The translations under genes were made by a program, and so were the position numbers. Positions 1 through 64,000 of a stretch of DNA of 64,000 nt are shown piece by piece; within the stretch, counting starts at the first letter, position 1; every line of letters begins with the position of its first letter. The notes under the pieces were generated by a model, which saw only the letters and a list, made by a program, of their open reading frames with translations, searched no databases and was not told the origin of the DNA. The DNA comes from Sediminivirga luteola (GTDB taxonomy: Bacteria; Actinomycetota; Actinomycetes; Actinomycetales; Brevibacteriaceae). The stretch covers positions 62,001-126,000 of the forward strand of contig NZ_BMFY01000005.1 in assembly GCF_014639315.1 (NCBI RefSeq), given 5' to 3'.

Positions 1-711
1 CACCCGCTCCACCGGCACCCCGAGCTCCCGGGCCAGAGCCCGCCATAGCCCGGCCGTCGTCGTATAGCCGATCTGCCGCGCCACTTGGGCGGCCGGAACG
101 CCCGCGAGCAGCTGGGGGACCGCCTCGTTCAGACGGGCGCGGGTGCGCCAGGAGACGAAGGAGAGGCCAGTCTCCTCCCGGAACAGCCGCTGCGCTTGGC
201 GGGCGCTGATGTACTGGCCTGCCGCCAGGGCGCCGAGTGGCAGCGGGGAGTCCACGCATGCCTCGGCGATGCCCCGGGCGGCGGGACTCGTGGGTACGGG
301 CACGGGGAAGCGGACGCCCTGGGAGCGGCGCACGGCGCGGCTGAGCTCCAGGCGGCAGGCCGCCAGTTGCTCTTCGGTGCGCGGCCCGGCCACCAGGACC
401 GAGTTGACCACGGCGGTGATCGTCTCACGCCGGCCGAGCGGTACGACTGCGGTACAGGGCCGGCACGCGGGCACCAGCATCGGCCCGAAGACCGCAGTGC
501 CTTCTTCCTCGACGCGCATGGCGTGCGGCACCGCGAGATCGAGCCAGAGGCTCTCCCGTTCGCGCAGCGGGAACTCCCGGCCCGCTGCCGTGACGACCGC
601 CGCGCCGCTGACCACGTGAATGAGGTGGGGAACGTCGTGGGAGTGCTCGGCATGGCCCAGGAACCGCTCGGCGTTCTCCTGGACCACGGCGGCCAGGGAG
701 TGGTGTGCCAT
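1..711 (-). CDS. AraC-family transcriptional regulator, 3' end outside window
   Basis: The minus strand from an ATG at 711 stays open to base 1, giving 237 codons with no stop, so the C-terminus lies beyond the window. A GGGAGGG ribosome site sits about 9 nt before the ATG. The first ~100 residues look like an AraC-type cupin sensor (HVVSGAAVVTAAGREFPL). From about residue 155 an HTH_18-type DNA-binding domain begins (two helix-turn-helix units, with SARQAQRLFREETGLSF and later RQIGYTT). It is divergent from the siderophore-binding lipoprotein gene, so by context it may be a siderophore-responsive activator of that locus, as known for some AraC proteins. The ligand is an inference; the family call is firm. 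Confidence 0.85.
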   Translation of the reverse strand, partial: MAHHSLAAVVQENAERFLGHAEHSHDVPHLIHVVSGAAVVTAAGREFPLRERESLWLDLAVPHAMRVEEEGTAVFGPMLVPACRPCTAVVPLGRRETITAVVNSVLVAGPRTEEQLAACRLELSRAVRRSQGVRFPVPVPTSPAARGIAEACVDSPLPLGALAAGQYISARQAQRLFREETGLSFVSWRTRARLNEAVPQLLAGVPAAQVARQIGYTTTAGLWRALARELGVPVERV

Positions 712-901
712 TCTCGGCCCTCCCGTGTGCTCCGGGACGGGCCCGGCTGTTCGTTCGTCTCATCTGCGTCGTCGCCCGTCCGTCGGGCGGTCTTGCTCGG
801 CTTTCCCGCCGCCGGGGCGGCCATGTTCGCCCGGTAGTGCCGAAAACCTGTCGCACTGGGCACGGTCCCTGTCCGTTCCGTCCGCGCCGGGATGCCTCTT
901 G

Positions 902-920
902 GAAGATTAGCCTCGCCTTA
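902..920 (-). promoter_or_regulatory. Iron-box-like (DtxR/IdeR) operator
   Basis: Read on the minus strand this 19-mer is TAAGGCGAGGCTAATCTTC, which by eye matches 13 of 19 positions of the DtxR/IdeR consensus TTAGGTTAGGCTAACCTAA. It lies between the divergent AraC gene and the siderophore-binding lipoprotein, about 100 bp upstream of the latter. Iron-dependent repression of the siderophore genes is the simplest reading. The left half is better conserved than the right. The 305-bp gap 712-1016 holds no other feature I can support. Confidence 0.55.
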
Positions 921-1016
921 AGAGATGCGAAAGCCCCGGTCCTGCGATAGCCGCTGCCGGGCCGAGTGGCGGGCGCTCCGCGTGCCGCTCTCACTGCCAG
1001 GAGGATGACGATTCAC

Positions 1017-2030
1017 GTGACCAGACAGCTCCTCGCCGCCCTCGCGGCCACAGCGCTCCTGCTCTCCGGCTGCGGCCAGGCGGGCGGTTCCGGCGCGGGC
1101 GGATCCGCCGAATCCGCGCGGGCGGGAGCCGGGGACGCATCGGCGGCCGGGACGCGCACGGTGAGCACCGCGGAAGGCGAGGTGGCGGTGCCGGCCGATC
1201 CCCAGCGGGTCGTCCTGCTGAACTACGCGCTCGCCGGCTACCTGTACGACCTCGACGTCCCGGTCGTCGCGATGACGCCGGAGGTCGCAGATCAGGCCGA
1301 GGGCGAGTTCTCGGAGTTCTGGGCCGATGACGCCCGCGCGCAGGGCACGGAGTTCATGGCGTGGAGCAGCGACGGATTCGATCTGGAGGCGATCCTCGCG
1401 GCGGAGCCGGACCTGATCGTCGGCGGCGGCATCGGCTTCCCGCTCATGCATGCGCAGCAGGCCTACGACGACCTCTCGGAGATCGCCCCGACGGTGCTGG
1501 TCGCCGGTGAGCACCACGACTGGCACGGGCAGTTCTCCTTCCTGGCGGAGGACGTCTTCGGCAAGCCTGAGACGTACCAGGCGGCGGTGGACCGGTACGA
1601 GGAGCGGATCGACGAGGTCCGGGAAGCGATCACCCTGCCGCCCCTGCCGGCGGTGTTCCTGGCCATCACGAGCGACGAGACCCCGTACGCGCTGGTGGAG
1701 AGCGTCGGGCAGCCCACCGTCTTGGAGGCGGTCGGCATCACGCCTGCCCCGATCTTCGAGGAGAACGACGTCGAGGTCTACGGGGGCGGCGGCGATATGT
1801 TCGAGCTGTCCAGGGAGACCGTGGGGGAGATGGCCGACTACCCGACGGTGTTCGTGCAGGGGTTCAACGGCGATTTCGCCAGCGTCGAGGAGCTCTCCGC
1901 CGACCCGGTCTACGCCTCGCTGGAGGCGTTCCGGAACGGGCACGCCTATGACCTGCCCTACTGGACCCTGCGCGGGGACTACGACGAGACCATGGCTCTG
2001 CTGGACATCGTCGAGGACACCTTCGCCTGA
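1017..2030 (+). CDS. Iron-siderophore ABC transporter substrate-binding lipoprotein
   Basis: Predicted surface lipoprotein (337 aa) that captures a ferric siderophore. A lipoprotein signal runs to the lipobox LLSG-C (Cys19), followed by a Gly/Ala/Ser linker and a FhuD/TroA-like periplasmic-binding fold (VPADPQRVVLLNYALAGYLYD and EPDLIVGGGIGFP are typical). AGGAGG at 999-1004 directly abuts an ATG at 1005, too close to use, so the GTG at 1017 is preferred, although its 12-nt spacing is long; 1005 is the alternative. The stop overlaps the next start by one base (TGATG), implying coupling to the siderophore-interacting protein. No permease or ATPase gene is adjacent. Iron regulation is suggested by the box at 902-920. 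Confidence 0.88.
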   Translation: MTRQLLAALAATALLLSGCGQAGGSGAGGSAESARAGAGDASAAGTRTVSTAEGEVAVPADPQRVVLLNYALAGYLYDLDVPVVAMTPEVADQAEGEFSEFWADDARAQGTEFMAWSSDGFDLEAILAAEPDLIVGGGIGFPLMHAQQAYDDLSEIAPTVLVAGEHHDWHGQFSFLAEDVFGKPETYQAAVDRYEERIDEVREAITLPPLPAVFLAITSDETPYALVESVGQPTVLEAVGITPAPIFEENDVEVYGGGGDMFELSRETVGEMADYPTVFVQGFNGDFASVEELSADPVYASLEAFRNGHAYDLPYWTLRGDYDETMALLDIVEDTFA

Positions 2031-3982
2031 TGGCGGACAGGACGACCGCGCCGCGCGCTGCCAGGACGTTCACGCTTCCCCTCGTCGTGCGCCAGGCGAC
2101 GGTGGTGAGCACGGCGCCGGTGACGCCCCGCATGCTGCGGGTGACCCTGGACGGGGAGGAACTGGCGGCGCTCACCCGGCACGGCATCGCCCATCCGCGC
2201 TGGCAGACGCCCGGGTTCGACGACCACATCAAGCTCATCCTGCACGCCTCCGGGGATCCGAGGCGAGCCGCCGAGGTGCTCCCGGAGCAGACGCCGCACG
2301 GGATCGTCTGGCACGCCGATGACGCCCGCATCACCCGGGACTACACACCCCGGCGGTGGTCGGACGGGACATTCGACCTGGATTTCGTGCTGCACGGGGA
2401 CGGCCCGGCAGAACGGTGGGCCCGCAACGCGGAACCGGGTACGCCGCTGTGGTTCGTGGGGCCCAAGCAGAGCACCCTGCTGCCGCAGGACCTGGACTGG
2501 ATCCTGCTGGCCGGGGACGAGACCGCCCTGCCGGCGCTCGGCCGGTTCTTCGAGGAGCGGCCGAGCCGGGCCCGGGCCGTCGTCGTGGCGTCGGTCTCCG
2601 ACCCGGCGGCGCGGCAGGAGTTCGCGCTGGGTCCGGATGACCGCGTGGTCTGGCTGAGCGCTGCACCCGGGGACCGCGCGGTGCTGGCGGAAGCCGTCCG
2701 ACGTGAGGCGCCGCGAGAAGGGGCGGGATACCTCTGGGCGGCCGCTGAGGCGCGCCAGCTCATCCCGGTCCGGCGCCTGGCCAAACGTGAGCTCGGCCTC
2801 GGCAAGGACCGCAGTGACATCGTGGGGTACTGGCACGCGCGGACGCTTGCGGGCGCCGAGGCTCCGGAGGAGGCCGCCACGCCGGGTGGGCCTGCGGGAC
2901 CTGCTGAGGCGGCAGCCGGCCCGGCCGCGTCCGCCACGGAGCCGGAGAGGGTACCCTCGCCGCTGCCCTGGCTGGCGGTGCGCGCAGCCGTGCGCAGCGG
3001 CCTGCTCGATGTGCTCGCCGATTCGCCGGGACTCCGGCCGGCGGAGGCGGCCGACCGGGCCGGCGCGGATCCGGGCACCGTGCGTGCGCTGCTGCCGGCA
3101 CTCCGCCGGCTCGGGGTGGTCGATGGTGCTGGCGAATCGCTGCGGCTTGCCGAGTACGGTGAGGAGATCGTCGCGGACGAGCACGTCCGCGAGCGTTTCG
3201 ACGGCTACCAGGGCGAGCTGCTCGCGGCGCTGGTGGACGCGGGCTCCGTGCCGGAAGCACCTTCGCCCTGGCAGCGCAGGAGCGGCCGCACGCTGGCCGC
3301 GCAGGCTGCCGCCGATGCCGGTCTTGCCGCCGAACTCGCGGAGGGCGGCGAGGTACTGGCCCATGTGGCGGCGCGGCACGTGCGGGGCGTGGTGACGGGC
3401 GGCGCTCGTGCTGACAGGGCGGACCGGGTTGACGCGATGGCGCCTGGAACTGACTCGGACGGCGACTCGCGGCGTGAGGTGGTGCCTGCTCCCGCCTCGG
3501 CGGGTGACACGGCGCTGGCCTGCCAGGCTGTGCTGGCGATGAGCGGACCCGGCACGGCCGGGCTCCTGGCGGTGCTGCCGTCCGGGTGGCCCGCCGTCGT
3601 CGTCGCGTCAGGTGCCCTGGCCGAGATACTCGCCCAGCAGGCCGGTGAGGGGACGGAGATCACGTGGACGGGAGACTGGCGGGATGTCCCCGCAGGGATA
3701 CCGGCCGTCCTGGCACTGGAGGGCGTTATGCGCACCGACGCGGAGCTGGCGGCGGTGCTGCGGTCCGTTCCGGGTGATACCGCGGTGCTCTACGAGCGCA
3801 CCGAGCCGGACAGCCTGGGCCCGGCCGAAGGCACGGCGGACCTCCATGCGCTCGCGGCCACAGGCACGGGGGTGCGGGACGCCGGGACGCTGACCGGCAT
3901 CGCCGAGTCCGTCGGCTGGACGGTTCAGCGGGTCGAACCGCTCGCCTGGGGCGTCTCCGCTCTGACGTTGAAGCGGACGTAG
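2030..3982 (+). CDS. Siderophore-interacting protein (ferric reductase) fused to methyltransferase-like domain
   Basis: Residues ~15-275 form a SIP/ViuB-type flavin reductase that would release iron from imported siderophores using NAD(P)H. Visible motifs are the flavin motif RDYTPRRW, the GPAERWA segment, and a nucleotide-binding stretch around LLAGDETALPA. After an Ala/Glu/Pro linker (~275-310) comes a second module. It opens with a winged-helix dimerisation domain of O-methyltransferase type (SGLLDVLADSPGLRPAEAADRAG) and runs to residue 650. I see no GxGxG SAM-binding motif in it, so methyl transfer is doubtful. Stand-alone SIPs are roughly 250-300 aa, so this is a true fusion in a single frame. 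It is coupled to the upstream binding protein by a TGATG overlap. Confidence 0.85.
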   Translation: MADRTTAPRAARTFTLPLVVRQATVVSTAPVTPRMLRVTLDGEELAALTRHGIAHPRWQTPGFDDHIKLILHASGDPRRAAEVLPEQTPHGIVWHADDARITRDYTPRRWSDGTFDLDFVLHGDGPAERWARNAEPGTPLWFVGPKQSTLLPQDLDWILLAGDETALPALGRFFEERPSRARAVVVASVSDPAARQEFALGPDDRVVWLSAAPGDRAVLAEAVRREAPREGAGYLWAAAEARQLIPVRRLAKRELGLGKDRSDIVGYWHARTLAGAEAPEEAATPGGPAGPAEAAAGPAASATEPERVPSPLPWLAVRAAVRSGLLDVLADSPGLRPAEAADRAGADPGTVRALLPALRRLGVVDGAGESLRLAEYGEEIVADEHVRERFDGYQGELLAALVDAGSVPEAPSPWQRRSGRTLAAQAAADAGLAAELAEGGEVLAHVAARHVRGVVTGGARADRADRVDAMAPGTDSDGDSRREVVPAPASAGDTALACQAVLAMSGPGTAGLLAVLPSGWPAVVVASGALAEILAQQAGEGTEITWTGDWRDVPAGIPAVLALEGVMRTDAELAAVLRSVPGDTAVLYERTEPDSLGPAEGTADLHALAATGTGVRDAGTLTGIAESVGWTVQRVEPLAWGVSALTLKRT

Positions 3983-4124
3983 GCGGCGGCGTCCATCGTC
4001 ATGGGACGTGTAAGAGAATCGGTGTTTTCTTCACCTATGCCGCGGATGTGGCAAACGACTTGTCACGTCCTGCTTCACGAGCCTCGGTCTGGGTTCCCCG
4101 CCGTCGCCTCATCGAGAGATGGTC

Positions 4125-4162
4125 TTGAACTCACAGTGCGCTGCTATCATATGTGATAGCAG
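4125..4162 (+). promoter_or_regulatory. Promoter and palindromic operator of the FitAB/VapBC-type module
   Basis: A -35-like TTGAAC lies at 4125-4130. Downstream, 4141-4162 is a perfect inverted repeat with 9-bp arms CTGCTATCA and TGATAGCAG around a TATG centre. It overlaps the expected -10 region and ends about 20 bp before the antitoxin start. Position and symmetry fit the known mode of FitAB/VapBC autoregulation, in which the ribbon-helix-helix antitoxin binds a palindrome over its own promoter. Confidence 0.7.
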
Positions 4163-4181
4163 TTGAGGGGGGCGAGTGATC

Positions 4182-4415
4182 ATGGCGTCAATCGTTGTGC
4201 GTGGGCTCGATGAATCCGTGAAGCGGCGACTAGCTGCCCGTGCGAAGGAACACGGCCGATCCATGGAAGCCGAGGTCCGGGAGATCCTGACCCGGGCCGC
4301 CCACCAGCCTCACATCGGGATCGCGCTGATGCATGCGGCTCAAGAAACCGGCGGCATTGACGAGCTTCCTGTCCCGGACCGTTCGGACACCGCACGGGCC
4401 GTGGACTTCGGATGA
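4182..4415 (+). CDS. FitA/VapB-type ribbon-helix-helix antitoxin
   Basis: A 77-residue protein beginning MASIVVRGLDESVKRRL, with the FitA signature RSMEAEVREIL. It is a ribbon-helix-helix DNA-binding antitoxin that neutralises the PIN toxin encoded next to it and represses the operon. The ATG at 4182 was chosen over the GTG at 4176 because the G-rich ribosome site (GAGGGGGG, 4165-4172) is 9 nt away and family members start MASI. The gene overlaps the toxin start by 4 nt (ATGA). The C-terminal tail (residues ~45-77) is the expected toxin-wrapping segment. Confidence 0.88.
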   Translation: MASIVVRGLDESVKRRLAARAKEHGRSMEAEVREILTRAAHQPHIGIALMHAAQETGGIDELPVPDRSDTARAVDFG

Positions 4416-4831
4416 TCGTCCTCGACACCAGCGTCATCTCGGAGATATTCAGTTCCCGGCCCGAGCCCAAGGTCGTGGCCTGGCTGGAATCTCTGACCGG
4501 TGAGGTTGCCATCACAGCGGTCACACTCGCTGAGCTGCTCGCCGGAGTGCGCCGGCTTCCAGACGGCCACCGAAAATCCAGCTTGCGGTCCCAGCTCAAT
4601 GCTGCGCTGGAGCCGTACCGCGACGCGAGGTCTATTCTTCCCTTCGATCACACGGCCTCGGAGCAGTACGCGGAAGTGCTTGCACTGCGCGAGGCGGCAG
4701 GTGCGCCCATCAGCACTGCGGGTGCGCAGATCGCCGCGATCTGCCGAGCGCACAATGCGGCATGCGCCACCCGGAACAGCAGGGATTTCGCCGGGACGGG
4801 CGTGGAAATCATCGACCCCTGGCGAGACTGA
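4412..4831 (+). CDS. FitB/VapC-type PIN-domain toxin, one catalytic Asp missing
   Basis: A 139-residue PIN-domain ribonuclease-type toxin. Conserved acidic residues Asp5 (MIVLDTS), Glu41 (TLAELLAG) and Asp125 (TRNSRDF) are present. The position normally occupied by a catalytic Asp in the motif ISTADAQIAA is Gly104 here (ISTAGAQIAA), encoded ggt where gat would be expected, a single-base difference. PIN nucleases use these acids to hold metal ions, so activity may be reduced or lost while the complex with the antitoxin persists. Translation is coupled to the antitoxin by an ATGA overlap. Confidence 0.87.
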   Translation: MIVLDTSVISEIFSSRPEPKVVAWLESLTGEVAITAVTLAELLAGVRRLPDGHRKSSLRSQLNAALEPYRDARSILPFDHTASEQYAEVLALREAAGAPISTAGAQIAAICRAHNAACATRNSRDFAGTGVEIIDPWRD

Positions 4832-4911
4832 ACTCGCAGGAGCGGCGGACATCGGCAGAGCCCGGACCAGACCGGCCAGCCGTCCCCGCCGACGTGAATA
4901 CCCCGCAGGGC

Positions 4912-5484
4912 TCAGTGGCCGAAGGGGTCCGGGTCGGTGCCCGGCAGCCAGGAATGCCCCGGCTCGTTCCAGCCGAGGGTCTTCTGGGCCTTCTTCCACT
5001 TGCGCGCCCAGCGGTCGTCCAGGCGGTCCACGTACAGCTTGCCCAGCAGGTGATCGTACTCGTGCTGCATGACCCGGGCGAACCAGCCGCGCGCCTCGAA
5101 CTCGACCGGTTGACCGAACTCGTCGACGCCCGTCACCTTGGCCCAGTCCGCCCGCGCGATGGGATAGTTCAGCCCCGGCACGGACAGGCACCCCTCGGCG
5201 TCCTCATCCGGATCCGGGCGGGTCCCCGGGACCTTGGAGGTCACCAGCGTCGGATTCACGACGGTGCCGCTGCGCTGGACGCCCTCGTCGTCCGGGGCGT
5301 CGTAGAGGAAGATCCGCAGGCCGACCCCGATCTGCGGCGCGGCCAGTCCCACGCCGTTGGACGCGGCGAGGGTCTCGCGCATATCGGCGATCAGGCTGCG
5401 CAGATCATCGTCGAAGGTCTCCACGGTCTGCGCGCGCCGGTGCAGGACGGGTTCGCCGTAGACGACGATGGGTCGGATGCTCAT
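4912..5484 (-). CDS. def: Peptide deformylase
   Basis: A metallo-hydrolase (190 aa) that removes the formyl group from the initiator methionine of nascent proteins at the ribosome. All three family motifs are visible: GVGLAAPQ, EGCLSVPG (metal-binding Cys) and QHEYDHL (two metal-binding His and catalytic Glu). The C-terminal extension (RWARKWKKAQKTLGWNEPGH) is usual in actinobacterial forms. The start ATG at 5484 precedes MSIRPIVVYGEPVL. An in-frame extension to 5610 would overlap the kinase gene and was rejected. A TAGACT hexamer 8 nt before the ATG suggests a nearly leaderless transcript of its own, although the kinase gene ends only 37 bp upstream on the same strand. Confidence 0.95.
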   Translation of the reverse strand: MSIRPIVVYGEPVLHRRAQTVETFDDDLRSLIADMRETLAASNGVGLAAPQIGVGLRIFLYDAPDDEGVQRSGTVVNPTLVTSKVPGTRPDPDEDAEGCLSVPGLNYPIARADWAKVTGVDEFGQPVEFEARGWFARVMQHEYDHLLGKLYVDRLDDRWARKWKKAQKTLGWNEPGHSWLPGTDPDPFGH

Positions 5485-5492
5485 GGGCTCCA

Positions 5493-5498
5493 AGTCTA
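5493..5498 (-). promoter_or_regulatory. -10 hexamer of probable leaderless def transcript
   Basis: TAGACT on the minus strand with 8 nt to the def ATG. It follows the same TANNNT-plus-start layout seen at six other genes here, so transcription should begin at or within a base or two of the start codon. Confidence 0.45.
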
Positions 5499-5521
5499 AT
5501 GAACTCCGCGGGCCCGGTGCC

Positions 5522-6655
5522 TCAGGGCAACGAGGCGAGGAACGCGTCCGGGTCCACCGCCAGCAGGCGTTCCAGCGCGCCGCGGGAACGCGCTGAGCGG
5601 TCCCGGGCATAACCGGCGCGCGGCCCGTCGGCGCGAGCGGCCCAGACAGCGGCGTTGACGCCGATCCGCGCGGTGGCGGCCGGGAGCAGCACGCGGCGCT
5701 CCGCTTCCGTCAGCGGCGCCAGCCCGGTCCAGGCACGGGTCACGACCCGCAGCGCATGTGCCGGATCCTCGTAGTGGCGGGACGCGTACGCCGCTGGCAC
5801 CACCAGATCGGCGATGCGCAGGCCCTCGACCATATCGCCGAAGTCCAGCACTCCCGTCACCCGCGGCTCCCGGCCGGAAGCGCCCTCGGCGGTGATGCCG
5901 GGGGCGACGAGGACATTCGAATCGTGCAGATCGTGATGGACCACGGCGCGCGGCAGCACGGGCAGGACGGGCTCCACCTCGGCGGCGAAGCGGGCGGCGG
6001 CCTCCCGCACGAGCGCGGCGACCGCGGGATCGCCGATGCCCGGCAGCGCCTCCTCGATGGAACGGCGAGACCGGCTCAGCTCCCAGGTGTGGCTCACCCG
6101 GACCGGGGCCGGGGGCACTTCGTCGAGCGCCAGCCGCATCCGCGCCGCCGTCCGCCCCAGCTCAGCGAGCAGCCTCTCGTCCGGCAGACCCTCGGACAGC
6201 GGTGCCCCCTCCAGCCACGAGGACACCTGGACCAGGATCTCCTGGCCCCCGTGCGCCCCGGCGCGGCAGCGGGCGGTCAGCGAACCGGAGGACCGGGTGG
6301 GCAGCATCGCCGCGACCGGCAGTCCCCGCTCGGCCAGGGCCGCCTGCACCTCCCCCTGCCAGATGAACGACTCAGGCGAGACCGCCGAAGCCGCCACGGC
6401 CTTGAACACCAGCGGCGCCCGCCCCGTCTCCACCCGGCACACGGTGCTCAGCTCGCCGTCCAGGTAACGCAGCCGGATCGCGGAACTGGCGGAGTCAGCG
6501 GAACCGGCGGAGTCAGCGGTGCCTGCGGCGATGCCGTACTCCTGGCCCAGGATGCGGCGCACCTCGGCCTCGTCGAGCGTCAGCGGTTCCGGGCCCGAGG
6601 CGTCCGGGGATGCCTCCAGAGCGGCGCGCGGCCTCCCGGGTTCGTGGAGTATCAC
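5522..6655 (-). CDS. APH-family small-molecule kinase (hydroxylysine-kinase-like)
   Basis: A phosphotransferase of the aminoglycoside/choline kinase fold (377 aa). The catalytic loop is HHDLHDSN, the metal site is DFGD (VTGVLDFGDMVEGLRIADL), and an N-lobe with VFKAVAAS gives the ATP-binding Lys. The GTG at 6655 (VILHEPG) was chosen because AAGGAG lies 5 nt before it; in-frame ATGs at 6745 and 6829 lack a good ribosome site. It is divergent from a class-III aminotransferase-fold protein. In animals a kinase of this kind and such an enzyme act in sequence: the hydroxyl of hydroxylysine is phosphorylated, then phosphate and ammonia are eliminated. By context this may phosphorylate a small amino alcohol or hydroxy amino acid. 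It is not evidence for antibiotic resistance. Confidence 0.8.
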   Translation of the reverse strand: MILHEPGRPRAALEASPDASGPEPLTLDEAEVRRILGQEYGIAAGTADSAGSADSASSAIRLRYLDGELSTVCRVETGRAPLVFKAVAASAVSPESFIWQGEVQAALAERGLPVAAMLPTRSSGSLTARCRAGAHGGQEILVQVSSWLEGAPLSEGLPDERLLAELGRTAARMRLALDEVPPAPVRVSHTWELSRSRRSIEEALPGIGDPAVAALVREAAARFAAEVEPVLPVLPRAVVHHDLHDSNVLVAPGITAEGASGREPRVTGVLDFGDMVEGLRIADLVVPAAYASRHYEDPAHALRVVTRAWTGLAPLTEAERRVLLPAATARIGVNAAVWAARADGPRAGYARDRSARSRGALERLLAVDPDAFLASLP

Positions 6656-6672
6656 TGCCACTCCTTTTCGTC

Positions 6673-6706
6673 CGCTCAGCCGACCCGTACGCTCAGCCGA
6701 CCCGTA
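6673..6706. repeat. Two tandem copies of a 17-bp unit
   Basis: CGCTCAGCCGACCCGTA occurs twice without a gap, and CGCT of a third copy follows. It lies just upstream of the kinase start in the 401-bp divergent gap 6656-7056. The remainder of that gap is C-rich low-complexity sequence (~6930-7005) and a TAGGCT -10-like hexamer at 7013-7018 serving the aminotransferase-fold gene. The repeat could hold paired regulator sites or be a simple duplication. Confidence 0.6.
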
Positions 6707-7056
6707 CGCTCCGCCGAGGGGGCGTCCGTTCCGTCTTTCGGTCATCTTCTGTCCGCCGGGGCCCGACGGTGGCATGCTCCAGGGCGCGCTCCGAGGCGCC
6801 AGCGTTCTGAACACCGTGCCCCGCCCCAAGCGCTGGTCCTTGTGTTCTCCAGGACGCTACCAGGCGCTTACGTTCGCCTGACGTGCCTGAGCCTGCCCGG
6901 CGATGCAGCACGCGCCCGGCTCGCCGCGCGCCCAGGGTTCATCCCGCGCCCAGCCCGGCACCTGAGCCCCGGCACCCGAGCCCCTGAACCCCGGCCTGGC
7001 GCCGTCCCCGGCTAGGCTGCATAGTGCAGCCGACCGCCGATGCGAGGAACCCGCCG

Positions 7057-8409
7057 ATGTCCCAGCCGTCGCCCCAGCACACCATGCACATGGTCAACAG
7101 CTACGTGCCCGGAAGCGGCGCAGACCTCGGCCCGGAGGAAACGGCGCTGCTGGAACGCCGCGAGCGCGTGCTCGGCGCCCCGTACCGTCTGTTCTACCAG
7201 CGCCCCGTCCATCTGGTGCGCGGCGAGGGAACCGTGCTCTACGGCGCCGATGGCACCGAGTACCTGGACGCCTACAACAACGTCCCGGTCGTGGGCCACT
7301 CCAATCCGCGGGTGCGGGCCGCCGTCGACGCCCAGCTGGGCCGCCTCAACACTCACACCCGGTACCTCACCGAGGAGGTCGTCTCCTACGCCGAGCGGCT
7401 CACCGCGCTCTTCCCGGCTGGCCTGGACCAGGCGATCTTCGCCTGCACCGGGAGCGAAGCGATCGACCTCGCCCTGCGCATCGCCGCGCACGCCACCGGG
7501 CGCAGCGGCATCCTGGTCACGCGTCACGCCTACCACGGCACCACTCGCGCCGCCGCGGAGATCTCACCCAGCCTCGGCCCGAACAACCCGGTGCCCGGGA
7601 ACGTCGCCCTCATCGACGCGCCGGACGCCCTGAAGGACGACCCGGCCGACGCGCAGGACGCTTTCGCCGACCGGATCGAGGACGCCATCGAGCAGTTGCG
7701 CAGCCGCGGCCACGAGCCCGCGGCCCTGGTGGTGGACTCCATCATGTCCAGCGACGGACTCCGGCCGGCCCCGTCGGCGCACCTGAGCCGCGCGGCGGAG
7801 ACCATCCGTGCCCACGGCGGCCTCTACATCGCCGATGAGGTCCAGCCGGGATTCGGCCGCACCGGCGACTGGTGGGGCTTCGAGGCTTACGGGCTGCGCC
7901 CCGATCTGGCGGTGCTGGGCAAGCCGATGGGCAATGGACTGCCGATCTCCGCGGTCATCGGCGGCCCGGATCTGTTCGAGCCCTTCGGCCGTCAGGTGCG
8001 CTACTTCAACACCTTCGGCGGCAATCCGGTCAGCATCGCCGCGGCCACGGCCGTGCTGGACGAATTGGAGGACCGCGCGCTCCCGGCCCATGCGGACCGT
8101 CTGGGCGGCTGGCTGCGCGACGAGCTGCAGCGGCAGACGGCCGCCGATGACGGGGTCGCCCAGGTGCGCGGCGCCGGCCTGTTCCTCGCCGTGGAGCTGG
8201 TGACGGCGGCGAGCCGGAGCGGGGGCGCTCCCGATGCCGGCCGGGCGGCGCGGGCGGTGAACCACCTGCGGGAGAACCGGATCCTGATCAGCGCCTCCGG
8301 CGCGCACGGCAACGTCCTGAAGATCCGGCCACCGCTCGTGCTCGGCGAATCACAGGCCGAGCGGCTCGCCGAGGGCGTCGCGGAGGCGTTGCGGGCGACC
8401 CGCCGCTGA
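7057..8409 (+). CDS. Class-III aminotransferase-fold PLP enzyme, probable phospho-lyase
   Basis: A fold-type I PLP enzyme (450 aa). The PLP-binding Lys289 is in VLGKPMGNGLP, the cofactor Asp in IADEVQPGFGRTG, and the phosphate-holding segment is CTGSEAIDLALR. The sequence pattern (YNNVPVVGHSNPRV, HAYHG) resembles the AGXT2L1/AGXT2L2 branch, which are ethanolamine-phosphate and phosphohydroxylysine phospho-lyases rather than transaminases. The divergent APH-type kinase strengthens that reading, since it would supply the phosphorylated substrate. GAGGA 8-9 nt before the ATG at 7057 fixes the start over the GTG at 7024. An ordinary omega-aminotransferase remains possible. Confidence 0.85.
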   Translation: MSQPSPQHTMHMVNSYVPGSGADLGPEETALLERRERVLGAPYRLFYQRPVHLVRGEGTVLYGADGTEYLDAYNNVPVVGHSNPRVRAAVDAQLGRLNTHTRYLTEEVVSYAERLTALFPAGLDQAIFACTGSEAIDLALRIAAHATGRSGILVTRHAYHGTTRAAAEISPSLGPNNPVPGNVALIDAPDALKDDPADAQDAFADRIEDAIEQLRSRGHEPAALVVDSIMSSDGLRPAPSAHLSRAAETIRAHGGLYIADEVQPGFGRTGDWWGFEAYGLRPDLAVLGKPMGNGLPISAVIGGPDLFEPFGRQVRYFNTFGGNPVSIAAATAVLDELEDRALPAHADRLGGWLRDELQRQTAADDGVAQVRGAGLFLAVELVTAASRSGGAPDAGRAARAVNHLRENRILISASGAHGNVLKIRPPLVLGESQAERLAEGVAEALRATRR

Positions 8410-8578
8410 AGGCGGCGAGGCGGCATCGGCGGTATGCGCCACGAAAACCGCCCGCCGTGAACGGCCCAACGTTACGATTCGGATCAATTCCTGCGTTATC
8501 GCCTCCATCCTGACGACATCCGCCCGCGGGCTTCCTAGACTCGGGTACGCAAGTTCTCCCGTCTCCTCAAGGACAGTG

Positions 8579-10255
8579 TTGGCAGACCACCGGCTCATCC
8601 TGCACGCCGTCGTCAAGGACGACGGCTCTCTGTCGTATGAGCACGACGGGCAGACGCGCCTCGCTGCGACGGTCGCCGACGGCATCCAGGCCATGCGCGC
8701 CCTGGCCCAGGCCGAGGGCGTGGAGGTCGAGGCGATCCTCGCCCAGACCGGCCGCCAGCCCCAGCACATCGTCCTCAAGCCCGGCGGGCAGCTGCGCAGC
8801 ATCAGCGAGCGCCCGCCCGCGGCCAGCGCCGGCAGCGCCGGCAGCACGGGCGAGAACGCGGCCGGGAACCCCGAGCGCGGCACCGGCGTCCTGGCACCGC
8901 CCGCCGCCCCGGCACGGACCGGGGAGGACCCGCAGTCCGGAGACTCCCCCGATGGCGGGGACGCCGGGGCGGAGGATCAGTCCCAGCGGGGCCCGGTCGT
9001 CGGTGGCCCCTACTCCGGTCCTGCCCGCGGCGTGCCGGTCTCCCGCCGGGCGCAGAAGGAAGCGCGGAAGGAAGCACAGCGCGAGGCGCAGCGCCAGGGG
9101 CAGCAGGACGGACAGCCGCGCCGCGGCAAGAGACTGCTGATCCTGCTGGCCGCCATCAGCGCCACCATCGTCGCGGTGGCCGGCGCCTCGCTGCTGCTTC
9201 CCGGCGGGCTGGCGGAGGACTCCCTGGTGAGCGTGAGTGGCTCCGGCCAGGCCTCGGCGCAGAACCAGCTCTCCTACCAGGACAGCCCCACAGCCGTGCC
9301 CGGATACGCCGACGATGTGCAGTGGACCGTGCCGGTGGACGGGCAGGCGCTGACCACCGCCACCGCCCAGGGGCTCCTGGTGGTGGAGGAGGACAGCCTG
9401 CGGGTGCACGATATCGCCACCGGCGCCGAGCGGTTCGAGACGGATCTCGACGGCAGCGTGGACTACGTGGTGGAGACCACGGTCCAGGGCCGGCATGCCC
9501 TGCTGTGGCGCATCGGCGACCGTGCCTACGCCCTGCCGGAGGGCAGCACCGAGCCGGTCGCGTACACGCTGCCCGCCGGAGCGCGGCTGTCATCGGCCGG
9601 CAGTTCCGTCCTGGTCCGGGACGGCGAGGATCTGTACGCGTTCGGCCTGAGCGGGCTGGTGGACATCGCGGCACCGGACGAAGACCTCACCCCGATGGCC
9701 CTGGAGGGCAGCAGGCTGGTCTCGGCCCGGTTCGAGGGTCCGCTCGTCATCACCGACTACTCCGGCAGGGAGATCGCCTCCGTGGACCTGGAGCGGCCCT
9801 CCGAGGAGATGCATCTGATCCGCTGGGTCTCCGCCGGGCACGGCCTCGTCATCACGATCTGGGGCGAGGAGGGCGCCACTGTCAGCAGCGGGCACCGGGT
9901 CGAGCTGGTCACCCACTCGATCAGCGACGGCAGCATCCTGTCCACCACCTCCACCACGACCGACAGCATCGGCGAGGCGGACTGGGTGCGCGGGCAGGGA
10001 TACGAGCTGGCGTACATCGGGCCCTATCTGTACAGCATGCGCTCGGGGCTGCTGGTGCTCGACGGCTCCGCGCAGCAGCTGGACTTCCAGCTCCCGGTCG
10101 GGCAATTCGCCCCCGCCGAATCGCCGGAGGGCCGGGTCCTGGTGCAGGGCACCACCGCCTACCGCACGGACGTCCAGGTCCTGGCTGCGCTGGAGGGCAC
10201 GGCGATCGTGCGCAGCACACCCACCCTGGTCGAGGCCCACCCGCTCGAACCATGA
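8579..10255 (+). CDS. Single-pass membrane protein with extracellular PQQ-type beta-propeller
   Basis: An unrecognised protein of about 558 aa. Residues 1-75 form a small folded domain (MADHRLILHAVVKDDGSL, ending in PQHIVLKPGGQLR). Residues ~80-180 are Pro/Gly/Ala-rich with a basic end. One transmembrane helix lies at ~183-206 (LLILLAAISATIVAVAGASL). The outside part has repeated short beta-strand units with Trp and Gly (VQWTVPVDGQALTTATAQG, LRVHDIATGAERFETDLDG) typical of PQQ-like/outer-membrane-type beta-propellers. An AAGGA site is 5 nt before the TTG at 8579 (GTG at 8576 is the alternative); a -10 TAGACT lies at 8536-8541. Function unknown. The neighbouring stalk protein suggests a cell-envelope role. 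Confidence 0.7.
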   Translation: MADHRLILHAVVKDDGSLSYEHDGQTRLAATVADGIQAMRALAQAEGVEVEAILAQTGRQPQHIVLKPGGQLRSISERPPAASAGSAGSTGENAAGNPERGTGVLAPPAAPARTGEDPQSGDSPDGGDAGAEDQSQRGPVVGGPYSGPARGVPVSRRAQKEARKEAQREAQRQGQQDGQPRRGKRLLILLAAISATIVAVAGASLLLPGGLAEDSLVSVSGSGQASAQNQLSYQDSPTAVPGYADDVQWTVPVDGQALTTATAQGLLVVEEDSLRVHDIATGAERFETDLDGSVDYVVETTVQGRHALLWRIGDRAYALPEGSTEPVAYTLPAGARLSSAGSSVLVRDGEDLYAFGLSGLVDIAAPDEDLTPMALEGSRLVSARFEGPLVITDYSGREIASVDLERPSEEMHLIRWVSAGHGLVITIWGEEGATVSSGHRVELVTHSISDGSILSTTSTTTDSIGEADWVRGQGYELAYIGPYLYSMRSGLLVLDGSAQQLDFQLPVGQFAPAESPEGRVLVQGTTAYRTDVQVLAALEGTAIVRSTPTLVEAHPLEP

Positions 10256-10370
10256 GGACGGGCCGGCAGGTGACGGACGTGACGCTTCCGGCACCAGCCG
10301 AATACCAGTCCAGCCCCGTACGTCCACCTATAGTTGGCACTAGCGTCCGGACCGCCGCCGATTGGGAACC

Positions 10371-11459
10371 ATGCACCACTACGCCAGAGCACTGAGCAGC
10401 TCGGGCGCGACGATGCTCGCGCTTGTGCTGGCTGCGGTCCTTGCCCTGGCCGGGCGAGCCTACGGGCAGGACGAGGGATTCCTGAGCCAGCAGCCGGCAT
10501 ACAGCGACAGCGCGCAGGAGGCTTCCCCGGACGACGGCATCGCCGCCGAGCCGGCCCCGCCGGAATCCGCAGACGAGGGCGGCGTGCCCGGCGGCGATGA
10601 CGCGGTGGCGCCCGCGGACCCCTCCGCGCCGGACCAGGACGAGCTGGCGCCCGCACCGTCGTCGCCCGATGAGGGCGCGGACGAGCCCGAACAGGACGAG
10701 GAACTGACGCCGGGCACTCCGCCCGAGCCGAGCCCCTCGGTCACGGAGGGCGAACCGGAGCCCACGGCGGACCCGTCCGAAGAGACGAGCGAAACGCCCG
10801 GCGGGGAACCGACGGAAACGCCCACCGAGCCGGCAGAACCGACGGAACCGGCTGAACCGACGGAACCGACGGAGCCGACTGAGCCGACCTTCCCGACCGT
10901 GGAGCCGACTGAGCCCACTGGGCCGACCGAGCAGACGGAGCCGACCGGCCCCCCGCCGACGACCGTTCCCACCGGGCCGACCACGCCATCGCCGGACCCG
11001 ACGGATCCGCCGGACCCGACGGCCACCACGGACCCGGAACCGAGTCCCGAGCCAGTGCCCACCGAGACCTCCCCGGGCGGCGTGCCCACGCAGACGCCAC
11101 CTGAGCCGTCCGAGCCGACGGGCCCGGGCGAGGGTGAGACCGGCGCCCCCGACGAGAATCTGGTGCGCCCGCCCGCGGGCCCGCCCACCTGGGACTTCCC
11201 CCGCCAGCTTCCGCCGGAGCGTGACTACTCCGATCCGGTACCCACCAGCCCCTATGCGCCGGGCGGCGCCGCCTCGGCGGGGCCGGGAGAGCCCGGGACG
11301 ACGAGCCCGGAGGCTGAAGGCGCTCCGGAGGCGCAGGCCACGGGCGGGCTCGGCGCGCACACCTGGCTGTGGCTGCTCCTGGGGGGCGTGGCCGTGATCT
11401 GCGCGGGACTCATCCTCTGGCTGGTCCGCGGCGGCGTGTTCGGCGGCCGGCAGAGCTAG
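10371..11459 (+). CDS. Pro/Thr/Glu-rich cell-surface stalk protein with C-terminal membrane anchor
   Basis: A 362-residue protein of unknown function. An N-terminal signal segment (LALVLAAVLALAGRAYG) is followed by an acidic, disordered region. At residues ~140-260 comes a mucin-like run of EPTEP/TEPT and PTGPT units. A short folded-looking part (WDFPRQLPPERDYSDP) and a C-terminal transmembrane helix (~325-348) with a short basic tail end it. No LPXTG sorting motif was seen. It resembles a wall-spanning stalk. The ATG at 10371 lacks a clear ribosome site (a TTG at 10362 is in frame). A TATAGT -10-like box lies about 40 bp upstream, so the start is uncertain. Confidence 0.7.
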   Translation: MHHYARALSSSGATMLALVLAAVLALAGRAYGQDEGFLSQQPAYSDSAQEASPDDGIAAEPAPPESADEGGVPGGDDAVAPADPSAPDQDELAPAPSSPDEGADEPEQDEELTPGTPPEPSPSVTEGEPEPTADPSEETSETPGGEPTETPTEPAEPTEPAEPTEPTEPTEPTFPTVEPTEPTGPTEQTEPTGPPPTTVPTGPTTPSPDPTDPPDPTATTDPEPSPEPVPTETSPGGVPTQTPPEPSEPTGPGEGETGAPDENLVRPPAGPPTWDFPRQLPPERDYSDPVPTSPYAPGGAASAGPGEPGTTSPEAEGAPEAQATGGLGAHTWLWLLLGGVAVICAGLILWLVRGGVFGGRQS

Positions 11460-11511
11460 CCATACCGACCTGACAGATTGGTCCATCGGGTGACGGGAAC
11501 TGCACGACTAG

Positions 11512-11585
11512 CCCGGGGCTGCGAGTCAGGCACCCGGCGAGATGCGGTCCCGGCGGGACGCGACCGCATCCCGGGGCTGCGAGTC
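11512..11585. terminator. Bidirectional terminator-like hairpin within a 16-bp direct repeat
   Basis: In the convergent gap 11460-11599, GATGCGGTC (11541-11549) pairs perfectly with GACCGCATC (11562-11570) around a 12-nt loop. It is flanked by two exact copies of CCCGGGGCTGCGAGTC at 11512-11527 and 11570-11585. There is no T-run, as is common in high-GC actinobacteria, so it would be a stem-only terminator or mRNA end for both converging genes. Confidence 0.5.
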
Positions 11586-11599
11586 GGGACGGTGCGCGG

Positions 11600-12424
11600 T
11601 CAGTTGTGGGTGTCGGCGGCGGTCGGCGCGAACGCCCGCTGGCCGGGGCAGGCGGCGAGCACCTCGGACAGGGTGCTCTTCTCCCCGGCGGTCACCCATA
11701 GGCGGTGATGCTGTTTGACGCTGATCTGCCGCGCCGCATAGGTGCAGTGATAGCTCTGCCACAGCGGCAGCCAGGCCTGCGCGTCCTTGCCTGCCTTCTC
11801 GCGGTAGGCGGCGCGGGAGGTGGCCTGCAGGTTCAGCGGATCCCGGGCCAGTGCTTCACGCTGTTCCGGGCGGAGTTCCTGCGCTCCGGTCATCCAGGCC
11901 TGCCGCAGCGAGACGATTCGGTCGATGGCGATGGGCGCCGGTTCATCGGGGTCGTCCGCGTAGCCGATGACCTCGCCGGTATAGGGGTCGTAGAGGTCGC
12001 CACCGGTCACCCGGCAGCGGTCGGCCTCGTCCGTGCGCGGGTCGGTCAGATCGCGCAGCAGGATCCGGTGCCGTGTGCCGCAGCCGGGACCGCCGGCCTC
12101 GTCCTCGCCGAAAGCCGCCGGCTCGTAGCCGGCGTCGTCTTCCGCCGGCAGCACCGGAAGGGAGTCCAGCACGTCCAGCGCCCGCTCGCCGGAATACGGC
12201 GAGCCCGGGACCAGATAGCCGGAGTCGTCCGTCTCCGCGGCGGGATCCTCGGGATCCGCTCCGGCGGGCACCGGCACCGGATCGGCTTCGGCCGCCTGCT
12301 CGGGTTCGGCCGGGTCCAGGTACCCCGGCGTCGCGGGAATCGCGCTGGCCGTGCAGCCCGAGAGCAGCACCAGCAGCGCCGAGACGCCGGAGAGCGCCAT
12401 GACGGTGCGAGCTGTTCGGGGCAT
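11600..12424 (-). CDS. Secreted HNH/DUF1524-type lipoprotein with degenerate active site
   Basis: A 274-residue lipoprotein with lipobox LLSG-C (Cys24), an acidic Pro-rich linker, and a C-terminal DUF1524-like domain from about residue 115 (CGTRHRILLRDLTD, GGDLYDPYTGEVI, DPLNLQATS, AWLPLWQSYHCTYAARQISVK). Active relatives of this secreted HNH family carry IDHVV and an NxxKGD motif. Here these read IDRIVS and YREKAGKD, so the metal/catalytic His and Asn are replaced. The fold and Cys pattern are kept. It is probably not a nuclease and may bind nucleic acid or wall polymer. The ATG at 12424 has AGGAA 8-9 nt upstream; the in-frame extension to 12511 has none. Confidence 0.78.
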   Translation of the reverse strand: MPRTARTVMALSGVSALLVLLSGCTASAIPATPGYLDPAEPEQAAEADPVPVPAGADPEDPAAETDDSGYLVPGSPYSGERALDVLDSLPVLPAEDDAGYEPAAFGEDEAGGPGCGTRHRILLRDLTDPRTDEADRCRVTGGDLYDPYTGEVIGYADDPDEPAPIAIDRIVSLRQAWMTGAQELRPEQREALARDPLNLQATSRAAYREKAGKDAQAWLPLWQSYHCTYAARQISVKQHHRLWVTAGEKSTLSEVLAACPGQRAFAPTAADTHN

Positions 12425-12635
12425 GACGCGCTTTCCTGGATCGCGGCCGGGTGGTATCGAGGCACCCGGATACGGCAGCGGGCGGCTTGAAGCCGCCCGG
12501 ACGGGCGCCACGCCAAGTGTAGCGACCGGGGAGCCGTACCGCAGCTTCCCGGCGTCCCGGTGCCGGGAAACCGCGAAAACCGTGGCCGCGGGAACGAAGT
12601 CGCGACGGGAAGGGATGGGAACGGGAACAGCCCCG

Positions 12636-12641
12636 TAGACT
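12636..12641 (+). promoter_or_regulatory. -10 hexamer of leaderless cyclophilin transcript
   Basis: TAGACT, then exactly 7 nt to the ATG at 12649, with no Shine-Dalgarno sequence in between. This is the geometry of actinobacterial leaderless promoters, where transcription starts at the A of ATG. Confidence 0.6.
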
Positions 12642-12648
12642 TGCGGAC

Positions 12649-13329
12649 ATGACGCGAGCCACTCTTCCCGTGCTGTCCGCCGCGCTCCTCCTGGCCCTGA
12701 CCGGGTGCGCCGGCGGCGGCGATGAGACCCCCGAACCCGCAGCCTCGGCGCCAGCGCAGCAGGACGCCGCTCAGGAACCCGGCGGCTGCGGCTACGAGGA
12801 GGCGCCCGGTGGCGTCCGCGAGGTGGAGATGCCTCCGGAAGAGCCTGAGGTCGCCGGCGCCGTGGACGCGGTCATCGCCACCGACCGCGGAGAGATCGGC
12901 CTGACGCTGGACGCCGATGGCGCGCCCTGCACCGTCGGCTCCTTCGCCCATCTGGCCGGCAGCGGCTATTTCGACGACACCGAGTGCCACCGCCTCACCA
13001 CCGAGGGCATTTTCGTCCTGCAGTGCGGCGACCCCTCCGCCACCGGAACCGGCGGGCCGGGCTACCGCTTCGCGGACGAGCTCACCGGCCAGGAGATCTA
13101 CGACGCAGGCACTCTCGCCATGGCGAACGCCGGCCCGGACACGAACGGCTCCCAGTTCTTCCTTGTCTACGAGGACGCGCCCCTGCCGCCGGACTACACG
13201 GTGTTCGGGCAGATCGACGAGGCCGGGCTCCAGGTGCTCCGCACCATCGCCGAAGCCGGCACCGAGGACGGCGGCGCCGACGGCCGTCCCAGCGGCGGCG
13301 TCGTGATCGAGGGCGTCTCGATCGGCTGA
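12649..13329 (+). CDS. Cyclophilin-type peptidyl-prolyl isomerase lipoprotein
   Basis: A 226-residue lipoprotein, signal ending in the lipobox LTG-C (Cys20). After an acidic linker, a compact cyclophilin domain starts near residue 70 (VIATDRGEIGLTLDADGAP). It shows VGSFAHLAGSGYFDDTECHRL, GGPGYRFADE, TLAMANAGPDTNGSQFFL and YTVFGQI. The active-site Arg of the usual FHRV segment appears as CHRL, the GSQFF segment is intact, and the tryptophan that binds cyclosporin in human CypA is not evident. It probably catalyses proline isomerisation of exported proteins outside the membrane. Translation is likely leaderless from the TAGACT box 7 nt upstream. Confidence 0.9.
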   Translation: MTRATLPVLSAALLLALTGCAGGGDETPEPAASAPAQQDAAQEPGGCGYEEAPGGVREVEMPPEEPEVAGAVDAVIATDRGEIGLTLDADGAPCTVGSFAHLAGSGYFDDTECHRLTTEGIFVLQCGDPSATGTGGPGYRFADELTGQEIYDAGTLAMANAGPDTNGSQFFLVYEDAPLPPDYTVFGQIDEAGLQVLRTIAEAGTEDGGADGRPSGGVVIEGVSIG

Positions 13330-13462
13330 GCGGCGCCGTGGCATCAGCACCTCTGTGCCACGCAGATGCCGGCCCCGGTGATGCGCCGGGCCGGTGTGGC
13401 GCAGCCCGCGGGCTCTGGCGCATATCCTTGGACAAAGATGCCTGTACAAGGGAGTTCGGGAC

Positions 13463-14281
13463 GTGACCACACCCCATCTGGATCAGATCTGGGAACGCAC
13501 CGTGACGGGCCTCAAGGCCCAGGCGGGAGCGCCGATGGTGTTCGGCGGCCCGGTGCGCGCCGGCGGCCTAGAGCTGCGCTACTTCTCCGGCGCGCGCACC
13601 TCCGCCCTGCGTGATCTGAACGTCGCCCGCGGTGCGGGCCTGGGCGGCAAGGTCTGGCGCGAGCGCCGTCCCGCGGAGGTGGACGAGTACAGCGCGGCCA
13701 CCAGCATCACCCACCACTATGACGAGCCCGTCGGCCGTGAGGGCCTGCGTGCCATCGTGGCGGTCCCCGTGCTCCAGGGCGGCCAGGTCCGCGGCGTGCT
13801 CTATGCCGGCAGCCGGGAGGCAGGCGCCTGCGGCGACCGGCTGCGCAGCCTCACCTGGGGTATGGCGCGCAGGCTGTCGGCGGATCTGGCGACCGAGGCG
13901 GAGATCGAACGGCGGCTGGCCGCCCGGGTGGCGGAGTCGGCGGCCCTGCGCGAGCGGATCCGCCGTATCCACGCGGAGCTTCGCGTCCTGAAGGGCGAGG
14001 CGAAGGATCCCGCACTGCGCCGGAAGCTCGCGGCCCTGGCGGAAGACGTCACGGGCGGCGCCCGCCCGGCTCAGCGGCACGAGCAGACCGCGCTCAGCCC
14101 CCGGGAACGGGACATCCTGGCCCTCGTCGCGGAGGGGTTGAGCTACCGCTACGTCGGGGAGCGTCTCGGCCTGGCGCAGCAGACGGTCAAGTCCTATATG
14201 CGGGACATCATCGCCCGGCTGGGCGTGCATTCCCGGCACGAAGCCGTGGTGGAGGCCCGACGGCAGGGCATCCTCCCCTGA
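13463..14281 (+). CDS. GAF-like sensor with LuxR-type DNA-binding domain
   Basis: A 272-residue transcriptional regulator. Residues ~10-150 look like a GAF-type ligand domain (GLGGKVWRERRPAEVDEYSAA, LRAIVAVPVLQGGQVRGVLYAGSR). A helical linker (RIRRIHAELRVLKGEAKD) leads to a C-terminal LuxR helix-turn-helix (LSPRERDILALVAEGLSYRYVGERLGLAQQTVKSYMRDI). The GTG at 13463 follows GGGAG with a 9-nt gap; upstream in-frame codons to 13394 lack support. It ends 102 bp before an acyl-CoA synthetase gene on the same strand and is the likely local regulator of it, perhaps sensing an acyl substrate; that ligand is an inference. Confidence 0.83.
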   Translation: MTTPHLDQIWERTVTGLKAQAGAPMVFGGPVRAGGLELRYFSGARTSALRDLNVARGAGLGGKVWRERRPAEVDEYSAATSITHHYDEPVGREGLRAIVAVPVLQGGQVRGVLYAGSREAGACGDRLRSLTWGMARRLSADLATEAEIERRLAARVAESAALRERIRRIHAELRVLKGEAKDPALRRKLAALAEDVTGGARPAQRHEQTALSPRERDILALVAEGLSYRYVGERLGLAQQTVKSYMRDIIARLGVHSRHEAVVEARRQGILP

Positions 14282-14383
14282 GCGGACGCCATGCAGCAGC
14301 CGGACGATCCCCATGCGGGGGTGCAGCCGGGTGGAGCGGACAGGGAGACTCGAAGTCACCAGCGAGCGACACGAGGAAGTGGA

Positions 14384-16081
14384 ATGACGAGCACTCAGAA
14401 TCTCCGCGCGGCACGGGACCGGCTCCTGTCGCTGCGCACCGACTACGCGGCAGCCGTCGAGGGCTTCGACTGGCCGGACGTGGGACCGAACTTCAACTTC
14501 GCGCATGACTGGTTCGACCCGATGGCCAGGGGGAACGACGCGCCCGGGCTGGTGGTGATGGGCGCCGAGGGCTCCCGCGAGGCCTACAGCTTCGACGACC
14601 TGGCCCGCCGCTCCGACCAGGTCGCCCGGTTCCTGGCTGATCTGGGCGTCGGCCGCGGCGACAGCGTCGTGATCATGCTCGGCAATCAGGTCGAGCTGTG
14701 GGAGTCCATGCTCGCGGTGATCAAGCTCGGTGCGGTCCTGGTGCCCACCACGACCGCGGCCGGTCCCGCCGAACTGCGCGACCGCCTGGCTCGCGCGGAG
14801 GCCAAGGCGGTCATCGCCGGGGCCGCCGACGCTGCCAAGTTCGACGAGGTCCCCGGTGAGTACCTGCGGATCGGACTGGCCGCAGACCAGCCGCTGCCGC
14901 ACGGCTGGCACGACTACGCCGGGTCGCGCGGGCAGCTGCCGGAACCGGTGGAGCACCCCGGCAACGCCACCGGCGATCCGCTCCTGTTCTACTTCACCTC
15001 CGGGACCACGAGCCGGCCCAAACTGGTCGAGCACACGCATTACAGTTACCCGGTCGGGCATCTGAGCACCATGTACTGGCTCGGATTGCAGCCCGGTGAC
15101 GTCCACCTGAACATCTCCAGCCCCGGCTGGGCCAAGCACGCCTGGTCCAATTTCTTCGCGCCGTTCCTGGCCGGCGCCACGGTGCTGGTCCTGGGCTACA
15201 GCCGCTTCGACCCCGCCATGCTGCTGCAGACCCTGCGGCGCGAGCGGGTCACCAGCCTGTGCGCTCCGCCCACCGTGTGGCGGATGCTGATCAACACCGA
15301 CTTGAGCGAGGGATCCGGTGAGCTGCGCGAGGCCATCAGCGCAGGGGAGCCGCTCAACCCGGAGGTCATCGCCCAGGTGGAGAAGGCCTGGGGCCTGACG
15401 ATCCGCGACGGATTCGGGCAGACCGAGATGAGCGCCGCCATCGGGAACACGCCCGGGCAGCCCGTGCTGCCGGGGTCGATGGGACGGCCCCTTCCCGGGA
15501 TGCCGGTGCTGCTGGTCGACCCGCTTACGGGCAAGCGGATCGAAGGTGAGGGCGAAGGCGAGATCTGCCTGGACCTGGAGGCGGGCGCACGGAGCGTGAT
15601 GACCGGCTATCGCGGCGATCCCGAGCGCACCGCCGAGACGATGGAGGAGGGCGTCTTCCATACCGGCGATGTCGCCCGCCGGGACGCGGACGGCGCCATC
15701 ACCTACATCGGCCGCACCGACGACGTGTTCAAGGCCTCGGACTACAAGGTGTCCCCGTTCGAACTGGAATCGGTGCTGATCGAGCATCCCGCCGTCGCCG
15801 AGGCCGCCGTCGTCCCCGCCCCGGACCCGGTGCGGCTGGCGGTGCCCAAGGCATACGTCTCGCTGGTGGCCGGGCATGACGCCGATGCCGGCACCGCCCG
15901 GGACATCCTGCTCTTCGCCCGGGAGAACCTGCCGCCGTACCTGCGCATCCGCCGGCTGGAGTTCGCTGAGCTGCCCAAGACCATCTCCGGGAAGATCCGG
16001 CGGGTGGAGCTGCGGCAGCGCGAGGACGAGGCGGCCGATCACCGGCCGCCGGGGGAGTACCGGCTCGACGATTTCGTCTGA
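14384..16081 (+). CDS. AMP-dependent acyl-CoA synthetase
   Basis: An adenylate-forming ligase (565 aa) that activates a carboxylic acid with ATP and then loads CoA. The P-loop is FTSGTTSRPK, the adenine site is DGFGQTE, the hinge region is YIGRTDDVFKASDYKVSPFELE, and the catalytic C-terminal lysine is in PKTISGKIRR, often a target of reversible acetylation. Overall pattern and length fit the medium-chain/acetyl-CoA synthetase branch, so a short or medium fatty acid is likely, but the exact acid cannot be read. The start ATG at 14384 has GAGGAAG 5-6 nt upstream; an extension to 14291 was rejected. Confidence 0.9.
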   Translation: MTSTQNLRAARDRLLSLRTDYAAAVEGFDWPDVGPNFNFAHDWFDPMARGNDAPGLVVMGAEGSREAYSFDDLARRSDQVARFLADLGVGRGDSVVIMLGNQVELWESMLAVIKLGAVLVPTTTAAGPAELRDRLARAEAKAVIAGAADAAKFDEVPGEYLRIGLAADQPLPHGWHDYAGSRGQLPEPVEHPGNATGDPLLFYFTSGTTSRPKLVEHTHYSYPVGHLSTMYWLGLQPGDVHLNISSPGWAKHAWSNFFAPFLAGATVLVLGYSRFDPAMLLQTLRRERVTSLCAPPTVWRMLINTDLSEGSGELREAISAGEPLNPEVIAQVEKAWGLTIRDGFGQTEMSAAIGNTPGQPVLPGSMGRPLPGMPVLLVDPLTGKRIEGEGEGEICLDLEAGARSVMTGYRGDPERTAETMEEGVFHTGDVARRDADGAITYIGRTDDVFKASDYKVSPFELESVLIEHPAVAEAAVVPAPDPVRLAVPKAYVSLVAGHDADAGTARDILLFARENLPPYLRIRRLEFAELPKTISGKIRRVELRQREDEAADHRPPGEYRLDDFV

Positions 16082-16134
16082 CCGGACCTGGCCGCCGGAA
16101 CCTGCGCCGCGCGGGTCGTCGGAACCTGCCGGCT

Positions 16135-16152
16135 CATCCTGGAGGATGACGC
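16135..16152. promoter_or_regulatory. Candidate response-regulator site upstream of the kinase operon
   Basis: CATCCT-GG-AGGATG (16135-16148) is an inverted repeat with 6-bp arms. The stretch 16137-16152, TCCTGGAGGATGACGC, recurs exactly at 18358-18373, upstream of the ABC exporter genes. It sits 34-49 bp before the leaderless start of the histidine kinase gene, a normal position for an activator. Its occurrence before both the two-component pair and its neighbouring transporter suggests the NarL-type regulator binds here. Confidence 0.5.
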
Positions 16153-16172
16153 GCCGCCGTGGGGCGGCTCAT

Positions 16173-16178
16173 TACAGT
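16173..16178 (+). promoter_or_regulatory. -10 hexamer of leaderless histidine kinase transcript
   Basis: TACAGT followed by exactly 7 nt and the ATG at 16186. No Shine-Dalgarno sequence precedes that ATG, which supports leaderless initiation. Confidence 0.58.
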
Positions 16179-16185
16179 GGGGTGC

Positions 16186-17538
16186 ATGTCCACGTCGGTG
16201 TCCGAGGTTCCCTGGTACATGCGGCTGCCGCGGTACCTGGACCGTCGTCCCTGGATCATGGACACGCTCGTCTGGGCGGTGCCGTTAGCGCTGATCGGCG
16301 TGCTCAGCTTCGGGGCGGGCCAGGCGGACCAGACGGTCTGGGGGCGGCCGAGCCCGCCGGCGCTGCTCTTGGCGCTGGAACTGCTGACCACGCTGCCGCT
16401 GGCATTGCGCCGCACCCGGCCCGCCGTCAGCGCCGGGCTGATCGCCACCGGCGCCGCGCTCCAGGTGCTGCTGCTCACCGGGCCGGCCTCGACCTGCGTG
16501 ACCGTGCCGGCGGCCGTGTACGCCACCGCCAAGTACGGCTCCCGCCGCGTCTCGCTCGGCTACCTGCTGCTGGCACTGGCCGGCGCTCTGCTGCTCGGTG
16601 CCTTCTTCGCCGTCCAGGTGCTCTATCTGGGACCGGCCGTCCCGTTCCGGTGGGAGTTCGTCATCGTCGTCGTGATGGTGGTGGGATTCGCCGCCTCGGT
16701 CGTGGTCGCCTGCTGGCTCCTGGGCGCCATGTCCGGCCGGAAACGGCGGGAAATCCAGGCGATCTCGGAACGGAACCGGCTGCTGGAGCGCGAGCGGGAG
16801 CAGGAAGCCCGGCTGGCCGCCGACGCCGAACGGATGCGCATCGCGCGTGAGATGCACGATGTCATCTCCCATTCGATGTCCGTGATGATCGCGCAGGCCG
16901 ACGGCGGCCGCTACGTCCTCAATTCCGCCTCGGGCTCCGGAACGCGCGAAACGCCCACCGGCACGGCTCAGGCCGCCGGGCACGTCGCGTCTGCCGGCGC
17001 TGTTCACGCCGCTGAGGGCGCCTTCGGCACGATCGCGGAGACCGGACGCGAGGCGCTGGCGCAGATGCGGCGCATGCTCGGCGTGCTGCGCGAAGAGGGC
17101 GAGGCACTGCAGATGCGTCCCGCGCCGGGCCTGAGCGACCTTCCCCGGCTGATCGCCGACGTCCGCGCCACCGGGCTGCCGGTCGTGCTGGAGGGGGACC
17201 CGGCCGTGCTGCCGCCTCTGCCGGAGGGCGCTGGCCTGGCGATGTACCGGATCGTGCAGGAGGCCCTCACGAACGTGATGAAACACGCCGGGCCGGAGGC
17301 GTCCGCGACGGTGAGCGTCCAGGCGAGGCGCTGGCCGGCGCCAGAGCTCGTGGTCTGCGTCCGCGATGACGGCCTCGGCTCGGCCGCCGCCGGCGACGGC
17401 CAGGGTTCCGGGCTGCTGGGCATGCGGGAGCGCGCGGCGCTCTACGGTGGGGTCGTGGAGACCTACGCCGACGCCAGGGGCTTCCAGGTGCTCGCACGCT
17501 TCCCGCTGCCCGGCGGGATGAAAGAGGAGGATCCATGA
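16186..17538 (+). CDS. NarL-family sensor histidine kinase
   Basis: A 450-residue membrane kinase. Four or more hydrophobic helices fill residues ~20-180. A basic coiled linker (RNRLLEREREQEARLAADAERMR) leads to the HisKA_3 box IAREMHDVISHSMSV with the phospho-accepting His. The C-terminal HATPase has the GLGS and GSGLLGMRERA glycine-rich motifs. Between the H-box and ATPase, residues ~245-285 form an Ala/Gly/Thr-rich insertion (SGSGTRETPTGTAQAAGH) absent from typical members. It has no large extracellular domain, so the signal is probably sensed in the membrane or through the neighbouring transporter. It overlaps the response regulator by 4 nt (ATGA). Confidence 0.92.
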   Translation: MSTSVSEVPWYMRLPRYLDRRPWIMDTLVWAVPLALIGVLSFGAGQADQTVWGRPSPPALLLALELLTTLPLALRRTRPAVSAGLIATGAALQVLLLTGPASTCVTVPAAVYATAKYGSRRVSLGYLLLALAGALLLGAFFAVQVLYLGPAVPFRWEFVIVVVMVVGFAASVVVACWLLGAMSGRKRREIQAISERNRLLEREREQEARLAADAERMRIAREMHDVISHSMSVMIAQADGGRYVLNSASGSGTRETPTGTAQAAGHVASAGAVHAAEGAFGTIAETGREALAQMRRMLGVLREEGEALQMRPAPGLSDLPRLIADVRATGLPVVLEGDPAVLPPLPEGAGLAMYRIVQEALTNVMKHAGPEASATVSVQARRWPAPELVVCVRDDGLGSAAAGDGQGSGLLGMRERAALYGGVVETYADARGFQVLARFPLPGGMKEEDP

Positions 17539-18218
17539 CGGTATCGGTGCTGCTGGTCGACGATCAGGCGCTGCTGCGCGCCGGATTCGCGATGGTGATC
17601 GGCTCGCAGCCGGATATGCGGGTCGCCGCTCAGGCCGGGAACGGCAGGGAGGCGGTCGAGGCGGTGCGCGCCCACCGGCCCGATGTGGTGCTGATGGACG
17701 TGCGGATGCCGGAGCTGGACGGGCTGGCCGCCACCCGGGAGATCACCGCCCTGGCCGACTCCGGCCGCGTCCCGGACACCAAGATCATCGTGCTGACCAC
17801 GTTCGACACCGATGAGTACGCGGTCGAGGCGCTGCGCGCCGGCGCCGCAGGATTCCTGCTCAAGGACGTCCAGCCGGAAGTGCTGCTCGACTCCATCAGG
17901 ACCGTCACCAGGGGCGGTGCGGTGATCGCGCCGAGCACCACCCGCCGCCTGCTCGACGCCACCCTGCTGGCCGCTCCGGAGCGGCGCAGCGATCCGGCGC
18001 ATCAGGCGCGCCTGGCCACCCTCACCGAGCGGGAACGGGAGATCCTGCTGGAAGTCGCCACGGGCGACTCGAACGCGGAGATCGCCGCCAGGATGTACTT
18101 GTCCGAGGCCACGGTGAAGACCCATGTGGGCCGCATCCTCGCCAAGCTCGACCTGCGCGACCGGGTGCAGGCCGTCGTCTTCGCCTACGAGGCCGGCCTC
18201 GTAGGCGGCTCCTCCTGA
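17535..18218 (+). CDS. NarL/LuxR-type response regulator
   Basis: A 227-residue regulator. The receiver domain has the phospho-acceptor Asp in VVLMDVRMPELDG, the switch Thr in VLTTFDTDEYA and the Lys in FLLKDVQPE. A C-terminal LuxR-type helix-turn-helix (LTEREREILLEVATGDSNAEIAARMYLSEATVKTHVGRIL) binds DNA. It is translationally coupled to the kinase gene and followed by an ABC ATPase/FtsX permease pair, an arrangement common in envelope-stress and antimicrobial-peptide responses. A shared 16-bp motif upstream of both units is the best candidate for its binding site. Confidence 0.94.
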   Translation: MTVSVLLVDDQALLRAGFAMVIGSQPDMRVAAQAGNGREAVEAVRAHRPDVVLMDVRMPELDGLAATREITALADSGRVPDTKIIVLTTFDTDEYAVEALRAGAAGFLLKDVQPEVLLDSIRTVTRGGAVIAPSTTRRLLDATLLAAPERRSDPAHQARLATLTEREREILLEVATGDSNAEIAARMYLSEATVKTHVGRILAKLDLRDRVQAVVFAYEAGLVGGSS

Positions 18219-18267
18219 TCTCCCGCCCCGCCGCATGCCCCGCGGGCGGCTGCTGGGGCGACCCGCT

Positions 18268-18334
18268 TGATTCCGGCCTGCTGCATTATTTCCGGGTGAG
18301 GAAACGCGGAATTTGCGCACAACCCCGGAGCCAA
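18268..18334. repeat. 67-bp imperfect-hairpin intergenic repeat, copy A
   Basis: This 67-bp segment aligns without gaps to 33625-33691 at about 75% identity (50/67 counted by eye). It begins TGATTCCGG and ends CCCGGAGCCAA, so the termini are inverted repeats. Its right half carries GCGCACAA, also conserved in copy B. It lies in the 257-bp gap between the response regulator and ABC ATPase genes. Pairing in this copy is interrupted (TTTCCG with CGGAA is the best inner stem). Confidence 0.55.
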
Positions 18335-18357
18335 CAGGCCAAGACCTGCGCCCCTAC

Positions 18358-18373
18358 TCCTGGAGGATGACGC
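18358..18373. promoter_or_regulatory. Second copy of the candidate response-regulator motif
   Basis: TCCTGGAGGATGACGC, identical to 16137-16152, about 100 bp upstream of the ABC ATPase start. A -10-like TAGCGT lies at 18426-18431. An exact 16-bp match before two adjacent, functionally linked units is unlikely by chance in this window. Confidence 0.5.
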
Positions 18374-18475
18374 CCGGCCGTCCGGATGCGCCCGCAGGCC
18401 GATGTGCCGGCGCGCGCCCGCCCCCTAGCGTGTGACGGGTTCGCACCCGGATGCACGCCCTCAAGGAGGCGCCAG

Positions 18476-19234
18476 ATGACCACGACGACCACAGGGAGCC
18501 GCGCGCTCACGGCCCCGGCCGTGCGCGCCGTCGCGCTGGAGAAGAGCTACGGCGACGGCGATGCCGCCGTACGCCCGCTGCGCGGCCTGTCCATCGACTT
18601 CGACGCGGGCCGGTTCACGGCCGTGATGGGGCCGTCCGGCTCGGGGAAGTCCACCCTGATGCACGTCCTGGCCGGCCTGGACGCCCCCGACGCCGGGCAG
18701 GCGTTCATCGGCCGCCGGGAAATCACCGGCCTGCCGGAGAAGCAGCTCACCCGGATCCGACGCGACCACATCGGCTTCATCTTCCAGGCCTACAACCTGG
18801 TGCCCTCGATGACGGCCGAGGAGAACATCCTGCTGCCCGGCCGGCTCGGCGGGGCCCGCGCCGACCGCGGCCTGTTCCGCGAGATCACCGGGCGCCTGGG
18901 CCTGTCGGCCCGGCTGGGTCACCGGCCCTTCGAGCTTTCGGGAGGTCAGCAGCAGCGCGTCGCCGTGGCTCGCGCGCTCGTCTCCCGCCCGGACGTCATC
19001 TTCGCCGATGAGCCCACCGGGAACCTGGACCAGGCGACCGGAGCCGAGGTGCTGGGACTGCTGCGCGCCGCCGTCGACGAATACGATCAGACCGTCATCA
19101 TGGTCACCCACGATGTGCAGGCGGCCTCGCTGGCCGACCGCGCGGTCCTCCTGGCCGATGGCGCGCTGGCCGGTGACCTGCAGGCGCCGGACGCCGGCCG
19201 GCTGGCGGCGGCCATGCTGGAGGTGACCCGGTGA
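18476..19234 (+). CDS. ABC transporter ATP-binding protein (MacB/LolD type)
   Basis: A 252-residue ATPase with Walker [10 protein letters not shown], the Q-loop in FIFQAYNLVPSM, signature LSGGQQQR and Walker B VIFADEPTGNLD. The EPTGNLD form and the FtsX partner place it in the MacB/LolD/BceA-like group, which drives export or mechanotransmission rather than import. AAGGAGG lies about 6 nt before the ATG at 18476. It overlaps the permease gene by 4 nt (GTGA), so the two are made as a unit. Regulation by the upstream two-component pair is inferred from adjacency and the shared motif. Confidence 0.95.
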   Translation: MTTTTTGSRALTAPAVRAVALEKSYGDGDAAVRPLRGLSIDFDAGRFTAVMGPSGSGKSTLMHVLAGLDAPDAGQAFIGRREITGLPEKQLTRIRRDHIGFIFQAYNLVPSMTAEENILLPGRLGGARADRGLFREITGRLGLSARLGHRPFELSGGQQQRVAVARALVSRPDVIFADEPTGNLDQATGAEVLGLLRAAVDEYDQTVIMVTHDVQAASLADRAVLLADGALAGDLQAPDAGRLAAAMLEVTR

Positions 19235-21801
19235 ACCCCATCGCCACGGCGAACCTGCGTTCCGGGGGCCGGCGGCTCTTCGCCGCCGGAGCGGCGGTGG
19301 CGGTGGCGGTCGCCTTCGTGGTGGCTGCCCTGCTGATGGTCGATTCCTTCTCCCGCACCATGCGCGTCCAGGCGCAGGCCGAGACGGCCGGGGCCGATCT
19401 CGTCGTCTCGCTGCAGGACGGTGCCGATCCCGCCGGGGATCCGGTGCCCGATGAGGCCCTCGCGCAGCGGCTTCAGGACCAGCCGGGCGTCGCCTCTGCC
19501 CAGGCCCTCCGCAACGCCTACGCGGAGGGTGAGCTGGGCGGCCAGCCGGCGATGCTCAGACTGAGCGAGCACCCCGGGCACAGCACGTCGCCGCTGGTCT
19601 CCGGCGCTCTTCCGCACGCCGCCGGCGAGGCGGTCCTGACGGAGGACACCGCCCGGGTCTACGGCATCGGCCCCGGCGACGAGATCGTCGTCGAGGCGGC
19701 CGATCCCGCGGTGACCGGGCAGCCCGTGGCGCCGGAGACGCAGCAGGACGATCCCGGTCCGGCCCGCTACATCGTTTCCGGCATCGTCGAGGGCTCATCC
19801 CCCTATGCCCGCGCCTATCTCACCCCGGCGGGCATGGACCGGCTGCCGGTCGAGGCCTGGCCGGAGTCCATCCGCATCGTCCTGGACGGCGAGGCGCACG
19901 GCGATCCGGCGGCGCAGACGGCCGTACAGCAGGACGTCGCCGCTGTGCTCGCGGCGGCCACCGGCCAGGAGATCGCCGCCATGGGCGTCCAGGGCACCGG
20001 GATCGGCGAGCAGCTGCGCGTCCAGACCGGCGAGCAGATCGTCGAGGCCCGGATGCAGGACCTCACCGGCCAGGCAAATGTGCTGGCCGGCGTGCTGGCG
20101 GCCTTCGGTGCGGTGGCGCTGTTCGTCGCGGCGCTCGTGATCGCGAACACCTTCCAGGTGCTGGTCGCCTCCCGGACCCGCACGCTCGCGCTGCTGCGCG
20201 CGATCGGAGCCGCCCGCCGTCAGCTGCGCTCCGCGATGCTCCTGGAAGGGCTCGTGCTGGGAGCGCTCGGCTCCATCGCCGGTGCCCTGCTCGGATATCT
20301 CGCCGCGCTCGGGCTCGGGCTGGCGGCGGGCCGCTTCTGGCAGTTCGAGCTCGAACCGGTCGCCCCGACGTTCGCGGCCTTCGTGGCGGGACCGGCGGTG
20401 GGCGTCCTGATGACCGTCGCCGCCTGCCTGCTGCCGGCGCACCGGGCCACCACGGTCACGCCGATGGCGGCGCTGCGGCCGGCGGACGTCGAGCCGGCGC
20501 GCCGGCGGGTGTCGTGGCTGCGGCTGAGCGCCGGCGTGCTGCTGACGGCGGGCGGGTTCGCCGCGACGGTCCTCGGCGGCATGCGTCATGAGATGCTTCC
20601 CGCCGCCGGAGGCGCCATCGCCGGGTTCCTGGGCGTCCTGGTGCTGGGGCGGCTCTTCATCCCGCCGATGGTGCGCGCCCTGGGCCTGCTGCTGGCCGGA
20701 CCCGGGAGGTTCTCCCGGCGGGGTGCGCTGCCGCGGCTGGTGGCGCAGAACGCCCGTCAGGTGCCGGGCCGGACGACCGCCACCACCTCGGCGCTGCTGA
20801 TCGGGGTGACCCTGGTGAGCACGATGACCATCGGCGCCGCCAGCGCCCAGGCGTCCCTGGAGCGGGAGCTCGCGCAACGGTTGCCACTGGACATGGCCGT
20901 CGGATTCGCCGGCGCGGATGCCGGGGACGTGAGCCGTGTCCTGGACGGCAGCGGCCTGGTCACGGCGGAGGTCCTGCTGCCCGGCGCGGCGGAGGAGGCC
21001 CGTTCCGGTGAGACGCAGGTCCCGGTCACGGTGCTGGCACCGGAGCCAGGAGCGGCGGAGACGGCGCAGGTGATGCGCCGCACGACGGCGCTGCCGGACC
21101 CGGGGACCGCGCTGGTGGCACCGGCCACCCTGCAGGAGGGGGACGAGGTGGAACTGGCCGGTCGCGTCCTGGACGTCGAACCAGCCGGCTGGCTCCCGGC
21201 GGGGACCATCGTGCTGAACCCCGCCGATGCGGCAGGTCTTTCCTTCAGCGAGGACGCAGGCCAGTTGTGGGTGCGGGTGCCCGATGACGCCGGCAGCGGC
21301 GAGCTCGGCCGGCTGACGGCGCAGCTGGGTGAGCACACCGAGGTTGTCGTCGCGGAGGCGACGCTGCTGCGGGCGAGCTATGCGCCCCTCATCGACACGG
21401 TGCTGCTGGTGGTCCTGGCACTGCTGGGCGCAGCGGTCGTCGTCGCGGTGATCGGCATCGGCAACACGCTGTCCCTGTCGGTGTTCGAGCGCCGCCGCGA
21501 GGCGGCGCTGCTGCGGGCCGTGGGCATGAGCCGGGGCGGCGTGGGAGGTCTCATCACCCTGGAGGCGGTTCTGATGGCGGTGGTGGCTCTGGTCCTGGGG
21601 CTGGCCGCCGGGGCATTGTTCGGCTGGGCGGGTATCTCCTCCGTCTTCCAGGCCGAGGCGGTGCCGGTCGTGCTGGCCGTGCCCTGGGACCGGGTGGCGA
21701 TGATCGGCGTGGCGGCTCTCGGTGCCGCGGCGCTGGCCTCACTGCTGCCGGCGCGGGCGCTGTCGCGGACCTCACCGGCAGCGGGCCTCAGCGTGGACTG
21801 A
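19231..21801 (+). CDS. FtsX/MacB-type ABC permease
   Basis: An 856-residue permease with two FtsX repeats. A first helix near residues 12-35 is followed by an extracytoplasmic domain (~40-275) and a three-helix FtsX block (~280-405). A further helix pair (~430-480) precedes a second outer domain (~540-690) and a second FtsX block (~705-850). The motifs LLRAIGAARRQLR and LLRAVGMSRGGVGG are the matching cytoplasmic loops of the two halves. Duplicated FtsX units with one ATPase are typical of exporters of peptides or lipids, and of systems that remove antimicrobials from the membrane. Substrate unknown. Confidence 0.93.
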   Translation: MNPIATANLRSGGRRLFAAGAAVAVAVAFVVAALLMVDSFSRTMRVQAQAETAGADLVVSLQDGADPAGDPVPDEALAQRLQDQPGVASAQALRNAYAEGELGGQPAMLRLSEHPGHSTSPLVSGALPHAAGEAVLTEDTARVYGIGPGDEIVVEAADPAVTGQPVAPETQQDDPGPARYIVSGIVEGSSPYARAYLTPAGMDRLPVEAWPESIRIVLDGEAHGDPAAQTAVQQDVAAVLAAATGQEIAAMGVQGTGIGEQLRVQTGEQIVEARMQDLTGQANVLAGVLAAFGAVALFVAALVIANTFQVLVASRTRTLALLRAIGAARRQLRSAMLLEGLVLGALGSIAGALLGYLAALGLGLAAGRFWQFELEPVAPTFAAFVAGPAVGVLMTVAACLLPAHRATTVTPMAALRPADVEPARRRVSWLRLSAGVLLTAGGFAATVLGGMRHEMLPAAGGAIAGFLGVLVLGRLFIPPMVRALGLLLAGPGRFSRRGALPRLVAQNARQVPGRTTATTSALLIGVTLVSTMTIGAASAQASLERELAQRLPLDMAVGFAGADAGDVSRVLDGSGLVTAEVLLPGAAEEARSGETQVPVTVLAPEPGAAETAQVMRRTTALPDPGTALVAPATLQEGDEVELAGRVLDVEPAGWLPAGTIVLNPADAAGLSFSEDAGQLWVRVPDDAGSGELGRLTAQLGEHTEVVVAEATLLRASYAPLIDTVLLVVLALLGAAVVVAVIGIGNTLSLSVFERRREAALLRAVGMSRGGVGGLITLEAVLMAVVALVLGLAAGALFGWAGISSVFQAEAVPVVLAVPWDRVAMIGVAALGAAALASLLPARALSRTSPAAGLSVD

Positions 21802-21905
21802 GGCACCCGTGGCGAGCTGCGCTGCCGGCACGCCAGGCAGAGACGCCGCCGAGCACGCCGGCGCCGCTCTGCTGCGGCTACTGTGCCGGGGCGACCGCGC
21901 CGGCG

Positions 21906-22577
21906 TCAGCCGGCTGTGCTGCCGCTGCCTGCGTCGTCGGCGCTGCTGGTCGCGCTACTGGTGCTGGCCGCCGCGCCGGCGCCGAGCACGCGCGCGGCTG
22001 CGGCCTTGGCGTCTTCCGAGCTGGGCCCGGGCTGCGCGGGGAAGAGCGCCTCGCGGTAGTACCGCAGTTCTCGGATGGAGTCCTTGATGTCCCCCAGGGC
22101 ACGGTGCCCGCCGGTCTTGTCCGGGGAGTTGAAGTAGACCCGCGGGTACCAGCGGCGCGCGAGTTCCTTGATGGAGGAGACGTCGATGATCCGGTAGTGC
22201 AGGTGCTCCACCAGGCCTGGCATCTCCTGGAGCAGGAACGCCTTGTCCGTGCCCACCGAGTTGCCGCCCAGCGGTGCCTTGCGGGGCTCCGGGACGTAGG
22301 TGCGGACGTAGTCGAGCACCTGGGCCTCGGCATCGGCGGCGCTGACGCCCTCGTCCAGGACGTCCAGCAGACCGGAGTCGGCGTGCATCTTCCGCACGAA
22401 GTCGTTCATCTGCTCCAGGGCGGCCGGCTCCGGCCTGATCACCACGTCCACGCCGGGTCCGAGCACATTGAGTTCGGAGTCCGTGACCAGAGCGGCCACC
22501 TCGATGAGGCGGTCCCGTTCAAGGTCGAGGCCGGTCATCTCGCAATCGATCCAGACGATCTTGTCATTCGCTGCCAC
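21906..22577 (-). CDS. orn: Oligoribonuclease
   Basis: A DEDDh 3'-5' exoribonuclease (223 aa) that degrades very short RNAs to mononucleotides in the cytoplasm. The first acidic motif is VWIDCEMTGLDLERD. Later come ASN/YFNSPDKTGGHRALGDIKDSIRELRYY, with the catalytic His and Asp. A low-complexity Ala/Ser tail (~190-223) is not part of the enzyme. The GTG at 22577 (encoding MAANDKIVW) was chosen because TAGGGT lies exactly 7 nt upstream, the leaderless layout. Longer in-frame versions to 22757 run through the promoter. It converges on the FtsX permease gene with 104 bp between. Confidence 0.93.
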   Translation of the reverse strand: MAANDKIVWIDCEMTGLDLERDRLIEVAALVTDSELNVLGPGVDVVIRPEPAALEQMNDFVRKMHADSGLLDVLDEGVSAADAEAQVLDYVRTYVPEPRKAPLGGNSVGTDKAFLLQEMPGLVEHLHYRIIDVSSIKELARRWYPRVYFNSPDKTGGHRALGDIKDSIRELRYYREALFPAQPGPSSEDAKAAAARVLGAGAAASTSSATSSADDAGSGSTAG

Positions 22578-22584
22578 GAAAGCC

Positions 22585-22590
22585 ACCCTA
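22585..22590 (-). promoter_or_regulatory. -10 hexamer of leaderless orn transcript
   Basis: TAGGGT on the minus strand, 7 nt before the GTG at 22577. It supports the short start of orn and GTG-initiated leaderless translation. Confidence 0.55.
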
Positions 22591-22744
22591 CCCGGCGCCG
22601 GGGACAGTGCGGCGGTGCGAATCCTGGCGGCGGGCCGCATCGGCGGGGGCCTGCGACGGCGCATGGATGGAACTGCCAGGTAGGGTCCCATATCATGGAG
22701 GGTCGGCCGGGCAATCAGCCACCTGAACGGAAGGAACCAGCCAC

Positions 22745-24400
22745 GTGCGTTTGGCATTCGGCGTCATCACCGCCGTCGTGGGCGCGCTCCTCGCAGTCCT
22801 GGGGACGCTCCAACTGACACTCTGGGCGCCGGAGGAGAACGTCGTGGTCACGGCGGATCCCGGTGAAGCGCCCCTGGTAGTGATCCAGCCGGGAGTGCTC
22901 AACCTCTACGACACCCCGGCGGAGCTGACCGTCCAGGGCGAGGGCCAGATCACCATCGCGCAGGCCTCCAAGGAACACGTCGACGCCTGGGTGGGAGACA
23001 CCACGCACGCCTCCGTGCCGGGGCTTGCCAGCGAGACTCAGCTGCGCGTGGACCAGGTGGAAGGGGAGGCCGAGACGGCACCAGATCCGGCCGGAGCCGA
23101 TCTGTGGACCAGCGAGGTCACCGGCGAAGGCACCGCGGAACTGCGCTGGGACGCCGAGCCGGGCCGCACCGCGTTCCTGGTCGCCTCCGACGGCGAGAGC
23201 CCGGCGGCGCAGTCCATCACGGTCGCTTGGCCCAACGACGAGGGAACGCCCTGGGCCATCCCGCTCATCGTCATCGGCGGCCTGATCTTCCTGGCCTCCG
23301 GCTGGTTCTTCTACACGCACATCCGTCGTGCCCGCGAGGCCGCACGCCGCCGCGCCGAACGGCAGCAGCGCCGCCGGCGGCTGGCCGAGACCGGCACCGC
23401 GCTCATGGTCGTCGGCACGCTCGCCCTGGCCGGATGCGGCGGCGAGCCCGAGCTTCCCGTCCCCTCGCCGGAGCCAGAGCCCACCGAGGCGCAGCCGGCC
23501 CTCAGCCCGGAGCAGGCCGAGCGGATCGTCGCCGCCATCGCCGAGGACGTCGCCCGGGCCGATGAGGAACTCGACGCAGGCGCGCTCGACGCCCGTGTGT
23601 CCGGGCCCGCCCGCGCCGTCCGCGAGGCGGCCTACCAGGCCCGTGAGACGACCGAGGAGGTCTCTCTCCCGCCGGCCGTGGCCGCCGATGAGATCGCGAT
23701 CAACCACGTCACCGCCACCGACTCCTGGCCGCGGGTCACGACCGTCGTGACCAACTCCGAGGACCCGGCCCAGACCCAGTACCTCAACCTGATCCAGGAG
23801 ACGCCGAGGGACGACTACCGGCTGTGGTCCCAGACCGTCCTGTTCGGCGGCGCCACCGTGCCCGAGACCCAGGACCCCGCCATCGGCGCCCCGCTGCTGG
23901 CCGCCGATCAGCCCGGCCTGGTGCAGACCCCGGAGGAGGCGGCCCGGAACTACGCCGCCGCGCTGGGCGATGAGGAGGCCGAGGAGGCACAGGGCTTCGA
24001 GGAGGACGACTTCCGCAACGCCGTGCTGCGCAACTCGGCCGAGACCGCTGAGGCGCTCCAGGAGGGCAACGCGGACTTCTCCCGCAGCTACGAGGCGCAG
24101 GAAGGCGATCTGGTCGCCACCGGAACGCTGGACAGCGGCGCGCTCGTCACGGCATACCTGACCTCCACCACGCGGCTCTCGCCCGAGGAGGAGGACGGCC
24201 GCACCGGTTCCCTGACGCTGGGCAGCCCCATCTCCGATCTGCTCGGCGAGGACGAGGTGTCCAGCCCGGTCGAGACCACCACCGGTGTCACGGTGACGTT
24301 CCTGGTGCCCCCCGCCGGCTCGGAGGACAGGATCACCGTGCTGGGTGCCACCGAGGTGCTGACCGGTGCCCGCGAAGTGGACGACGCGGACGATACTTAA
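22745..24400 (+). CDS. Fused membrane/lipoprotein-type envelope protein, unknown function
   Basis: A 551-residue protein with two modules. Module 1: helix 1 (1-25), an outside beta-rich domain (~26-165), helix 2 (~169-190) and a very basic cytoplasmic stretch (RRAREAARRRAERQQRRRR). Module 2: a third helix (MVVGTLALAG) ending in Cys231 within a perfect lipobox (LAG-C), a Pro/Glu linker, then an outside helical/beta domain to the end. The two modules correspond to the separate proteins at 25442-26263 and 26260-27315 (compare PLVVIQPGVLNLY with PLVVGEVHALTLN, and LAGC/LTGC). GGAAGG precedes the GTG start. A TAGGGT -10 lies at 22681-22686. It heads an operon with a thioredoxin-TPR protein. Confidence 0.78.
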   Translation: MRLAFGVITAVVGALLAVLGTLQLTLWAPEENVVVTADPGEAPLVVIQPGVLNLYDTPAELTVQGEGQITIAQASKEHVDAWVGDTTHASVPGLASETQLRVDQVEGEAETAPDPAGADLWTSEVTGEGTAELRWDAEPGRTAFLVASDGESPAAQSITVAWPNDEGTPWAIPLIVIGGLIFLASGWFFYTHIRRAREAARRRAERQQRRRRLAETGTALMVVGTLALAGCGGEPELPVPSPEPEPTEAQPALSPEQAERIVAAIAEDVARADEELDAGALDARVSGPARAVREAAYQARETTEEVSLPPAVAADEIAINHVTATDSWPRVTTVVTNSEDPAQTQYLNLIQETPRDDYRLWSQTVLFGGATVPETQDPAIGAPLLAADQPGLVQTPEEAARNYAAALGDEEAEEAQGFEEDDFRNAVLRNSAETAEALQEGNADFSRSYEAQEGDLVATGTLDSGALVTAYLTSTTRLSPEEEDGRTGSLTLGSPISDLLGEDEVSSPVETTTGVTVTFLVPPAGSEDRITVLGATEVLTGAREVDDADDT

Positions 24401-24409
24401 ACAGTGACG

Positions 24410-24428
24410 CACCGGCGCGACGCCGGTG
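24410..24428 (+). terminator. Perfect 8-bp hairpin between the fused protein and thioredoxin-TPR genes
   Basis: CACCGGCG (24410-24417) pairs with CGCCGGTG (24421-24428) across a 3-nt loop in the 62-bp intercistronic gap. It lacks a T-run. It may act as a partial terminator or mRNA-processing stop that sets different levels for the two genes. Confidence 0.45.
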
Positions 24429-24462
24429 GGGTAAGAACCACACGCTGACCGAGGAGACGAGT

Positions 24463-25422
24463 ATGACGAGCCCCTTCGCCCCGGAGCCGGAGCAGCCGCG
24501 CACCGAGGGCATCGATCTGTCCGCTGCCCGCTCCGTCCCGCGCGAGCCCGGCGCCGATGCTGCCGTGCCGGGAACGGCCGCCGCCCAGCCCGGGCCCGGC
24601 GAGGTCGCGGTCCCGGCCCTCGTGATGGACGTGACCGAGGAGACCTTCAACGCCGTGGTGGAGCTCTCCGCCGAGGTGCCGGTCGTGATCGACCTGTGGG
24701 CCGACTGGTGCGCCCCGTGCAAGCAGCTCAGCCCCATCCTGGAGCGGGTCGTGGAATCCCACGGCGGCAAGGTGATCCTGGCCAAGGTCGACATCGAGGC
24801 GAATCCGCGGCTGCAACAGCTGTTCCAGGCCCAGTCCATCCCGACGGTCGTGGCGATCGTGAAGGGCCAGCCGGTACCGCTGTTCCAGGGCGCGCTTCCC
24901 GAGCCGCAGGTGAAGCAGTACTTCGACGAGCTGCTGAAGCTCGCCGCCGCCAATGGCGTCAACGGCCGCGCGGTCGTCGCCGGCGGCCAGGAGCAGGGCG
25001 AGCCGGCCCAGACCGTCAAGCATCCGGAAGCCCTCGACGCGCTGGAGCGCGGTGACCTGGACGCCGCCGAGGCCGCCTACTCTGCCGCCCTGAAGGAGGC
25101 TCCGGCCGACGAGGAGGCACGCGTCGGGCTGGCCCGCACCGGTCTGCTCAAGCGCGTCCGCGGCCTGAGCCTGGACGAGGCCCGCAAGGCCGCCGCCGAC
25201 GACCCCGGCAGCGTGGACGCCCAGCTCGCCGTCGCGGATCTGGACGTGGCCGGCGGGCATGTCGAGGACGCCTACGCCCGCCTGATCGAGTTGATCCGGC
25301 GCACCGCCGGCGAGGAACGGGACCGGGTGCGGCTGCGCCTGCTGGATCTGTTCGAGGTGGTCGGCAGCGAAGACCCCCGCACGGTCCGCGCCCGCTCCCA
25401 GCTGATGCGTGCCCTGTTCTGA
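24463..25422 (+). CDS. Thioredoxin-domain protein with TPR tail (CnoX/YbbN type)
   Basis: A 319-residue cytoplasmic protein. After a ~50-residue acidic lead comes a thioredoxin fold (DVTEETFNAVVELSAEVPVVIDLWADWCAPCKQ) with the redox motif WCAPC near residue 82-86 and the cis-Pro in SIPTVVAI. From ~190 onward are helical TPR-like repeats (ALERGDLDAAEAAYSAAL, LDEARKAAADDPGS, DAYARLIELIRRTAGE). Related CnoX/YbbN proteins hold oxidised or unfolded clients and pass them to GroEL or DnaK. The CxxC pair here could also support reductase activity. GAGGAGA precedes the ATG. The gene lies between two homologous envelope modules, suggesting a shared operon role. Confidence 0.9.
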   Translation: MTSPFAPEPEQPRTEGIDLSAARSVPREPGADAAVPGTAAAQPGPGEVAVPALVMDVTEETFNAVVELSAEVPVVIDLWADWCAPCKQLSPILERVVESHGGKVILAKVDIEANPRLQQLFQAQSIPTVVAIVKGQPVPLFQGALPEPQVKQYFDELLKLAAANGVNGRAVVAGGQEQGEPAQTVKHPEALDALERGDLDAAEAAYSAALKEAPADEEARVGLARTGLLKRVRGLSLDEARKAAADDPGSVDAQLAVADLDVAGGHVEDAYARLIELIRRTAGEERDRVRLRLLDLFEVVGSEDPRTVRARSQLMRALF

Positions 25423-25441
25423 CAGGGGTGCATGAGAACCG

Positions 25442-26263
25442 GTGAACTCCACGCTGCTGAAACTCGTCCCGGCCGCCGTGGCCCTGGTGCTGGGCGCGGT
25501 GGTCCTGACCCTGGCGCTGCGCGCTGGGCTGACGGCCGGGGCGGACGACACGCTGCGCTCGGAACCGCTGGTCGTGGGGGAGGTGCACGCGCTGACCCTC
25601 AATGAGGGCATCGTGCCCTTCCGCAACACCACGGCCACCGTCTCGGTGGAGTCGGAGGAGCCGGTGTTCCTGGGCGTGGCGAACCCCGTCGACGTCGCCA
25701 GCTACCTGGGCGGCGTGGCGGTGGAGGAGATCACCGAGGTGCAGGTGCCGGGTGAGCTGAGTCACCGGCAGGTGCCCGGCGAGAACGAACCGCCGGCGCC
25801 GCCCGGCGACCTGGACTGGTGGGCCGGCTCCCAGACCGGCACGAGCGTGGCCCACAGCTTCGACGTCGACGCCGAGCCGGGCATGGTCGTCCTGCTCGGA
25901 GCCGAGGGGCAGCCGATCGAGGACGCGCGCGTGACGGTCACGGTGGAGACCGATGGCGTCTTCGGCCTGAGCCTGATGGGCGTGGCGCTCGCCTCGCTGC
26001 TCTTCGGCGTCGCCGCGTTCCTCGCGCTGACCTGGTGGTACGACCGCATCCGCCTGGCGCCCCGGCGATCTGCCGGTGAGAGGCGCTTCCCTCGTCGTCC
26101 CGCCGAACGCGGCGCGCCGTCTCGGCTGGACCGGCGAGGACGCGACCGTTCCAGCGGAGCTGCCGGTGTTCTCGGGGGCCTGCGGAATCGCGTCGCGGGT
26201 GCCGGGCGTGCCGTCCGCCCCGGAGCATCCCGTCGCTCGTCCGGCTCCAGGAGGCGCCGATGA
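25442..26263 (+). CDS. Two-helix envelope membrane protein, split paralogue of the fused protein's N-module
   Basis: A 273-residue protein: helix 1 (~8-30), an extracellular beta domain (~35-175), helix 2 (~180-203) ending in WWYDRIRL, and a long Arg-rich cytoplasmic tail (~205-273). The outside part aligns by eye with residues ~26-165 of the protein at 22745-24400. Matching segments are DLDWWAGSQTGTS with ADLWTSEVTGEGT, and FDVDAEPGMVVLLGAEG with LRWDAEPGRTAFLVASDG. GTG start at 25442, no strong ribosome site. It overlaps the next gene by 4 nt (ATGA). The function is not known. The Arg-rich tail may interact with nucleic acid or acidic proteins, which is speculation. Confidence 0.78.
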   Translation: MNSTLLKLVPAAVALVLGAVVLTLALRAGLTAGADDTLRSEPLVVGEVHALTLNEGIVPFRNTTATVSVESEEPVFLGVANPVDVASYLGGVAVEEITEVQVPGELSHRQVPGENEPPAPPGDLDWWAGSQTGTSVAHSFDVDAEPGMVVLLGAEGQPIEDARVTVTVETDGVFGLSLMGVALASLLFGVAAFLALTWWYDRIRLAPRRSAGERRFPRRPAERGAPSRLDRRGRDRSSGAAGVLGGLRNRVAGAGRAVRPGASRRSSGSRRRR

Positions 26264-27315
26264 TGTCTCAGCTGCCTCAGCCTTTCCGTCCGGGCCGCCC
26301 TGCCGGCCTAGCTGGCCCCGCCCGCCTCGCCGACCCGCGCCGCTTATCCCGTCGCCGCGGGTTCGCCGCCGCCGTGGCCGCGGCTGGGGCGCTGGCGCTC
26401 ACTGGCTGCGACGCGCTGCAGGTGGCGCAGCCGGAGGCCCCGGAAGTGCCGCCGCCTTCGAAGGTCGCCGCCCAGCCCGACCAGGCCGCCGAGTTCCTGG
26501 CCGGGTACTCCGATCGTCTCGGTGAGGCGCTTGGCCAGGACGGCGAGGGCCTGGAGGATCTGCAGGCGGCGCCGCTGCTGGAGCGCACCCAGGCCGAGCT
26601 GCTCATCGCCGAGGCCTCCGACGAGACACTCGCGTCCATGTCCTACGTCGACATCATCCCGGCGGCCCCCATGCTCAGCGAGTACCCGCTGTGGTTCATC
26701 GCCGTCGCCACCCCGTACAACGCCGAGGAATCCCGGCAGATCATGCTGGTGAGCCGGGAGAACGCCGCGGGCTCCTGGCGGGTCAACCAGACCGCGTTCC
26801 TCCAGGCGGACGCGGTGCCGGTCTTCCTGGGCGACGGGGAAGGCGCGGTCGAGCCGGCCGAGCCCGGGTTCACCGAACGGGCGCGGCAGGCGGAGGAGCA
26901 GCTGGCGGGGTTCCTGGCCGGCGGCGATGAACCGTCGGCGGCCGCCGTGGATTCGCAGGCTTTCCAGGATTACCGCGACTACCAGGGCGAACTCAGTGAT
27001 CCGGAGAACGGCTTCGACGACGTGTCCGCCGAATGCGCGCCCTACTCATCCTCTCAGGAGCCGCTCCTGGAACGGGCGCTGAGCACCCAGGACGGCGCCA
27101 TCGCGCTGGGAGAGGTGCGCTGCACCCTGCAGATCTCCGTGGGCGAGGAGTTCGCCTTGAACCTCGGGCCCGCCGTGGAAGCCGTCATGACCGGCGACGG
27201 CACCGGCAACACGGTGCAGGTGTCGACCTCGCATCCCTACGTGGTGACCGAGACCGACGGCGAACTCACCCTGCGCGCCACCGACTGGTACCTGCTGGAA
27301 GCGGTCACGGACTAA
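26260..27315 (+). CDS. Lipoprotein, split paralogue of the fused protein's C-module
   Basis: A 351-residue predicted lipoprotein with an unusually long, basic N-region (~1-33, containing RRLSRRRGF). The hydrophobic core GFAAAVAAAGALALTG ends at Cys50 in the lipobox LTG-C. The outside domain (EFLAGYSDRLGEAL, SMSYVDIIPAAPMLSEYPLWFIAVATPYN, QIMLVSRENAAGSWRVNQTAFL) parallels residues ~231-551 of the fused protein at 22745-24400. The twin RR before the hydrophobic stretch raises a possible Tat route. AGGAGG lies 5 nt before the ATG, which overlaps the upstream stop. Its TAA overlaps the stop of the convergent hydrolase gene. Confidence 0.8.
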   Translation: MMSQLPQPFRPGRPAGLAGPARLADPRRLSRRRGFAAAVAAAGALALTGCDALQVAQPEAPEVPPPSKVAAQPDQAAEFLAGYSDRLGEALGQDGEGLEDLQAAPLLERTQAELLIAEASDETLASMSYVDIIPAAPMLSEYPLWFIAVATPYNAEESRQIMLVSRENAAGSWRVNQTAFLQADAVPVFLGDGEGAVEPAEPGFTERARQAEEQLAGFLAGGDEPSAAAVDSQAFQDYRDYQGELSDPENGFDDVSAECAPYSSSQEPLLERALSTQDGAIALGEVRCTLQISVGEEFALNLGPAVEAVMTGDGTGNTVQVSTSHPYVVTETDGELTLRATDWYLLEAVTD

Positions 27316-28562
27316 AGCGCGCCCCGGCCGCCGCAGAACAGGCGGCGGGGGAGGAGCGTCTCCGCGGCGATGCCCGCGCGGACGATCGACGCGATATGGC
27401 GCGAAGCGCCGATACGGGGCAGCGCGGCCAGGGCCCCGGGATCGGCGGCGAACGCGCGATGCCTGCCCTCACCCGCGGCGCTCACAGCGGCCAGCGCCGC
27501 CAGGCCGTGCGTATCCAGCGCGCTGTGGCCGGTCGCCGGCACCGGCACGAGAACGCCGTCGGGGACGGCCGCGGCGATGCGCTCGGCCACTGGCCGCGGC
27601 GTGCGCAGATCGCGTTCGCCGCTGAGCACGATGACAGGCCACTCGAATCGGCGCCAGTGCGCCGCCAGGTCCAGCGGCGCGCCTTCGAAAGGGCCGAATG
27701 CCCGTGCCGCGCGGCCCAGGCTGGCCGCCGGATCGAACGGTCCGCCGTCCGGTTCGGGCGCGTAGTTCAGCTCCCGGTGGGCGATCCTTCCCACCAGGTC
27801 GAACTCCATCACGAACGGGGAACCCTCCTCGGTCTCTCGGCTCCCCAGGGACGCCAGCCAGCGCCAGGTACGGTGCACGCGTCCGGCGGTGCGCTCGCGC
27901 AGCAGCCGCTCCAGGGTGTCCAGTCCGGCGAACTCGTAGACGATCCGGGCGACCTCGCAGGCCTCCTGCAGCGTGGCGGTGCCCGAATGCACCAGGCCGC
28001 GCAGAAGCTTGGCGGCGATGACGGTCCGCGGGTCGTCGCCGTCCCAGAGCAGCCGGCGGGCGTAGACGCGCACATGCTGATGGTCGTCCGGCCCGGACAT
28101 GGCCGAATCCAGCACCATCGCCGCGACGCGGTCCGGATGCCAGGCCGCGAACGCCTGCGCGAGGTAACTGCCGTACGAGGACCCGTAGACCACCGCCTGC
28201 GGGACCTGCTCGGCGTCCAGGACCGCGGCGAGGTCATCGGCGGCCGCGCGCAGGGTCATCGCGGTGCGGGGCAGGTCCTCTCCCGTCGTGCCGGTCCGGG
28301 ACAGGCCGACGCCGCGATGCTCCGCCATGATCACGTCGAGACCCTGCGCGGCGGCACGCCGGCGCAAGCCGTGGTACGGCAGCACGGAAGCCAGGCCGGG
28401 TCCGCCCGGCACGATGAGCGCGGGTGCCCTGGAAGCCGGTCCGGTCCTGACGTAACCGAGGTCGAACGCCGGTGAGGTGTCGTCTGCCGGCCGGCGGACG
28501 AACCTGACGCCCGGCATGCGCGCGGCACGTGCGCGGAGCCGGTTGCGGGTCTTGTCAGCCAT
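27312..28562 (-). CDS. Alpha/beta-hydrolase, prolyl-aminopeptidase-like
   Basis: A 416-residue hydrolase with an oxyanion motif GGPG (LIVPGGPGLAS), nucleophile elbow GSSYGS, acid in SGERDLRTP and base in TGHSALDTHG. The long insert between elbow and acid residue (a lid with HRTWRWLASLG and HRELNYAPEPDG) is characteristic of the proline iminopeptidase / tripeptidyl-peptidase S33 group. That group cleaves N-terminal proline or hydrolyses small esters and amides. AAAGGA is 7 nt before the ATG at 28562; the in-frame extension to 28676 lies inside the TetR gene and was rejected. It overlaps the TetR gene and is probably its main target. Confidence 0.87.
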   Translation of the reverse strand: MADKTRNRLRARAARMPGVRFVRRPADDTSPAFDLGYVRTGPASRAPALIVPGGPGLASVLPYHGLRRRAAAQGLDVIMAEHRGVGLSRTGTTGEDLPRTAMTLRAAADDLAAVLDAEQVPQAVVYGSSYGSYLAQAFAAWHPDRVAAMVLDSAMSGPDDHQHVRVYARRLLWDGDDPRTVIAAKLLRGLVHSGTATLQEACEVARIVYEFAGLDTLERLLRERTAGRVHRTWRWLASLGSRETEEGSPFVMEFDLVGRIAHRELNYAPEPDGGPFDPAASLGRAARAFGPFEGAPLDLAAHWRRFEWPVIVLSGERDLRTPRPVAERIAAAVPDGVLVPVPATGHSALDTHGLAALAAVSAAGEGRHRAFAADPGALAALPRIGASRHIASIVRAGIAAETLLPRRLFCGGRGAL

Positions 28563-29214
28563 GGAGGGGTCCTTTCGCCTGGGGGTGCGGGGGAGCCTGC
28601 GATGCCTGCGCCGTGCGTGCCCGGTCCGCGTTCCCGGCGAGCGCGCGGGCGGCACGCTCTGCGATGCGGCGGGCATCGGCGGTCGTCACCGGGGAGGCGG
28701 GGGTGAGGGCTTCCAGCATGAGGCCGTTGAGCAGGGCGATCAGACCCGCGGAGGCGTCCTCGACATCACCGGCGTCGAGCAGGCCGTCTTCGGCGAGGAC
28801 GCCGAGCCAGCGGCGCATCCGCTCGTGCGCCGCCGTCACGGCACCGCTCAGGACCAGGCGGGTGTGCTCGGGCGAGGAGGACAACGCCGCGGTGTAGAAG
28901 GCGAACCACCGGTCCAGGCCTCCGGTCTCGTCAAGCGAATCGGGAAGGAACTGCAGCACGCCGTGGACCAGCCTGTCACCCGGCGGGACCGCGCGGTCCA
29001 GGACGACCGACTCGTCGAGTTCCTCGGTGACCAGCTGGGCTACGACCGCGCCGACGAGCTCGCGCTGCGTGGGGAAGTGGTGCCGCAGGGTCCCGACGCC
29101 GATGCCGGCCTCGGTGCTCACGGCACGGACGGTCAGGGCGCTGACGCCTTCGCGCAGGGCCAGGGCGCGGGCTGCGGCGAGGATCTGCGCGCGGCGGCCG
29201 GGAGGAGCTGGCAT
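28555..29214 (-). CDS. TetR-family repressor
   Basis: A 219-residue regulator with an N-terminal TetR helix-turn-helix (RAQILAAARALALREGVSALTVRAVSTEAGIGVGTLRHHFPTQREL) and a C-terminal ligand domain of the TetR_C_6-like kind. Its end overlaps the hydrolase start by 8 bp, so the two form one transcription unit. A 24-bp palindrome just upstream (29227-29250) is the likely self-operator. A TAGCGT box 6 nt before the ATG at 29214 suggests a leaderless or nearly leaderless message. The inducer is unknown, possibly a substrate of the hydrolase. Confidence 0.92.
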   Translation of the reverse strand: MPAPPGRRAQILAAARALALREGVSALTVRAVSTEAGIGVGTLRHHFPTQRELVGAVVAQLVTEELDESVVLDRAVPPGDRLVHGVLQFLPDSLDETGGLDRWFAFYTAALSSSPEHTRLVLSGAVTAAHERMRRWLGVLAEDGLLDAGDVEDASAGLIALLNGLMLEALTPASPVTTADARRIAERAARALAGNADRARTAQASQAPPHPQAKGPLHG

Positions 29215-29226
29215 GAGGCCACGCTA

Positions 29227-29250
29227 GCACGCTGTACTAGTACGCTGTGC
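29227..29250. promoter_or_regulatory. TetR operator palindrome
   Basis: A symmetric site: GCAC (29227-29230), 3-nt spacer, GTACTAGTAC (29234-29243), 3-nt spacer, GTGC (29247-29250), all centred at 29238.5. It covers the promoter of the TetR-hydrolase operon and lies about 50 bp from the -10 of the divergent membrane-protein gene, so it could control both. Confidence 0.6.
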
Positions 29251-29300
29251 CGGCGCCGGCTCGCTCGCGGCAGATGGACGGCGCCCGGGGAAGGGCAGGC

Positions 29301-29306
29301 TAAAAT
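29301..29306 (+). promoter_or_regulatory. -10 hexamer of leaderless membrane-protein transcript
   Basis: TAAAAT, then exactly 7 nt to the GTG at 29314. An ATG at 29305 overlaps this box and would have neither leader nor ribosome site, so the GTG is preferred. Confidence 0.55.
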
Positions 29307-29313
29307 GCTGCGG

Positions 29314-29664
29314 GTGATCCCGTTCCTGACCGTCGTCCTGTTCGCCGCCTCCGGCCTGCTGTTCCTGTGGGGCCTGGTGCAGGCGATCCGCAACCGGCCG
29401 GCGGGCAAGCCGATCCTGATCTACACCGGCGTCCTGGAAGTGCTGCTGCTGATCCAGCTCATCGTCAGTGCCGTGCTGTTCCCCACGCATCCGGGCACCG
29501 ACGGCGTGCTCTTCTTCGGCTACCTGCTCACCGCGATCGTGATGATCCCGCTGGCATGGTTCTGGGCGTTCGCCGAGCTGAGCCGGTGGGGGCCGGCGGT
29601 GCTGGCGGCGGCGGGCATCACGGTGGTGGTCATGATCGAGAGGATGGTCCAGCTATGGGTGTGA
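29314..29664 (+). CDS. Small four-helix membrane protein
   Basis: A 116-residue hydrophobic protein with four predicted helices: IPFLTVVLFAASGLLFLWGL, a second around PILIYTGVLEVLLLIQLIVSAVLF, a third in VLFFGYLLTAIVMIPLAWFWAF, and a fourth in AVLAAAGITVVVMIERMVQLWV. It resembles uncharacterised membrane proteins common in actinobacteria. The GTG at 29314 was chosen from the leaderless -10 spacing. It overlaps the next membrane-protein gene by 10 bp, so the two are probably co-translated and may form a complex. No function can be read. Confidence 0.72.
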   Translation: MIPFLTVVLFAASGLLFLWGLVQAIRNRPAGKPILIYTGVLEVLLLIQLIVSAVLFPTHPGTDGVLFFGYLLTAIVMIPLAWFWAFAELSRWGPAVLAAAGITVVVMIERMVQLWV

Positions 29665-30074
29665 ACCCCTATTCCGCGATGCACTCCGGCCCCGGACGCG
29701 GTCTCGCGGCGGTGTACGGGATCTTCGCGCTCGCGGCCTCCGCGCGGGCGGGCGTGCAGATCATCCGGGACTTCTCCGAGGCGCCGCTGGCCTACTCGCT
29801 CTCCGGCGTCGCCGCCGCCGTCTACATCCTGGCCACCGTCTGCCTCGTCGTCGGCAACCGCGTCACGCACCGGATCGCGCTGCTCTCCTGCGTCTTCGAG
29901 TTCGCCGGCGTGGTGGTCGTCGGCACCCTGAGTCTGATGCTGCCGGACGTCTTCCGGGTCCACTCGGTCTGGTCGCTGTACGGGATCGACTACGGCTTCT
30001 TCCCCCTCATCCTCCCCGTGATCGGGCTGCTCTGGCTCCGGCACGTCGAACGCCGCATCCGGCAGGCGGCCTGA
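29655..30074 (+). CDS. Small multi-pass membrane protein
   Basis: A 139-residue integral membrane protein with an N-terminal soluble stretch (MGVNPYSAMHSGPGRG) and four helices (AAVYGIFALAASARAG, YSLSGVAAAVYILATVCLVVG, IALLSCVFEFAGVVVVGTLSLML, FPLILPVIGLLWL). It ends in a basic tail. The conserved-looking segments YGIFALAASARAGVQI and FAGVVVVGTLSL match a family of uncharacterised actinobacterial membrane proteins. The ATG at 29655 lies inside the preceding gene, implying coupling. Nothing further is visible on function. The 181-bp gap after it leads to the glutamate transport operon and contains its promoter. Confidence 0.72.
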   Translation: MGVNPYSAMHSGPGRGLAAVYGIFALAASARAGVQIIRDFSEAPLAYSLSGVAAAVYILATVCLVVGNRVTHRIALLSCVFEFAGVVVVGTLSLMLPDVFRVHSVWSLYGIDYGFFPLILPVIGLLWLRHVERRIRQAA

Positions 30075-30243
30075 GGCCCCCTCCCCGGGGTGCCCGGCCG
30101 CGGGATCCGCGGCAACGGGATCCGCAGCCCTCGTGTGGCCCGGCAGCACAGCAGAAAATCTTCCTGGGGGGAGGAGACTGTTTCGGTTCGGTCACGAATG
30201 CGCTGCTGAGCTGCGCGAAATGACCGTGTAACGGAGAACAGGG

Positions 30244-30249
30244 TAGGTT
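30244..30249 (+). promoter_or_regulatory. -10 hexamer of the gluABCD operon
   Basis: TAGGTT, 6 nt before the gluA ATG at 30256. The short distance again suggests a leaderless or near-leaderless first cistron. Confidence 0.45.
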
Positions 30250-30255
30250 TCTCCT

Positions 30256-31014
<759 letters not shown>

Positions 31015-31017
31015 CAC

Positions 31018-31043
31018 GGCGGGCGTCCCCGCGGACGTCCGCC
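31018..31043 (+). terminator. 11-bp hairpin between gluA and gluB
   Basis: GGCGGGCGTCC (31018-31028) pairs with GGACGTCCGCC (31033-31043) over a CCGC loop, 11 pairs with one G-U, starting 4 nt after the gluA stop. No T-run. It would stop or slow 3' decay between cistrons and help raise the binding protein over the ATPase. Confidence 0.5.
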
Positions 31044-31085
31044 AGGCGCCCCCTCACGCAGTCCCCCGAACCGAAGGAGAAACAC

Positions 31086-31985
31086 ATGAAGAAGATCACC
31101 TTCCTCACCGCGGCACTCGCCGCGGGCGCGCTCACCCTGTCCGCGTGCGGCCAGGAGGGCACCCCCGACGCCGGCGGCGGCGAAGGGGCGGCCGCCGGCG
31201 ACGCGCCCGTCTACGAGGTGGCCGAGGACGCCGACTTCTCCGAGAGCGACACCTGGGAGGCGGCCCAGAGCAACGGCACCCTGACCATCGGCGTCCGCTT
31301 CGACCAGCCCGGCCTGGGCAACCGCCCGGCCGGTGCCGACGTCCCCGAGGGCTTCGACATCGAGATCGCCAAGCTCGTGGCGGCCCACCTGGGCTTCGCC
31401 CCGGAGGAGATCGAGTGGGTCGAGACCGTCTCGGCCAACCGCGAGCCGTTCCTGCAGAACGGCACCGTGGACCTCGTCGTGGCCACCTACACCATCAACG
31501 ACGAGCGCAAGCAGGTCGTCGACTTTGCCGGGCCGTACTACGTCGCCGGGCAGGATCTGCTCGTGGCCGAGGACTCGGACATCGCGGGCCCGGAGGATCT
31601 GGCAGGCACGTCAGTGTGCTCGGTCGACGGCTCCACCCCGGCCCAGCGCATCGCCGAGGAGTACCCCGAGGCGGATCTGGTCACCTACGACGTCTACTCC
31701 AAGTGCGTCACCGACCTGCAGAGCGGCTCCGTCGACGCGGTCACCACGGACGACGCCATCCTCCGCGGTTACGCCGCCCAGAGCGACGGCGCGCTGAAGG
31801 TGGTCGGCAACCCGTTCTCCGATGAGCCCTACGGCGTCGGCCTGCCCAAGGACGACCAGGTGCTCCGCGACGCCGTGAACGACGCCCTCGACGAGGCGCG
31901 CGACAACGGCTACTGGACCGAGGCGTTCGAGTACACACTCGGCGACTCCTCCGGCGTCGAGCAGCCCGAGGTCGACCGCTACTGA
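31086..31985 (+). CDS. gluB: Glutamate-binding lipoprotein
   Basis: A 299-residue lipoprotein (lipobox LSA-C, Cys21) that captures glutamate outside the membrane. The SBP_bac_3 fold is clear: TLTIGVRFDQPGLGN, VPEGFDIEIAKLVAAHLGF, VDLVVATYTINDERKQVVDFAGPYYVAGQDLLV, and SVCSVDGSTPAQRI. Cys pairs in the last domain (SVCSVDG and VYSKCVTDL) are typical of GluB-type proteins and may form a disulfide. AAGGAGA precedes the ATG. Strong hairpins on both sides of the gene suggest its mRNA segment is stabilised, matching the usual excess of binding protein over permease. Confidence 0.95.
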   Translation: MKKITFLTAALAAGALTLSACGQEGTPDAGGGEGAAAGDAPVYEVAEDADFSESDTWEAAQSNGTLTIGVRFDQPGLGNRPAGADVPEGFDIEIAKLVAAHLGFAPEEIEWVETVSANREPFLQNGTVDLVVATYTINDERKQVVDFAGPYYVAGQDLLVAEDSDIAGPEDLAGTSVCSVDGSTPAQRIAEEYPEADLVTYDVYSKCVTDLQSGSVDAVTTDDAILRGYAAQSDGALKVVGNPFSDEPYGVGLPKDDQVLRDAVNDALDEARDNGYWTEAFEYTLGDSSGVEQPEVDRY

Positions 31986-32007
31986 TCCCTCAAGCGACCG
32001 CGTGCCG

Positions 32008-32056
32008 GGGCCGGGCCGGCCGATGCCGCACTCGCGTGCATCAGCCGGCCCGGCCC
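32008..32056 (+). terminator. 19-bp hairpin between gluB and gluC
   Basis: The arm 32008-32026 (GGGCCGGGCCGGCCGATGC) pairs with 32038-32056 (GCATCAGCCGGCCCGGCCC), 19 positions with a single G-U and an 11-nt loop. It lies 23 nt after the gluB stop and 70 nt before gluC. It is by far the most stable RNA structure in the window and probably gives partial termination or protection of the upstream mRNA. Confidence 0.6.
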
Positions 32057-32126
32057 GTGGCCGGGTCGCCCGGCCTGTCGCCCACGGGCCGGCCCTCACG
32101 TCCCGCACAACGAAAGATCGACGACT

Positions 32127-32789
32127 GTGGACATATTCGACCTCAGCGGGCTGTTCCTCAGCGGCGCCTGGGGAACGCTGCGGCTGTTCCTCCTGGCGCT
32201 CGTCGGGTCGCTCGCCCTGGGCACGCTGCTGGCGGCCATGCGGGTTTCGCCGACGCCGGTGCTGCGCGGCGCCGCCGCCACCTACGTCACGGTGGTGCGG
32301 AACACCCCGCTGACCCTGGTGATGTTCTTCTGCGCCTTCGGGCTTCCCATCCTGGACATCCAGTTCGCCAGTGACCGCGGTCTGAACTCGTTCTTCTACG
32401 CCTCCCTCGCCCTGAGCGCGTACACCGCCTGTTTCGTCGCCGAGACGCTGCGCTCCGGCATCGCCGCCATCCCGGTCGGTCAGGCCGAGGCGGCTCGGGC
32501 CATCGGGCTCAGCTTCCGCCAGACCCTGAGCCTGATCGTGCTTCCGCAGGCGTTCCGCACCGTGATCCCGCCGCTGGGCAGCGTGGTGATCGCGATGCTC
32601 AAGAACACGTCCATCGCCTCGGCGTTCAACAACCGGGAGCTCATCTCGGCCATGCGCTCGGGCATCGAGATCCGCGGCGACATGGTGATCACGATCCTGA
32701 TCGCCACCGCCCTCATTTACCTGGTCCTGGCGCTCGGCCTGGGTCGGATCTTCGACCTCCTGGAGCGGAAGCTGGTGATCCTGCGATGA
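32127..32789 (+). CDS. gluC: Glutamate ABC transporter permease
   Basis: A 220-residue inner-membrane permease of the HisMQ/GlnP type, about five helices. The cytoplasmic EAA loop is GQAEAARAIGLSFRQTLSLIVLPQAFR, the contact point for the ATPase. VVRNTPLTLVMFFCAFGLP is the characteristic early segment. GTG start at 32127, preceded by GAAAG at about 11 nt. Its end overlaps the start of gluD by 4 nt (ATGA), so the two permeases are made together as the expected heterodimer. Confidence 0.93.
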   Translation: MDIFDLSGLFLSGAWGTLRLFLLALVGSLALGTLLAAMRVSPTPVLRGAAATYVTVVRNTPLTLVMFFCAFGLPILDIQFASDRGLNSFFYASLALSAYTACFVAETLRSGIAAIPVGQAEAARAIGLSFRQTLSLIVLPQAFRTVIPPLGSVVIAMLKNTSIASAFNNRELISAMRSGIEIRGDMVITILIATALIYLVLALGLGRIFDLLERKLVILR

Positions 32790-33586
32790 GCGCCCCCACT
32801 CAGGTCCTCTTCGACGCGCCCGGGCCCAAGGCCAGACGGAACAACGTCCTCATCTCGATCGCCTCGGCGCTGCTGCTGGCGGCGCTGGTGGCGTACATCG
32901 TCTGGAAGTTCTACGACGCCGGCCAGCTGGAGGCCGACAAGTGGACTCCGTTCACCTACACCATCATCCAGAACGTGCTGCTCCGCGGCCTGCTGGCCAC
33001 GCTGCAGGTGGCGGCGGTCGCGACCGTGCTGGCGCTCATCGTCGGCGTCGTCTTCGCGCTGCTGCGGCTGTCCTCGCGCCGGTACATCTCCATTCCGGCC
33101 ACCATCGTCCTGGAGTTCTTCCGGGGCATCCCGGTGCTGCTGCTCATCTTCGCGGTGTTCTACATCGGCGGTCGCGGGGTGGGTCCGTTCTGGGCGGTCG
33201 TGATCGGCCTGACGCTCTACAACGGGATGGTCATCGCGGAGATCATCCGCGCCGGCGTCCTCTCCGTGCCCAAGGGGCAGAAGGAAGCCGCGATGGCCAT
33301 CGGGCTCCGTCCGGGCCAGGTGATGAGCATCGTGCTGATGCCGCAGGCCCTGCGGGTGATGATGCCGACGATCGTGGCGCAGCTGGTGGTCCTGCTGAAG
33401 GACTCCGCCCTGGGCTACCTGGTCACGTACCGGGACCTGCTCGCGGAGGTCAACAACATCGGGCGCGACTACCAGAACCTGCTGCCGACGTTCATCATCG
33501 GCGCCGCGATCTACATCCTGGTCAACATGCTCGTCGCCGGCTTCGCCCGGTACCTGGAGCGCCGCCTCCAGCGCACCCGCGCCTGA
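32786..33586 (+). CDS. gluD: Glutamate ABC transporter permease
   Basis: A 266-residue permease paralogous to gluC, with an extra N-terminal cytoplasmic segment (APTQVLFDAPGPKARRNN) as in other GluD proteins. The EAA loop is GQKEAAMAIGLRPGQVMSIVLMPQALR, and LEFFRGIPVLLLIFAVFYIG is the membrane-entry motif. It completes the importer. The reading frame starts within the stop of gluC. After its stop comes the 258-bp gap 33587-33844, holding a hairpin repeat and the promoter of the cysteine desulfurase gene. Confidence 0.93.
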   Translation: MSAPTQVLFDAPGPKARRNNVLISIASALLLAALVAYIVWKFYDAGQLEADKWTPFTYTIIQNVLLRGLLATLQVAAVATVLALIVGVVFALLRLSSRRYISIPATIVLEFFRGIPVLLLIFAVFYIGGRGVGPFWAVVIGLTLYNGMVIAEIIRAGVLSVPKGQKEAAMAIGLRPGQVMSIVLMPQALRVMMPTIVAQLVVLLKDSALGYLVTYRDLLAEVNNIGRDYQNLLPTFIIGAAIYILVNMLVAGFARYLERRLQRTRA

Positions 33587-33624
33587 GTCGCACCCGGGCC
33601 CGCGCCGGGCGTAGGCGGCACTGG

Positions 33625-33691
33625 TGATTCCGGGGTTGTGTACTAATTCCTGGTGCACTCACGCGGAAATAGCGCACAAGCCCGGAACCAA
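33625..33691. repeat. 67-bp imperfect-hairpin intergenic repeat, copy B
   Basis: This copy folds into a long stem. TTCCGGGGTTGTG (33628-33640) pairs with CACAAGCCCGGAA (33675-33687) at 12 of 13 positions. An inner stem (CTA/TAG, TTCC/GGAA, GTG/CAC) continues to a 4-nt tip. It matches copy A at 18268-18334 over its full 67 bp. It could serve as the gluD terminator and/or be a small mobile REP-like element. Confidence 0.6.
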
Positions 33692-33831
33692 GTGCATGCC
33701 GGTGGGCAGACCAGCAATGGGCGAGGCGATATGACTGGCGAGTTGCCGGACCGGTCTGCCGGGCTCACCCGCCGGGCCGGCTCGTGCCCGCCGGGCCGGC
33801 CTCTGTTCCGGCAGTGCCTGGCCGCCAGGCG

Positions 33832-33837
33832 TAAAAT
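33832..33837 (+). promoter_or_regulatory. -10 hexamer of leaderless cysteine desulfurase transcript
   Basis: TAAAAT followed by exactly 7 nt and the GTG at 33845. It supports the short start of the cysteine desulfurase. Confidence 0.6.
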
Positions 33838-33844
33838 CGACTGC

Positions 33845-35044
<1,200 letters not shown>

Positions 35045-35120
35045 AGGTTCCGGCGACTGCAAGGGCCGTGCGGGCACTACGAAACGCCTGCACCAATGAG
35101 ATGAGAGGAGAACGCCGCCG

Positions 35121-36278
35121 ATGAAGGTACTCGCCGCGATGAGCGGCGGAGTCGATTCCGCCGTGGCCGCCGCGCGGGCGGTCGAGGCCGGTCACGAGGT
35201 CGTCGGCGTCCACCTGGCGCTCTCCCGCATGCCCGGAACCCTGCGCACGGGCTCCCGCGGCTGCTGCACCATCGAGGACTCCCGCGACGCGCATCGTGCC
35301 GCCGGCGTCCTGGGCATCCCGTTCTACGTCTGGGACTTCTCGGAGCGGTTCAAGGAGGATATCGTCGACGACTTCATCGCCGAGTACGCTTCCGGCCGCA
35401 CGCCCAATCCGTGCATGCGCTGCAATGAGCGGATCAAGTTCGCGGCACTGCTCGACCGGGCGCTGGCGCTGGGCTTCGACGCCGTGGCCACCGGCCACTA
35501 CGCCGAGGTCCGCTACACCGCCGACGGCCATCCGGAACTGCATCGCGGCGCTGACCTGAACAAGGACCAGTCCTATGTGCTGGGCGTCCTGACGGAGGAA
35601 CAGCTGCGGCACTCCTACTTCCCGATCGGCGCCACCGCCTCCAAGGCGGAGGTCCGCGCCGAGGCCGCCGAGCGCGGTTTGAGCGTGGCGAACAAGCCGG
35701 ACTCCTACGACATCTGCTTCATCCCCGACGGCGACACCAAGGCCTGGCTGGCGGACAAGATTCCCATGCGCCCGGGACTGATCAAGGACCGTTCGGGCGA
35801 GGAGCTGGGCACCCACGACGGCGCGATGACCTTCACGATCGGCCAGCGTAAGGGCCTGAAGGTCGACCGGCCGGCGCCCGATGGCGGGCCCCGGTACGTG
35901 GTCGGCATCGACGCGGCGGCCAACACGGTCACCGTCGGCCCGCGCGAGGCGTTGCGCGTCGGCGAGCTGGAAGGCATCCGGGCCACCTGGTGCGGGCAGC
36001 CCCCGGAGGGAATCGGGCACAGCCGCGAGGACGGCATCGACTGCGAGGTGCAAGTCCGTGCGCACGGCAACACCGTGCCGGCCCGTGCCTGGCTCGGCCG
36101 CCGGGACGAGACGCCCGGCGCGGACGGAACCCGCCCGGCCGGTCAGCATGTGCACGTCGCGCTGGAGGAACCTTTCACCGGAGTAGCGCCGGGGCAGACG
36201 ATGGTGCTCTACGCCGGCACGCGTGTGCTGGGCCAGGCCACCATCGACCGGACCCGCAGCCTGGATCCCGCGGCATGA
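35121..36278 (+). CDS. mnmA: tRNA-specific 2-thiouridylase
   Basis: An ATP-pyrophosphatase (385 aa) that places sulfur on U34 of tRNAs for Lys, Glu and Gln. The PP-loop [12 protein letters not shown] activates the uridine. The catalytic Cys pair lies in PNPCMRCNE and in [27 protein letters not shown] and the C-terminal beta barrel complete the fold. GAGGAG precedes the ATG. The gene follows the cysteine desulfurase that supplies sulfur and overlaps the next gene, a peptidase, by 4 nt. No separate TusA-like relay protein is seen here, so direct transfer is likely. Confidence 0.96.
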
Positions 36279-38398
36279 CCCAGCCGCCCGGTCCCGGATC
36301 CGATCCCGCGCCGGGACCACCGGCCGGCGAGCCTCCCCTGGGCCCCGCCGCTCCCGGGGAATCCCCGCTCATCGCCCCGCACGGATCCTGGGACTCGCCA
36401 CTGAGTGCGGAGCAGGTCGCCCGCGGCACGCATGTGACGGCGGCGCACTTCGTCGATGACGAGATCTGGTACTCCGCGCGGCTGCCGGACCAGGACGGGC
36501 GCACCTCGGTGCAGCGCCGCCGCCCGGACGGCACGGTCGGCACGGTCCTCGGCGGGCGCTGGAACGTGCACTCACTGGTCCACGAGTACGGCGGCGGCGC
36601 ATGGACGGTCCATGAAACCGCGGACGGTCCCGTGCTGTACTTCGTGCACCTTGACGATCAGCGCCTCTACCGCCTCTCGCCCGGCGCCGACGGCAGGGAC
36701 AGCGGGAAGCCGGAACCGCTGACGCCCCCGTCTGGCGGGCGGGTGCGCTACGGGGACCTCACCATCACCGGCGGCACCCTCTGGGCGGTCGAGGAGACCC
36801 ATGTGGAGGCGCGCCGGGTGGCCGGCGCCCACGGCGAGCCCCACGATCCCGCCGCCGCGGTCTCCCGGCGGCTGGTGGCCCTCACCGCTGAGGGAATGCG
36901 TCCCGTGGTGGAGGGCACGCACTTCCTCGCCTGGCCGCGCGTCTGCCCGGACGGCACCCGCCTGGCATGGATCGGCTGGGATCACCCGTCCATGCCCTGG
37001 GACGGCACGCGCCTGTACACCGCCCGGATCGCCGATGACGGCTCAGGCCCCCGAATCCAGGGCGACCCCCTCGTGCTGGCCGGCTCGGACGCCGAATCCG
37101 TGCTGCAGCCCGAATGGGCGTCCTCCCGCCGGCTGATGTTCAGCTCCGACCGGTCCGGCTACTGGAATCTCTACGCCGTGGACCCTGAGCTGGCGGAGGC
37201 CCGGGCCGGCCTGGTCCCGGAACTGATCGAGGTGCTCACGCCACCGCGGGACATCGGCGGGCCGCTGTGGACGCTCGGCGCACGCTGGTACGGCTTCGCC
37301 GGGCCGGGCGGCGCGCTGCTGGCCGAATCACGGCACGGGACTTCGCAGCTGCACTGGCTCAGCCCCTCCGGCGAAGCACGCGAGCTGGAGACCCCGTTCG
37401 ACTCCCTCGTGCTCGCCGATGTGCATCCGGCCGGCCGGCACGCGCTCGTCATCGGCGCCGGCCGTCACATGCTCACCGGTCTCTACGTGCTCGATCTCCT
37501 GAGCGGGGAGGCCGAAGCCGTCCGCCTGCACGCCCCTGAGGCGGCCATGGACGCGGGATACCTGCCAGAGCCCTACGAGGAGACGTTCGCCGATCCGGAG
37601 ACCGGCCGCGAGGTGCACGCCGTCGTGTATCCGCCGCGCAACCCGCGCCACCGGGGCCTCCAGGGAGAACTTCCGCCGTACCTGGCCCTCGTCCACGGCG
37701 GCCCCACCGCGCAGGCGACGGTCGGCCTGCACCCGCACCACGCGTTCTTCACCTCCCGCGGCATCGGCGTCGTGGACGTCAACTACGGCGGCTCCAGCGG
37801 CTACGGGCGCGAGTACCGCGAGCGGCTGCGCGGTCAGTGGGGTGTGGTCGACGTCGCCGATGCGGTGACCGCGGTACGGGGTCTGGTCGCCCAGGGGCTC
37901 GCCGACCCGGAACGCCTGCTCATCTCGGGCGGCTCGGCCGGCGGCTGGACCGTGCTCTCGGCGCTGACGTCCACCGATGTGTTCGCCGCGGGCGCTTCCT
38001 ACTACGGCGTGGCGGAACTGTCCGCCTTCGTCACGGAGACGCACGACTTCGAGTCCCGGTACATCGACGGCCTGGTCGGGCCGCTGCCCCAGGCGCGGGA
38101 ACTCTACGAACGCCGCGCCCCGCTGAACAACCTCCAGCGTCTGGCCACCCCGGTGATCGTCTTCCAGGGCATGCGCGACCCGATCGTGCCGCCCAGCCAG
38201 GCGGAACGGCTGCGCGCCGGTCTGGAGGAAGCGGGCGTGCCGTACGCGTACCTGACCTTCGAGAACGAGTCGCACGGCTTCCAGCGGCCCGCGAGTATCG
38301 TGGAGTCCCTCCAGGCTGAACTGGCGTTCTACGGCCGAGTGCTCGGGTTCGAGACACCCTGGAACCACCTGATCCGGCTGCGAGGACGAGGCCGGTGA
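36275..38398 (+). CDS. Prolyl oligopeptidase family (S9) peptidase
   Basis: A 707-residue peptidase. A beta-propeller fills residues ~60-420 (repeated strands with W and DG turns, e.g. [18 protein letters not shown] and [17 protein letters not shown]). The alpha/beta-hydrolase domain follows, with catalytic Ser554 in SGGSAGGW, Asp in MRDPIVPP and His in NESHGFQ. No signal peptide, so cytoplasmic. The first ~35 residues are Pro/Gly-rich and disordered. It removes short peptides or acyl-amino acids, a general role inferred from the family. The start overlaps the mnmA stop (ATGA). Confidence 0.92.
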
Positions 38399-38453
38399 GG
38401 CGCCGGCGAGGGTGCGCGAACGCCCGCACGGCTTTCAGAGCGGTCCGCAGTGA

Positions 38454-38471
38454 CGGAATCAGCTGATTCCG
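38454..38471. terminator. 18-bp perfect palindrome downstream of the peptidase gene
   Basis: CGGAATCAGCTGATTCCG is fully self-complementary, and the flanks AGTGA and CACTC add partial pairing. It lies 55 nt after the peptidase stop. As RNA the central GC-AGCTG-ATT part would need an unpaired tip. As DNA it could be a dimeric regulator site for the downstream gene. Confidence 0.4.
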
Positions 38472-38504
38472 CACTCACCGCGCAGCGCCGGGGTGCGGGG
38501 ACGG

Positions 38505-38548
38505 TTTCAGTGACAGTTTCAGTGGCAGCGTGAGAGACGGTTTCAGTG
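38505..38548 (+). repeat. Three TTTCAGTG direct repeats, 12-nt phased
   Basis: TTTCAGTG occurs at 38505-38512, 38517-38524 and 38541-38548, so the spacing is 12 and then 24 nt. The first and third are embedded in an identical 15-mer GACGGTTTCAGTGAC. The array sits directly before the ribosome site of the MetE-like gene. Regular phasing suggests tandem protein binding or a short mRNA structure. Confidence 0.5.
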
Positions 38549-38570
38549 ACGGGAAGGGGAGGGATATCCG

Positions 38571-42180
<3,610 letters not shown>

Positions 42181-42247
42181 ACTCGGTTCTCGGTCCGGTG
42201 CGCAGCGCACGGGCCGAAGGACGCATACGAACGAGGAGAGGGTGACC

Positions 42248-42547
42248 ATGCCCGGGGAGATCACCACCGAGCAGGTGGCGCATCTGGCGCAGCTGGCTCG
42301 CATCGCCGCCGATGAGCAGGAGCTGGCCCAGCTCAGCCAGGATCTGGGGAAGATCCTGGGGGCCGTGGCCCGCGTCCAGGAGATCGCCACGGACGAGGTG
42401 CCGGCCACCAGCCATCCGATTCCGCTGAGCAACGTTTACCGCGAGGACGTCCCGGTGCCGACCCTCACCCAGGAGGAGGCCCTCTCGGGTGCCCCGGAGG
42501 CCGCCGAGGGCAAGTTCGCCGTCCCGCAGATCCTCGGGGAGGAGTGA
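42248..42547 (+). CDS. gatC: Asp/Glu-tRNA amidotransferase subunit C
   Basis: A 99-residue subunit that stabilises the GatA/GatB complex. Typical features are [50 protein letters not shown], and LREDVP-type and GKFAVPQIL motifs near the end. The ATG at 42248 is preferred over a GTG at 42242. GAGGAG lies upstream, and a small hairpin (~42193-42215) separates it from ligA. It is followed by gatA one base after its stop. The GatCAB enzyme converts Glu-tRNA(Gln) and Asp-tRNA(Asn) to the amidated forms. No asparaginyl- or glutaminyl-tRNA synthetase gene is visible nearby. Confidence 0.95.
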
Positions 42548-42548
42548 G

Positions 42549-44081
<1,533 letters not shown>

Positions 44082-44083
44082 CG

Positions 44084-45583
44084 ATGGCGCGCCTGCTGTC
44101 CTATGAGGAGGCCGTGTCCCGCTTCGACCCGGTGCTCGGCATCGAGGTCCACGTCGAGCTCGGCACCAGGACCAAGATGTTCGACGGCGCCCCGAACTCC
44201 TTCGGCGCGGACTCGAACGAGAACGTCACCCCGGTGTCGCTGGGCCTGCCCGGAGTGCTGCCGGTGCTGAACGAGAAGGCCGTGGAGTACGCGGTGAAGA
44301 TCGGACTGGCCCTCGGTTGCGAGATCGCCGAATCGTGCCGGTTCGCCCGGAAGAACTACTTCTACCCGGACGTGCCGAAGAACTTCCAGACCTCTCAGTA
44401 CGACGAGCCGATCGCCTTCGACGGCGTGCTGCCGGTGGAGCTGGAGGACGGCGAACAGCTCGAGGTGCTCATCGAGCGGGCCCATATGGAGGAAGACGCG
44501 GGGAAGAACACCCACGTCGGCGGCGCCACGGGCCGCATCCACGGCGCGGAGTACTCCCTGGTGGACTACAACCGGGCCGGCGTGCCGCTGGTGGAGATCG
44601 TCACCCGGCCGATCACCGGTACCGGCGCCAGGGCACCGGAGGTCGCGCGGGCCTATGTGCAGACGCTGCGGGACATCTTCCGCGCCCTGGGCGTCTCCGA
44701 GGCGCGCATGGAGCAGGGCAATGTGCGGGCCGATATCAACGTCTCTCTCCGTGAGTCGCCCGACGCTCCGCTGGGCACCCGGACCGAGACGAAGAATGTC
44801 AACTCGTTCCGCTCCATCGAACGGGCCGTGCGCTATGAGATCCAGCGGCAGGCGACGGTGCTCTCCCAGGGCGAGAAGATCATCCAGGAGACCCGTCACT
44901 TCCACGAGGACGACGGCACGACCTCCGCGGGGAGGGTGAAATCCGACGCCGACGACTACCGGTACTTCCCGGAGCCGGACCTGGTGCCGGTCGAGCCGTC
45001 CCGTGAATGGGTCGATCAGCTGCGCGCCTCGCTGCCGGAGCTCCCGGCGGCGCGCCGGCGCCGGCTGCGCCAGGAGTGGGGATTCTCCGAGCTGGAGATG
45101 CGCGATGTCGTGAACGCCAATCTGCTCGACGCCGTCGAGGCCACGGTGACCGCCGGGGCCTCGCCCGCAGCGGCGCGGAAGTGGTGGACCGGTGAGCTCA
45201 CGCGGCAGGCGAACGCCGCGGAGAAGGACGTCGCCGAGCTTGGCGTGACTCCGGAGCACGTGGCCGAGCTCGCCGGGCTGGTGGACGCGGGCAAGCTGAA
45301 CGACAAGCTCGCCCGTCAGGTCCTCGCCGGCGTCATCGAGGGTGAGGGCGGCCCGGGCGAGGTCATGGCCGCCCGTGGCCTGGAGCTGGTGCGCGACGAC
45401 GGCGCCCTGGAGGCGGCCGTGGAGGAGGCCATCGCAGGCAACCCGGACGTGGTGGAGAAGATCAAGGGCGGGAAGATGCAGGCGATCGGCGCCCTCATCG
45501 GTCCGATCATGAAGGCCACCCGTGGCCAGGCCGATGCGGGACGAGCCCGTGAGCTGATCATCGCCAAGCTCGGCCTCGGCTGA
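44084..45583 (+). CDS. gatB: Asp/Glu-tRNA amidotransferase subunit B
   Basis: A 499-residue subunit that binds the tRNA and activates the mischarged amino acid with ATP. It shows [25 protein letters not shown], the [16 protein letters not shown] block, [20 protein letters not shown], and the tail GKANPGEV-type segment ([26 protein letters not shown]). Zn ligands found in some relatives are not obvious here. Its last 26 bp overlap, tail to tail, the end of the divergently oriented EamA transporter gene. Confidence 0.97.
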
Positions 45584-46514
45584 GGAACACGGCGGCGACG
45601 CCGATCAGGCAGACGGCGAAGCCCAGCAGCGCGGTCCAGCGGATCGGGTCACCGAACATCAGCCACGCCCAGATCGCCGTGGTGGGCGCGCTCAGGTACA
45701 TCAGCGTGCCCACCCGGGTGGCGTCCGTGTGGCGCAATGTGAGCCAGTAGAAGCCGTAGCCGCCGAAGGTGGACAGCACGATCACCCAGGCGACCGCGAG
45801 CCAGAACGTTCCCTCGGCCAGGAACGGGCCCGTGAGAGTGCCGGTGGCGCCCGCCGCGGCGGTGAAGACTACCGCGCTGGCCAGGCACTGCACCCCTAGT
45901 CCTTCGACGATCGGGGCCCGGCTGGGGGAGGCCGCTTCCATCAGGGTCGCGGCCGTGAGCCCGAGCATGCCGGCGAACGGCAGGAGATAGGCCCAGGGCG
46001 GCGCGGACCCGGTGCTCAGATCGCCGCCGACGACGACCGCGACACCGGCGAAGCCGATCCCCAGGCCGGTCCATCGGCGGGCGCTGGTCCGCTGTCCGAG
46101 CAACGGCCCGGTGAGCGCGCCGGTCAGGAGCGGCTGCAGGGCGGCCACGAGCGCGGAGGTGCCGGCGCCGACGCCGAGCTCGATGGCGCCGATCACGCCG
46201 CCGAGGTAGACCACCTGGCTGAGCACTCCGAGCAGCGCGTGCCGCGGCCAGGCGCGCACGGTCAGGCTCCGGGTGCGGGCGAGCACCAGCAGCACGGCGG
46301 CCACCAGGGGAGCCAGGACGAGGAAACGCCAGGACAGCAGGCTCAGCGTGCTGGCGTCCTGGGTACCGAGCCGGCCACCGACGAAGCCGGAACTCCACAT
46401 GACGACCAGGCCCGCGCTCAACCCCGCCACGACCCAGCCGCCGGCACCGGGCCGGTGGCTCGCCGCTGCTCCCGGCTGAATGCCCGTGGCGTCGGTGGTC
46501 GGCTCGGTTCTCAC
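45558..46514 (-). CDS. EamA/DMT-family transporter
   Basis: A 318-residue membrane protein with ten predicted helices arranged as two EamA units. The first carries [12 protein letters not shown] and [17 protein letters not shown]; the second ends [45 protein letters not shown]. This family exports small metabolites such as amino acids. The GTG at 46514 has AGGAG 7-8 nt upstream. The gene is divergent from a TetR regulator with an operator between them, so it is likely induced by its own substrate or a toxic compound. Its 3' end overlaps gatB by 26 bp. Confidence 0.9.
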
Positions 46515-46536
46515 GTGAAGCTCCTTCAGTAAACGG

Positions 46537-46568
46537 ACCGGTATAGTTACTACTATACTGACCGGTAT
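46537..46568. promoter_or_regulatory. TetR operator region between EamA and TetR genes
   Basis: GTATAGT (46541-46547) and ACTATAC (46552-46558) form a perfect inverted repeat with a 4-nt spacer. ACCGGTAT occurs on both sides as direct copies at 46537-46544 and 46561-46568, each containing the palindrome ACCGGT. The region covers the TetR -10 and the EamA promoter (TATACC on the minus strand), so one bound dimer could repress both. Confidence 0.6.
46554..46559 (+). promoter_or_regulatory. -10 hexamer of leaderless tetR transcript
   Basis: TATACT, then exactly 7 nt to the ATG at 46567, within the operator. No ribosome site precedes this ATG. Confidence 0.6.
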
Positions 46569-47145
46569 GGCTGCTGAACATCACGTGCAGACGCTGACAC
46601 CCGGGGGCCGGGCGGTGCTCGACGCGGCGAGTCGGCTGTTCTACGAGCGCGGCATCGCCGCGGTAGGGGTCGACGCGGTCGCCGCGGAGGCGGGGGTGAC
46701 CAAGAAGACGATCTACGACCGGTTCCGCTCCAAGAGCGCGCTGGTGCGGATGTACCTGGCCGAGCGGGATGAGCGGTACCGGCGCTGGGTCGACGCATGG
46801 ATCGCCGAGCACCCGGAGGCCGATCCCGCACTGGCGGTATTCGACGCGCTGGAGTCCTGGCGGGGGTCCCAGGGCGCGAAGGGGTGCGCCTTCGTCCACG
46901 CGCACGCCGAGCTCCTGGCCGAACCGGACCACCCCGCGCACGAGGTGATCCGGGCGCAGAAGCTCTGGCTGCACGAGCGTTTCCGGGTGCTCGTGGAGGA
47001 AGCCGGGCACGCCCGTGCCAAGGAGCTGGCGACGGAGCTGCTCGCCCTGCACGAGGGGGCCACCGTGCTCTATTCCCTCACAGAGACCGGCGATGCGGTG
47101 GCGGCGGCCAGGCGCGCCGCCCAGGCCTTGCTGCGCACCGGCTGA
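46567..47145 (+). CDS. TetR-family regulator
   Basis: A 192-residue regulator. The helix-turn-helix lies in LDAASRLFYERGIAAVGVDAVAAEAGVTKKTIYDRFRSKSALVRMYLAERD. The C-terminal ligand domain (EQAL-type helices: PDHPAHEVIRAQKLWLHERFRVLVEEAG, LALHEGATVLYSLTETGDA) is common in TetR proteins that control exporters. It is transcribed divergently from the EamA transporter, with overlapping operator and promoter elements, so it probably represses the exporter and itself. Translation is likely leaderless. The ligand is unknown. Confidence 0.93.
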   Translation: MAAEHHVQTLTPGGRAVLDAASRLFYERGIAAVGVDAVAAEAGVTKKTIYDRFRSKSALVRMYLAERDERYRRWVDAWIAEHPEADPALAVFDALESWRGSQGAKGCAFVHAHAELLAEPDHPAHEVIRAQKLWLHERFRVLVEEAGHARAKELATELLALHEGATVLYSLTETGDAVAAARRAAQALLRTG

Positions 47146-47221
47146 GCGGCCCGGTCGGCCTCATGGCGGGTCGCTACCTATCTGTACACGCTGTTCTGGC
47201 GGCGACCGGGGGTGGCTGTGC

Positions 47222-47572
47222 TCAGCTTCTCGCCGCCGGCCTCGGGCTGTCCTCCGCCTTGCGGTAGGCGTGGATGACCGTGATGGGGATGCGGCCTCGG
47301 TTGCGGACGGCGTAGCCGTTCGCCCGCGCCCAGGCCCGGACCGCCTGACCGTGCCCGTCACCCTGCGCCGACCCGGTTCCGGTGCCCGTCTTGCGCCGCC
47401 CGCCCACGCGCCGCCCGTATTTCGTCCATCGGCGGATCAGCGCACGGAGTTCGTCTGCGTGCACATGAGTGAGGTCGAGTTCATAGACGTTGTCGTCCAG
47501 CATGAACTGCAGGGTCTCGTCGGCGGGGCTTCCGTCCAAATCATCGATCTTCTTCGTGATGACCTTCTTCAC
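47222..47572 (-). CDS. lsr2: Lsr2-family nucleoid-associated protein
   Basis: A 116-residue DNA-bridging protein. The N-terminal oligomerisation half is VITKKIDDLDGSPADETLQFMLDDNVYELDLT. After a basic Gly/Thr linker, the C-terminal DNA-binding part AVRAWARANGYAVRNRGRIPITVIHAY carries the RGR hook that enters the minor groove of AT-rich DNA. Lsr2 silences foreign or AT-rich genes. The GTG at 47572 has GGAGA about 12 nt upstream, a loose fit. The gene follows the XRE regulator by 46 bp on the same strand. It may be the main Lsr2 or a second copy; the window cannot say. Confidence 0.92.
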   Translation of the reverse strand: MKKVITKKIDDLDGSPADETLQFMLDDNVYELDLTHVHADELRALIRRWTKYGRRVGGRRKTGTGTGSAQGDGHGQAVRAWARANGYAVRNRGRIPITVIHAYRKAEDSPRPAARS

Positions 47573-47618
47573 CGTACTGAGTTGTCTCCGTATCGAGCGG
47601 TCTGTGGTTTACCCGGGG

Positions 47619-47876
47619 TTATTCGGGCTGGAGCGAATGCGGTGTGGAATCGGGTGGAGCGAGAAGATCGAGTGGATCGATATCCAAATGTCCGGCCATG
47701 CTCTCGACCGTCTGCAGAGTCAAATTGCGCTCCCCGCGCTCAACACTTCCCATATAGGTACGGTGAACTCCAAGCTGGGTCGCGAAAGCCTCCTGGGAGA
47801 CTCCCCGCTCCAATCGGTAGAGGCGCAGGTTCCGCCCCACACGCCGCTGAAGATCGCCTATTGTCACGCAATACAT
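47619..47876 (-). CDS. XRE-family helix-turn-helix regulator
   Basis: An ~85-residue single-domain regulator with a clear Cro/C1 helix-turn-helix (VGRNLRLYRLERGVSQEAFATQLGVHRTYMGSVERGERNLTLQTVESMAGHLDIDPLDLL). No other domain is present. The ATG at 47876 gives MYCVTIGDLQ; a GTG at 47867 is the alternative, and an in-frame start at 47909 is less likely. Upstream is a 406-bp gap (47877-48282) without a supportable gene, ending in a TAGGAT -10 for the unknown protein. Such small XRE proteins often regulate the next gene, here lsr2. Confidence 0.85.
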   Translation of the reverse strand: MYCVTIGDLQRRVGRNLRLYRLERGVSQEAFATQLGVHRTYMGSVERGERNLTLQTVESMAGHLDIDPLDLLAPPDSTPHSLQPE

Positions 47877-48253
47877 CGTTCGTGGTCCGCAGTGTTGGGG
47901 TCTACACACTCATGAGTAGCAAGACGCCTGCCGTTACCTGATGGGGTGAGATCGCCGTGGAATGATCCGGTCGTGGGAAAACGGAGGCGTTGTCGCTGTG
48001 ATTGCATCATCCGGACCGGCGCCTATCGGCCCGCTTTGACGATAACGTCTTCCGGGCCATCTTACGGCAGAAAGACATATACCTCCGCTTTATAGCCGCG
48101 GGCCGCCCGTGAGGACAATACCGTTGATTTGTCCTGTCCGGCGCGGTGTTCCTGACTGAGTACTGGGGAAATGCCGCGCGGGGCACGTGACGGGCCGCCG
48201 GGGTCGTCGCTGTGAACTGACGCCTGGCCGCGTCCCCACGGGGCTCCACGCCG

Positions 48254-48259
48254 TAGGAT
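48254..48259 (+). promoter_or_regulatory. -10 hexamer upstream of the coiled-coil protein gene
   Basis: TAGGAT, about 24 nt before the ATG at 48283, with GGAGGAGA in between as ribosome site. No convincing -35 was found. The rest of the gap 47877-48253 shows no repeat or gene. Confidence 0.4.
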
Positions 48260-48282
48260 TGGAAGCCATACGGAGGAGAACC

Positions 48283-49740
48283 ATGTGGACGTCCAAGCCC
48301 GACGGGCACGGCAAGTGGCGCGCATTGCACAAGCGGTACGTGGGTGCCGCGCGCCCGCGGTACCGCATCCTGGTCAACGACTCCGTCACCGAAGAGGTGC
48401 GCCGCCGCTGGGCAGCGCGCGGTGTCACCAATATCGCGATGCTGGGTCCGGGGCTCCCACCGCGGTCCGCCCCCGGCCTGCTGCGCCGTAACCTCCTCGG
48501 CAGCAAGGCCCTCTTCCTGGGCACCGGCGCCGTGGCGACCAGCGCCACCGTGAGCACCGGCGGCATCGCCTGGCTGGCCGGTGCGCTCACCTTCGTCGAA
48601 CCGACTACCGGGCTGCTGTGGACCGGAGGCGTCGCCGCCGTGACCGGTGCGGGTACCGCCTGGACCGGCGTGCGGTACTCCCGCGACCCGCGACGGCTGC
48701 GCCGCAACGAACGCGCCGCGGCCCGGGACGCCGTCTGGATCACCCCCGAGGCGCTCCGCGTTCCCGGCCCCAGGGGCGGGATGAAGGAGACCGACGAGCA
48801 ACGGCTCTTCCACCTGCTGTGCGCCCTCGCCCAGCGGATCGTCGCCACGCGTGCCTGGACGCACGAGTCCCTGCAGGGGCACATGTCCAAGCTCGACCTG
48901 GACCACTTGGTCTCCGGCATCGGCGCGCGCCTCCTGGAACTGACACAGCTCCGGCGCGAGATGGAGCGCATCAGGTCACCGCACTCGGAGCGGCAGCTCC
49001 GCGCTGTCGAGCGCCGTCTGCAGGAGGCTTTCGACTCGGCCGCTGCGAGGGTGGAGGGCCTGGAGGGATATCTTCAGCGGCTGCTCGCGCTCGATGAGCT
49101 GCTGCTGAAGCTGGACCATCTCGAACGCTCGCGTGAGCTCGGGGCGCGGGTACTCGACGTACTGGCGAAGACGGCCGACGACGAGGACGCGGACTGGCGA
49201 CTGCAAGACCTCAACCTCGAGGCCGAATCCCACGCCGAGGTGATCCAGCGGCTGCTTGAGGAACTCGAGGAGTCCGCCGACGAACTCAGCTTCCCGGACC
49301 CGCAGCCGTCCCGGCTGCCGCGGACCTCGCGCGGTGACGGGACGCACGGCTCCAATCGGCCGGGTCCTGCAGCAAGCGACATGCAGCCTGGCGCATCGAC
49401 GGAACATCCGGTGCCCGCGGATGATCGGACGGCCGGCGCTGCTGGAGGCGCCGACGCCGCCGGAGACGCGGACGCCAGCCGAGACGCCGATGCTGCCACA
49501 GGCGCGGCGGCCGCAGACGTGGGCCCGGCTACGGATTCCGTTGCGCGGGCAGCGCAAGCCGCCAGCAAAGACCGCGCCATCAGGGAGGACGCCGATGAGG
49601 GTGCTCCGCCGTCCACCGGCCCCGCCGCGGAGGCAGGGGTCGCTGAGCAGGACCCGCTGGGCACCGCCGCCGATGTGCTGAAAGCGCAGAGCGACGCCAT
49701 TCTGGACGAGCTGAACCGTCACCGCCGTCCAAAGCGCTGA
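48283..49740 (+). CDS. Membrane-associated coiled-coil protein of unknown function
   Basis: A 485-residue protein I do not recognise. The N-terminus is basic (SKPDGHGKWRALHKRYVGAARPRYR). Residues ~75-130 contain two or three weakly hydrophobic Ala/Gly/Thr-rich segments (LGTGAVATSATVSTGGIAWLAG, GLLWTGGVAAVTGAGTAWTG) that could form a hairpin membrane anchor. Residues ~205-350 are helical with coiled-coil heptads (LLELTQLRREMERIR, LQRLLALDELLLKLDHLERS, RLLEELEESADEL). The tail (~355-485) is a disordered Ala/Asp-rich region ending in a basic helix (LDELNRHRRPKR). GGAGGAGA precedes the ATG at 48283. It may organise envelope or nucleoid, which is not shown by sequence. Confidence 0.7.
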   Translation: MWTSKPDGHGKWRALHKRYVGAARPRYRILVNDSVTEEVRRRWAARGVTNIAMLGPGLPPRSAPGLLRRNLLGSKALFLGTGAVATSATVSTGGIAWLAGALTFVEPTTGLLWTGGVAAVTGAGTAWTGVRYSRDPRRLRRNERAAARDAVWITPEALRVPGPRGGMKETDEQRLFHLLCALAQRIVATRAWTHESLQGHMSKLDLDHLVSGIGARLLELTQLRREMERIRSPHSERQLRAVERRLQEAFDSAAARVEGLEGYLQRLLALDELLLKLDHLERSRELGARVLDVLAKTADDEDADWRLQDLNLEAESHAEVIQRLLEELEESADELSFPDPQPSRLPRTSRGDGTHGSNRPGPAASDMQPGASTEHPVPADDRTAGAAGGADAAGDADASRDADAATGAAAADVGPATDSVARAAQAASKDRAIREDADEGAPPSTGPAAEAGVAEQDPLGTAADVLKAQSDAILDELNRHRRPKR

Positions 49741-50066
49741 GTTCGTACCTTAAGGAACAGTGACAGTTGACGCGGAAAGTATCCACGGTTTGTTTTGCGT
49801 CATCGAACGGTTAACGTCGCCCGGCGAGCCTTCGGGAGAGTCGACTGGTCGGGTTCGCGTCTCTCACCAGCAGTGTTGTCTGGTTCCGTGCGTGTCGTGC
49901 GAATGGCCTGCCCCTGGCGAAGAAGTTGTCACCGCGACCGTTGCGGACGATAGCGAATTGGAAACGCCTGTCCCCAAACTGGACGATCTCTGAGAGCCTG
50001 AGAACGGTGCGCGTTCCGCACCGGGACGATGCACGCACAAGGTGGCAACACGACGGGGGTCGTAGG
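49741..50066. other. Upstream region of the giant surface-protein gene
   Basis: These 326 bp contain no supportable gene. Part of it (~49765-49830) is AT-richer than the surroundings. A possible -35 TTGACG at 49767 has no good -10 partner. The ATG at 50067 has a run of G residues (GGGGG, about 8 nt upstream) as likely ribosome site. An ORF at 49760-49993 lies here but lacks recognisable content. With Lsr2 encoded 2.5 kb away, this AT-rich segment would be a natural silencing target. Confidence 0.4.
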
Positions 50067-53000
50067 ATGCGGCACAGCAACTGGGCACGAGGACGACGAG
50101 GAAACCTGAGGCGCTGGGGAATACTCGGCACACTGTTCGTCCTCGTCTTCGGCACGATGCAGTTCCTTCCCGTGCTCAACGACGAACCCGCCCAGGCGTC
50201 CACCGTCGACGGCACCGTGAGCAACACCCAGATCCGCGCCTCCGCGGCGACCGGCCTGTGCTGGACGGTGCCGAACACCGATATCCAGGCGCTCATCACG
50301 CTCCAGCCCTGCAACCCGGACAATCCCCTGCAGCGCTGGGTCGTGACCGAGGACAACCGCATCTTCCTCAACGGCTACCAGACCGGCACCGTGCGCTGCG
50401 TGGACAACTACGGCAACCGCAGCGCGGACCAGCAGCTGCGGCTGACGGCCACCTGCCGGACCCAGGACCCCAACGCCATCTGGGACTACTGGCGCAACAA
50501 CGCCTCCGGCCGTTCCGCCGGCGGCTTCTACAACCCCAACGCCAACCTCTGCGCCAATATCTCGACCACCGGAGGCGTCATCCGCGCCGGCGACCGGATC
50601 GTGAACTGGGGCTGCTCCGCGGGCGCGACCGGAATCAACGACTACCAGTCGTTCTCCATCGGCGCCGCTGACATGAGCGTCAGCTCCAGCGCCTCCGTCG
50701 CAGGCGGCGCGGCCAGCCAGAACGTCACCGCCCAGCCGGGACAATCCGTCAGCGTGACGTACACGGTCAACGCCGCCGGCCCCCAGTCCGCCTACTACAA
50801 CCGCTTCGAGGTGCGGGCCAACACCACCTCCGGAAGCGGTACGTTCGCGCTCAGCGCTACCGCCACGCGCAGCGGCACCGCCGCGCAGGCCTACCAGAAC
50901 GCCACCCTCTCCGGAACCACCCTGACCTTCCCGACCAACGGCAATGCGGGCGACAACACCATCTGGCGGCCGGGCAACACCGGCACCGTCCAGGTGAGCG
51001 GCACGGTCCCGGCGAACGCGCAACCGGGCACGGTCTACCAGATCTGCGGCACCCAGACCAGCCAGCTCACCTTCGATCCGGCCACGGCCAACAACCAGGC
51101 GTGTACCACCGTGACGGTCGCGGCGTTCCAGACGGATCTGGCCATGACCACGTCCGGCTCGGCGGAGCTCACGCGCCTGGTGAACTCGGGCCAGCAGTTC
51201 AGCCTGCCCTACATTCTCACCAACAACGGCCCGAGCGCCGCCGGGTCTCCGCGAGTGTCCTTCTCGGTTCCCTCCGGAGTGACCGTCAGCAGCATCACCG
51301 GCCCGAATGGCTGGACCTGTGACACGAGCGGCCGGACATGCACGGGACCGTCCAGTTTCGACAGCGGCGCGACGGCAGAGTTCCGGCTGGTAGGTACAGT
51401 TCCGGCCAATCAGACCGCCGGCTCATCCGTCGGCGCGATCACCGCGACGGCTTCCGTCACAGGCCAGTACGCCGACCCTACTCCGGGCAACAACACCGCG
51501 ACCAATAACCTCCAGATCCGCAGCGAGGTCACCGTCAGCGTGGACAAGGCCCGGCCGGTCGGCGGGGACGTCAACCCCGGGGACCAGGTCACGTTCACGG
51601 TCACCGTGACCAATGACGGGCAGAACCGCGTCCAGGGCGCCACCTTCACCGACGACGTGCCGACATCGCTCACCGACGTCACCTGGTCCTGCGCCAGCAC
51701 AGGCGCCGCCACCTGCGGCGGCTCGGAAGGCACCGGCAACAACATCAGCCAGACGATCTCGCTCTCGCCAGGCGCCACGATCACCTACACCATCACCGGC
51801 ACGGTCGCGGACTCGGCCGCTGGTACGACTATCACCAATACAGCCACCGTCACAATGCCCTCGGGCACCACGAACGCGGGTACGGCCTCGGACTCCGAGT
51901 CCGTCAACGTGCGTGCGTTGTCCGATCTGGCGATCAGCGCCGAGCCGGTGGACCTCGCTCCGGGCGAGTCCGGCACGCTGAACGTCGTGGTCGCCAACAA
52001 CGGCCCGGCCGCGATCACCCAGAACGCGACTGTCGTGCTGACTCCGCCTGAGGGCGTCACCTTCGGTGAGGGTCCCGGCGCCTGTGAGCCCGGAAGCGGC
52101 ACCAGCATCGTCTGCACCATCTCCACGCTTGCCAACGGATCCAGCACGACGTTCCAGATTCAGGCGACGGCCGCCCCCGACGCGGCGCCGAACACAACGC
52201 TCACCGGCACCGGTGTGGTGAACTACAGCCTGGACACCGCCCCGGCGAACAACACCACCGATCTGGTCTTCGAGATCGGGGATGTCGCCAGCAACTTCGC
52301 CGTCTCATCGGTGAGCACCACCCCGAACGTCGTGCCCGGCCAGACGGGTACGATCACGGCCACGGTCGTCAATCACGGCCCGTCCGCCTCGACTGCCGCT
52401 ACTAGCGTCACGGTCCTGGTCACCCCGGCGCAGAACGCCGTCCTGACCGACGCGGACATGCCCGAGGGCTGCACCCTTGAGTCCGAGACCGAGATCATCT
52501 GCGAGGTCCCCGCCGGCGTCGCTGTAGGAGAGGAACTCACCTACGAGTTCACCTACCAGGTCCCGGCCTCGGCGTCTGAGAACGCCACCTACGGCGGCGG
52601 TACCGTGACGGTGATCAACGAAGACGACCCGATCGCCTCCGATGACACTCAGAACTGGTCCCTGACCACCGGCGCGCGCCAGGCGGACATGGCGATCAGC
52701 AAGACGCCCTCCAGCGATCCCGTCGTGCCGGGCACCACCTTCGAGTACACCCTCGAGGTCACCAACGCCGGTCCCTCCTACGCCACCGGCCCGGTCACCG
52801 TCACCGATGCTCTCCCCGCGACGCTGACCTACGTCTCCTATACGCATTCCGGAGCCGGGGACAAGACCTGTAGCGCGGACGAGCAGTTGGTCACCTGCTC
52901 CATCGGCGGTGACTTCGCCGTCGATCAGGTCTCGCAGATCGTGCTGACCGTGCGGCTCGATCCCGCCTACACCGGTGACGGCACGGACATCCAGAACTCC

Positions 53001-56000
53001 GCCTCCGTGGCCTCCACCTCGACCGATCCGGACGAGTCCAACAACAGCACGACCGCCGAGCCCATCGTCACGGGTGACTCCGAGGCCAATCTGGCGCTCA
53101 CGAAGACTGTCACCTCGGAGCAGGCGATCCCGCCGGGAGGTACCTTCTCCTATGAGCTGGTCGTCACCAACAACGGCCCGTCCGCCGCGCAGAACGTCGT
53201 GGTGAGCGATCCGCTTCCGGACGAGCTGAGTTTCGTCTCCTCCGGCACCGACTGCGTCGGCACGGAAGGCGACTACGGGGGCACTGTCACCTGCCCCACC
53301 ATCGGCTCCCTGGCGCCGAACGCCAGCCAGGTCTTCCAGATCACGGTCCGGCTGGCCCCCGAGTACGCGGGCGATGGCATGGACGTCGTGAACACCGCAA
53401 ACGCGGTCGCCGACAACGCCGAGGCGATCAACTTCTCCAATCCGGCACCGTTGCCGGAGGTGCTGCCGGCCAGCGCCGATGTCGCGGTGGAGAAGTACCT
53501 GGCCACCACGGGCAATGTGGTTCCCGGCCAGGAACTCACCTACCACATCAACGTCACCAACGAAGGCCCCTCCACCGCGACGGACATCGTCGTCGAGGAC
53601 GAGTTGCCTCCGGGTCTGACCTTCGTCTCCGGCACCGGCTGCTCCGCCGATGAGTCCGGCGCGGTCACCTGCGACACCATCACCAGCCTGGCCCCGGATG
53701 GGACGGTGTCGTACACGATCGTCGCCCAGATCGACCCCGGCTACGAGGGAGACGGCGAGAACCTGGTCAACGAGGTCACCGTCACGCCGGCCACCCCGGA
53801 TCCGAACGAGGACAACAACACCGCGCAAGCGGCCGCTCCGACGGTGAGCGACGCCGAGGCGGATCTGGCCGTCTACAAGGACGAGCCGCCGATCGCCGAC
53901 GGCGTGGCGCCCGGTGAGGAGTTCACCTACGAGGTGACGGTCGTCAACTACGGCCCCTCCAATGCCACTGAAGTCGAGATCACCGACATGCTGCCCGCCG
54001 AGGTCTCCTTCGTTTCGGCCGGCACGGACCCGGAATGCACTCTCGACGAGGATGCCGAGTTCGGCGGTGACGTCATCTGTACCCTGCCCGAACTCGCGGT
54101 GGGAGCGAACCACACTTTCACCATCCAGGTCCAGCTAGACCCGGCATACGGCAGCCCGGAGCAGCCGGCCGATGGCTATGACATCGTCAACCGCGCCTGG
54201 GTGACTGCGGACCAGATCGACCCGAACACCTGGGGCGAGGACGAGGATCCGCGCACGGTGGACCCGGCGACGACCAACAGCGTCGCCGTCTTCGAGGGCA
54301 TCCCGAACCTGCACGAGGGCCAGGCCGACGTCGAACTCGTCAAGACGGTCGTGGAAGCCGACGCCCGTCCCGGCGGCATCGTGCACTACCGGCTGACCAT
54401 GATGAACCACGGTCCCTCCGTGGCTCCCGGTCCGCAGGTCACGGACACCCTGGAAGGGGATATCAGCTTCTACTCCTACCCGGAGGGCTGTGTCCTCGAT
54501 GAGGACGACTCCCAGGTGCTCGTCTGCGGTCCGGCAGCCATCGGCACCTCCTCGCTTCCGCCTAACGAGCCCGAGCCCCGCACTCTGGACATCTACGCAC
54601 AGATCGGCCCCGGGTACACCGGCGACGGCTCCGATATCTTCAACGGCGCCACCGTCACCTCCGCCTACCCCAACGGCTGGAACGAGGACGACGAGGACAG
54701 CGCAACCGACCGCATCTCCCTGACCGACCAGGGCGTGGCCGTCGGCGAGGCCGAGGCCGATCTGACCATCGAGAAGCGCCTGACCACGACCTCGGACGTG
54801 GCGCCCGGTCAGATGCTCGACTACGAGGTCACCGTCAGCAACACCGGTCCTTCCACGGCGGCGGACTTCACCATCACCGACGCCCTGCCGGCCGGCCTCT
54901 CCCTGGTCTGGGGCGGCGGCTGCAGCGCCACAGGCGGAACCATCACCTGCGAGCACACCGATCCGCTCGCGCCGAACGAGTCCGTGACCTACTACTTCCG
55001 CGTGCAGATCGACCCGAGCTACACCGGCTCCGCCGCGGATCTGGTGAACACCGCCTCCGTCGACTCCACCACCACCGATCCGGACGGGAGCAACAACCAG
55101 TCCTCGGCCGCTGCGCCGAACCTGGGCGACCCGCAGGTAGGCCTCTCGCTGAACAAGATGCTGGCCAACCCCGGACAGGACGTCGTGCCCGGTGAGCAGT
55201 TCAGTTACATCTTGAGCCTGGTGAACAGCGGCCCCTCCACGGCGACGAATGTCACCATCACCGATCTGCTGCCCCCGCAGCTGACCTTCGTGCCGGACGC
55301 CGGCGGCGTGTGCTCCGCGTCCGAGGGCAATGCGCAGCTGGTCGAATGTGATCTTGGCAGTGTCCCACCGGACTCTCGTCCCGTGGTCGTCACGGTCGTG
55401 CTCGACCCCGAGTACACCGGCGACGGCGGCAACATCATCAACACCGCCGCGGTCTTCTCCGAGCAGACCGGTGAGGAGCCGGCGGACACCGCGGAGGCCC
55501 CGCCGGTCCCGGCCGCCGAGCCCAGTGCCGATCTGAGCATCGACAAGTTCAGCAGTTCCTCGCAGGTCCGCCCCGGCGATACCTTCGAGTACACCTTCAC
55601 GGTGGAGAACGCGGGCCCGTCCACCGCCCAGAGCGTCGTCATCAGCGATCCGCTTCCGGATGCAGTGACCTTCGTGGGCTCCGAGGACGGTTGCGCGCCG
55701 GCCGACGGCGGTGCCATCACCTGTGCCGTCGGCAGCGTCGCACCCGGACAGCCGGCCAGCTACACCATCACGGTGGAGCTGAACGACGACTACCTGCCCT
55801 CCGACGGCGATATCGTGAACGAGGCCACGGTCTCCTCCGCCACCGCGGATCCGGACGGGGACAACAACGTCGACGACTCGGTCATCACCAGCGGTGACCC
55901 CGAAGCGGCCCTGGAACTGACCAAGGTGGCGAACGTGGACGGCACGGTCGGGCCCGGTGAGACCTTCAGCTACACGTTGACCGTCACGAACCACGGCCCC

Positions 56001-59000
56001 TCGGTGGCCCGCGACGTGCAGGTCTTCGACCAGCTGCCGGCCGTGCTGGCGTTCCATTCCTCCGAGAGCTGCTCCGGCGACCCGGGCTACTACGGCGGCC
56101 AGGTCACCTGTGACGTTGCCGAGACGCTGGCAGTGGGCGCGAATGTCGAGCACACCATCGAGGTCCGCCTCAGCCCGTCCTACCCGGGTGACGGCTCGGA
56201 CATTCAGAACAGCGCCAGCGTCACCTCCTCCACCGCGATGCCCGAGGGATCCACCCCCAACGCGGAGGTCACCCTGCCCCCGGGCGCGGTCTCCGAAGCC
56301 GTCGCGGACCTGGAGCTGAGCAAGACAGCTCCGGAAGCACCCGTCACCGCCGGTGAGAACGGCACGTTCACGCTGACCGTGGAGAACCACGGCCCGGCGG
56401 ATGCCACCGAGGTGGTCATCACGGACACCCTGCCGGAGGGCCTGGCGCTCTACGGTTCGGACGGTGCCGACTGCACGCAGTCCGGCCAGGAGGTCACCTG
56501 CCCGATCGGCACAGTGCCTGAGGGCGGGACCGCCCAGGTCGTGCTGGACGTCGCAGTGGCATCCTCCGTGCCGCATGGCACCACCCTGACCAATGAGGCG
56601 ACGGTTTCCTCGGCCGCCGAGGACGACGACGAGAGCAACAACGTCGCTTCCGCCTCGCTGACCGTTCAGGCCATCGCCTCGGTATCCGTGACCGACGCCC
56701 CGCCTGCCTCCCTGAACGCCGGCGAGGAGGCGACCTACACCGTCACCGTGCGCAACGAGGGCCCCTCGGATGCGCAGGACGTGACGATCACCTACGAGCT
56801 CGACCCGAGCCTGACGTTCGTGCCGCATCCCGACTGGGACTGCACCGCCGAAGGCCAGACGGTCACCTGCACCATCGGCTCCGTGCCGGCAGGCCAGGAG
56901 ATCCAGGTGCCGATCACGGTCGCCGTCAGCCCGGACACCCCGGCCGGCCACCAGCCGGTGAACAGCGGCTCGGTGACGACCAGCACCGAGAACACCAGCG
57001 ACGACACCTCGACGACCTCCACGGGTCCCGCGGTGGAGGTGTCCGCGGACATCGTCACCACCAAGACAGCCGTCGGTGAGGACCGCGTGATCCCGGGTGA
57101 GGAGTTCGACTACCTCATCACGGTCGCCAACGAGGGCCCGGCCGTCGCCACCGGCGTGGTGCTGACGGACGACCTGCCCAGCGTCCTCCGGTTCGTCTCC
57201 GCCTCCTCCGAGGCAGTCGACTGCACAGCTGACGGCGAGGCCTTCGGCGACGATGTCACCTGCTCCCCGGTGGAAACCCTCGGAGCCGGCGAGAGCTTCG
57301 AGGTCGTCCTGACCGTGCAGCTCGACCCGGGCTACGCGGGCAGCGGGGAAGACGTGCTGAACCAGGCCCGGGCCGACTCCGAGACCCCGGACCCGCTGCA
57401 GCGCAACAACGCCGCCAGCGCGAGCCTCCCCGGCGGCGGTGCGGCGGATCCGGAAGCGGACCTCTCGCTGAACAAGAGCCTGGCCAGCCAGGATCCCGTG
57501 ACGCCGGGCGAAACCTTCGTCTACATCCTGGAGGTCGCCAATGAGGGCCCCTCTGCCGCGGTGAACCCGCGGGTGATCGACACCCTCCCGAGCGGGCTGA
57601 CCTTCGTCGGAGGCAACCAGGAGGCGTGGCCTTGCGACGCGCAGGACCAGATCGTCACCTGCGCCTACTCGGGCGGAGCCTGGGCACCGGGCAGCAGCAT
57701 CACCCTGGAGCTGGAAGTCCGCCTGGACTCCTCCTACACCGGTGACGGTTCCGATCTGCCGAACTCCGCGACCGTCGAGTCCGATACGACCGACCCGAAC
57801 CCGGGCAACACCAGCTCCGAGGTGGAGGACGGCGCGCCTGCCGGCGAGCCGCTGGCGGACCTGCTGCTGACCAAGACGATGACGGCGGCGGGCGATGATC
57901 CGGGCCAGACCCAGATCGTCCCGGGCGGCTTCGTCGAGATGGACCTGACGGTGGAGAACCGCGGCCCCTCGGACGCCGCCGACGTCGCGGTGACCGATCC
58001 GCTCCCGTCCCAGCTCGCCTTCGTCTCCTCCGAGCAGTGCACCGGCACGCCCGGGGAGTACGGCGCCACCGTCACCTGCCCGACCGCCGAGACCCTCGGC
58101 GTCGGCGAGCGCCTGCACTACAGCGTGATCCTGCAGCTGGATCCGGCTTACGTCGGCACCGGCGAAAACGTGGTCAACTCGGTCACGCTGGAGTCCAGCA
58201 CGACTGACCCCGAGCCCGGGACCGGCACGAGCGACGCCGACCTGGGCGGGATCGTCGACGAGGCCTCGGCCGATGTGTGGATCGACAAGTCGACTACCGC
58301 TCAGGACGTCGCTCCCGGCGACAGCTTCGACTACGAGATCACCGTGGCGAACGAGGGTCCCTCCACCGCTGCGAACACCCAGGTGGTCGACACGCTGCCG
58401 GCCCAGCTGAGCTTCATCTCCGCCGAAGGCGCCGAATGCGACGCCGCCGGGAGCGAGGTCATCTGCGACCTGGGTGCGCTCGCGCCGGGCGCCAGCGAGG
58501 TCATCACGCTGACCGTCGAGCTGGACAGCGATTACGAGGGCAGCGGCGCGAACGTCGTCAACTCCGTGACGGTGTCCTCCACGACGCCCGATCCGGACGA
58601 GGGGAACAACACCAACACCGCTTCGGTGCCGGCCGGACAGGCGCACGCCGATGTCTCCATCGTCAAGGAGGCCGTCGGCGATGCCGTGGCCCCGGGGCAG
58701 ACCTTCGACTACACCCTGACGGTCGCCAACGCCGGCCCCTCGACCGCGCGGAACGTCTTGGTGACGGACACCCTGCCCTCGCAGCTGCGGTTCGTCGGGT
58801 CCGAGGACTGCACCGGCCCGGCAGAGGGCTTCGGCGGGACCGTGAACTGCGGCCCGGTCCGCTCACTGCCCGCCGGTGGCGACGATCTGAGCTATGTGAT
58901 CACGGTGCAGCTGGCACCCGGCTACCAGGGAGACGGCGCGAACGTGGTCAACACCGCCGTGGTGGAGACCGATACGAACGACCTGAACTCGGCGAACAAC

Positions 59001-62000
59001 CGCGATACCGAGGGGCTTCCCGGCCCCGACGGCGCACCGGCCGCTCCGCAGTCCCAGCTGACCACGGAGACCGAGGTCCGTACACCGGGCGGCGATCCCA
59101 TCGCCCCGGGTGAGGAGTTCGAGGTCGTCCACCGCGTCGGCAACGACGGTCCCTCGGTGGCCCGGGACGTCACGGTCGTCTACGAGGTGCCGGACAATGT
59201 GGAGCTCGTCTCAGTGCCGGAGAACTGCCGCGTGGACGGGCGGACGGTCACCTGCGTGATCGACTCGATCGCGCCGGGCGGCGATGTGGAACTGCCCATC
59301 ACCGTGCGGCTCGACCCCGGGTACACCAGCGACGGCACGGACATCTCCCACACCGCGACGGTGGACTCGCCCTCCTCCGAGCCGGTGAGCTCCGAGCCGG
59401 TCGATATGGGCGGGCACGTGACCGACCCGCGTTCCGACCTCAGCGTCGGGGTGGGCATCCAGACGCCCGGTGGTGAGCCCATCGCCCCGGGTCAGGACGC
59501 CGATGTGATCATCACCGTCGGCAACGGCGGCCCCTCCACGGCGCAGCCGGTCACGGTGACCTACCCGGTACCGGACCACCTGACGGTCGATCCCGACCGC
59601 CTGGACCCGCGCTGCGAGCTGTCCGAGGACGGCCGGACCGTCACCTGCACCATCGACGAGCTGCCGCCCGAGGGCACCGTGGAGATCACGGTGCCGGTCA
59701 CCCTGGATCCGGAGTACACCGGTGACGGCACGAACATCGTGAACCAGGTGACCGTGGACGCGCCCTCCTCTGATCCGGTCACCTCCGACCCGGTCGACAT
59801 GAGCGACGCGGTCGGTGAGGGCTCGGCCGATCTGGCGCTGACCAAGGCGCCGCTGACGAGCGATCCGGTGGCACCGGGGGAGACCTTCTCGTACCAGTTG
59901 ACCGTGGTCAACAACGGTCCGTCCGTCGCCGTCGGCGTGGTCGTCACCGACCAGCTGCCCGACAGCCTGGCGCTGGTCTCGTCGGAGACCTGCACCGGCA
60001 CGCCGGACCAGTACGGTGCCACCGTCACCTGTGAGGCCGGAACCCTGGCGGTCGAGGCGGACGCCGTCTTCGTGATCGAAGTCCGGATCGACCCGAGCTA
60101 CAGCGGTGACGGGGCGGACATCACCAACACCGCGACCGTGGCCGCGGACACCGCGGACCCGAACCTCGACAACAACGAGGCCAGCGCGCAGGTGCCCGGC
60201 GGCGCGACCTCCGATCCGCGCTCGGACCTGACCGTCGGCACCGAGATCCGCACCCCCGGCGATGAGCCGGTGGCGCCGGGCGAGCGCTTCGACGTGATCA
60301 TCACGGTCGGCAACGACGGGCCGTCCACCGCTCGCGATGTGGTCGTCACCTACCCGGTGCCCGAGGGCATCGCGGTGGATCCGGCGCTGCTGGACCCGCG
60401 TTGCGAGCTGTCCGACGACGGCCGGACCGTCACCTGCACCATTGACGAGATCCCGCCCGGCGGCAGTGTCGAGATCGACGTCCCGGTGATCCTGAACCCG
60501 GATTACACCGGTGACGGCACGGACATCGTGCACCAGCCCACCGCGGACTCGCCGACCTCCGATCCGGTGACCGCCGAGCCGGTGGACACCGGCGGGCACA
60601 TCGGTGAAGGCCAGGCGGACCTGCGGCTGGACAAGTCGGTGGTACCGGGCAGCCTCGGCTCAGAGGGCTCGGTCGCTCCCGGCGACACCTTCGAGTATCT
60701 CCTCACGGTGGCCAACGACGGGCCGTCCGACGCCAGCGGCGTGACCATCACCGACACGCTGCCGGCCGAGCTGAGTCACTCGTCCCACGATGGTGACTGC
60801 AGCGTCGACGGCCAGACCGTCACCTGCCAGGTGGAGAGCATCCCGGCCGGTGAATCCGCTGAGGTCACGCTCACGGTGCAGCTGTCCGGCGACTACTCCG
60901 GCGACGGCTCCGATGTGGAGAACATCGCCCAGGTCTCCGCTGAGACCGCCGACCCCGATCTGGGCAACAACCAGAACTCAGCGGGCGTCCCAGCCGGTCA
61001 GCCGCATGCCGATGTCTCGATCGTCAAGGAGGCCCTCGGCGATCCGATCTCCGCCGGCGAGACCTTCGGCTACCAGCTGACCGTCGCCAACGCCGGTCCG
61101 TCCACGGCCACCGGCGTGACCGTCACGGACACTCTGCCGGCTCAGCTGAGCCTCGTCTCCGCGGACGAGACCTGCACCGCCGACGGTCAGGAGATCACCT
61201 GCCAGGTGGGCACGCTGGCCTCCGGCGCGGAGACCGTCCTCGGACTCGAGGTCCAGCTGGACGCGGACTACCGCGGCGGCGGCACCGATGTGGAGAACCT
61301 GGCCGTGGTGACCTCGGTGACCGAGGACCTCACCACGATCAACAACCGCGACACCGCGGGCCTGCCCGGCCCGGACGGGACCGTGGAACCGCCGCGCTCC
61401 GAGCTCACCATCGGCACGGAGATCGTGACGCCCGACGGGGAGCCGGTGGCACCCGGTGAGGAGGCCGGCGTCATCATCACCGTCGGCAACGACGGGCCCT
61501 CCACCGCGCGGGACGTCGTCGTCACCTACCCGGTGCCGGAGAACCTCCAGGTGACCGAGGTGCCGGAGAACTGCACCCTCTCGCGTGACGGTCGTACGGT
61601 CACCTGCACGGTGGACGAGCTGCCGCCGGGCGAGGCGGTCGAGTTCCCGATCACCGTGATCGTCGATCCCGGTTACGCCGGTGACGGCACGGATATCGTC
61701 AACGAGCCGAGCGCGGACTCCCCGTCCTCCGAGCCGGTCACGGCCGATCCGGTGGACATGGGCGACCATGTGACCGATCCGCGCAGCGAGCTGACGGTGG
61801 AGACGGAGAACCGCACTCCGGACGGAGCGCCGATCGCTCCGGGGGAGGACTTCGACTACGTCGTGATCGTCGAGAACGACGGCCCCTCCACGGCTCGTGA
61901 CGTCACGATCACCTACCCGGTGCCCGACGGTGTGACCGTCGACCCGGAGACGCTGGACCCCAGGTGCGAGCTTTCCGAGGACGGCGGTACCGTGACCTGC

Positions 62001-64000
62001 GTGATCGAGGAGATCCCGCCGGGCGAGCGGGTCGAGGTCCCGATCACCGTGATCGTCGACCCGGAGTACACCGGTGATGGCACGGACATCGTGAACCAGG
62101 TCGAGGTGGACTCCCCGTCCTCCGAGCCCGTCATCTCCGAGCCGACCGACATCTCCGATGTCGTCGGAGACGGCTCCGCGGACCTGGCGTTGTACAAGAC
62201 GCCGGTGACGAGCGAACCGGTCACCCCGGGCGAGACCTTCCAGTACGAGCTCCGGGTGGTCAACAATGGCCCGTCGCTGGCGGTGGGGATCGTCGTGACC
62301 GACCAGCTGCCGGTGACGCTGTCTTTCGTCTCCTCCGAGGACTGCACCGGTCCCGGGGAGTACGGCGCGAGCGTGACCTGTGAGCTGGGCTCCCTCTCCG
62401 TGGAGGAGGAGATCAGCGTCGTCATCGAGGTGCGGATCGATCCGTCCTACACCGGCGACGGTTCGGACATCGTCAACACCGCCACGGTCACGGCGGAGAC
62501 GGAGGATCCGGATCTGTCCAACAACGAGGCACGGGCGGTCGTCCCCTCGGGCAGCACCGGCGACGCCGAGGCCGATGTCTCCCTGGAGAAGGCATTCGTC
62601 ACGGACGGACAGGTGGCCCCGGGCCAGACCGTCAGCGTGGTCTTCACCGTGTCGAACGACGGGCCGTCCACCGCGCGCGGCATCGTGGTGACGGACGATC
62701 TGCCGGCCGAACTGGCCTACATGTCCAGTGAGGACTGCACCGGCACTACCGCTCTGCTGGGCGGTACGATCACCTGCGCCCCGATCCCGTCGCTGGAGCC
62801 CGGCCAGAGCGCCGAGCTCACCGCCGAGGTGCTGCTCGACCCGGCGTACCGCGGCGACGGCTCGGATGTGGTGAACAACGCGGTAGCCGAGCCGGCCACG
62901 GCGGATCCCGATACGGACAACAACTTCGCCTCGGCCTCCCTGGAGGACGCGGTCGGCGAGTCGGACGCGGATCTGGAGATCGTCAAGACCGGGCCCGATG
63001 TCCTGGTGGCCAGTGGTCAGGTCGTCTACGAGATCGACGTGGTCAACCACGGACCGTCCCGCGCGACGGGCGTGGTGGTCACCGACGAGCTCGACGAGCG
63101 GCTGACCCTGATCAGCCAGGAGCCCGAGCTCTGCGATGCGGACGGCCAGTCCTTGACCTGTGACTTCCGTGAGATCGCGCCGGGTGGCACCCGGGGCGTG
63201 ACCCTCACAGTGGAGGTCTCGGACGAGGCCGGTCACGGCGACGAGATCGCCAACACCGCCGTGGTCGCAGCGGAGACGCCCGACAGCGATCTCAGCAACA
63301 ACGAGAGCACGACCGTCGGGACCGTGGTCGACCCGGATGCGACGGAGGTGGCGGATCTCGCCCTGACCAAGGAGTTCGCTGATGAGACGGCGGGCCCGAT
63401 CGCACCGGGGGAGACCTTCGGGTACATCATCACCGTGAGCAATCTCGGTCCTGGCGATGCGTCCGAGGTCACCATGGTGGACACCCTGCCGGCCGAGCTG
63501 AGCTACGTCTCGGCCGAGGGCGACGGCGTCCAGTGCGCTCCGCAGAACGGCACGGTCAGCTGTGACCTGGCCGAGTCCCTGCCAGCCGGCGAGGAACTCG
63601 AGCTGGTGCTGACGGTCCGCCTGGCTCCGGACTACGCCGGTGGCGAGGACGAGGCCATCGTGAACGAGGCCACCGTCAGCGCGGCCACGCCGGATCCGGA
63701 TCTGGCCAACAACACCGACACCGCCGAGGGCGTCCCCGGCGGCGTGGGCGAGCGGATCTCGGACCTGGCCATCACGGCTCAGGACGCCGAGGGGCCGGTC
63801 CCGCCCGGCTCGGAGACGACCATGACCTACGAGGTCGTCAACCTCGGGCCGAGCGCGGTGCCGGAGGGCGAGGCGACGGTGGAGATCACCATGCCGGAGG
63901 ATGTGCTGGCCCAGACCGGCGGACAGCCGGAAGGCTGCTCCGTCGCCGAGGACCGGCTCACGGTCACCTGCGTGGTCGACGAGCTGCTCTGGCCGGAGGA
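50067..64000 (+). CDS. Giant secreted DUF11-repeat surface protein with ricin-type lectin-like head, 3' end outside window
   Basis: One frame is open from the ATG at 50067 to the window end, over 4,640 codons, with no stop. The signal peptide has a long basic lead, a hydrophobic core (GILGTLFVLVFGTMQFLPVL) and a probable cut near PAQAS. Residues ~50-205 look like a ricin-type beta-trefoil with three units, each ending in a Cys/Trp motif (ITLQPCNPDNPLQRW, LTATCRTQDPNAIWDYW, LCANISTTGG to WGCSAG). From ~355 about 33 DUF11 (TIGR01451-type) beta repeats follow, mean ~131 aa. Each has the core VxNxGPS, and nearly all have a CxnC pair and a segment of the kind DPxYxGDGxDIxN before DPDxxNN. The array is very acidic. 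No anchor is seen because the C-terminus is missing. It probably projects from the cell as an adhesin or matrix protein. Confidence 0.9.
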   Translation, partial: MRHSNWARGRRGNLRRWGILGTLFVLVFGTMQFLPVLNDEPAQASTVDGTVSNTQIRASAATGLCWTVPNTDIQALITLQPCNPDNPLQRWVVTEDNRIFLNGYQTGTVRCVDNYGNRSADQQLRLTATCRTQDPNAIWDYWRNNASGRSAGGFYNPNANLCANISTTGGVIRAGDRIVNWGCSAGATGINDYQSFSIGAADMSVSSSASVAGGAASQNVTAQPGQSVSVTYTVNAAGPQSAYYNRFEVRANTTSGSGTFALSATATRSGTAAQAYQNATLSGTTLTFPTNGNAGDNTIWRPGNTGTVQVSGTVPANAQPGTVYQICGTQTSQLTFDPATANNQACTTVTVAAFQTDLAMTTSGSAELTRLVNSGQQFSLPYILTNNGPSAAGSPRVSFSVPSGVTVSSITGPNGWTCDTSGRTCTGPSSFDSGATAEFRLVGTVPANQTAGSSVGAITATASVTGQYADPTPGNNTATNNLQIRSEVTVSVDKARPVGGDVNPGDQVTFTVTVTNDGQNRVQGATFTDDVPTSLTDVTWSCASTGAATCGGSEGTGNNISQTISLSPGATITYTITGTVADSAAGTTITNTATVTMPSGTTNAGTASDSESVNVRALSDLAISAEPVDLAPGESGTLNVVVANNGPAAITQNATVVLTPPEGVTFGEGPGACEPGSGTSIVCTISTLANGSSTTFQIQATAAPDAAPNTTLTGTGVVNYSLDTAPANNTTDLVFEIGDVASNFAVSSVSTTPNVVPGQTGTITATVVNHGPSASTAATSVTVLVTPAQNAVLTDADMPEGCTLESETEIICEVPAGVAVGEELTYEFTYQVPASASENATYGGGTVTVINEDDPIASDDTQNWSLTTGARQADMAISKTPSSDPVVPGTTFEYTLEVTNAGPSYATGPVTVTDALPATLTYVSYTHSGAGDKTCSADEQLVTCSIGGDFAVDQVSQIVLTVRLDPAYTGDGTDIQNSASVASTSTDPDESNNSTTAEPIVTGDSEANLALTKTVTSEQAIPPGGTFSYELVVTNNGPSAAQNVVVSDPLPDELSFVSSGTDCVGTEGDYGGTVTCPTIGSLAPNASQVFQITVRLAPEYAGDGMDVVNTANAVADNAEAINFSNPAPLPEVLPASADVAVEKYLATTGNVVPGQELTYHINVTNEGPSTATDIVVEDELPPGLTFVSGTGCSADESGAVTCDTITSLAPDGTVSYTIVAQIDPGYEGDGENLVNEVTVTPATPDPNEDNNTAQAAAPTVSDAEADLAVYKDEPPIADGVAPGEEFTYEVTVVNYGPSNATEVEITDMLPAEVSFVSAGTDPECTLDEDAEFGGDVICTLPELAVGANHTFTIQVQLDPAYGSPEQPADGYDIVNRAWVTADQIDPNTWGEDEDPRTVDPATTNSVAVFEGIPNLHEGQADVELVKTVVEADARPGGIVHYRLTMMNHGPSVAPGPQVTDTLEGDISFYSYPEGCVLDEDDSQVLVCGPAAIGTSSLPPNEPEPRTLDIYAQIGPGYTGDGSDIFNGATVTSAYPNGWNEDDEDSATDRISLTDQGVAVGEAEADLTIEKRLTTTSDVAPGQMLDYEVTVSNTGPSTAADFTITDALPAGLSLVWGGGCSATGGTITCEHTDPLAPNESVTYYFRVQIDPSYTGSAADLVNTASVDSTTTDPDGSNNQSSAAAPNLGDPQVGLSLNKMLANPGQDVVPGEQFSYILSLVNSGPSTATNVTITDLLPPQLTFVPDAGGVCSASEGNAQLVECDLGSVPPDSRPVVVTVVLDPEYTGDGGNIINTAAVFSEQTGEEPADTAEAPPVPAAEPSADLSIDKFSSSSQVRPGDTFEYTFTVENAGPSTAQSVVISDPLPDAVTFVGSEDGCAPADGGAITCAVGSVAPGQPASYTITVELNDDYLPSDGDIVNEATVSSATADPDGDNNVDDSVITSGDPEAALELTKVANVDGTVGPGETFSYTLTVTNHGPSVARDVQVFDQLPAVLAFHSSESCSGDPGYYGGQVTCDVAETLAVGANVEHTIEVRLSPSYPGDGSDIQNSASVTSSTAMPEGSTPNAEVTLPPGAVSEAVADLELSKTAPEAPVTAGENGTFTLTVENHGPADATEVVITDTLPEGLALYGSDGADCTQSGQEVTCPIGTVPEGGTAQVVLDVAVASSVPHGTTLTNEATVSSAAEDDDESNNVASASLTVQAIASVSVTDAPPASLNAGEEATYTVTVRNEGPSDAQDVTITYELDPSLTFVPHPDWDCTAEGQTVTCTIGSVPAGQEIQVPITVAVSPDTPAGHQPVNSGSVTTSTENTSDDTSTTSTGPAVEVSADIVTTKTAVGEDRVIPGEEFDYLITVANEGPAVATGVVLTDDLPSVLRFVSASSEAVDCTADGEAFGDDVTCSPVETLGAGESFEVVLTVQLDPGYAGSGEDVLNQARADSETPDPLQRNNAASASLPGGGAADPEADLSLNKSLASQDPVTPGETFVYILEVANEGPSAAVNPRVIDTLPSGLTFVGGNQEAWPCDAQDQIVTCAYSGGAWAPGSSITLELEVRLDSSYTGDGSDLPNSATVESDTTDPNPGNTSSEVEDGAPAGEPLADLLLTKTMTAAGDDPGQTQIVPGGFVEMDLTVENRGPSDAADVAVTDPLPSQLAFVSSEQCTGTPGEYGATVTCPTAETLGVGERLHYSVILQLDPAYVGTGENVVNSVTLESSTTDPEPGTGTSDADLGGIVDEASADVWIDKSTTAQDVAPGDSFDYEITVANEGPSTAANTQVVDTLPAQLSFISAEGAECDAAGSEVICDLGALAPGASEVITLTVELDSDYEGSGANVVNSVTVSSTTPDPDEGNNTNTASVPAGQAHADVSIVKEAVGDAVAPGQTFDYTLTVANAGPSTARNVLVTDTLPSQLRFVGSEDCTGPAEGFGGTVNCGPVRSLPAGGDDLSYVITVQLAPGYQGDGANVVNTAVVETDTNDLNSANNRDTEGLPGPDGAPAAPQSQLTTETEVRTPGGDPIAPGEEFEVVHRVGNDGPSVARDVTVVYEVPDNVELVSVPENCRVDGRTVTCVIDSIAPGGDVELPITVRLDPGYTSDGTDISHTATVDSPSSEPVSSEPVDMGGHVTDPRSDLSVGVGIQTPGGEPIAPGQDADVIITVGNGGPSTAQPVTVTYPVPDHLTVDPDRLDPRCELSEDGRTVTCTIDELPPEGTVEITVPVTLDPEYTGDGTNIVNQVTVDAPSSDPVTSDPVDMSDAVGEGSADLALTKAPLTSDPVAPGETFSYQLTVVNNGPSVAVGVVVTDQLPDSLALVSSETCTGTPDQYGATVTCEAGTLAVEADAVFVIEVRIDPSYSGDGADITNTATVAADTADPNLDNNEASAQVPGGATSDPRSDLTVGTEIRTPGDEPVAPGERFDVIITVGNDGPSTARDVVVTYPVPEGIAVDPALLDPRCELSDDGRTVTCTIDEIPPGGSVEIDVPVILNPDYTGDGTDIVHQPTADSPTSDPVTAEPVDTGGHIGEGQADLRLDKSVVPGSLGSEGSVAPGDTFEYLLTVANDGPSDASGVTITDTLPAELSHSSHDGDCSVDGQTVTCQVESIPAGESAEVTLTVQLSGDYSGDGSDVENIAQVSAETADPDLGNNQNSAGVPAGQPHADVSIVKEALGDPISAGETFGYQLTVANAGPSTATGVTVTDTLPAQLSLVSADETCTADGQEITCQVGTLASGAETVLGLEVQLDADYRGGGTDVENLAVVTSVTEDLTTINNRDTAGLPGPDGTVEPPRSELTIGTEIVTPDGEPVAPGEEAGVIITVGNDGPSTARDVVVTYPVPENLQVTEVPENCTLSRDGRTVTCTVDELPPGEAVEFPITVIVDPGYAGDGTDIVNEPSADSPSSEPVTADPVDMGDHVTDPRSELTVETENRTPDGAPIAPGEDFDYVVIVENDGPSTARDVTITYPVPDGVTVDPETLDPRCELSEDGGTVTCVIEEIPPGERVEVPITVIVDPEYTGDGTDIVNQVEVDSPSSEPVISEPTDISDVVGDGSADLALYKTPVTSEPVTPGETFQYELRVVNNGPSLAVGIVVTDQLPVTLSFVSSEDCTGPGEYGASVTCELGSLSVEEEISVVIEVRIDPSYTGDGSDIVNTATVTAETEDPDLSNNEARAVVPSGSTGDAEADVSLEKAFVTDGQVAPGQTVSVVFTVSNDGPSTARGIVVTDDLPAELAYMSSEDCTGTTALLGGTITCAPIPSLEPGQSAELTAEVLLDPAYRGDGSDVVNNAVAEPATADPDTDNNFASASLEDAVGESDADLEIVKTGPDVLVASGQVVYEIDVVNHGPSRATGVVVTDELDERLTLISQEPELCDADGQSLTCDFREIAPGGTRGVTLTVEVSDEAGHGDEIANTAVVAAETPDSDLSNNESTTVGTVVDPDATEVADLALTKEFADETAGPIAPGETFGYIITVSNLGPGDASEVTMVDTLPAELSYVSAEGDGVQCAPQNGTVSCDLAESLPAGEELELVLTVRLAPDYAGGEDEAIVNEATVSAATPDPDLANNTDTAEGVPGGVGERISDLAITAQDAEGPVPPGSETTMTYEVVNLGPSAVPEGEATVEITMPEDVLAQTGGQPEGCSVAEDRLTVTCVVDELLWPE
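58641..60203 (+). repeat. Higher-order DUF11 block, copy A (4 units)
   Basis: Four consecutive repeat units inside the giant gene, beginning HADVSIVKEAVGD, through GLPGPDGAP, SSEPVSSEPVDMG, LDPRCELSEDG and ADLALTKAPLTSDPV, to NNEASAQVPGG. The same order of variant-specific motifs returns 2.35-2.36 kb downstream in copy B, so the unit of duplication was larger than a single domain. Confidence 0.7.
61003..62553 (+). repeat. Higher-order DUF11 block, copy B (4 units)
   Basis: It begins HADVSIVKEALGD and continues with GLPGPDGTV, SSEPVTADPVDMG, LDPRCELSEDG and ADLALYKTPVTSEPV, to NNEARAVVPSG, matching copy A motif for motif. The first ~40 nt are almost identical to the start of copy A. Nucleotide-level similarity elsewhere is patchy, so the event is recent on the scale of the array but not brand new. 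Confidence 0.7.

Follow-up and report, generated by a model that had tools for sequence, protein, structure and literature searches.

We describe here the anatomy, homology, gene order, phylogeny and internal-signal conservation of two actinobacterial proteins, N and L, which in our reading (probability about 0.6) are an undescribed exported pair encoded around a ybbN gene. One copy of the pair would be made as a polyprotein cut by the Lgt/LspA route, N and L would form a complex, and the ybbN product (Y) would be its partner. N is a TM–beta-sandwich–TM membrane protein, L a tandem-NTF2-like lipoprotein, and Y a thioredoxin-TPR protein. The locus lies in a 64,000-nucleotide stretch of the Sediminivirga luteola genome (contig NZ_BMFY01000005.1, positions 62,001 to 126,000; hereafter the window), in which four open reading frames (ORFs) were found, all on one strand (plus), as originally predicted, at 22745–24400 (551 aa), 24463–25422 (319 aa), 25442–26263 (273 aa) and 26260–27315 (351 aa). 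The first, with a GTG start, encodes a fused N-L protein (copy 1, clade A), assigned by homology, gene order and tree, and its AlphaFold2 model has a mean pLDDT of 85. The third and fourth encode N and L separately (copy 2, clade B), N being assigned by profile similarity and tree and L by profiles and folds, and ybbN lies between the copies.

The original prediction, made from the sequence alone, held that the 551-aa chain contains counterparts of the proteins encoded at 25442 and 26260, and both halves bear this out. The 25442 protein matched the N half in a genome search (E 3e-8, 28% identity), and profile-profile comparison gave E 5.2e-18 over 192 columns for this pair (10 sequences each) and E 1.1e-9 over 285 columns for the C half and the 26260 protein, versus E 0.24 for the control pairing of N of copy 1 with L of copy 2. 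The CnoX/YbbN-like nature of the intervening gene was confirmed by Pfam (PF00085, Thioredoxin, 1.5e-19; PF14559, 1.4e-9; PF14561, TPR_20, 3.3e-23; all above cut-off). As the prediction had also stated, no described system was matched, and no annotated family covers the locus.

The fused protein begins with a TM helix (residues 2–24, 22748–22816), recognized by hydrophobicity and in the AlphaFold2 model, followed by the predicted exported beta-sandwich domain of N (residues 30–166, 22832–23242), for which weak beta-sandwich fold matches were obtained (Z 5–6). A second TM helix (residues 171–190) and an Arg-rich cytoplasmic loop (residues 191–216) occupy 23255–23392, the model showing a helix at 171–206; Arg202, Arg206, Arg209 and Arg210 are invariant in 27 aligned rows. 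Motif and conservation place an internal lipoprotein signal peptide at residues 217–231 (23393–23437), a hydrophobic stretch ending in the lipobox LAGC, with Cys231 (codon 23435–23437) being the sole cysteine of the protein. The model is confident apart from residues 207–234, which comprise the linker and this signal. The L half consists of two NTF2-like domains, at residues 249–370 (23489–23854) and 390–546 (23912–24382). The nearest fold to the first is the NTF2-like intermembrane-space domain of PARC6/ARC6, six entries of which aligned with Z 10.4–11.3 (rmsd 2.6 over 107 residues); sequence identity, however, is 12–17% with no sequence family match, and L combines two such domains with a lipid anchor. 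The second is assigned by its helix-helix-beta order in the model, with weak TraM and IcmL-like matches (Z 5.3–5.9). A sequence search for solved relatives of N or L returned none that was convincing. In copy 2, N (25442–26263) has the same succession of TM, beta domain, TM and Arg-rich tail. L of copy 2 (26260–27315) carries the lipobox LTGC with Cys50 (codon 26407–26409), tandem NTF2-like domains whose fold matches, mostly NTF2-like, reached only Z 6.9, and conserved Cys259 and Cys288.

A positive n-region, a hydrophobic stretch and a lipobox ending in Cys are present in both the fused protein (RRRRLAETGTALMVVGTLALAGC) and separate L (SRRRGFAAAVAAAGALALTGC); the signal of separate L is N-terminal, whereas the lipobox of the fused protein is at residues 228–231 of 551. 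This lipobox was retained in 100 of 106 fused ORFs, including 82/82 in the Brevibacteriaceae-type family. The remaining six belong to Arthrobacter or group with it; all keep the hydrophobic stretch, which in five is followed by an A-x-A motif such as AQA, an observation that is weak because such motifs are common in Ala-rich stretches. Occurrence of the fused form in many genomes rules out a sequencing artefact. The S. luteola genome encodes Lgt (1.7e-69) and two LspA proteins (2.1e-28 and 4.1e-22).

Taken together with this anatomy, the likeliest product of the fused frame is probably a polyprotein processed by Lgt and LspA. The chain would insert with its first TM helix, beta domain outside, second TM helix, Arg-rich loop in the cytoplasm and internal signal peptide; Cys231 would be lipidated by Lgt, after which LspA would cut before it. 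L would thereby be released as a lipoprotein at the outer surface of the cytoplasmic membrane, and the signal stretch would remain on N as a third membrane segment. Copy 2 would yield the same products from a pair of genes that overlap. We envisage a single membrane complex in which N and L cooperate, and the thioredoxin-TPR protein, whose gene belongs to the cluster, would be its putative cytoplasmic partner.

The internal signal is the best-conserved part of copy 1 (0.48 bits versus about 1.2–1.3), and the equivalent stretch of copy 2 is variable (1.88 bits). Ordinary signal peptides that are cleaved are seldom so conserved, and the stretch may therefore be a permanent TM segment. It is possible, and we propose it tentatively, that the signal retained on N is a sequence-specific third segment and that the conserved cytoplasmic Arg-rich motif RRxxR..RRRRLAETG serves as a docking site for a partner, which might be the thioredoxin-TPR protein. 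The same conservation would suit a fused protein that is never cut and spans the membrane three times, its third helix anchoring L with or without lipid on Cys231. We consider an uncut chain unlikely, though it is the strongest competitor of the processed polyprotein: the hydrophobic part, which is short, terminates in a perfect lipobox in nearly all fused ORFs, a plain anchor has no need of the cysteine, and the split paralogue yields a separate lipoprotein. Other explanations were discarded. Fourfold-degenerate sites in the conserved linker are not more conserved (1.44 versus 1.25 bits), which speaks against an RNA-level cause. A sortase signal LAxTG does not fit either, as the motif, LAETG in many species, reads LAQMG, LAEYG or AATAG in others and lies on the predicted inner side. 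The NCBIfam lipo-invert tail model NF058595 scored 20.8 bits, below its cut-off of 37, with equally weak matches across many loci and control genomes.

To examine whether the arrangement is confined to S. luteola, gene order was compared across genomes. The complete four-gene order was present in 18 genomes of the family, the window included, and the layout was common to 38/38 named Brevibacterium contigs spanning the locus; as the original prediction required, the order is not peculiar to one genome. In other families of the order, N-L adjoins ybbN once per genome (20/20 informative genomes), and N-L also adjoins ybbN in a further two families of the class. An N-L pair on either side of ybbN was seen only in the Brevibacterium family. 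The order-wide unit is three genes, not four, and it reaches other orders. Several lineages have N and L fused, and where split the two are neighbours, which points to one functional unit. At the level of the class, where the picture is based on the L profile and the loci around its matches, one family (f102) has N-L without an adjoining ybbN, the fused pair lying downstream of an AhpC/TSA peroxiredoxin gene in 5/5 loci, and Streptomyces-like genomes have L without N, after DyP peroxidase and FTR1 genes (6 loci). N, L and ybbN are therefore not obligatory partners.

These neighbours bear on the suggestion that the four genes are a system dedicated to thiol-redox quality control of envelope proteins. 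Its envelope part has support for N and L, which carry signal and TM segments; the redox part we judge improbable. In its favour are the thioredoxin fold of the conserved neighbour, the peroxiredoxin and peroxidase genes beside the pair or L in the lineages just named, the two conserved cysteines that L of copy 2 has besides its lipobox, and the WCAPC motif retained in Y of the window (Cys83 and Cys86, codons 24709–24711 and 24718–24720). The last is in keeping with the W-C-x-P-C group reported for Caulobacter CnoX (PMC6282202). However, alignment revealed that the ybbN product beside the pair lacks CXXC in most other aligned families of the order, in 7/7 genomes of the f24 family and in some Brevibacterium; loss of the motif while the genes stay adjacent weakens a redox role. 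In addition, the fused copy has no cysteine other than its lipid site, and Y lacks an export signal and so would be across the membrane from L. Y resembles the CnoX/YbbN chaperedoxins of E. coli and Caulobacter in joining a thioredoxin domain to TPR_19/TPR_20, but differs in having N and L as genomic partners and many relatives in this context without active-site cysteines.

Separate L might also arise from an internal start codon, in which case the fused frame would be a mere tight translational overlap. Some fused genes do have an in-frame ATG about 15 residues ahead of the cysteine. Among the 100 lipobox-bearing fused ORFs, however, 42, the window's included, have no in-frame ATG, GTG or TTG between the second TM helix and the signal that would leave a signal peptide, and the only ATG in this region of the window would leave a stretch of about 10 residues that lacks a positive n-region. 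Split L starts with ATG behind an AGGAGG ribosome-binding site (26249–26254, plus strand, read from the sequence) inside the end of the N gene, with which it overlaps by 4 bases; fused L has neither. Internal initiation is accordingly very improbable, and processing of a polyprotein remains the preferred reading.

The tree separated copies 1 and 2 into two clades (split support 100/100), copy 1 clustering with the N-L-ybbN pairs of the order and copy 2 with pairs of other orders, mostly ybbN-N-L. Although two pairs around ybbN are restricted to the Brevibacterium family, recent tandem duplication of copy 1 there is rejected by the tree and the AU test, in which joining both copies cost 113.6 log-likelihood units (p-AU about 1e-86); an origin of copy 2 inside the order was also disfavoured, weakly (p 0.026) and with long branches present. 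On this phylogeny the two copies are anciently separated, and the symmetry of the locus, which had looked like a purpose-built duplicated unit, does not hold up as one: the rest of the order has a single copy.

A known polyprotein cut by signal peptidase is the cytochrome b/c1 precursor FbcH of Bradyrhizobium, which likewise links, in one frame, a membrane protein to an exported one through an internal signal peptide. The proteins are unrelated, however, the signal in N-L is of lipoprotein type with a lipobox, and cutting of N-L is predicted from sequence. Lipoprotein signal peptides are generally regarded as N-terminal and disposable, and annotation tools check the protein start only; a search of the available literature for internal lipoboxes found no paper. 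If processed as proposed, the fused N-L family would be a natural and widespread example of lipoprotein signal peptides that are internal, and the split paralogue, encoded in the same operon, offers a ready control. N-L is also an unannotated gene pair, conserved in actinobacteria, that has predicted folds and adjoins a CnoX-like gene, so its function can be tested directly in Brevibacterium.

N has a further parallel in DUF4389 proteins of other Actinomycetota classes: in L107, an N-type TM-beta-TM domain precedes DUF4389. N here lacks DUF4389 and has a lipoprotein partner instead. The closest relatives of L are the SCO2278 family lipoproteins (NCBIfam NF053531), exported and of similar length, with homology detectable along most of the model for both copy 1 (25.7 bits, E 4.9e-6, model positions 27–247 of 320) and copy 2 (35.8 bits, E 4.1e-9, positions 6–279 of 320). 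Both scores are below the curated cut-off of 210 bits, and these L proteins occur with N beside ybbN, as a fusion or as a pair. By contrast, a Streptomyces-like family member scored 486.8 bits and is encoded near the DyP peroxidase and FTR1 genes instead. In the single paper found to mention SCO2278, it is shown as a hypothetical neighbour of aor1.

The four ORFs were found at the positions in the original prediction, all on the same strand: a fused 551-aa protein (copy 1, N1L1; 22745-24400), a CnoX/YbbN-like thioredoxin-TPR protein (Y; 24463-25422), and a split pair (copy 2) formed by N2 (25442-26263), with a beta domain between two transmembrane (TM) segments and an Arg-rich tail, and the lipoprotein L2 (26260-27315). 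A divergent oligoribonuclease gene lies upstream of the cluster, and a convergent alpha/beta hydrolase gene downstream. Profile comparisons showed that the fused protein is homologous to the 25442 protein in its N half (E 5.2e-18) and to the 26260 protein in its C half (E 1.1e-9), compared with E 0.24 for a mismatched control, confirming the earlier observation that fused and split forms of one module enclose Y. N had no match among Pfam or NCBIfam models, and L matched the SCO2278 lipoprotein model with a score under the model cut-off. The predicted structure of the fused protein had a mean pLDDT of 85, and was poor only at residues 207-234 and the last three residues. N was modeled as a beta-sandwich with weak fold matches, and copy 1 L as two NTF2-like domains, the first matching PARC6/ARC6 (Z up to 11.3) and the second giving weak matches only. 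The elements of L2 are arranged in the same order, and its matches were mostly NTF2-like (Z up to 6.9). Besides the lipobox Cys, Cys259 and Cys288 of L2 (27034-27036 and 27121-27123) are invariant in 30 aligned rows, and possibly form an exported disulfide.

The part of the locus deserving specialist attention is the internal, highly conserved lipoprotein signal of the fused protein, in which TM1, beta domain, TM2, and Arg-rich stretch are followed by the signal peptide TALMVVGTLALAGC and L. The lipobox was kept in 100 of 106 non-identical fused ORFs, including 82/82 of the window's family. From TM2 to the signal, 42 of these 100 ORFs contain no ATG, GTG, or TTG, and the sole ATG in this interval of the window's fused gene would leave ~10 residues with no positive charge; the split L2 has AGGAGG and an ATG. 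Cys231 of the lipobox is the only cysteine in the fused protein, and the genome contains Lgt and LspA genes. From these features together, we infer that Lgt and LspA would process the fused chain as a polyprotein. The LspA genes are two in number (G000:C11:78662-79093 and G000:C20:44953-45366). LAETG in the copy 1 linker (23381-23395) resembles a class E sortase signal; this candidate was rejected, as it differs among species and is predicted to face inward.

In 27 copy 1 rows, mean entropy was 0.48 bits for the 23 residues up to and including Cys231, compared with 1.25 bits for the beta domain and 1.29 bits for L, and every top-ranked segment among 529 overlapped this stretch. The equivalent stretch of copy 2, from nearly the same species, had 1.88 bits versus 1.42 for the L domain. 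No conservation was found at fourfold sites in the copy 1 signal stretch, indicating that the constraint acts on the protein. After cutting, the stretch would stay on N, which may explain its high conservation. The six fused ORFs without the lipobox cysteine (L036, L149, L153, L201, L211, and L212) belong to Arthrobacter or group with it. All six kept the hydrophobic stretch, and in five it precedes an A-x-A motif (e.g. AQA, AHA), as though signal peptidase I had taken over; given the Ala-rich composition of these stretches, this is no more than suggestive.

Family names were taken from named relatives (Brevibacterium; also Arthrobacter and Microbacteriaceae). N and L were adjacent in 21/21 loci (L032-L052) representing 20 further families of the order, with Y following in all 20 loci not cut by a contig end; a profile including copy 2 detected at most one L in these families. 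The N1L1-Y-N2L2 layout, complete in 18 genomes and present in 38/38 Brevibacterium contigs spanning the locus, was found only in the window's family; the four-gene order is not unique to this genome. Other orders have Y-N-L (f24 and f98), N-L, a mutase gene, and then Y (f91), fused N-L without Y (f102), or L alone (f21, Streptomyces-like). Thiolase, MeaB, and methylmalonyl-CoA mutase genes often lie beside the ybbN/N-L cluster (L129, L130-L133, L138, L032, L035, L046, and L052). In other Actinomycetota, DUF4389 is preceded by an N-like TM-beta-TM domain (Pfam match; L107:1216-2856), an arrangement similar by eye at L119:700-2325, and stand-alone N-like proteins are also present.

In a phylogeny of 81 concatenated N-L pairs, two clades were separated with 100/100 support. 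Clade A holds the N-L-Y pairs of the order, among which copy 1 falls beside f6 and f19; clade B consists of copy 2, f24, f98, f91, and f102. A 43-row tree was concordant. The simplest reading is that N-L pairs flanking Y on both sides are old, and that one was lost in most lineages. Transfer may instead have taken place. Copy 2 sits on a long branch, making its exact neighbor unsure. Forcing all outside-order pairs together, whereby copy 2 could arise within the order, was disfavored (p 0.026), and joining both copies in one group was rejected in the 43-row tree (difference 113.6, p-AU 9.8e-87). The symmetry around Y is real, but with two deep clades it is older and less special than first supposed.

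Y contains Pfam thioredoxin and TPR domains and a WCAPC motif resembling the W-C-x-P-C CnoX group (PMC6282202). When Y sequences from these loci were aligned, 42/57 rows from the window's family retained CXXC, as did a minority of those from the order's other families and 0/7 from f24. Since Y and N-L stay adjacent after cysteine loss, their link is probably not thiol chemistry, and the proposed redox quality-control role is weakened by the loss of CXXC from many adjoining Y. N-L or L may be linked to oxidants, given their neighbors elsewhere: an AhpC/TSA peroxiredoxin gene lies directly upstream of fused N-L in 5/5 f102 loci (L140-L144; e.g. L140:5355-5858), and a SCO2278-type L is encoded immediately after the genes for DyP peroxidase and FTR1 iron permease in six Streptomyces-like loci (L147:4404-7566; L081, L082, L083, L086, and L087).

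What the first reader, a model, noticed from the sequence alone, without database searches (positions are those of the whole stretch)
50067..64000. A >4,640-codon lectin-headed DUF11 giant gene fills the last 14 kb
The reading frame runs from 50067 to the window end with no stop. It combines a signal peptide, a ricin-type beta-trefoil-like head and about 33 DUF11 repeats. DUF11 repeat proteins and ricin-type lectins are both known, but a lectin cap on a repeat array of this size is unusual. It suggests a very long glycan-binding surface filament. The length and architecture are read directly; lectin activity and surface display are inferred.
Basis: partly seen in the sequence, partly recalled or inferred. 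Interest (0 to 1): 0.8.

Follow-up and report, generated by a model that had tools for sequence, protein, structure and literature searches.

The report
Lectin-tipped giant cell-wall adhesin gene
This is a complete 4,825-residue bacterial surface-protein gene that looks like a long, chemically cross-linked fibre with a sugar-binding-type tip and a cell-wall anchor; fibres of this kind are known, but this tip and its small membrane partner gene are an unusual combination.

Summary
The frame from ATG 50067 has no stop in the window; in the parent contig it ends at window-equivalent 64544 (4,825 aa) with an LPRTG sortase signal. Head (residues ~45-204): a divergent ricin-type (R-type) trefoil-like domain by Pfam, by profile-profile match over 111 columns, by PDB profile hits and by three Cys pairs; single-sequence AlphaFold failed. 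Stalk: 33 DUF11 repeats, a domain renamed CLIPPER in 2025 and shown to form isopeptide cross-links (PMC12617251). 23 of 33 repeats carry the Lys-Asp-Asn triad, 10 lack Lys and Asp together; all 33 have two Cys; 23 of 25 lysines are triad lysines. Xylanimonas oleitrophica has an ortholog with the same head, about 34 repeats, LPVTG and, as here, an ATGA-overlapping gene for a small DUF11 membrane protein. Size is rare, not unique: other DUF11 frames reach 5,239 codons. Best reading: a sortase-anchored fibrillar adhesin, new in its tip and partner. Sugar binding is untested.

The parts
50067..64000 (+). Giant surface-protein gene, 4,825 aa; continues past the window to a stop at window-equivalent 64544, ending in a Thr/Pro-rich stretch, LPRTG, a hydrophobic segment and RRRRDTV. 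The small partner gene follows at window-equivalent 64541-65269
   Evidence: ortholog in X. oleitrophica
50067..50198 (+). Signal peptide (residues 1-44: basic start, hydrophobic core, probable cut after AQA)
   Evidence: read by eye from the sequence; no signal-peptide program was available
50199..50678 (+). R-type (ricin-B / CBM13-like) trefoil-like head, residues 45-204, Cys at 65/82, 111/130, 162/183
   Evidence: AlphaFold single-sequence model uninformative
50679..51128 (+). Connecting region (residues 205-354), conserved in X. oleitrophica, only a partial match to the repeats
51129..64000 (+). Stalk: 33 DUF11/CLIPPER repeats R01-R33 (R33 runs to window-equivalent 64166); 23 with Lys-Asp-Asn triad, all 33 with two Cys
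59049..62150 (+). Stretch R21-R28 holding five related repeats without Lys and Asp (R21, R22, R24, R27, R28; Tyr in the Asp position)

Best explanation
The gene encodes a sortase-anchored fibrillar adhesin. The signal peptide exports it; LPRTG is cut by one of the two sortases in the genome and joined to the cell wall; the Thr/Pro-rich stretch crosses the wall; 33 CLIPPER (DUF11) domains form a stalk, of the order of 0.13-0.15 micrometre if each adds about 4 nm (recalled figure, not computed); and an R-type trefoil-like head at the N-terminal tip binds a carbohydrate away from the cell. The stalk is locked twice: predicted Lys-Asn isopeptide bonds in 23 of 33 repeats and a Cys pair in every repeat. 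The ten repeats without Lys and Asp may be less stiff sections. The likeliest target is a plant or biofilm polysaccharide, because ricin-B/CBM13 domains bind polysaccharides in secreted actinobacterial enzymes (recalled). A small membrane protein with one DUF11 domain, whose start overlaps the giant's stop as ATGA, probably assists assembly or anchoring. Shown: architecture, triad residues, anchor motif, partner gene, ortholog. Inferred: cross-links, disulfides, anchoring, sugar binding, the partner's role.
For: Frame and LPRTG end; two sortase genes in the genome. Head: Pfam ricin-B in this protein and in the ortholog (E 9.8e-9); hhalign to 13 actinobacterial ricin-B domains P 1.3e-6, probability 90.6, over 111 columns reaching into all three subdomains, with the two control comparisons at P 0.45 and 0.17; PDB search with the two-head profile: 26 of 26 matches up to E 1 are R-type lectins (class judged from the molecule names), best E 3.5e-4; six Cys in three pairs, all six kept in the ortholog. 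Stalk: AlphaFold of R23 on a 26-repeat alignment pLDDT 97.6; Foldseek rank 2 is 9IFR, the CLIPPER crystal structure, E 8.4e-8; Lys-Asp spacing 34-36 in 18 of the 20 repeats the script could measure (40 and 41 in two) and Asp-Asn 56-68 in 19, against 33 and 58 in 9IFR (Lys715, Asp748, Asn806; PMC12617251). Lys and Asp occur together in 22 of 33 alignment rows plus R02, whose Lys the alignment shifts, and are jointly absent in 10; in 696 repeats of fetched loci, 585 have both, 69 neither, 42 only one. Ortholog and conserved partner.
Against: No experiment. The head model failed (pLDDT 38.5). With the window head alone the PDB search was weak: 13 matches up to E 1, best 0.0066, of which 5 (ubiquitin, three ydhR, one oxidoreductase) are not R-type. 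Strict QXW occurs in one of three subdomains (QRW; the others have NAIW and QSF), and the Cys-x-Asp common in bacterial ricin-B domains is present only in the second (CVD). Foldseek's first hit is an integrin and 194 chains pass E 0.001, so the fold match alone is not specific to CLIPPER. Asn is also present in the Asn column of 6 of the 10 repeats without Lys and Asp, so Asn follows the pair less closely. Fisher values treat related repeats as independent, which they are not. Neither sortase is tested on LPRTG. The head is known from two species only.
Confidence: 0.7

Rival explanations
1. The protein is a structural coat or cell-cell linker (biofilm or sheath) and the trefoil-like head is only a folded cap or binds another protein, not sugar.
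For: Only one strict QXW in three subdomains. DUF11 proteins stabilise cell aggregates in Methanothermobacter and occur in proposed S-layer parts (PMC12617251, section 7). Other giant DUF11 frames carry different caps: of 31 fetched frames with 8 or more repeats and a complete 5' end, 8 (the query frame L120 included) match the L120 cap and only this gene has the ricin-type head.
Against: Six Cys and the CVDN(Y/F)GN motif of the second subdomain are kept in both species at 51% head identity; the PDB profile hits are R-type lectins.
Confidence: 0.25
2. Assembly artefact: head, stalk or anchor were joined wrongly, or repeats were collapsed or multiplied.
For: The ortholog's own assembly does break inside an exact 688-bp duplication, so such genes are hard to assemble.
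Against: Longest exact repeat here is 26 bp; the same head, much of the same repeat order and a sorting signal occur in an independent genome; no stop in 4,825 codons.
Confidence: 0.03
3. A narrower form of the best explanation, not exclusive of it: the head is a plant-polysaccharide module (CBM13 use) that tethers the cell to hemicellulose or galactan during biomass breakdown, rather than an adhesin for other cells.
For: CBM13 and ricin-B domains share one fold (PMC11212257, passages); the ortholog lies in Xylanimonas, Promicromonosporaceae, a group with xylan degraders (recalled); a sugar-type ABC transporter lies downstream (best NCBIfam matches below their cut-offs), though not in the ortholog's locus.
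Against: No ligand data; the transporter neighbourhood is not conserved.
Confidence: 0.35

Closest known systems
CLIPPER (DUF11) fibrillar adhesin B9T28_05395 of Acinetobacter silvestris, PDB 9IFR (PMC12617251)
   Same: N-terminal adhesive part, tandem CLIPPER stalk, Lys-Asp-Asn triad with similar spacing, surface protein
   Different: Gram-negative, 2,129 aa, CshA-like head and OmpA-like anchor; here R-type trefoil-like head, 33 repeats, LPRTG, a Cys pair in every repeat
Xylanimonas oleitrophica PW21 ortholog (end of NZ_QKWH01000003.1 and start of NZ_QKWH01000007.1)
   Same: Same head (51% identity), about 34 repeats, 20 of the first 29 with their best match at the same position here, LPVTG, same overlapping small partner gene
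   Different: Exact 688-bp internal duplication; different downstream neighbours (pdxT-, yebC- and ruv-like frames, named from recall)
Giant DUF11 LPXTG proteins of other Actinomycetota (L166, 5,239 codons; L120 and L132 from Nocardioides, 3,801 and 3,770 codons)
   Same: Signal-like start, long DUF11 stalk, sorting signal, few lysines outside the triad
   Different: Another N-terminal cap, shared among these three and not ricin-like
Ricin-B / CBM13 domains (PF00652)
   Same: Pfam score above cut-off; three thirds each with a Cys pair
   Different: Only one strict QXW; carried on a wall-anchored stalk instead of a lectin chain or secreted enzyme

Membership tests
CLIPPER / DUF11 (PF01345) | Pfam match over the curated cut-off | tested here: met
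   1762.6 bits for the in-window protein, 32 stretches
CLIPPER / DUF11 (PF01345) | CnaA-like Ig beta-sandwich | tested here: met
   AlphaFold of R23 pLDDT 97.6; Foldseek rank 2 = 9IFR, E 8.4e-8, TM 0.59. One repeat modelled of 33
CLIPPER / DUF11 (PF01345) | Lys-Asp-Asn isopeptide triad | tested here: met
   23 of 33 repeats; 10 of 33 lack Lys and Asp. The source paper says some DUF11 domains lack it
CLIPPER / DUF11 (PF01345) | the covalent bond itself | not testable with these tools
   needs mass spectrometry or a crystal structure
Fibrillar adhesin | long stalk of tandem known stalk domains | tested here: met
   33 repeats
Fibrillar adhesin | surface anchor | tested here: met
   LPRTG, hydrophobic segment and basic tail at the C-terminus, read from the sequence; two sortases in the genome. 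Attachment itself not tested
Fibrillar adhesin | adhesive domain at the tip | tested here: inconclusive
   ricin-type head at the N-terminus; binding untested; no word beginning with ricin in the texts of PMC9210967, PMC12617251 and PMC8286594 (supplements not readable)
R-type lectin / ricin-B / CBM13 (PF00652) | profile match over the curated cut-off | tested here: met
   32.4 and 38.3 bits against 29; ortholog 35.9; the match covers profile positions 44/45-126, not the whole model
R-type lectin / ricin-B / CBM13 (PF00652) | three ~50-residue repeats each with two Cys | tested here: met
   Cys 65/82, 111/130, 162/183, all six invariant in the ortholog
R-type lectin / ricin-B / CBM13 (PF00652) | QXW motif in every repeat | tested here: not met
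   QRW in the first only; NAIW and QSF in the others. PMC11212257 reports that 58% of modules have a single QXW, so I call the head R-type-like and do not file it as a typical member
R-type lectin / ricin-B / CBM13 (PF00652) | beta-trefoil by structure | tested here: inconclusive
   single-sequence AlphaFold pLDDT 38.5
R-type lectin / ricin-B / CBM13 (PF00652) | sugar binding | not testable with these tools
   needs a binding assay

The most novel reading that the evidence does not exclude
A two-gene adhesion module: a giant, doubly locked (isopeptide plus disulfide) wall-anchored fibre tipped with an R-type lectin, whose lysines have been purged except those that form cross-links (23 of 25), with interspersed uncross-linked repeats as compliant sections, and a co-translated single-CLIPPER membrane protein that captures or registers the giant at the membrane before sortase anchoring.
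Probability: 0.3. Interest if true: 0.6.

Novelty: new variant of a known kind. Interest (0 to 1): 0.42.

Why it matters
It adds a carbohydrate-binding-type tip to the recently defined CLIPPER stalk class and gives a natural series for testing what isopeptide bonds do in a long stalk: in one protein, 23 repeats have the triad and 10 lack Lys and Asp together while keeping the Cys pair. The scarcity of other lysines suggests selection against stray cross-linking, which can be tested. The conserved overlapping partner gene points to an unstudied assembly factor.

Tried and rejected
Rejected: assembly artefact (ortholog). Rejected: 'size is unprecedented' (DUF11 at E<=1e-6 in 196 of 396 phylum genomes, with open frames of 5,239 and 4,743 codons; at most 11 candidates were scored per genome and not all matches were listed). 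Other long ricin-bearing frames of the phylum: I fetched six stretches from five genomes, and none of their frames over 550 aa has LPXTG in its last 60 residues; DUF11 was not tested there. Several end in NlpC/P60- or L,D-transpeptidase-like stretches (named from recall). The other ricin hits I know only by their printed frame lengths, 2,125 codons or less; for many genomes only ten candidates were scored there.

Led nowhere or weak: AlphaFold of the head alone. Scan of the genome collection with the head-end 439 aa found no relative, yet the X. oleitrophica ortholog is in that collection and was found with repeat profile A3; that negative is therefore weak. Head searches in sampled genomes: 1 of 59, 1 of 297, and with the two-head profile 3 of 396, the two others weak (2.1e-4, 8.4e-4) in 573- and 164-aa frames; the strong hit was always the window's own genome. 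X. oleitrophica was evidently not among the sampled genomes. Plasmid collection: one record, matching the DUF11 part only; phage collection: no match. Partner gene: 2 of 386 genomes, the window's own and a 33% match in G079, with no DUF11 repeat in the 20 kb fetched there. Promoter and terminator scan 49600-50200: nothing. A repeat profile of 32 rows against the PDB by sequence gave only an integrin (E 4.5e-4) and an unrelated chain, not 9IFR.

Corrections made on the way: a control protein (ATPase) was translated out of frame; the Lys/Arg test was redone and only that figure is used. In one search R02 was scored as lacking Lys because of an alignment shift; its Lys is at 494. The pattern search missed Asp in R16, R31, R32 and Asn in R18; the alignment columns hold them. 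Rows dropped: repeats with a gap in the Lys or Asp column; two of the 15 ricin-B domains (L070, identical to L044; L066, divergent).

Full report
Observation. The window is bases 62001-126000 of a 261,790-bp contig of a 3.86-Mb genome. The frame from ATG 50067 runs out of the window with 4,644 codons and stops at window-equivalent 64542-64544, for 4,825 aa and about 492 kDa. The C-terminus is a Thr/Pro-rich stretch, then LPRTG, a hydrophobic segment and RRRRDTV: a sortase sorting signal read directly from the sequence. The genome holds two sortase genes, one beside a pilin-like gene with LPATG. The longest exact repeat in the gene is 26 bp, so collapse by assembly is unlikely. Third-position GC is 0.898.

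Head. Pfam Ricin_B_lectin matches residues 53-139 with 32.4 bits (cut-off 29) and it is the only match of that family in the genome at E<=0.01. The ortholog's head matches too (35.9 bits). The two heads are 51% identical and share all six Cys, spaced as three pairs, which fits the description of ricin-B domains as three repeats of about 50 residues with two Cys each (PMC11212257, passages). A profile of the two heads aligned to 13 actinobacterial ricin-B domains over 111 columns reaching into all three thirds, P 1.3e-6, probability 90.6; the controls, repeats against ricin-B and head against repeats, gave P 0.45 and 0.17. Against the PDB the two-head profile has 26 matches up to E 1, all R-type lectins by their molecule names, best E 3.5e-4, mostly over the first third. 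Against this reading: the window head alone gave 13 PDB matches, best E 0.0066, of which 5 are not R-type; AlphaFold on the head alone reached only pLDDT 38.5; strict QXW occurs once.

Stalk. A repeat HMM finds 33 repeats, mean pairwise identity 34%, the closest pair 72%. DUF11 was renamed CLIPPER in 2025 after a crystal structure (9IFR) showed a Lys715-Asn806 isopeptide bond, presumably catalysed by Asp748, and K715A was less heat- and protease-resistant (PMC12617251; sections 6, 7 and 8 read). AlphaFold of repeat R23 on a 26-repeat alignment gave pLDDT 97.6; Foldseek placed 9IFR second (E 8.4e-8, TM 0.59) behind an integrin, with 194 chains at E<=0.001. In the repeat alignment 22 rows have Lys, Asp and Asn in the three columns, R02 is a 23rd with its Lys displaced by the alignment, and the remaining 10 (R01, R03, R04, R15, R21, R22, R24, R27, R28, R33) have neither Lys nor Asp; the Asp column is Tyr in six of them and the Asn column still Asn in six. 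With R02 counted against me the Fisher value for Lys and Asp is 1.2e-7, though related repeats are not independent. In 696 repeats of the fetched loci with both columns readable, this gene and the ortholog included, 585 have both, 69 neither and 42 only one; without these two genes 539, 49 and 39 of 627. All 33 repeats have exactly two Cys; the paper reports disulfides in 29.7% of CLIPPER domains.

Lysines. The whole protein has 25 lysines, 23 of them triad lysines. Outside the triads there are 2 Lys to 104 Arg, against 90 to 180 in six neighbouring genes (Fisher 4.7e-13; only one of the six is a secreted protein, so the comparison is rough). The ortholog's N-terminal piece has 22 lysines in 4,147 aa. 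Many, not all, other long arrays show the same: the non-triad Lys/Arg ratio is 0.16 or less in 25 of the 42 arrays listed, this gene and the ortholog included, but above 1 in six (L127, L131, L175, L176, L177, L179). So this is a trend shared with many GC-rich arrays, not unique here.

Ortholog and partner. Profile A3 over the genome collection gave 58 loci; the best, 72% identical to R23, is near the end of a contig of Xylanimonas oleitrophica PW21. That piece begins with a signal peptide and the same head; the C-terminal piece with LPVTG lies at the start of another contig, and the contig ends share exactly 77 bp. Counting 29 and 5 repeats gives about 34; 20 of the first 29 have their best match at the same position here, 17 of the first 20. 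The ortholog has an exact 688-bp (plus 107-bp) duplication at 2,343-bp spacing, six repeats; here R22/R28 and R23/R29 lie at the same six-repeat distance but have diverged to 64 and 70%. In both species the stop of the giant overlaps, as ATGA, the start of a small gene: 242 aa here (window-equivalent 64541-65269), 213 aa there, each with one DUF11 domain over cut-off and, by eye, a signal-like start and a C-terminal membrane segment. Among 386 order genomes only the window's genome and one 33% match hold it. The flanking genes differ: a sugar-type ABC transporter follows here (best family matches below cut-off), other genes there.

How unusual. DUF11 at E<=1e-6 occurs in 196 of 396 sampled phylum genomes, with frames to 5,239 codons among the matches listed. 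PF00652 occurs in 27 of 396, this one included, and among the matches scored in no other frame above 2,125 codons. Of 31 fetched frames with 8 or more repeats and a complete 5' end, one has the ricin-type head, this gene; the ortholog was not in that count because its frame runs off the start of the fetched stretch. Eight of the 31, the query included, share another cap. Paper searches for DUF11 with isopeptide, ricin, lectin, LPXTG, sortase and related words showed no title or abstract start describing such a protein; I saw listings only, capped for four of the five searches (for example 12 of 1,477), the library lacks most subscription journals, and supplements were not readable. PMC9210967 and PMC8286594 were seen in passages only.

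Reading. It works like, and in architecture is, a sortase-anchored fibrillar adhesin with a CLIPPER stalk; the tip is R-type-like. Cross-links, wall attachment, sugar binding and the partner's role are inferences.

Noticed in passing
parent genome contig C17:27032-31408 (L011:3033-7409, minus strand): A second DUF11/DUF7927 surface protein with LPFTG in a 1,459-aa frame, about 7 kb from a pilin-like LPATG gene and a sortase gene.
   Followed up: partly
L108:9572-10367 and 11915-12710: Exact 688-bp plus 107-bp duplication inside the X. oleitrophica ortholog, at which its assembly breaks.
   Followed up: yes
window 48187-49740: 517-aa ORF just upstream with no NCBIfam match and only a below-cut-off Pfam VasL match.
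   Followed up: partly
L166, L120, L132, L117, L122, L158, L178 (L159 weakly): DUF11 giants of several lineages share a different N-terminal cap (weak DUF3344 match in L158), suggesting exchangeable caps on a common stalk.
   Followed up: partly
G079:C2:138957-139430 (in L189): Distant relative (33%) of the small partner protein, with no DUF11 repeat found in the 20 kb fetched.
   Followed up: partly
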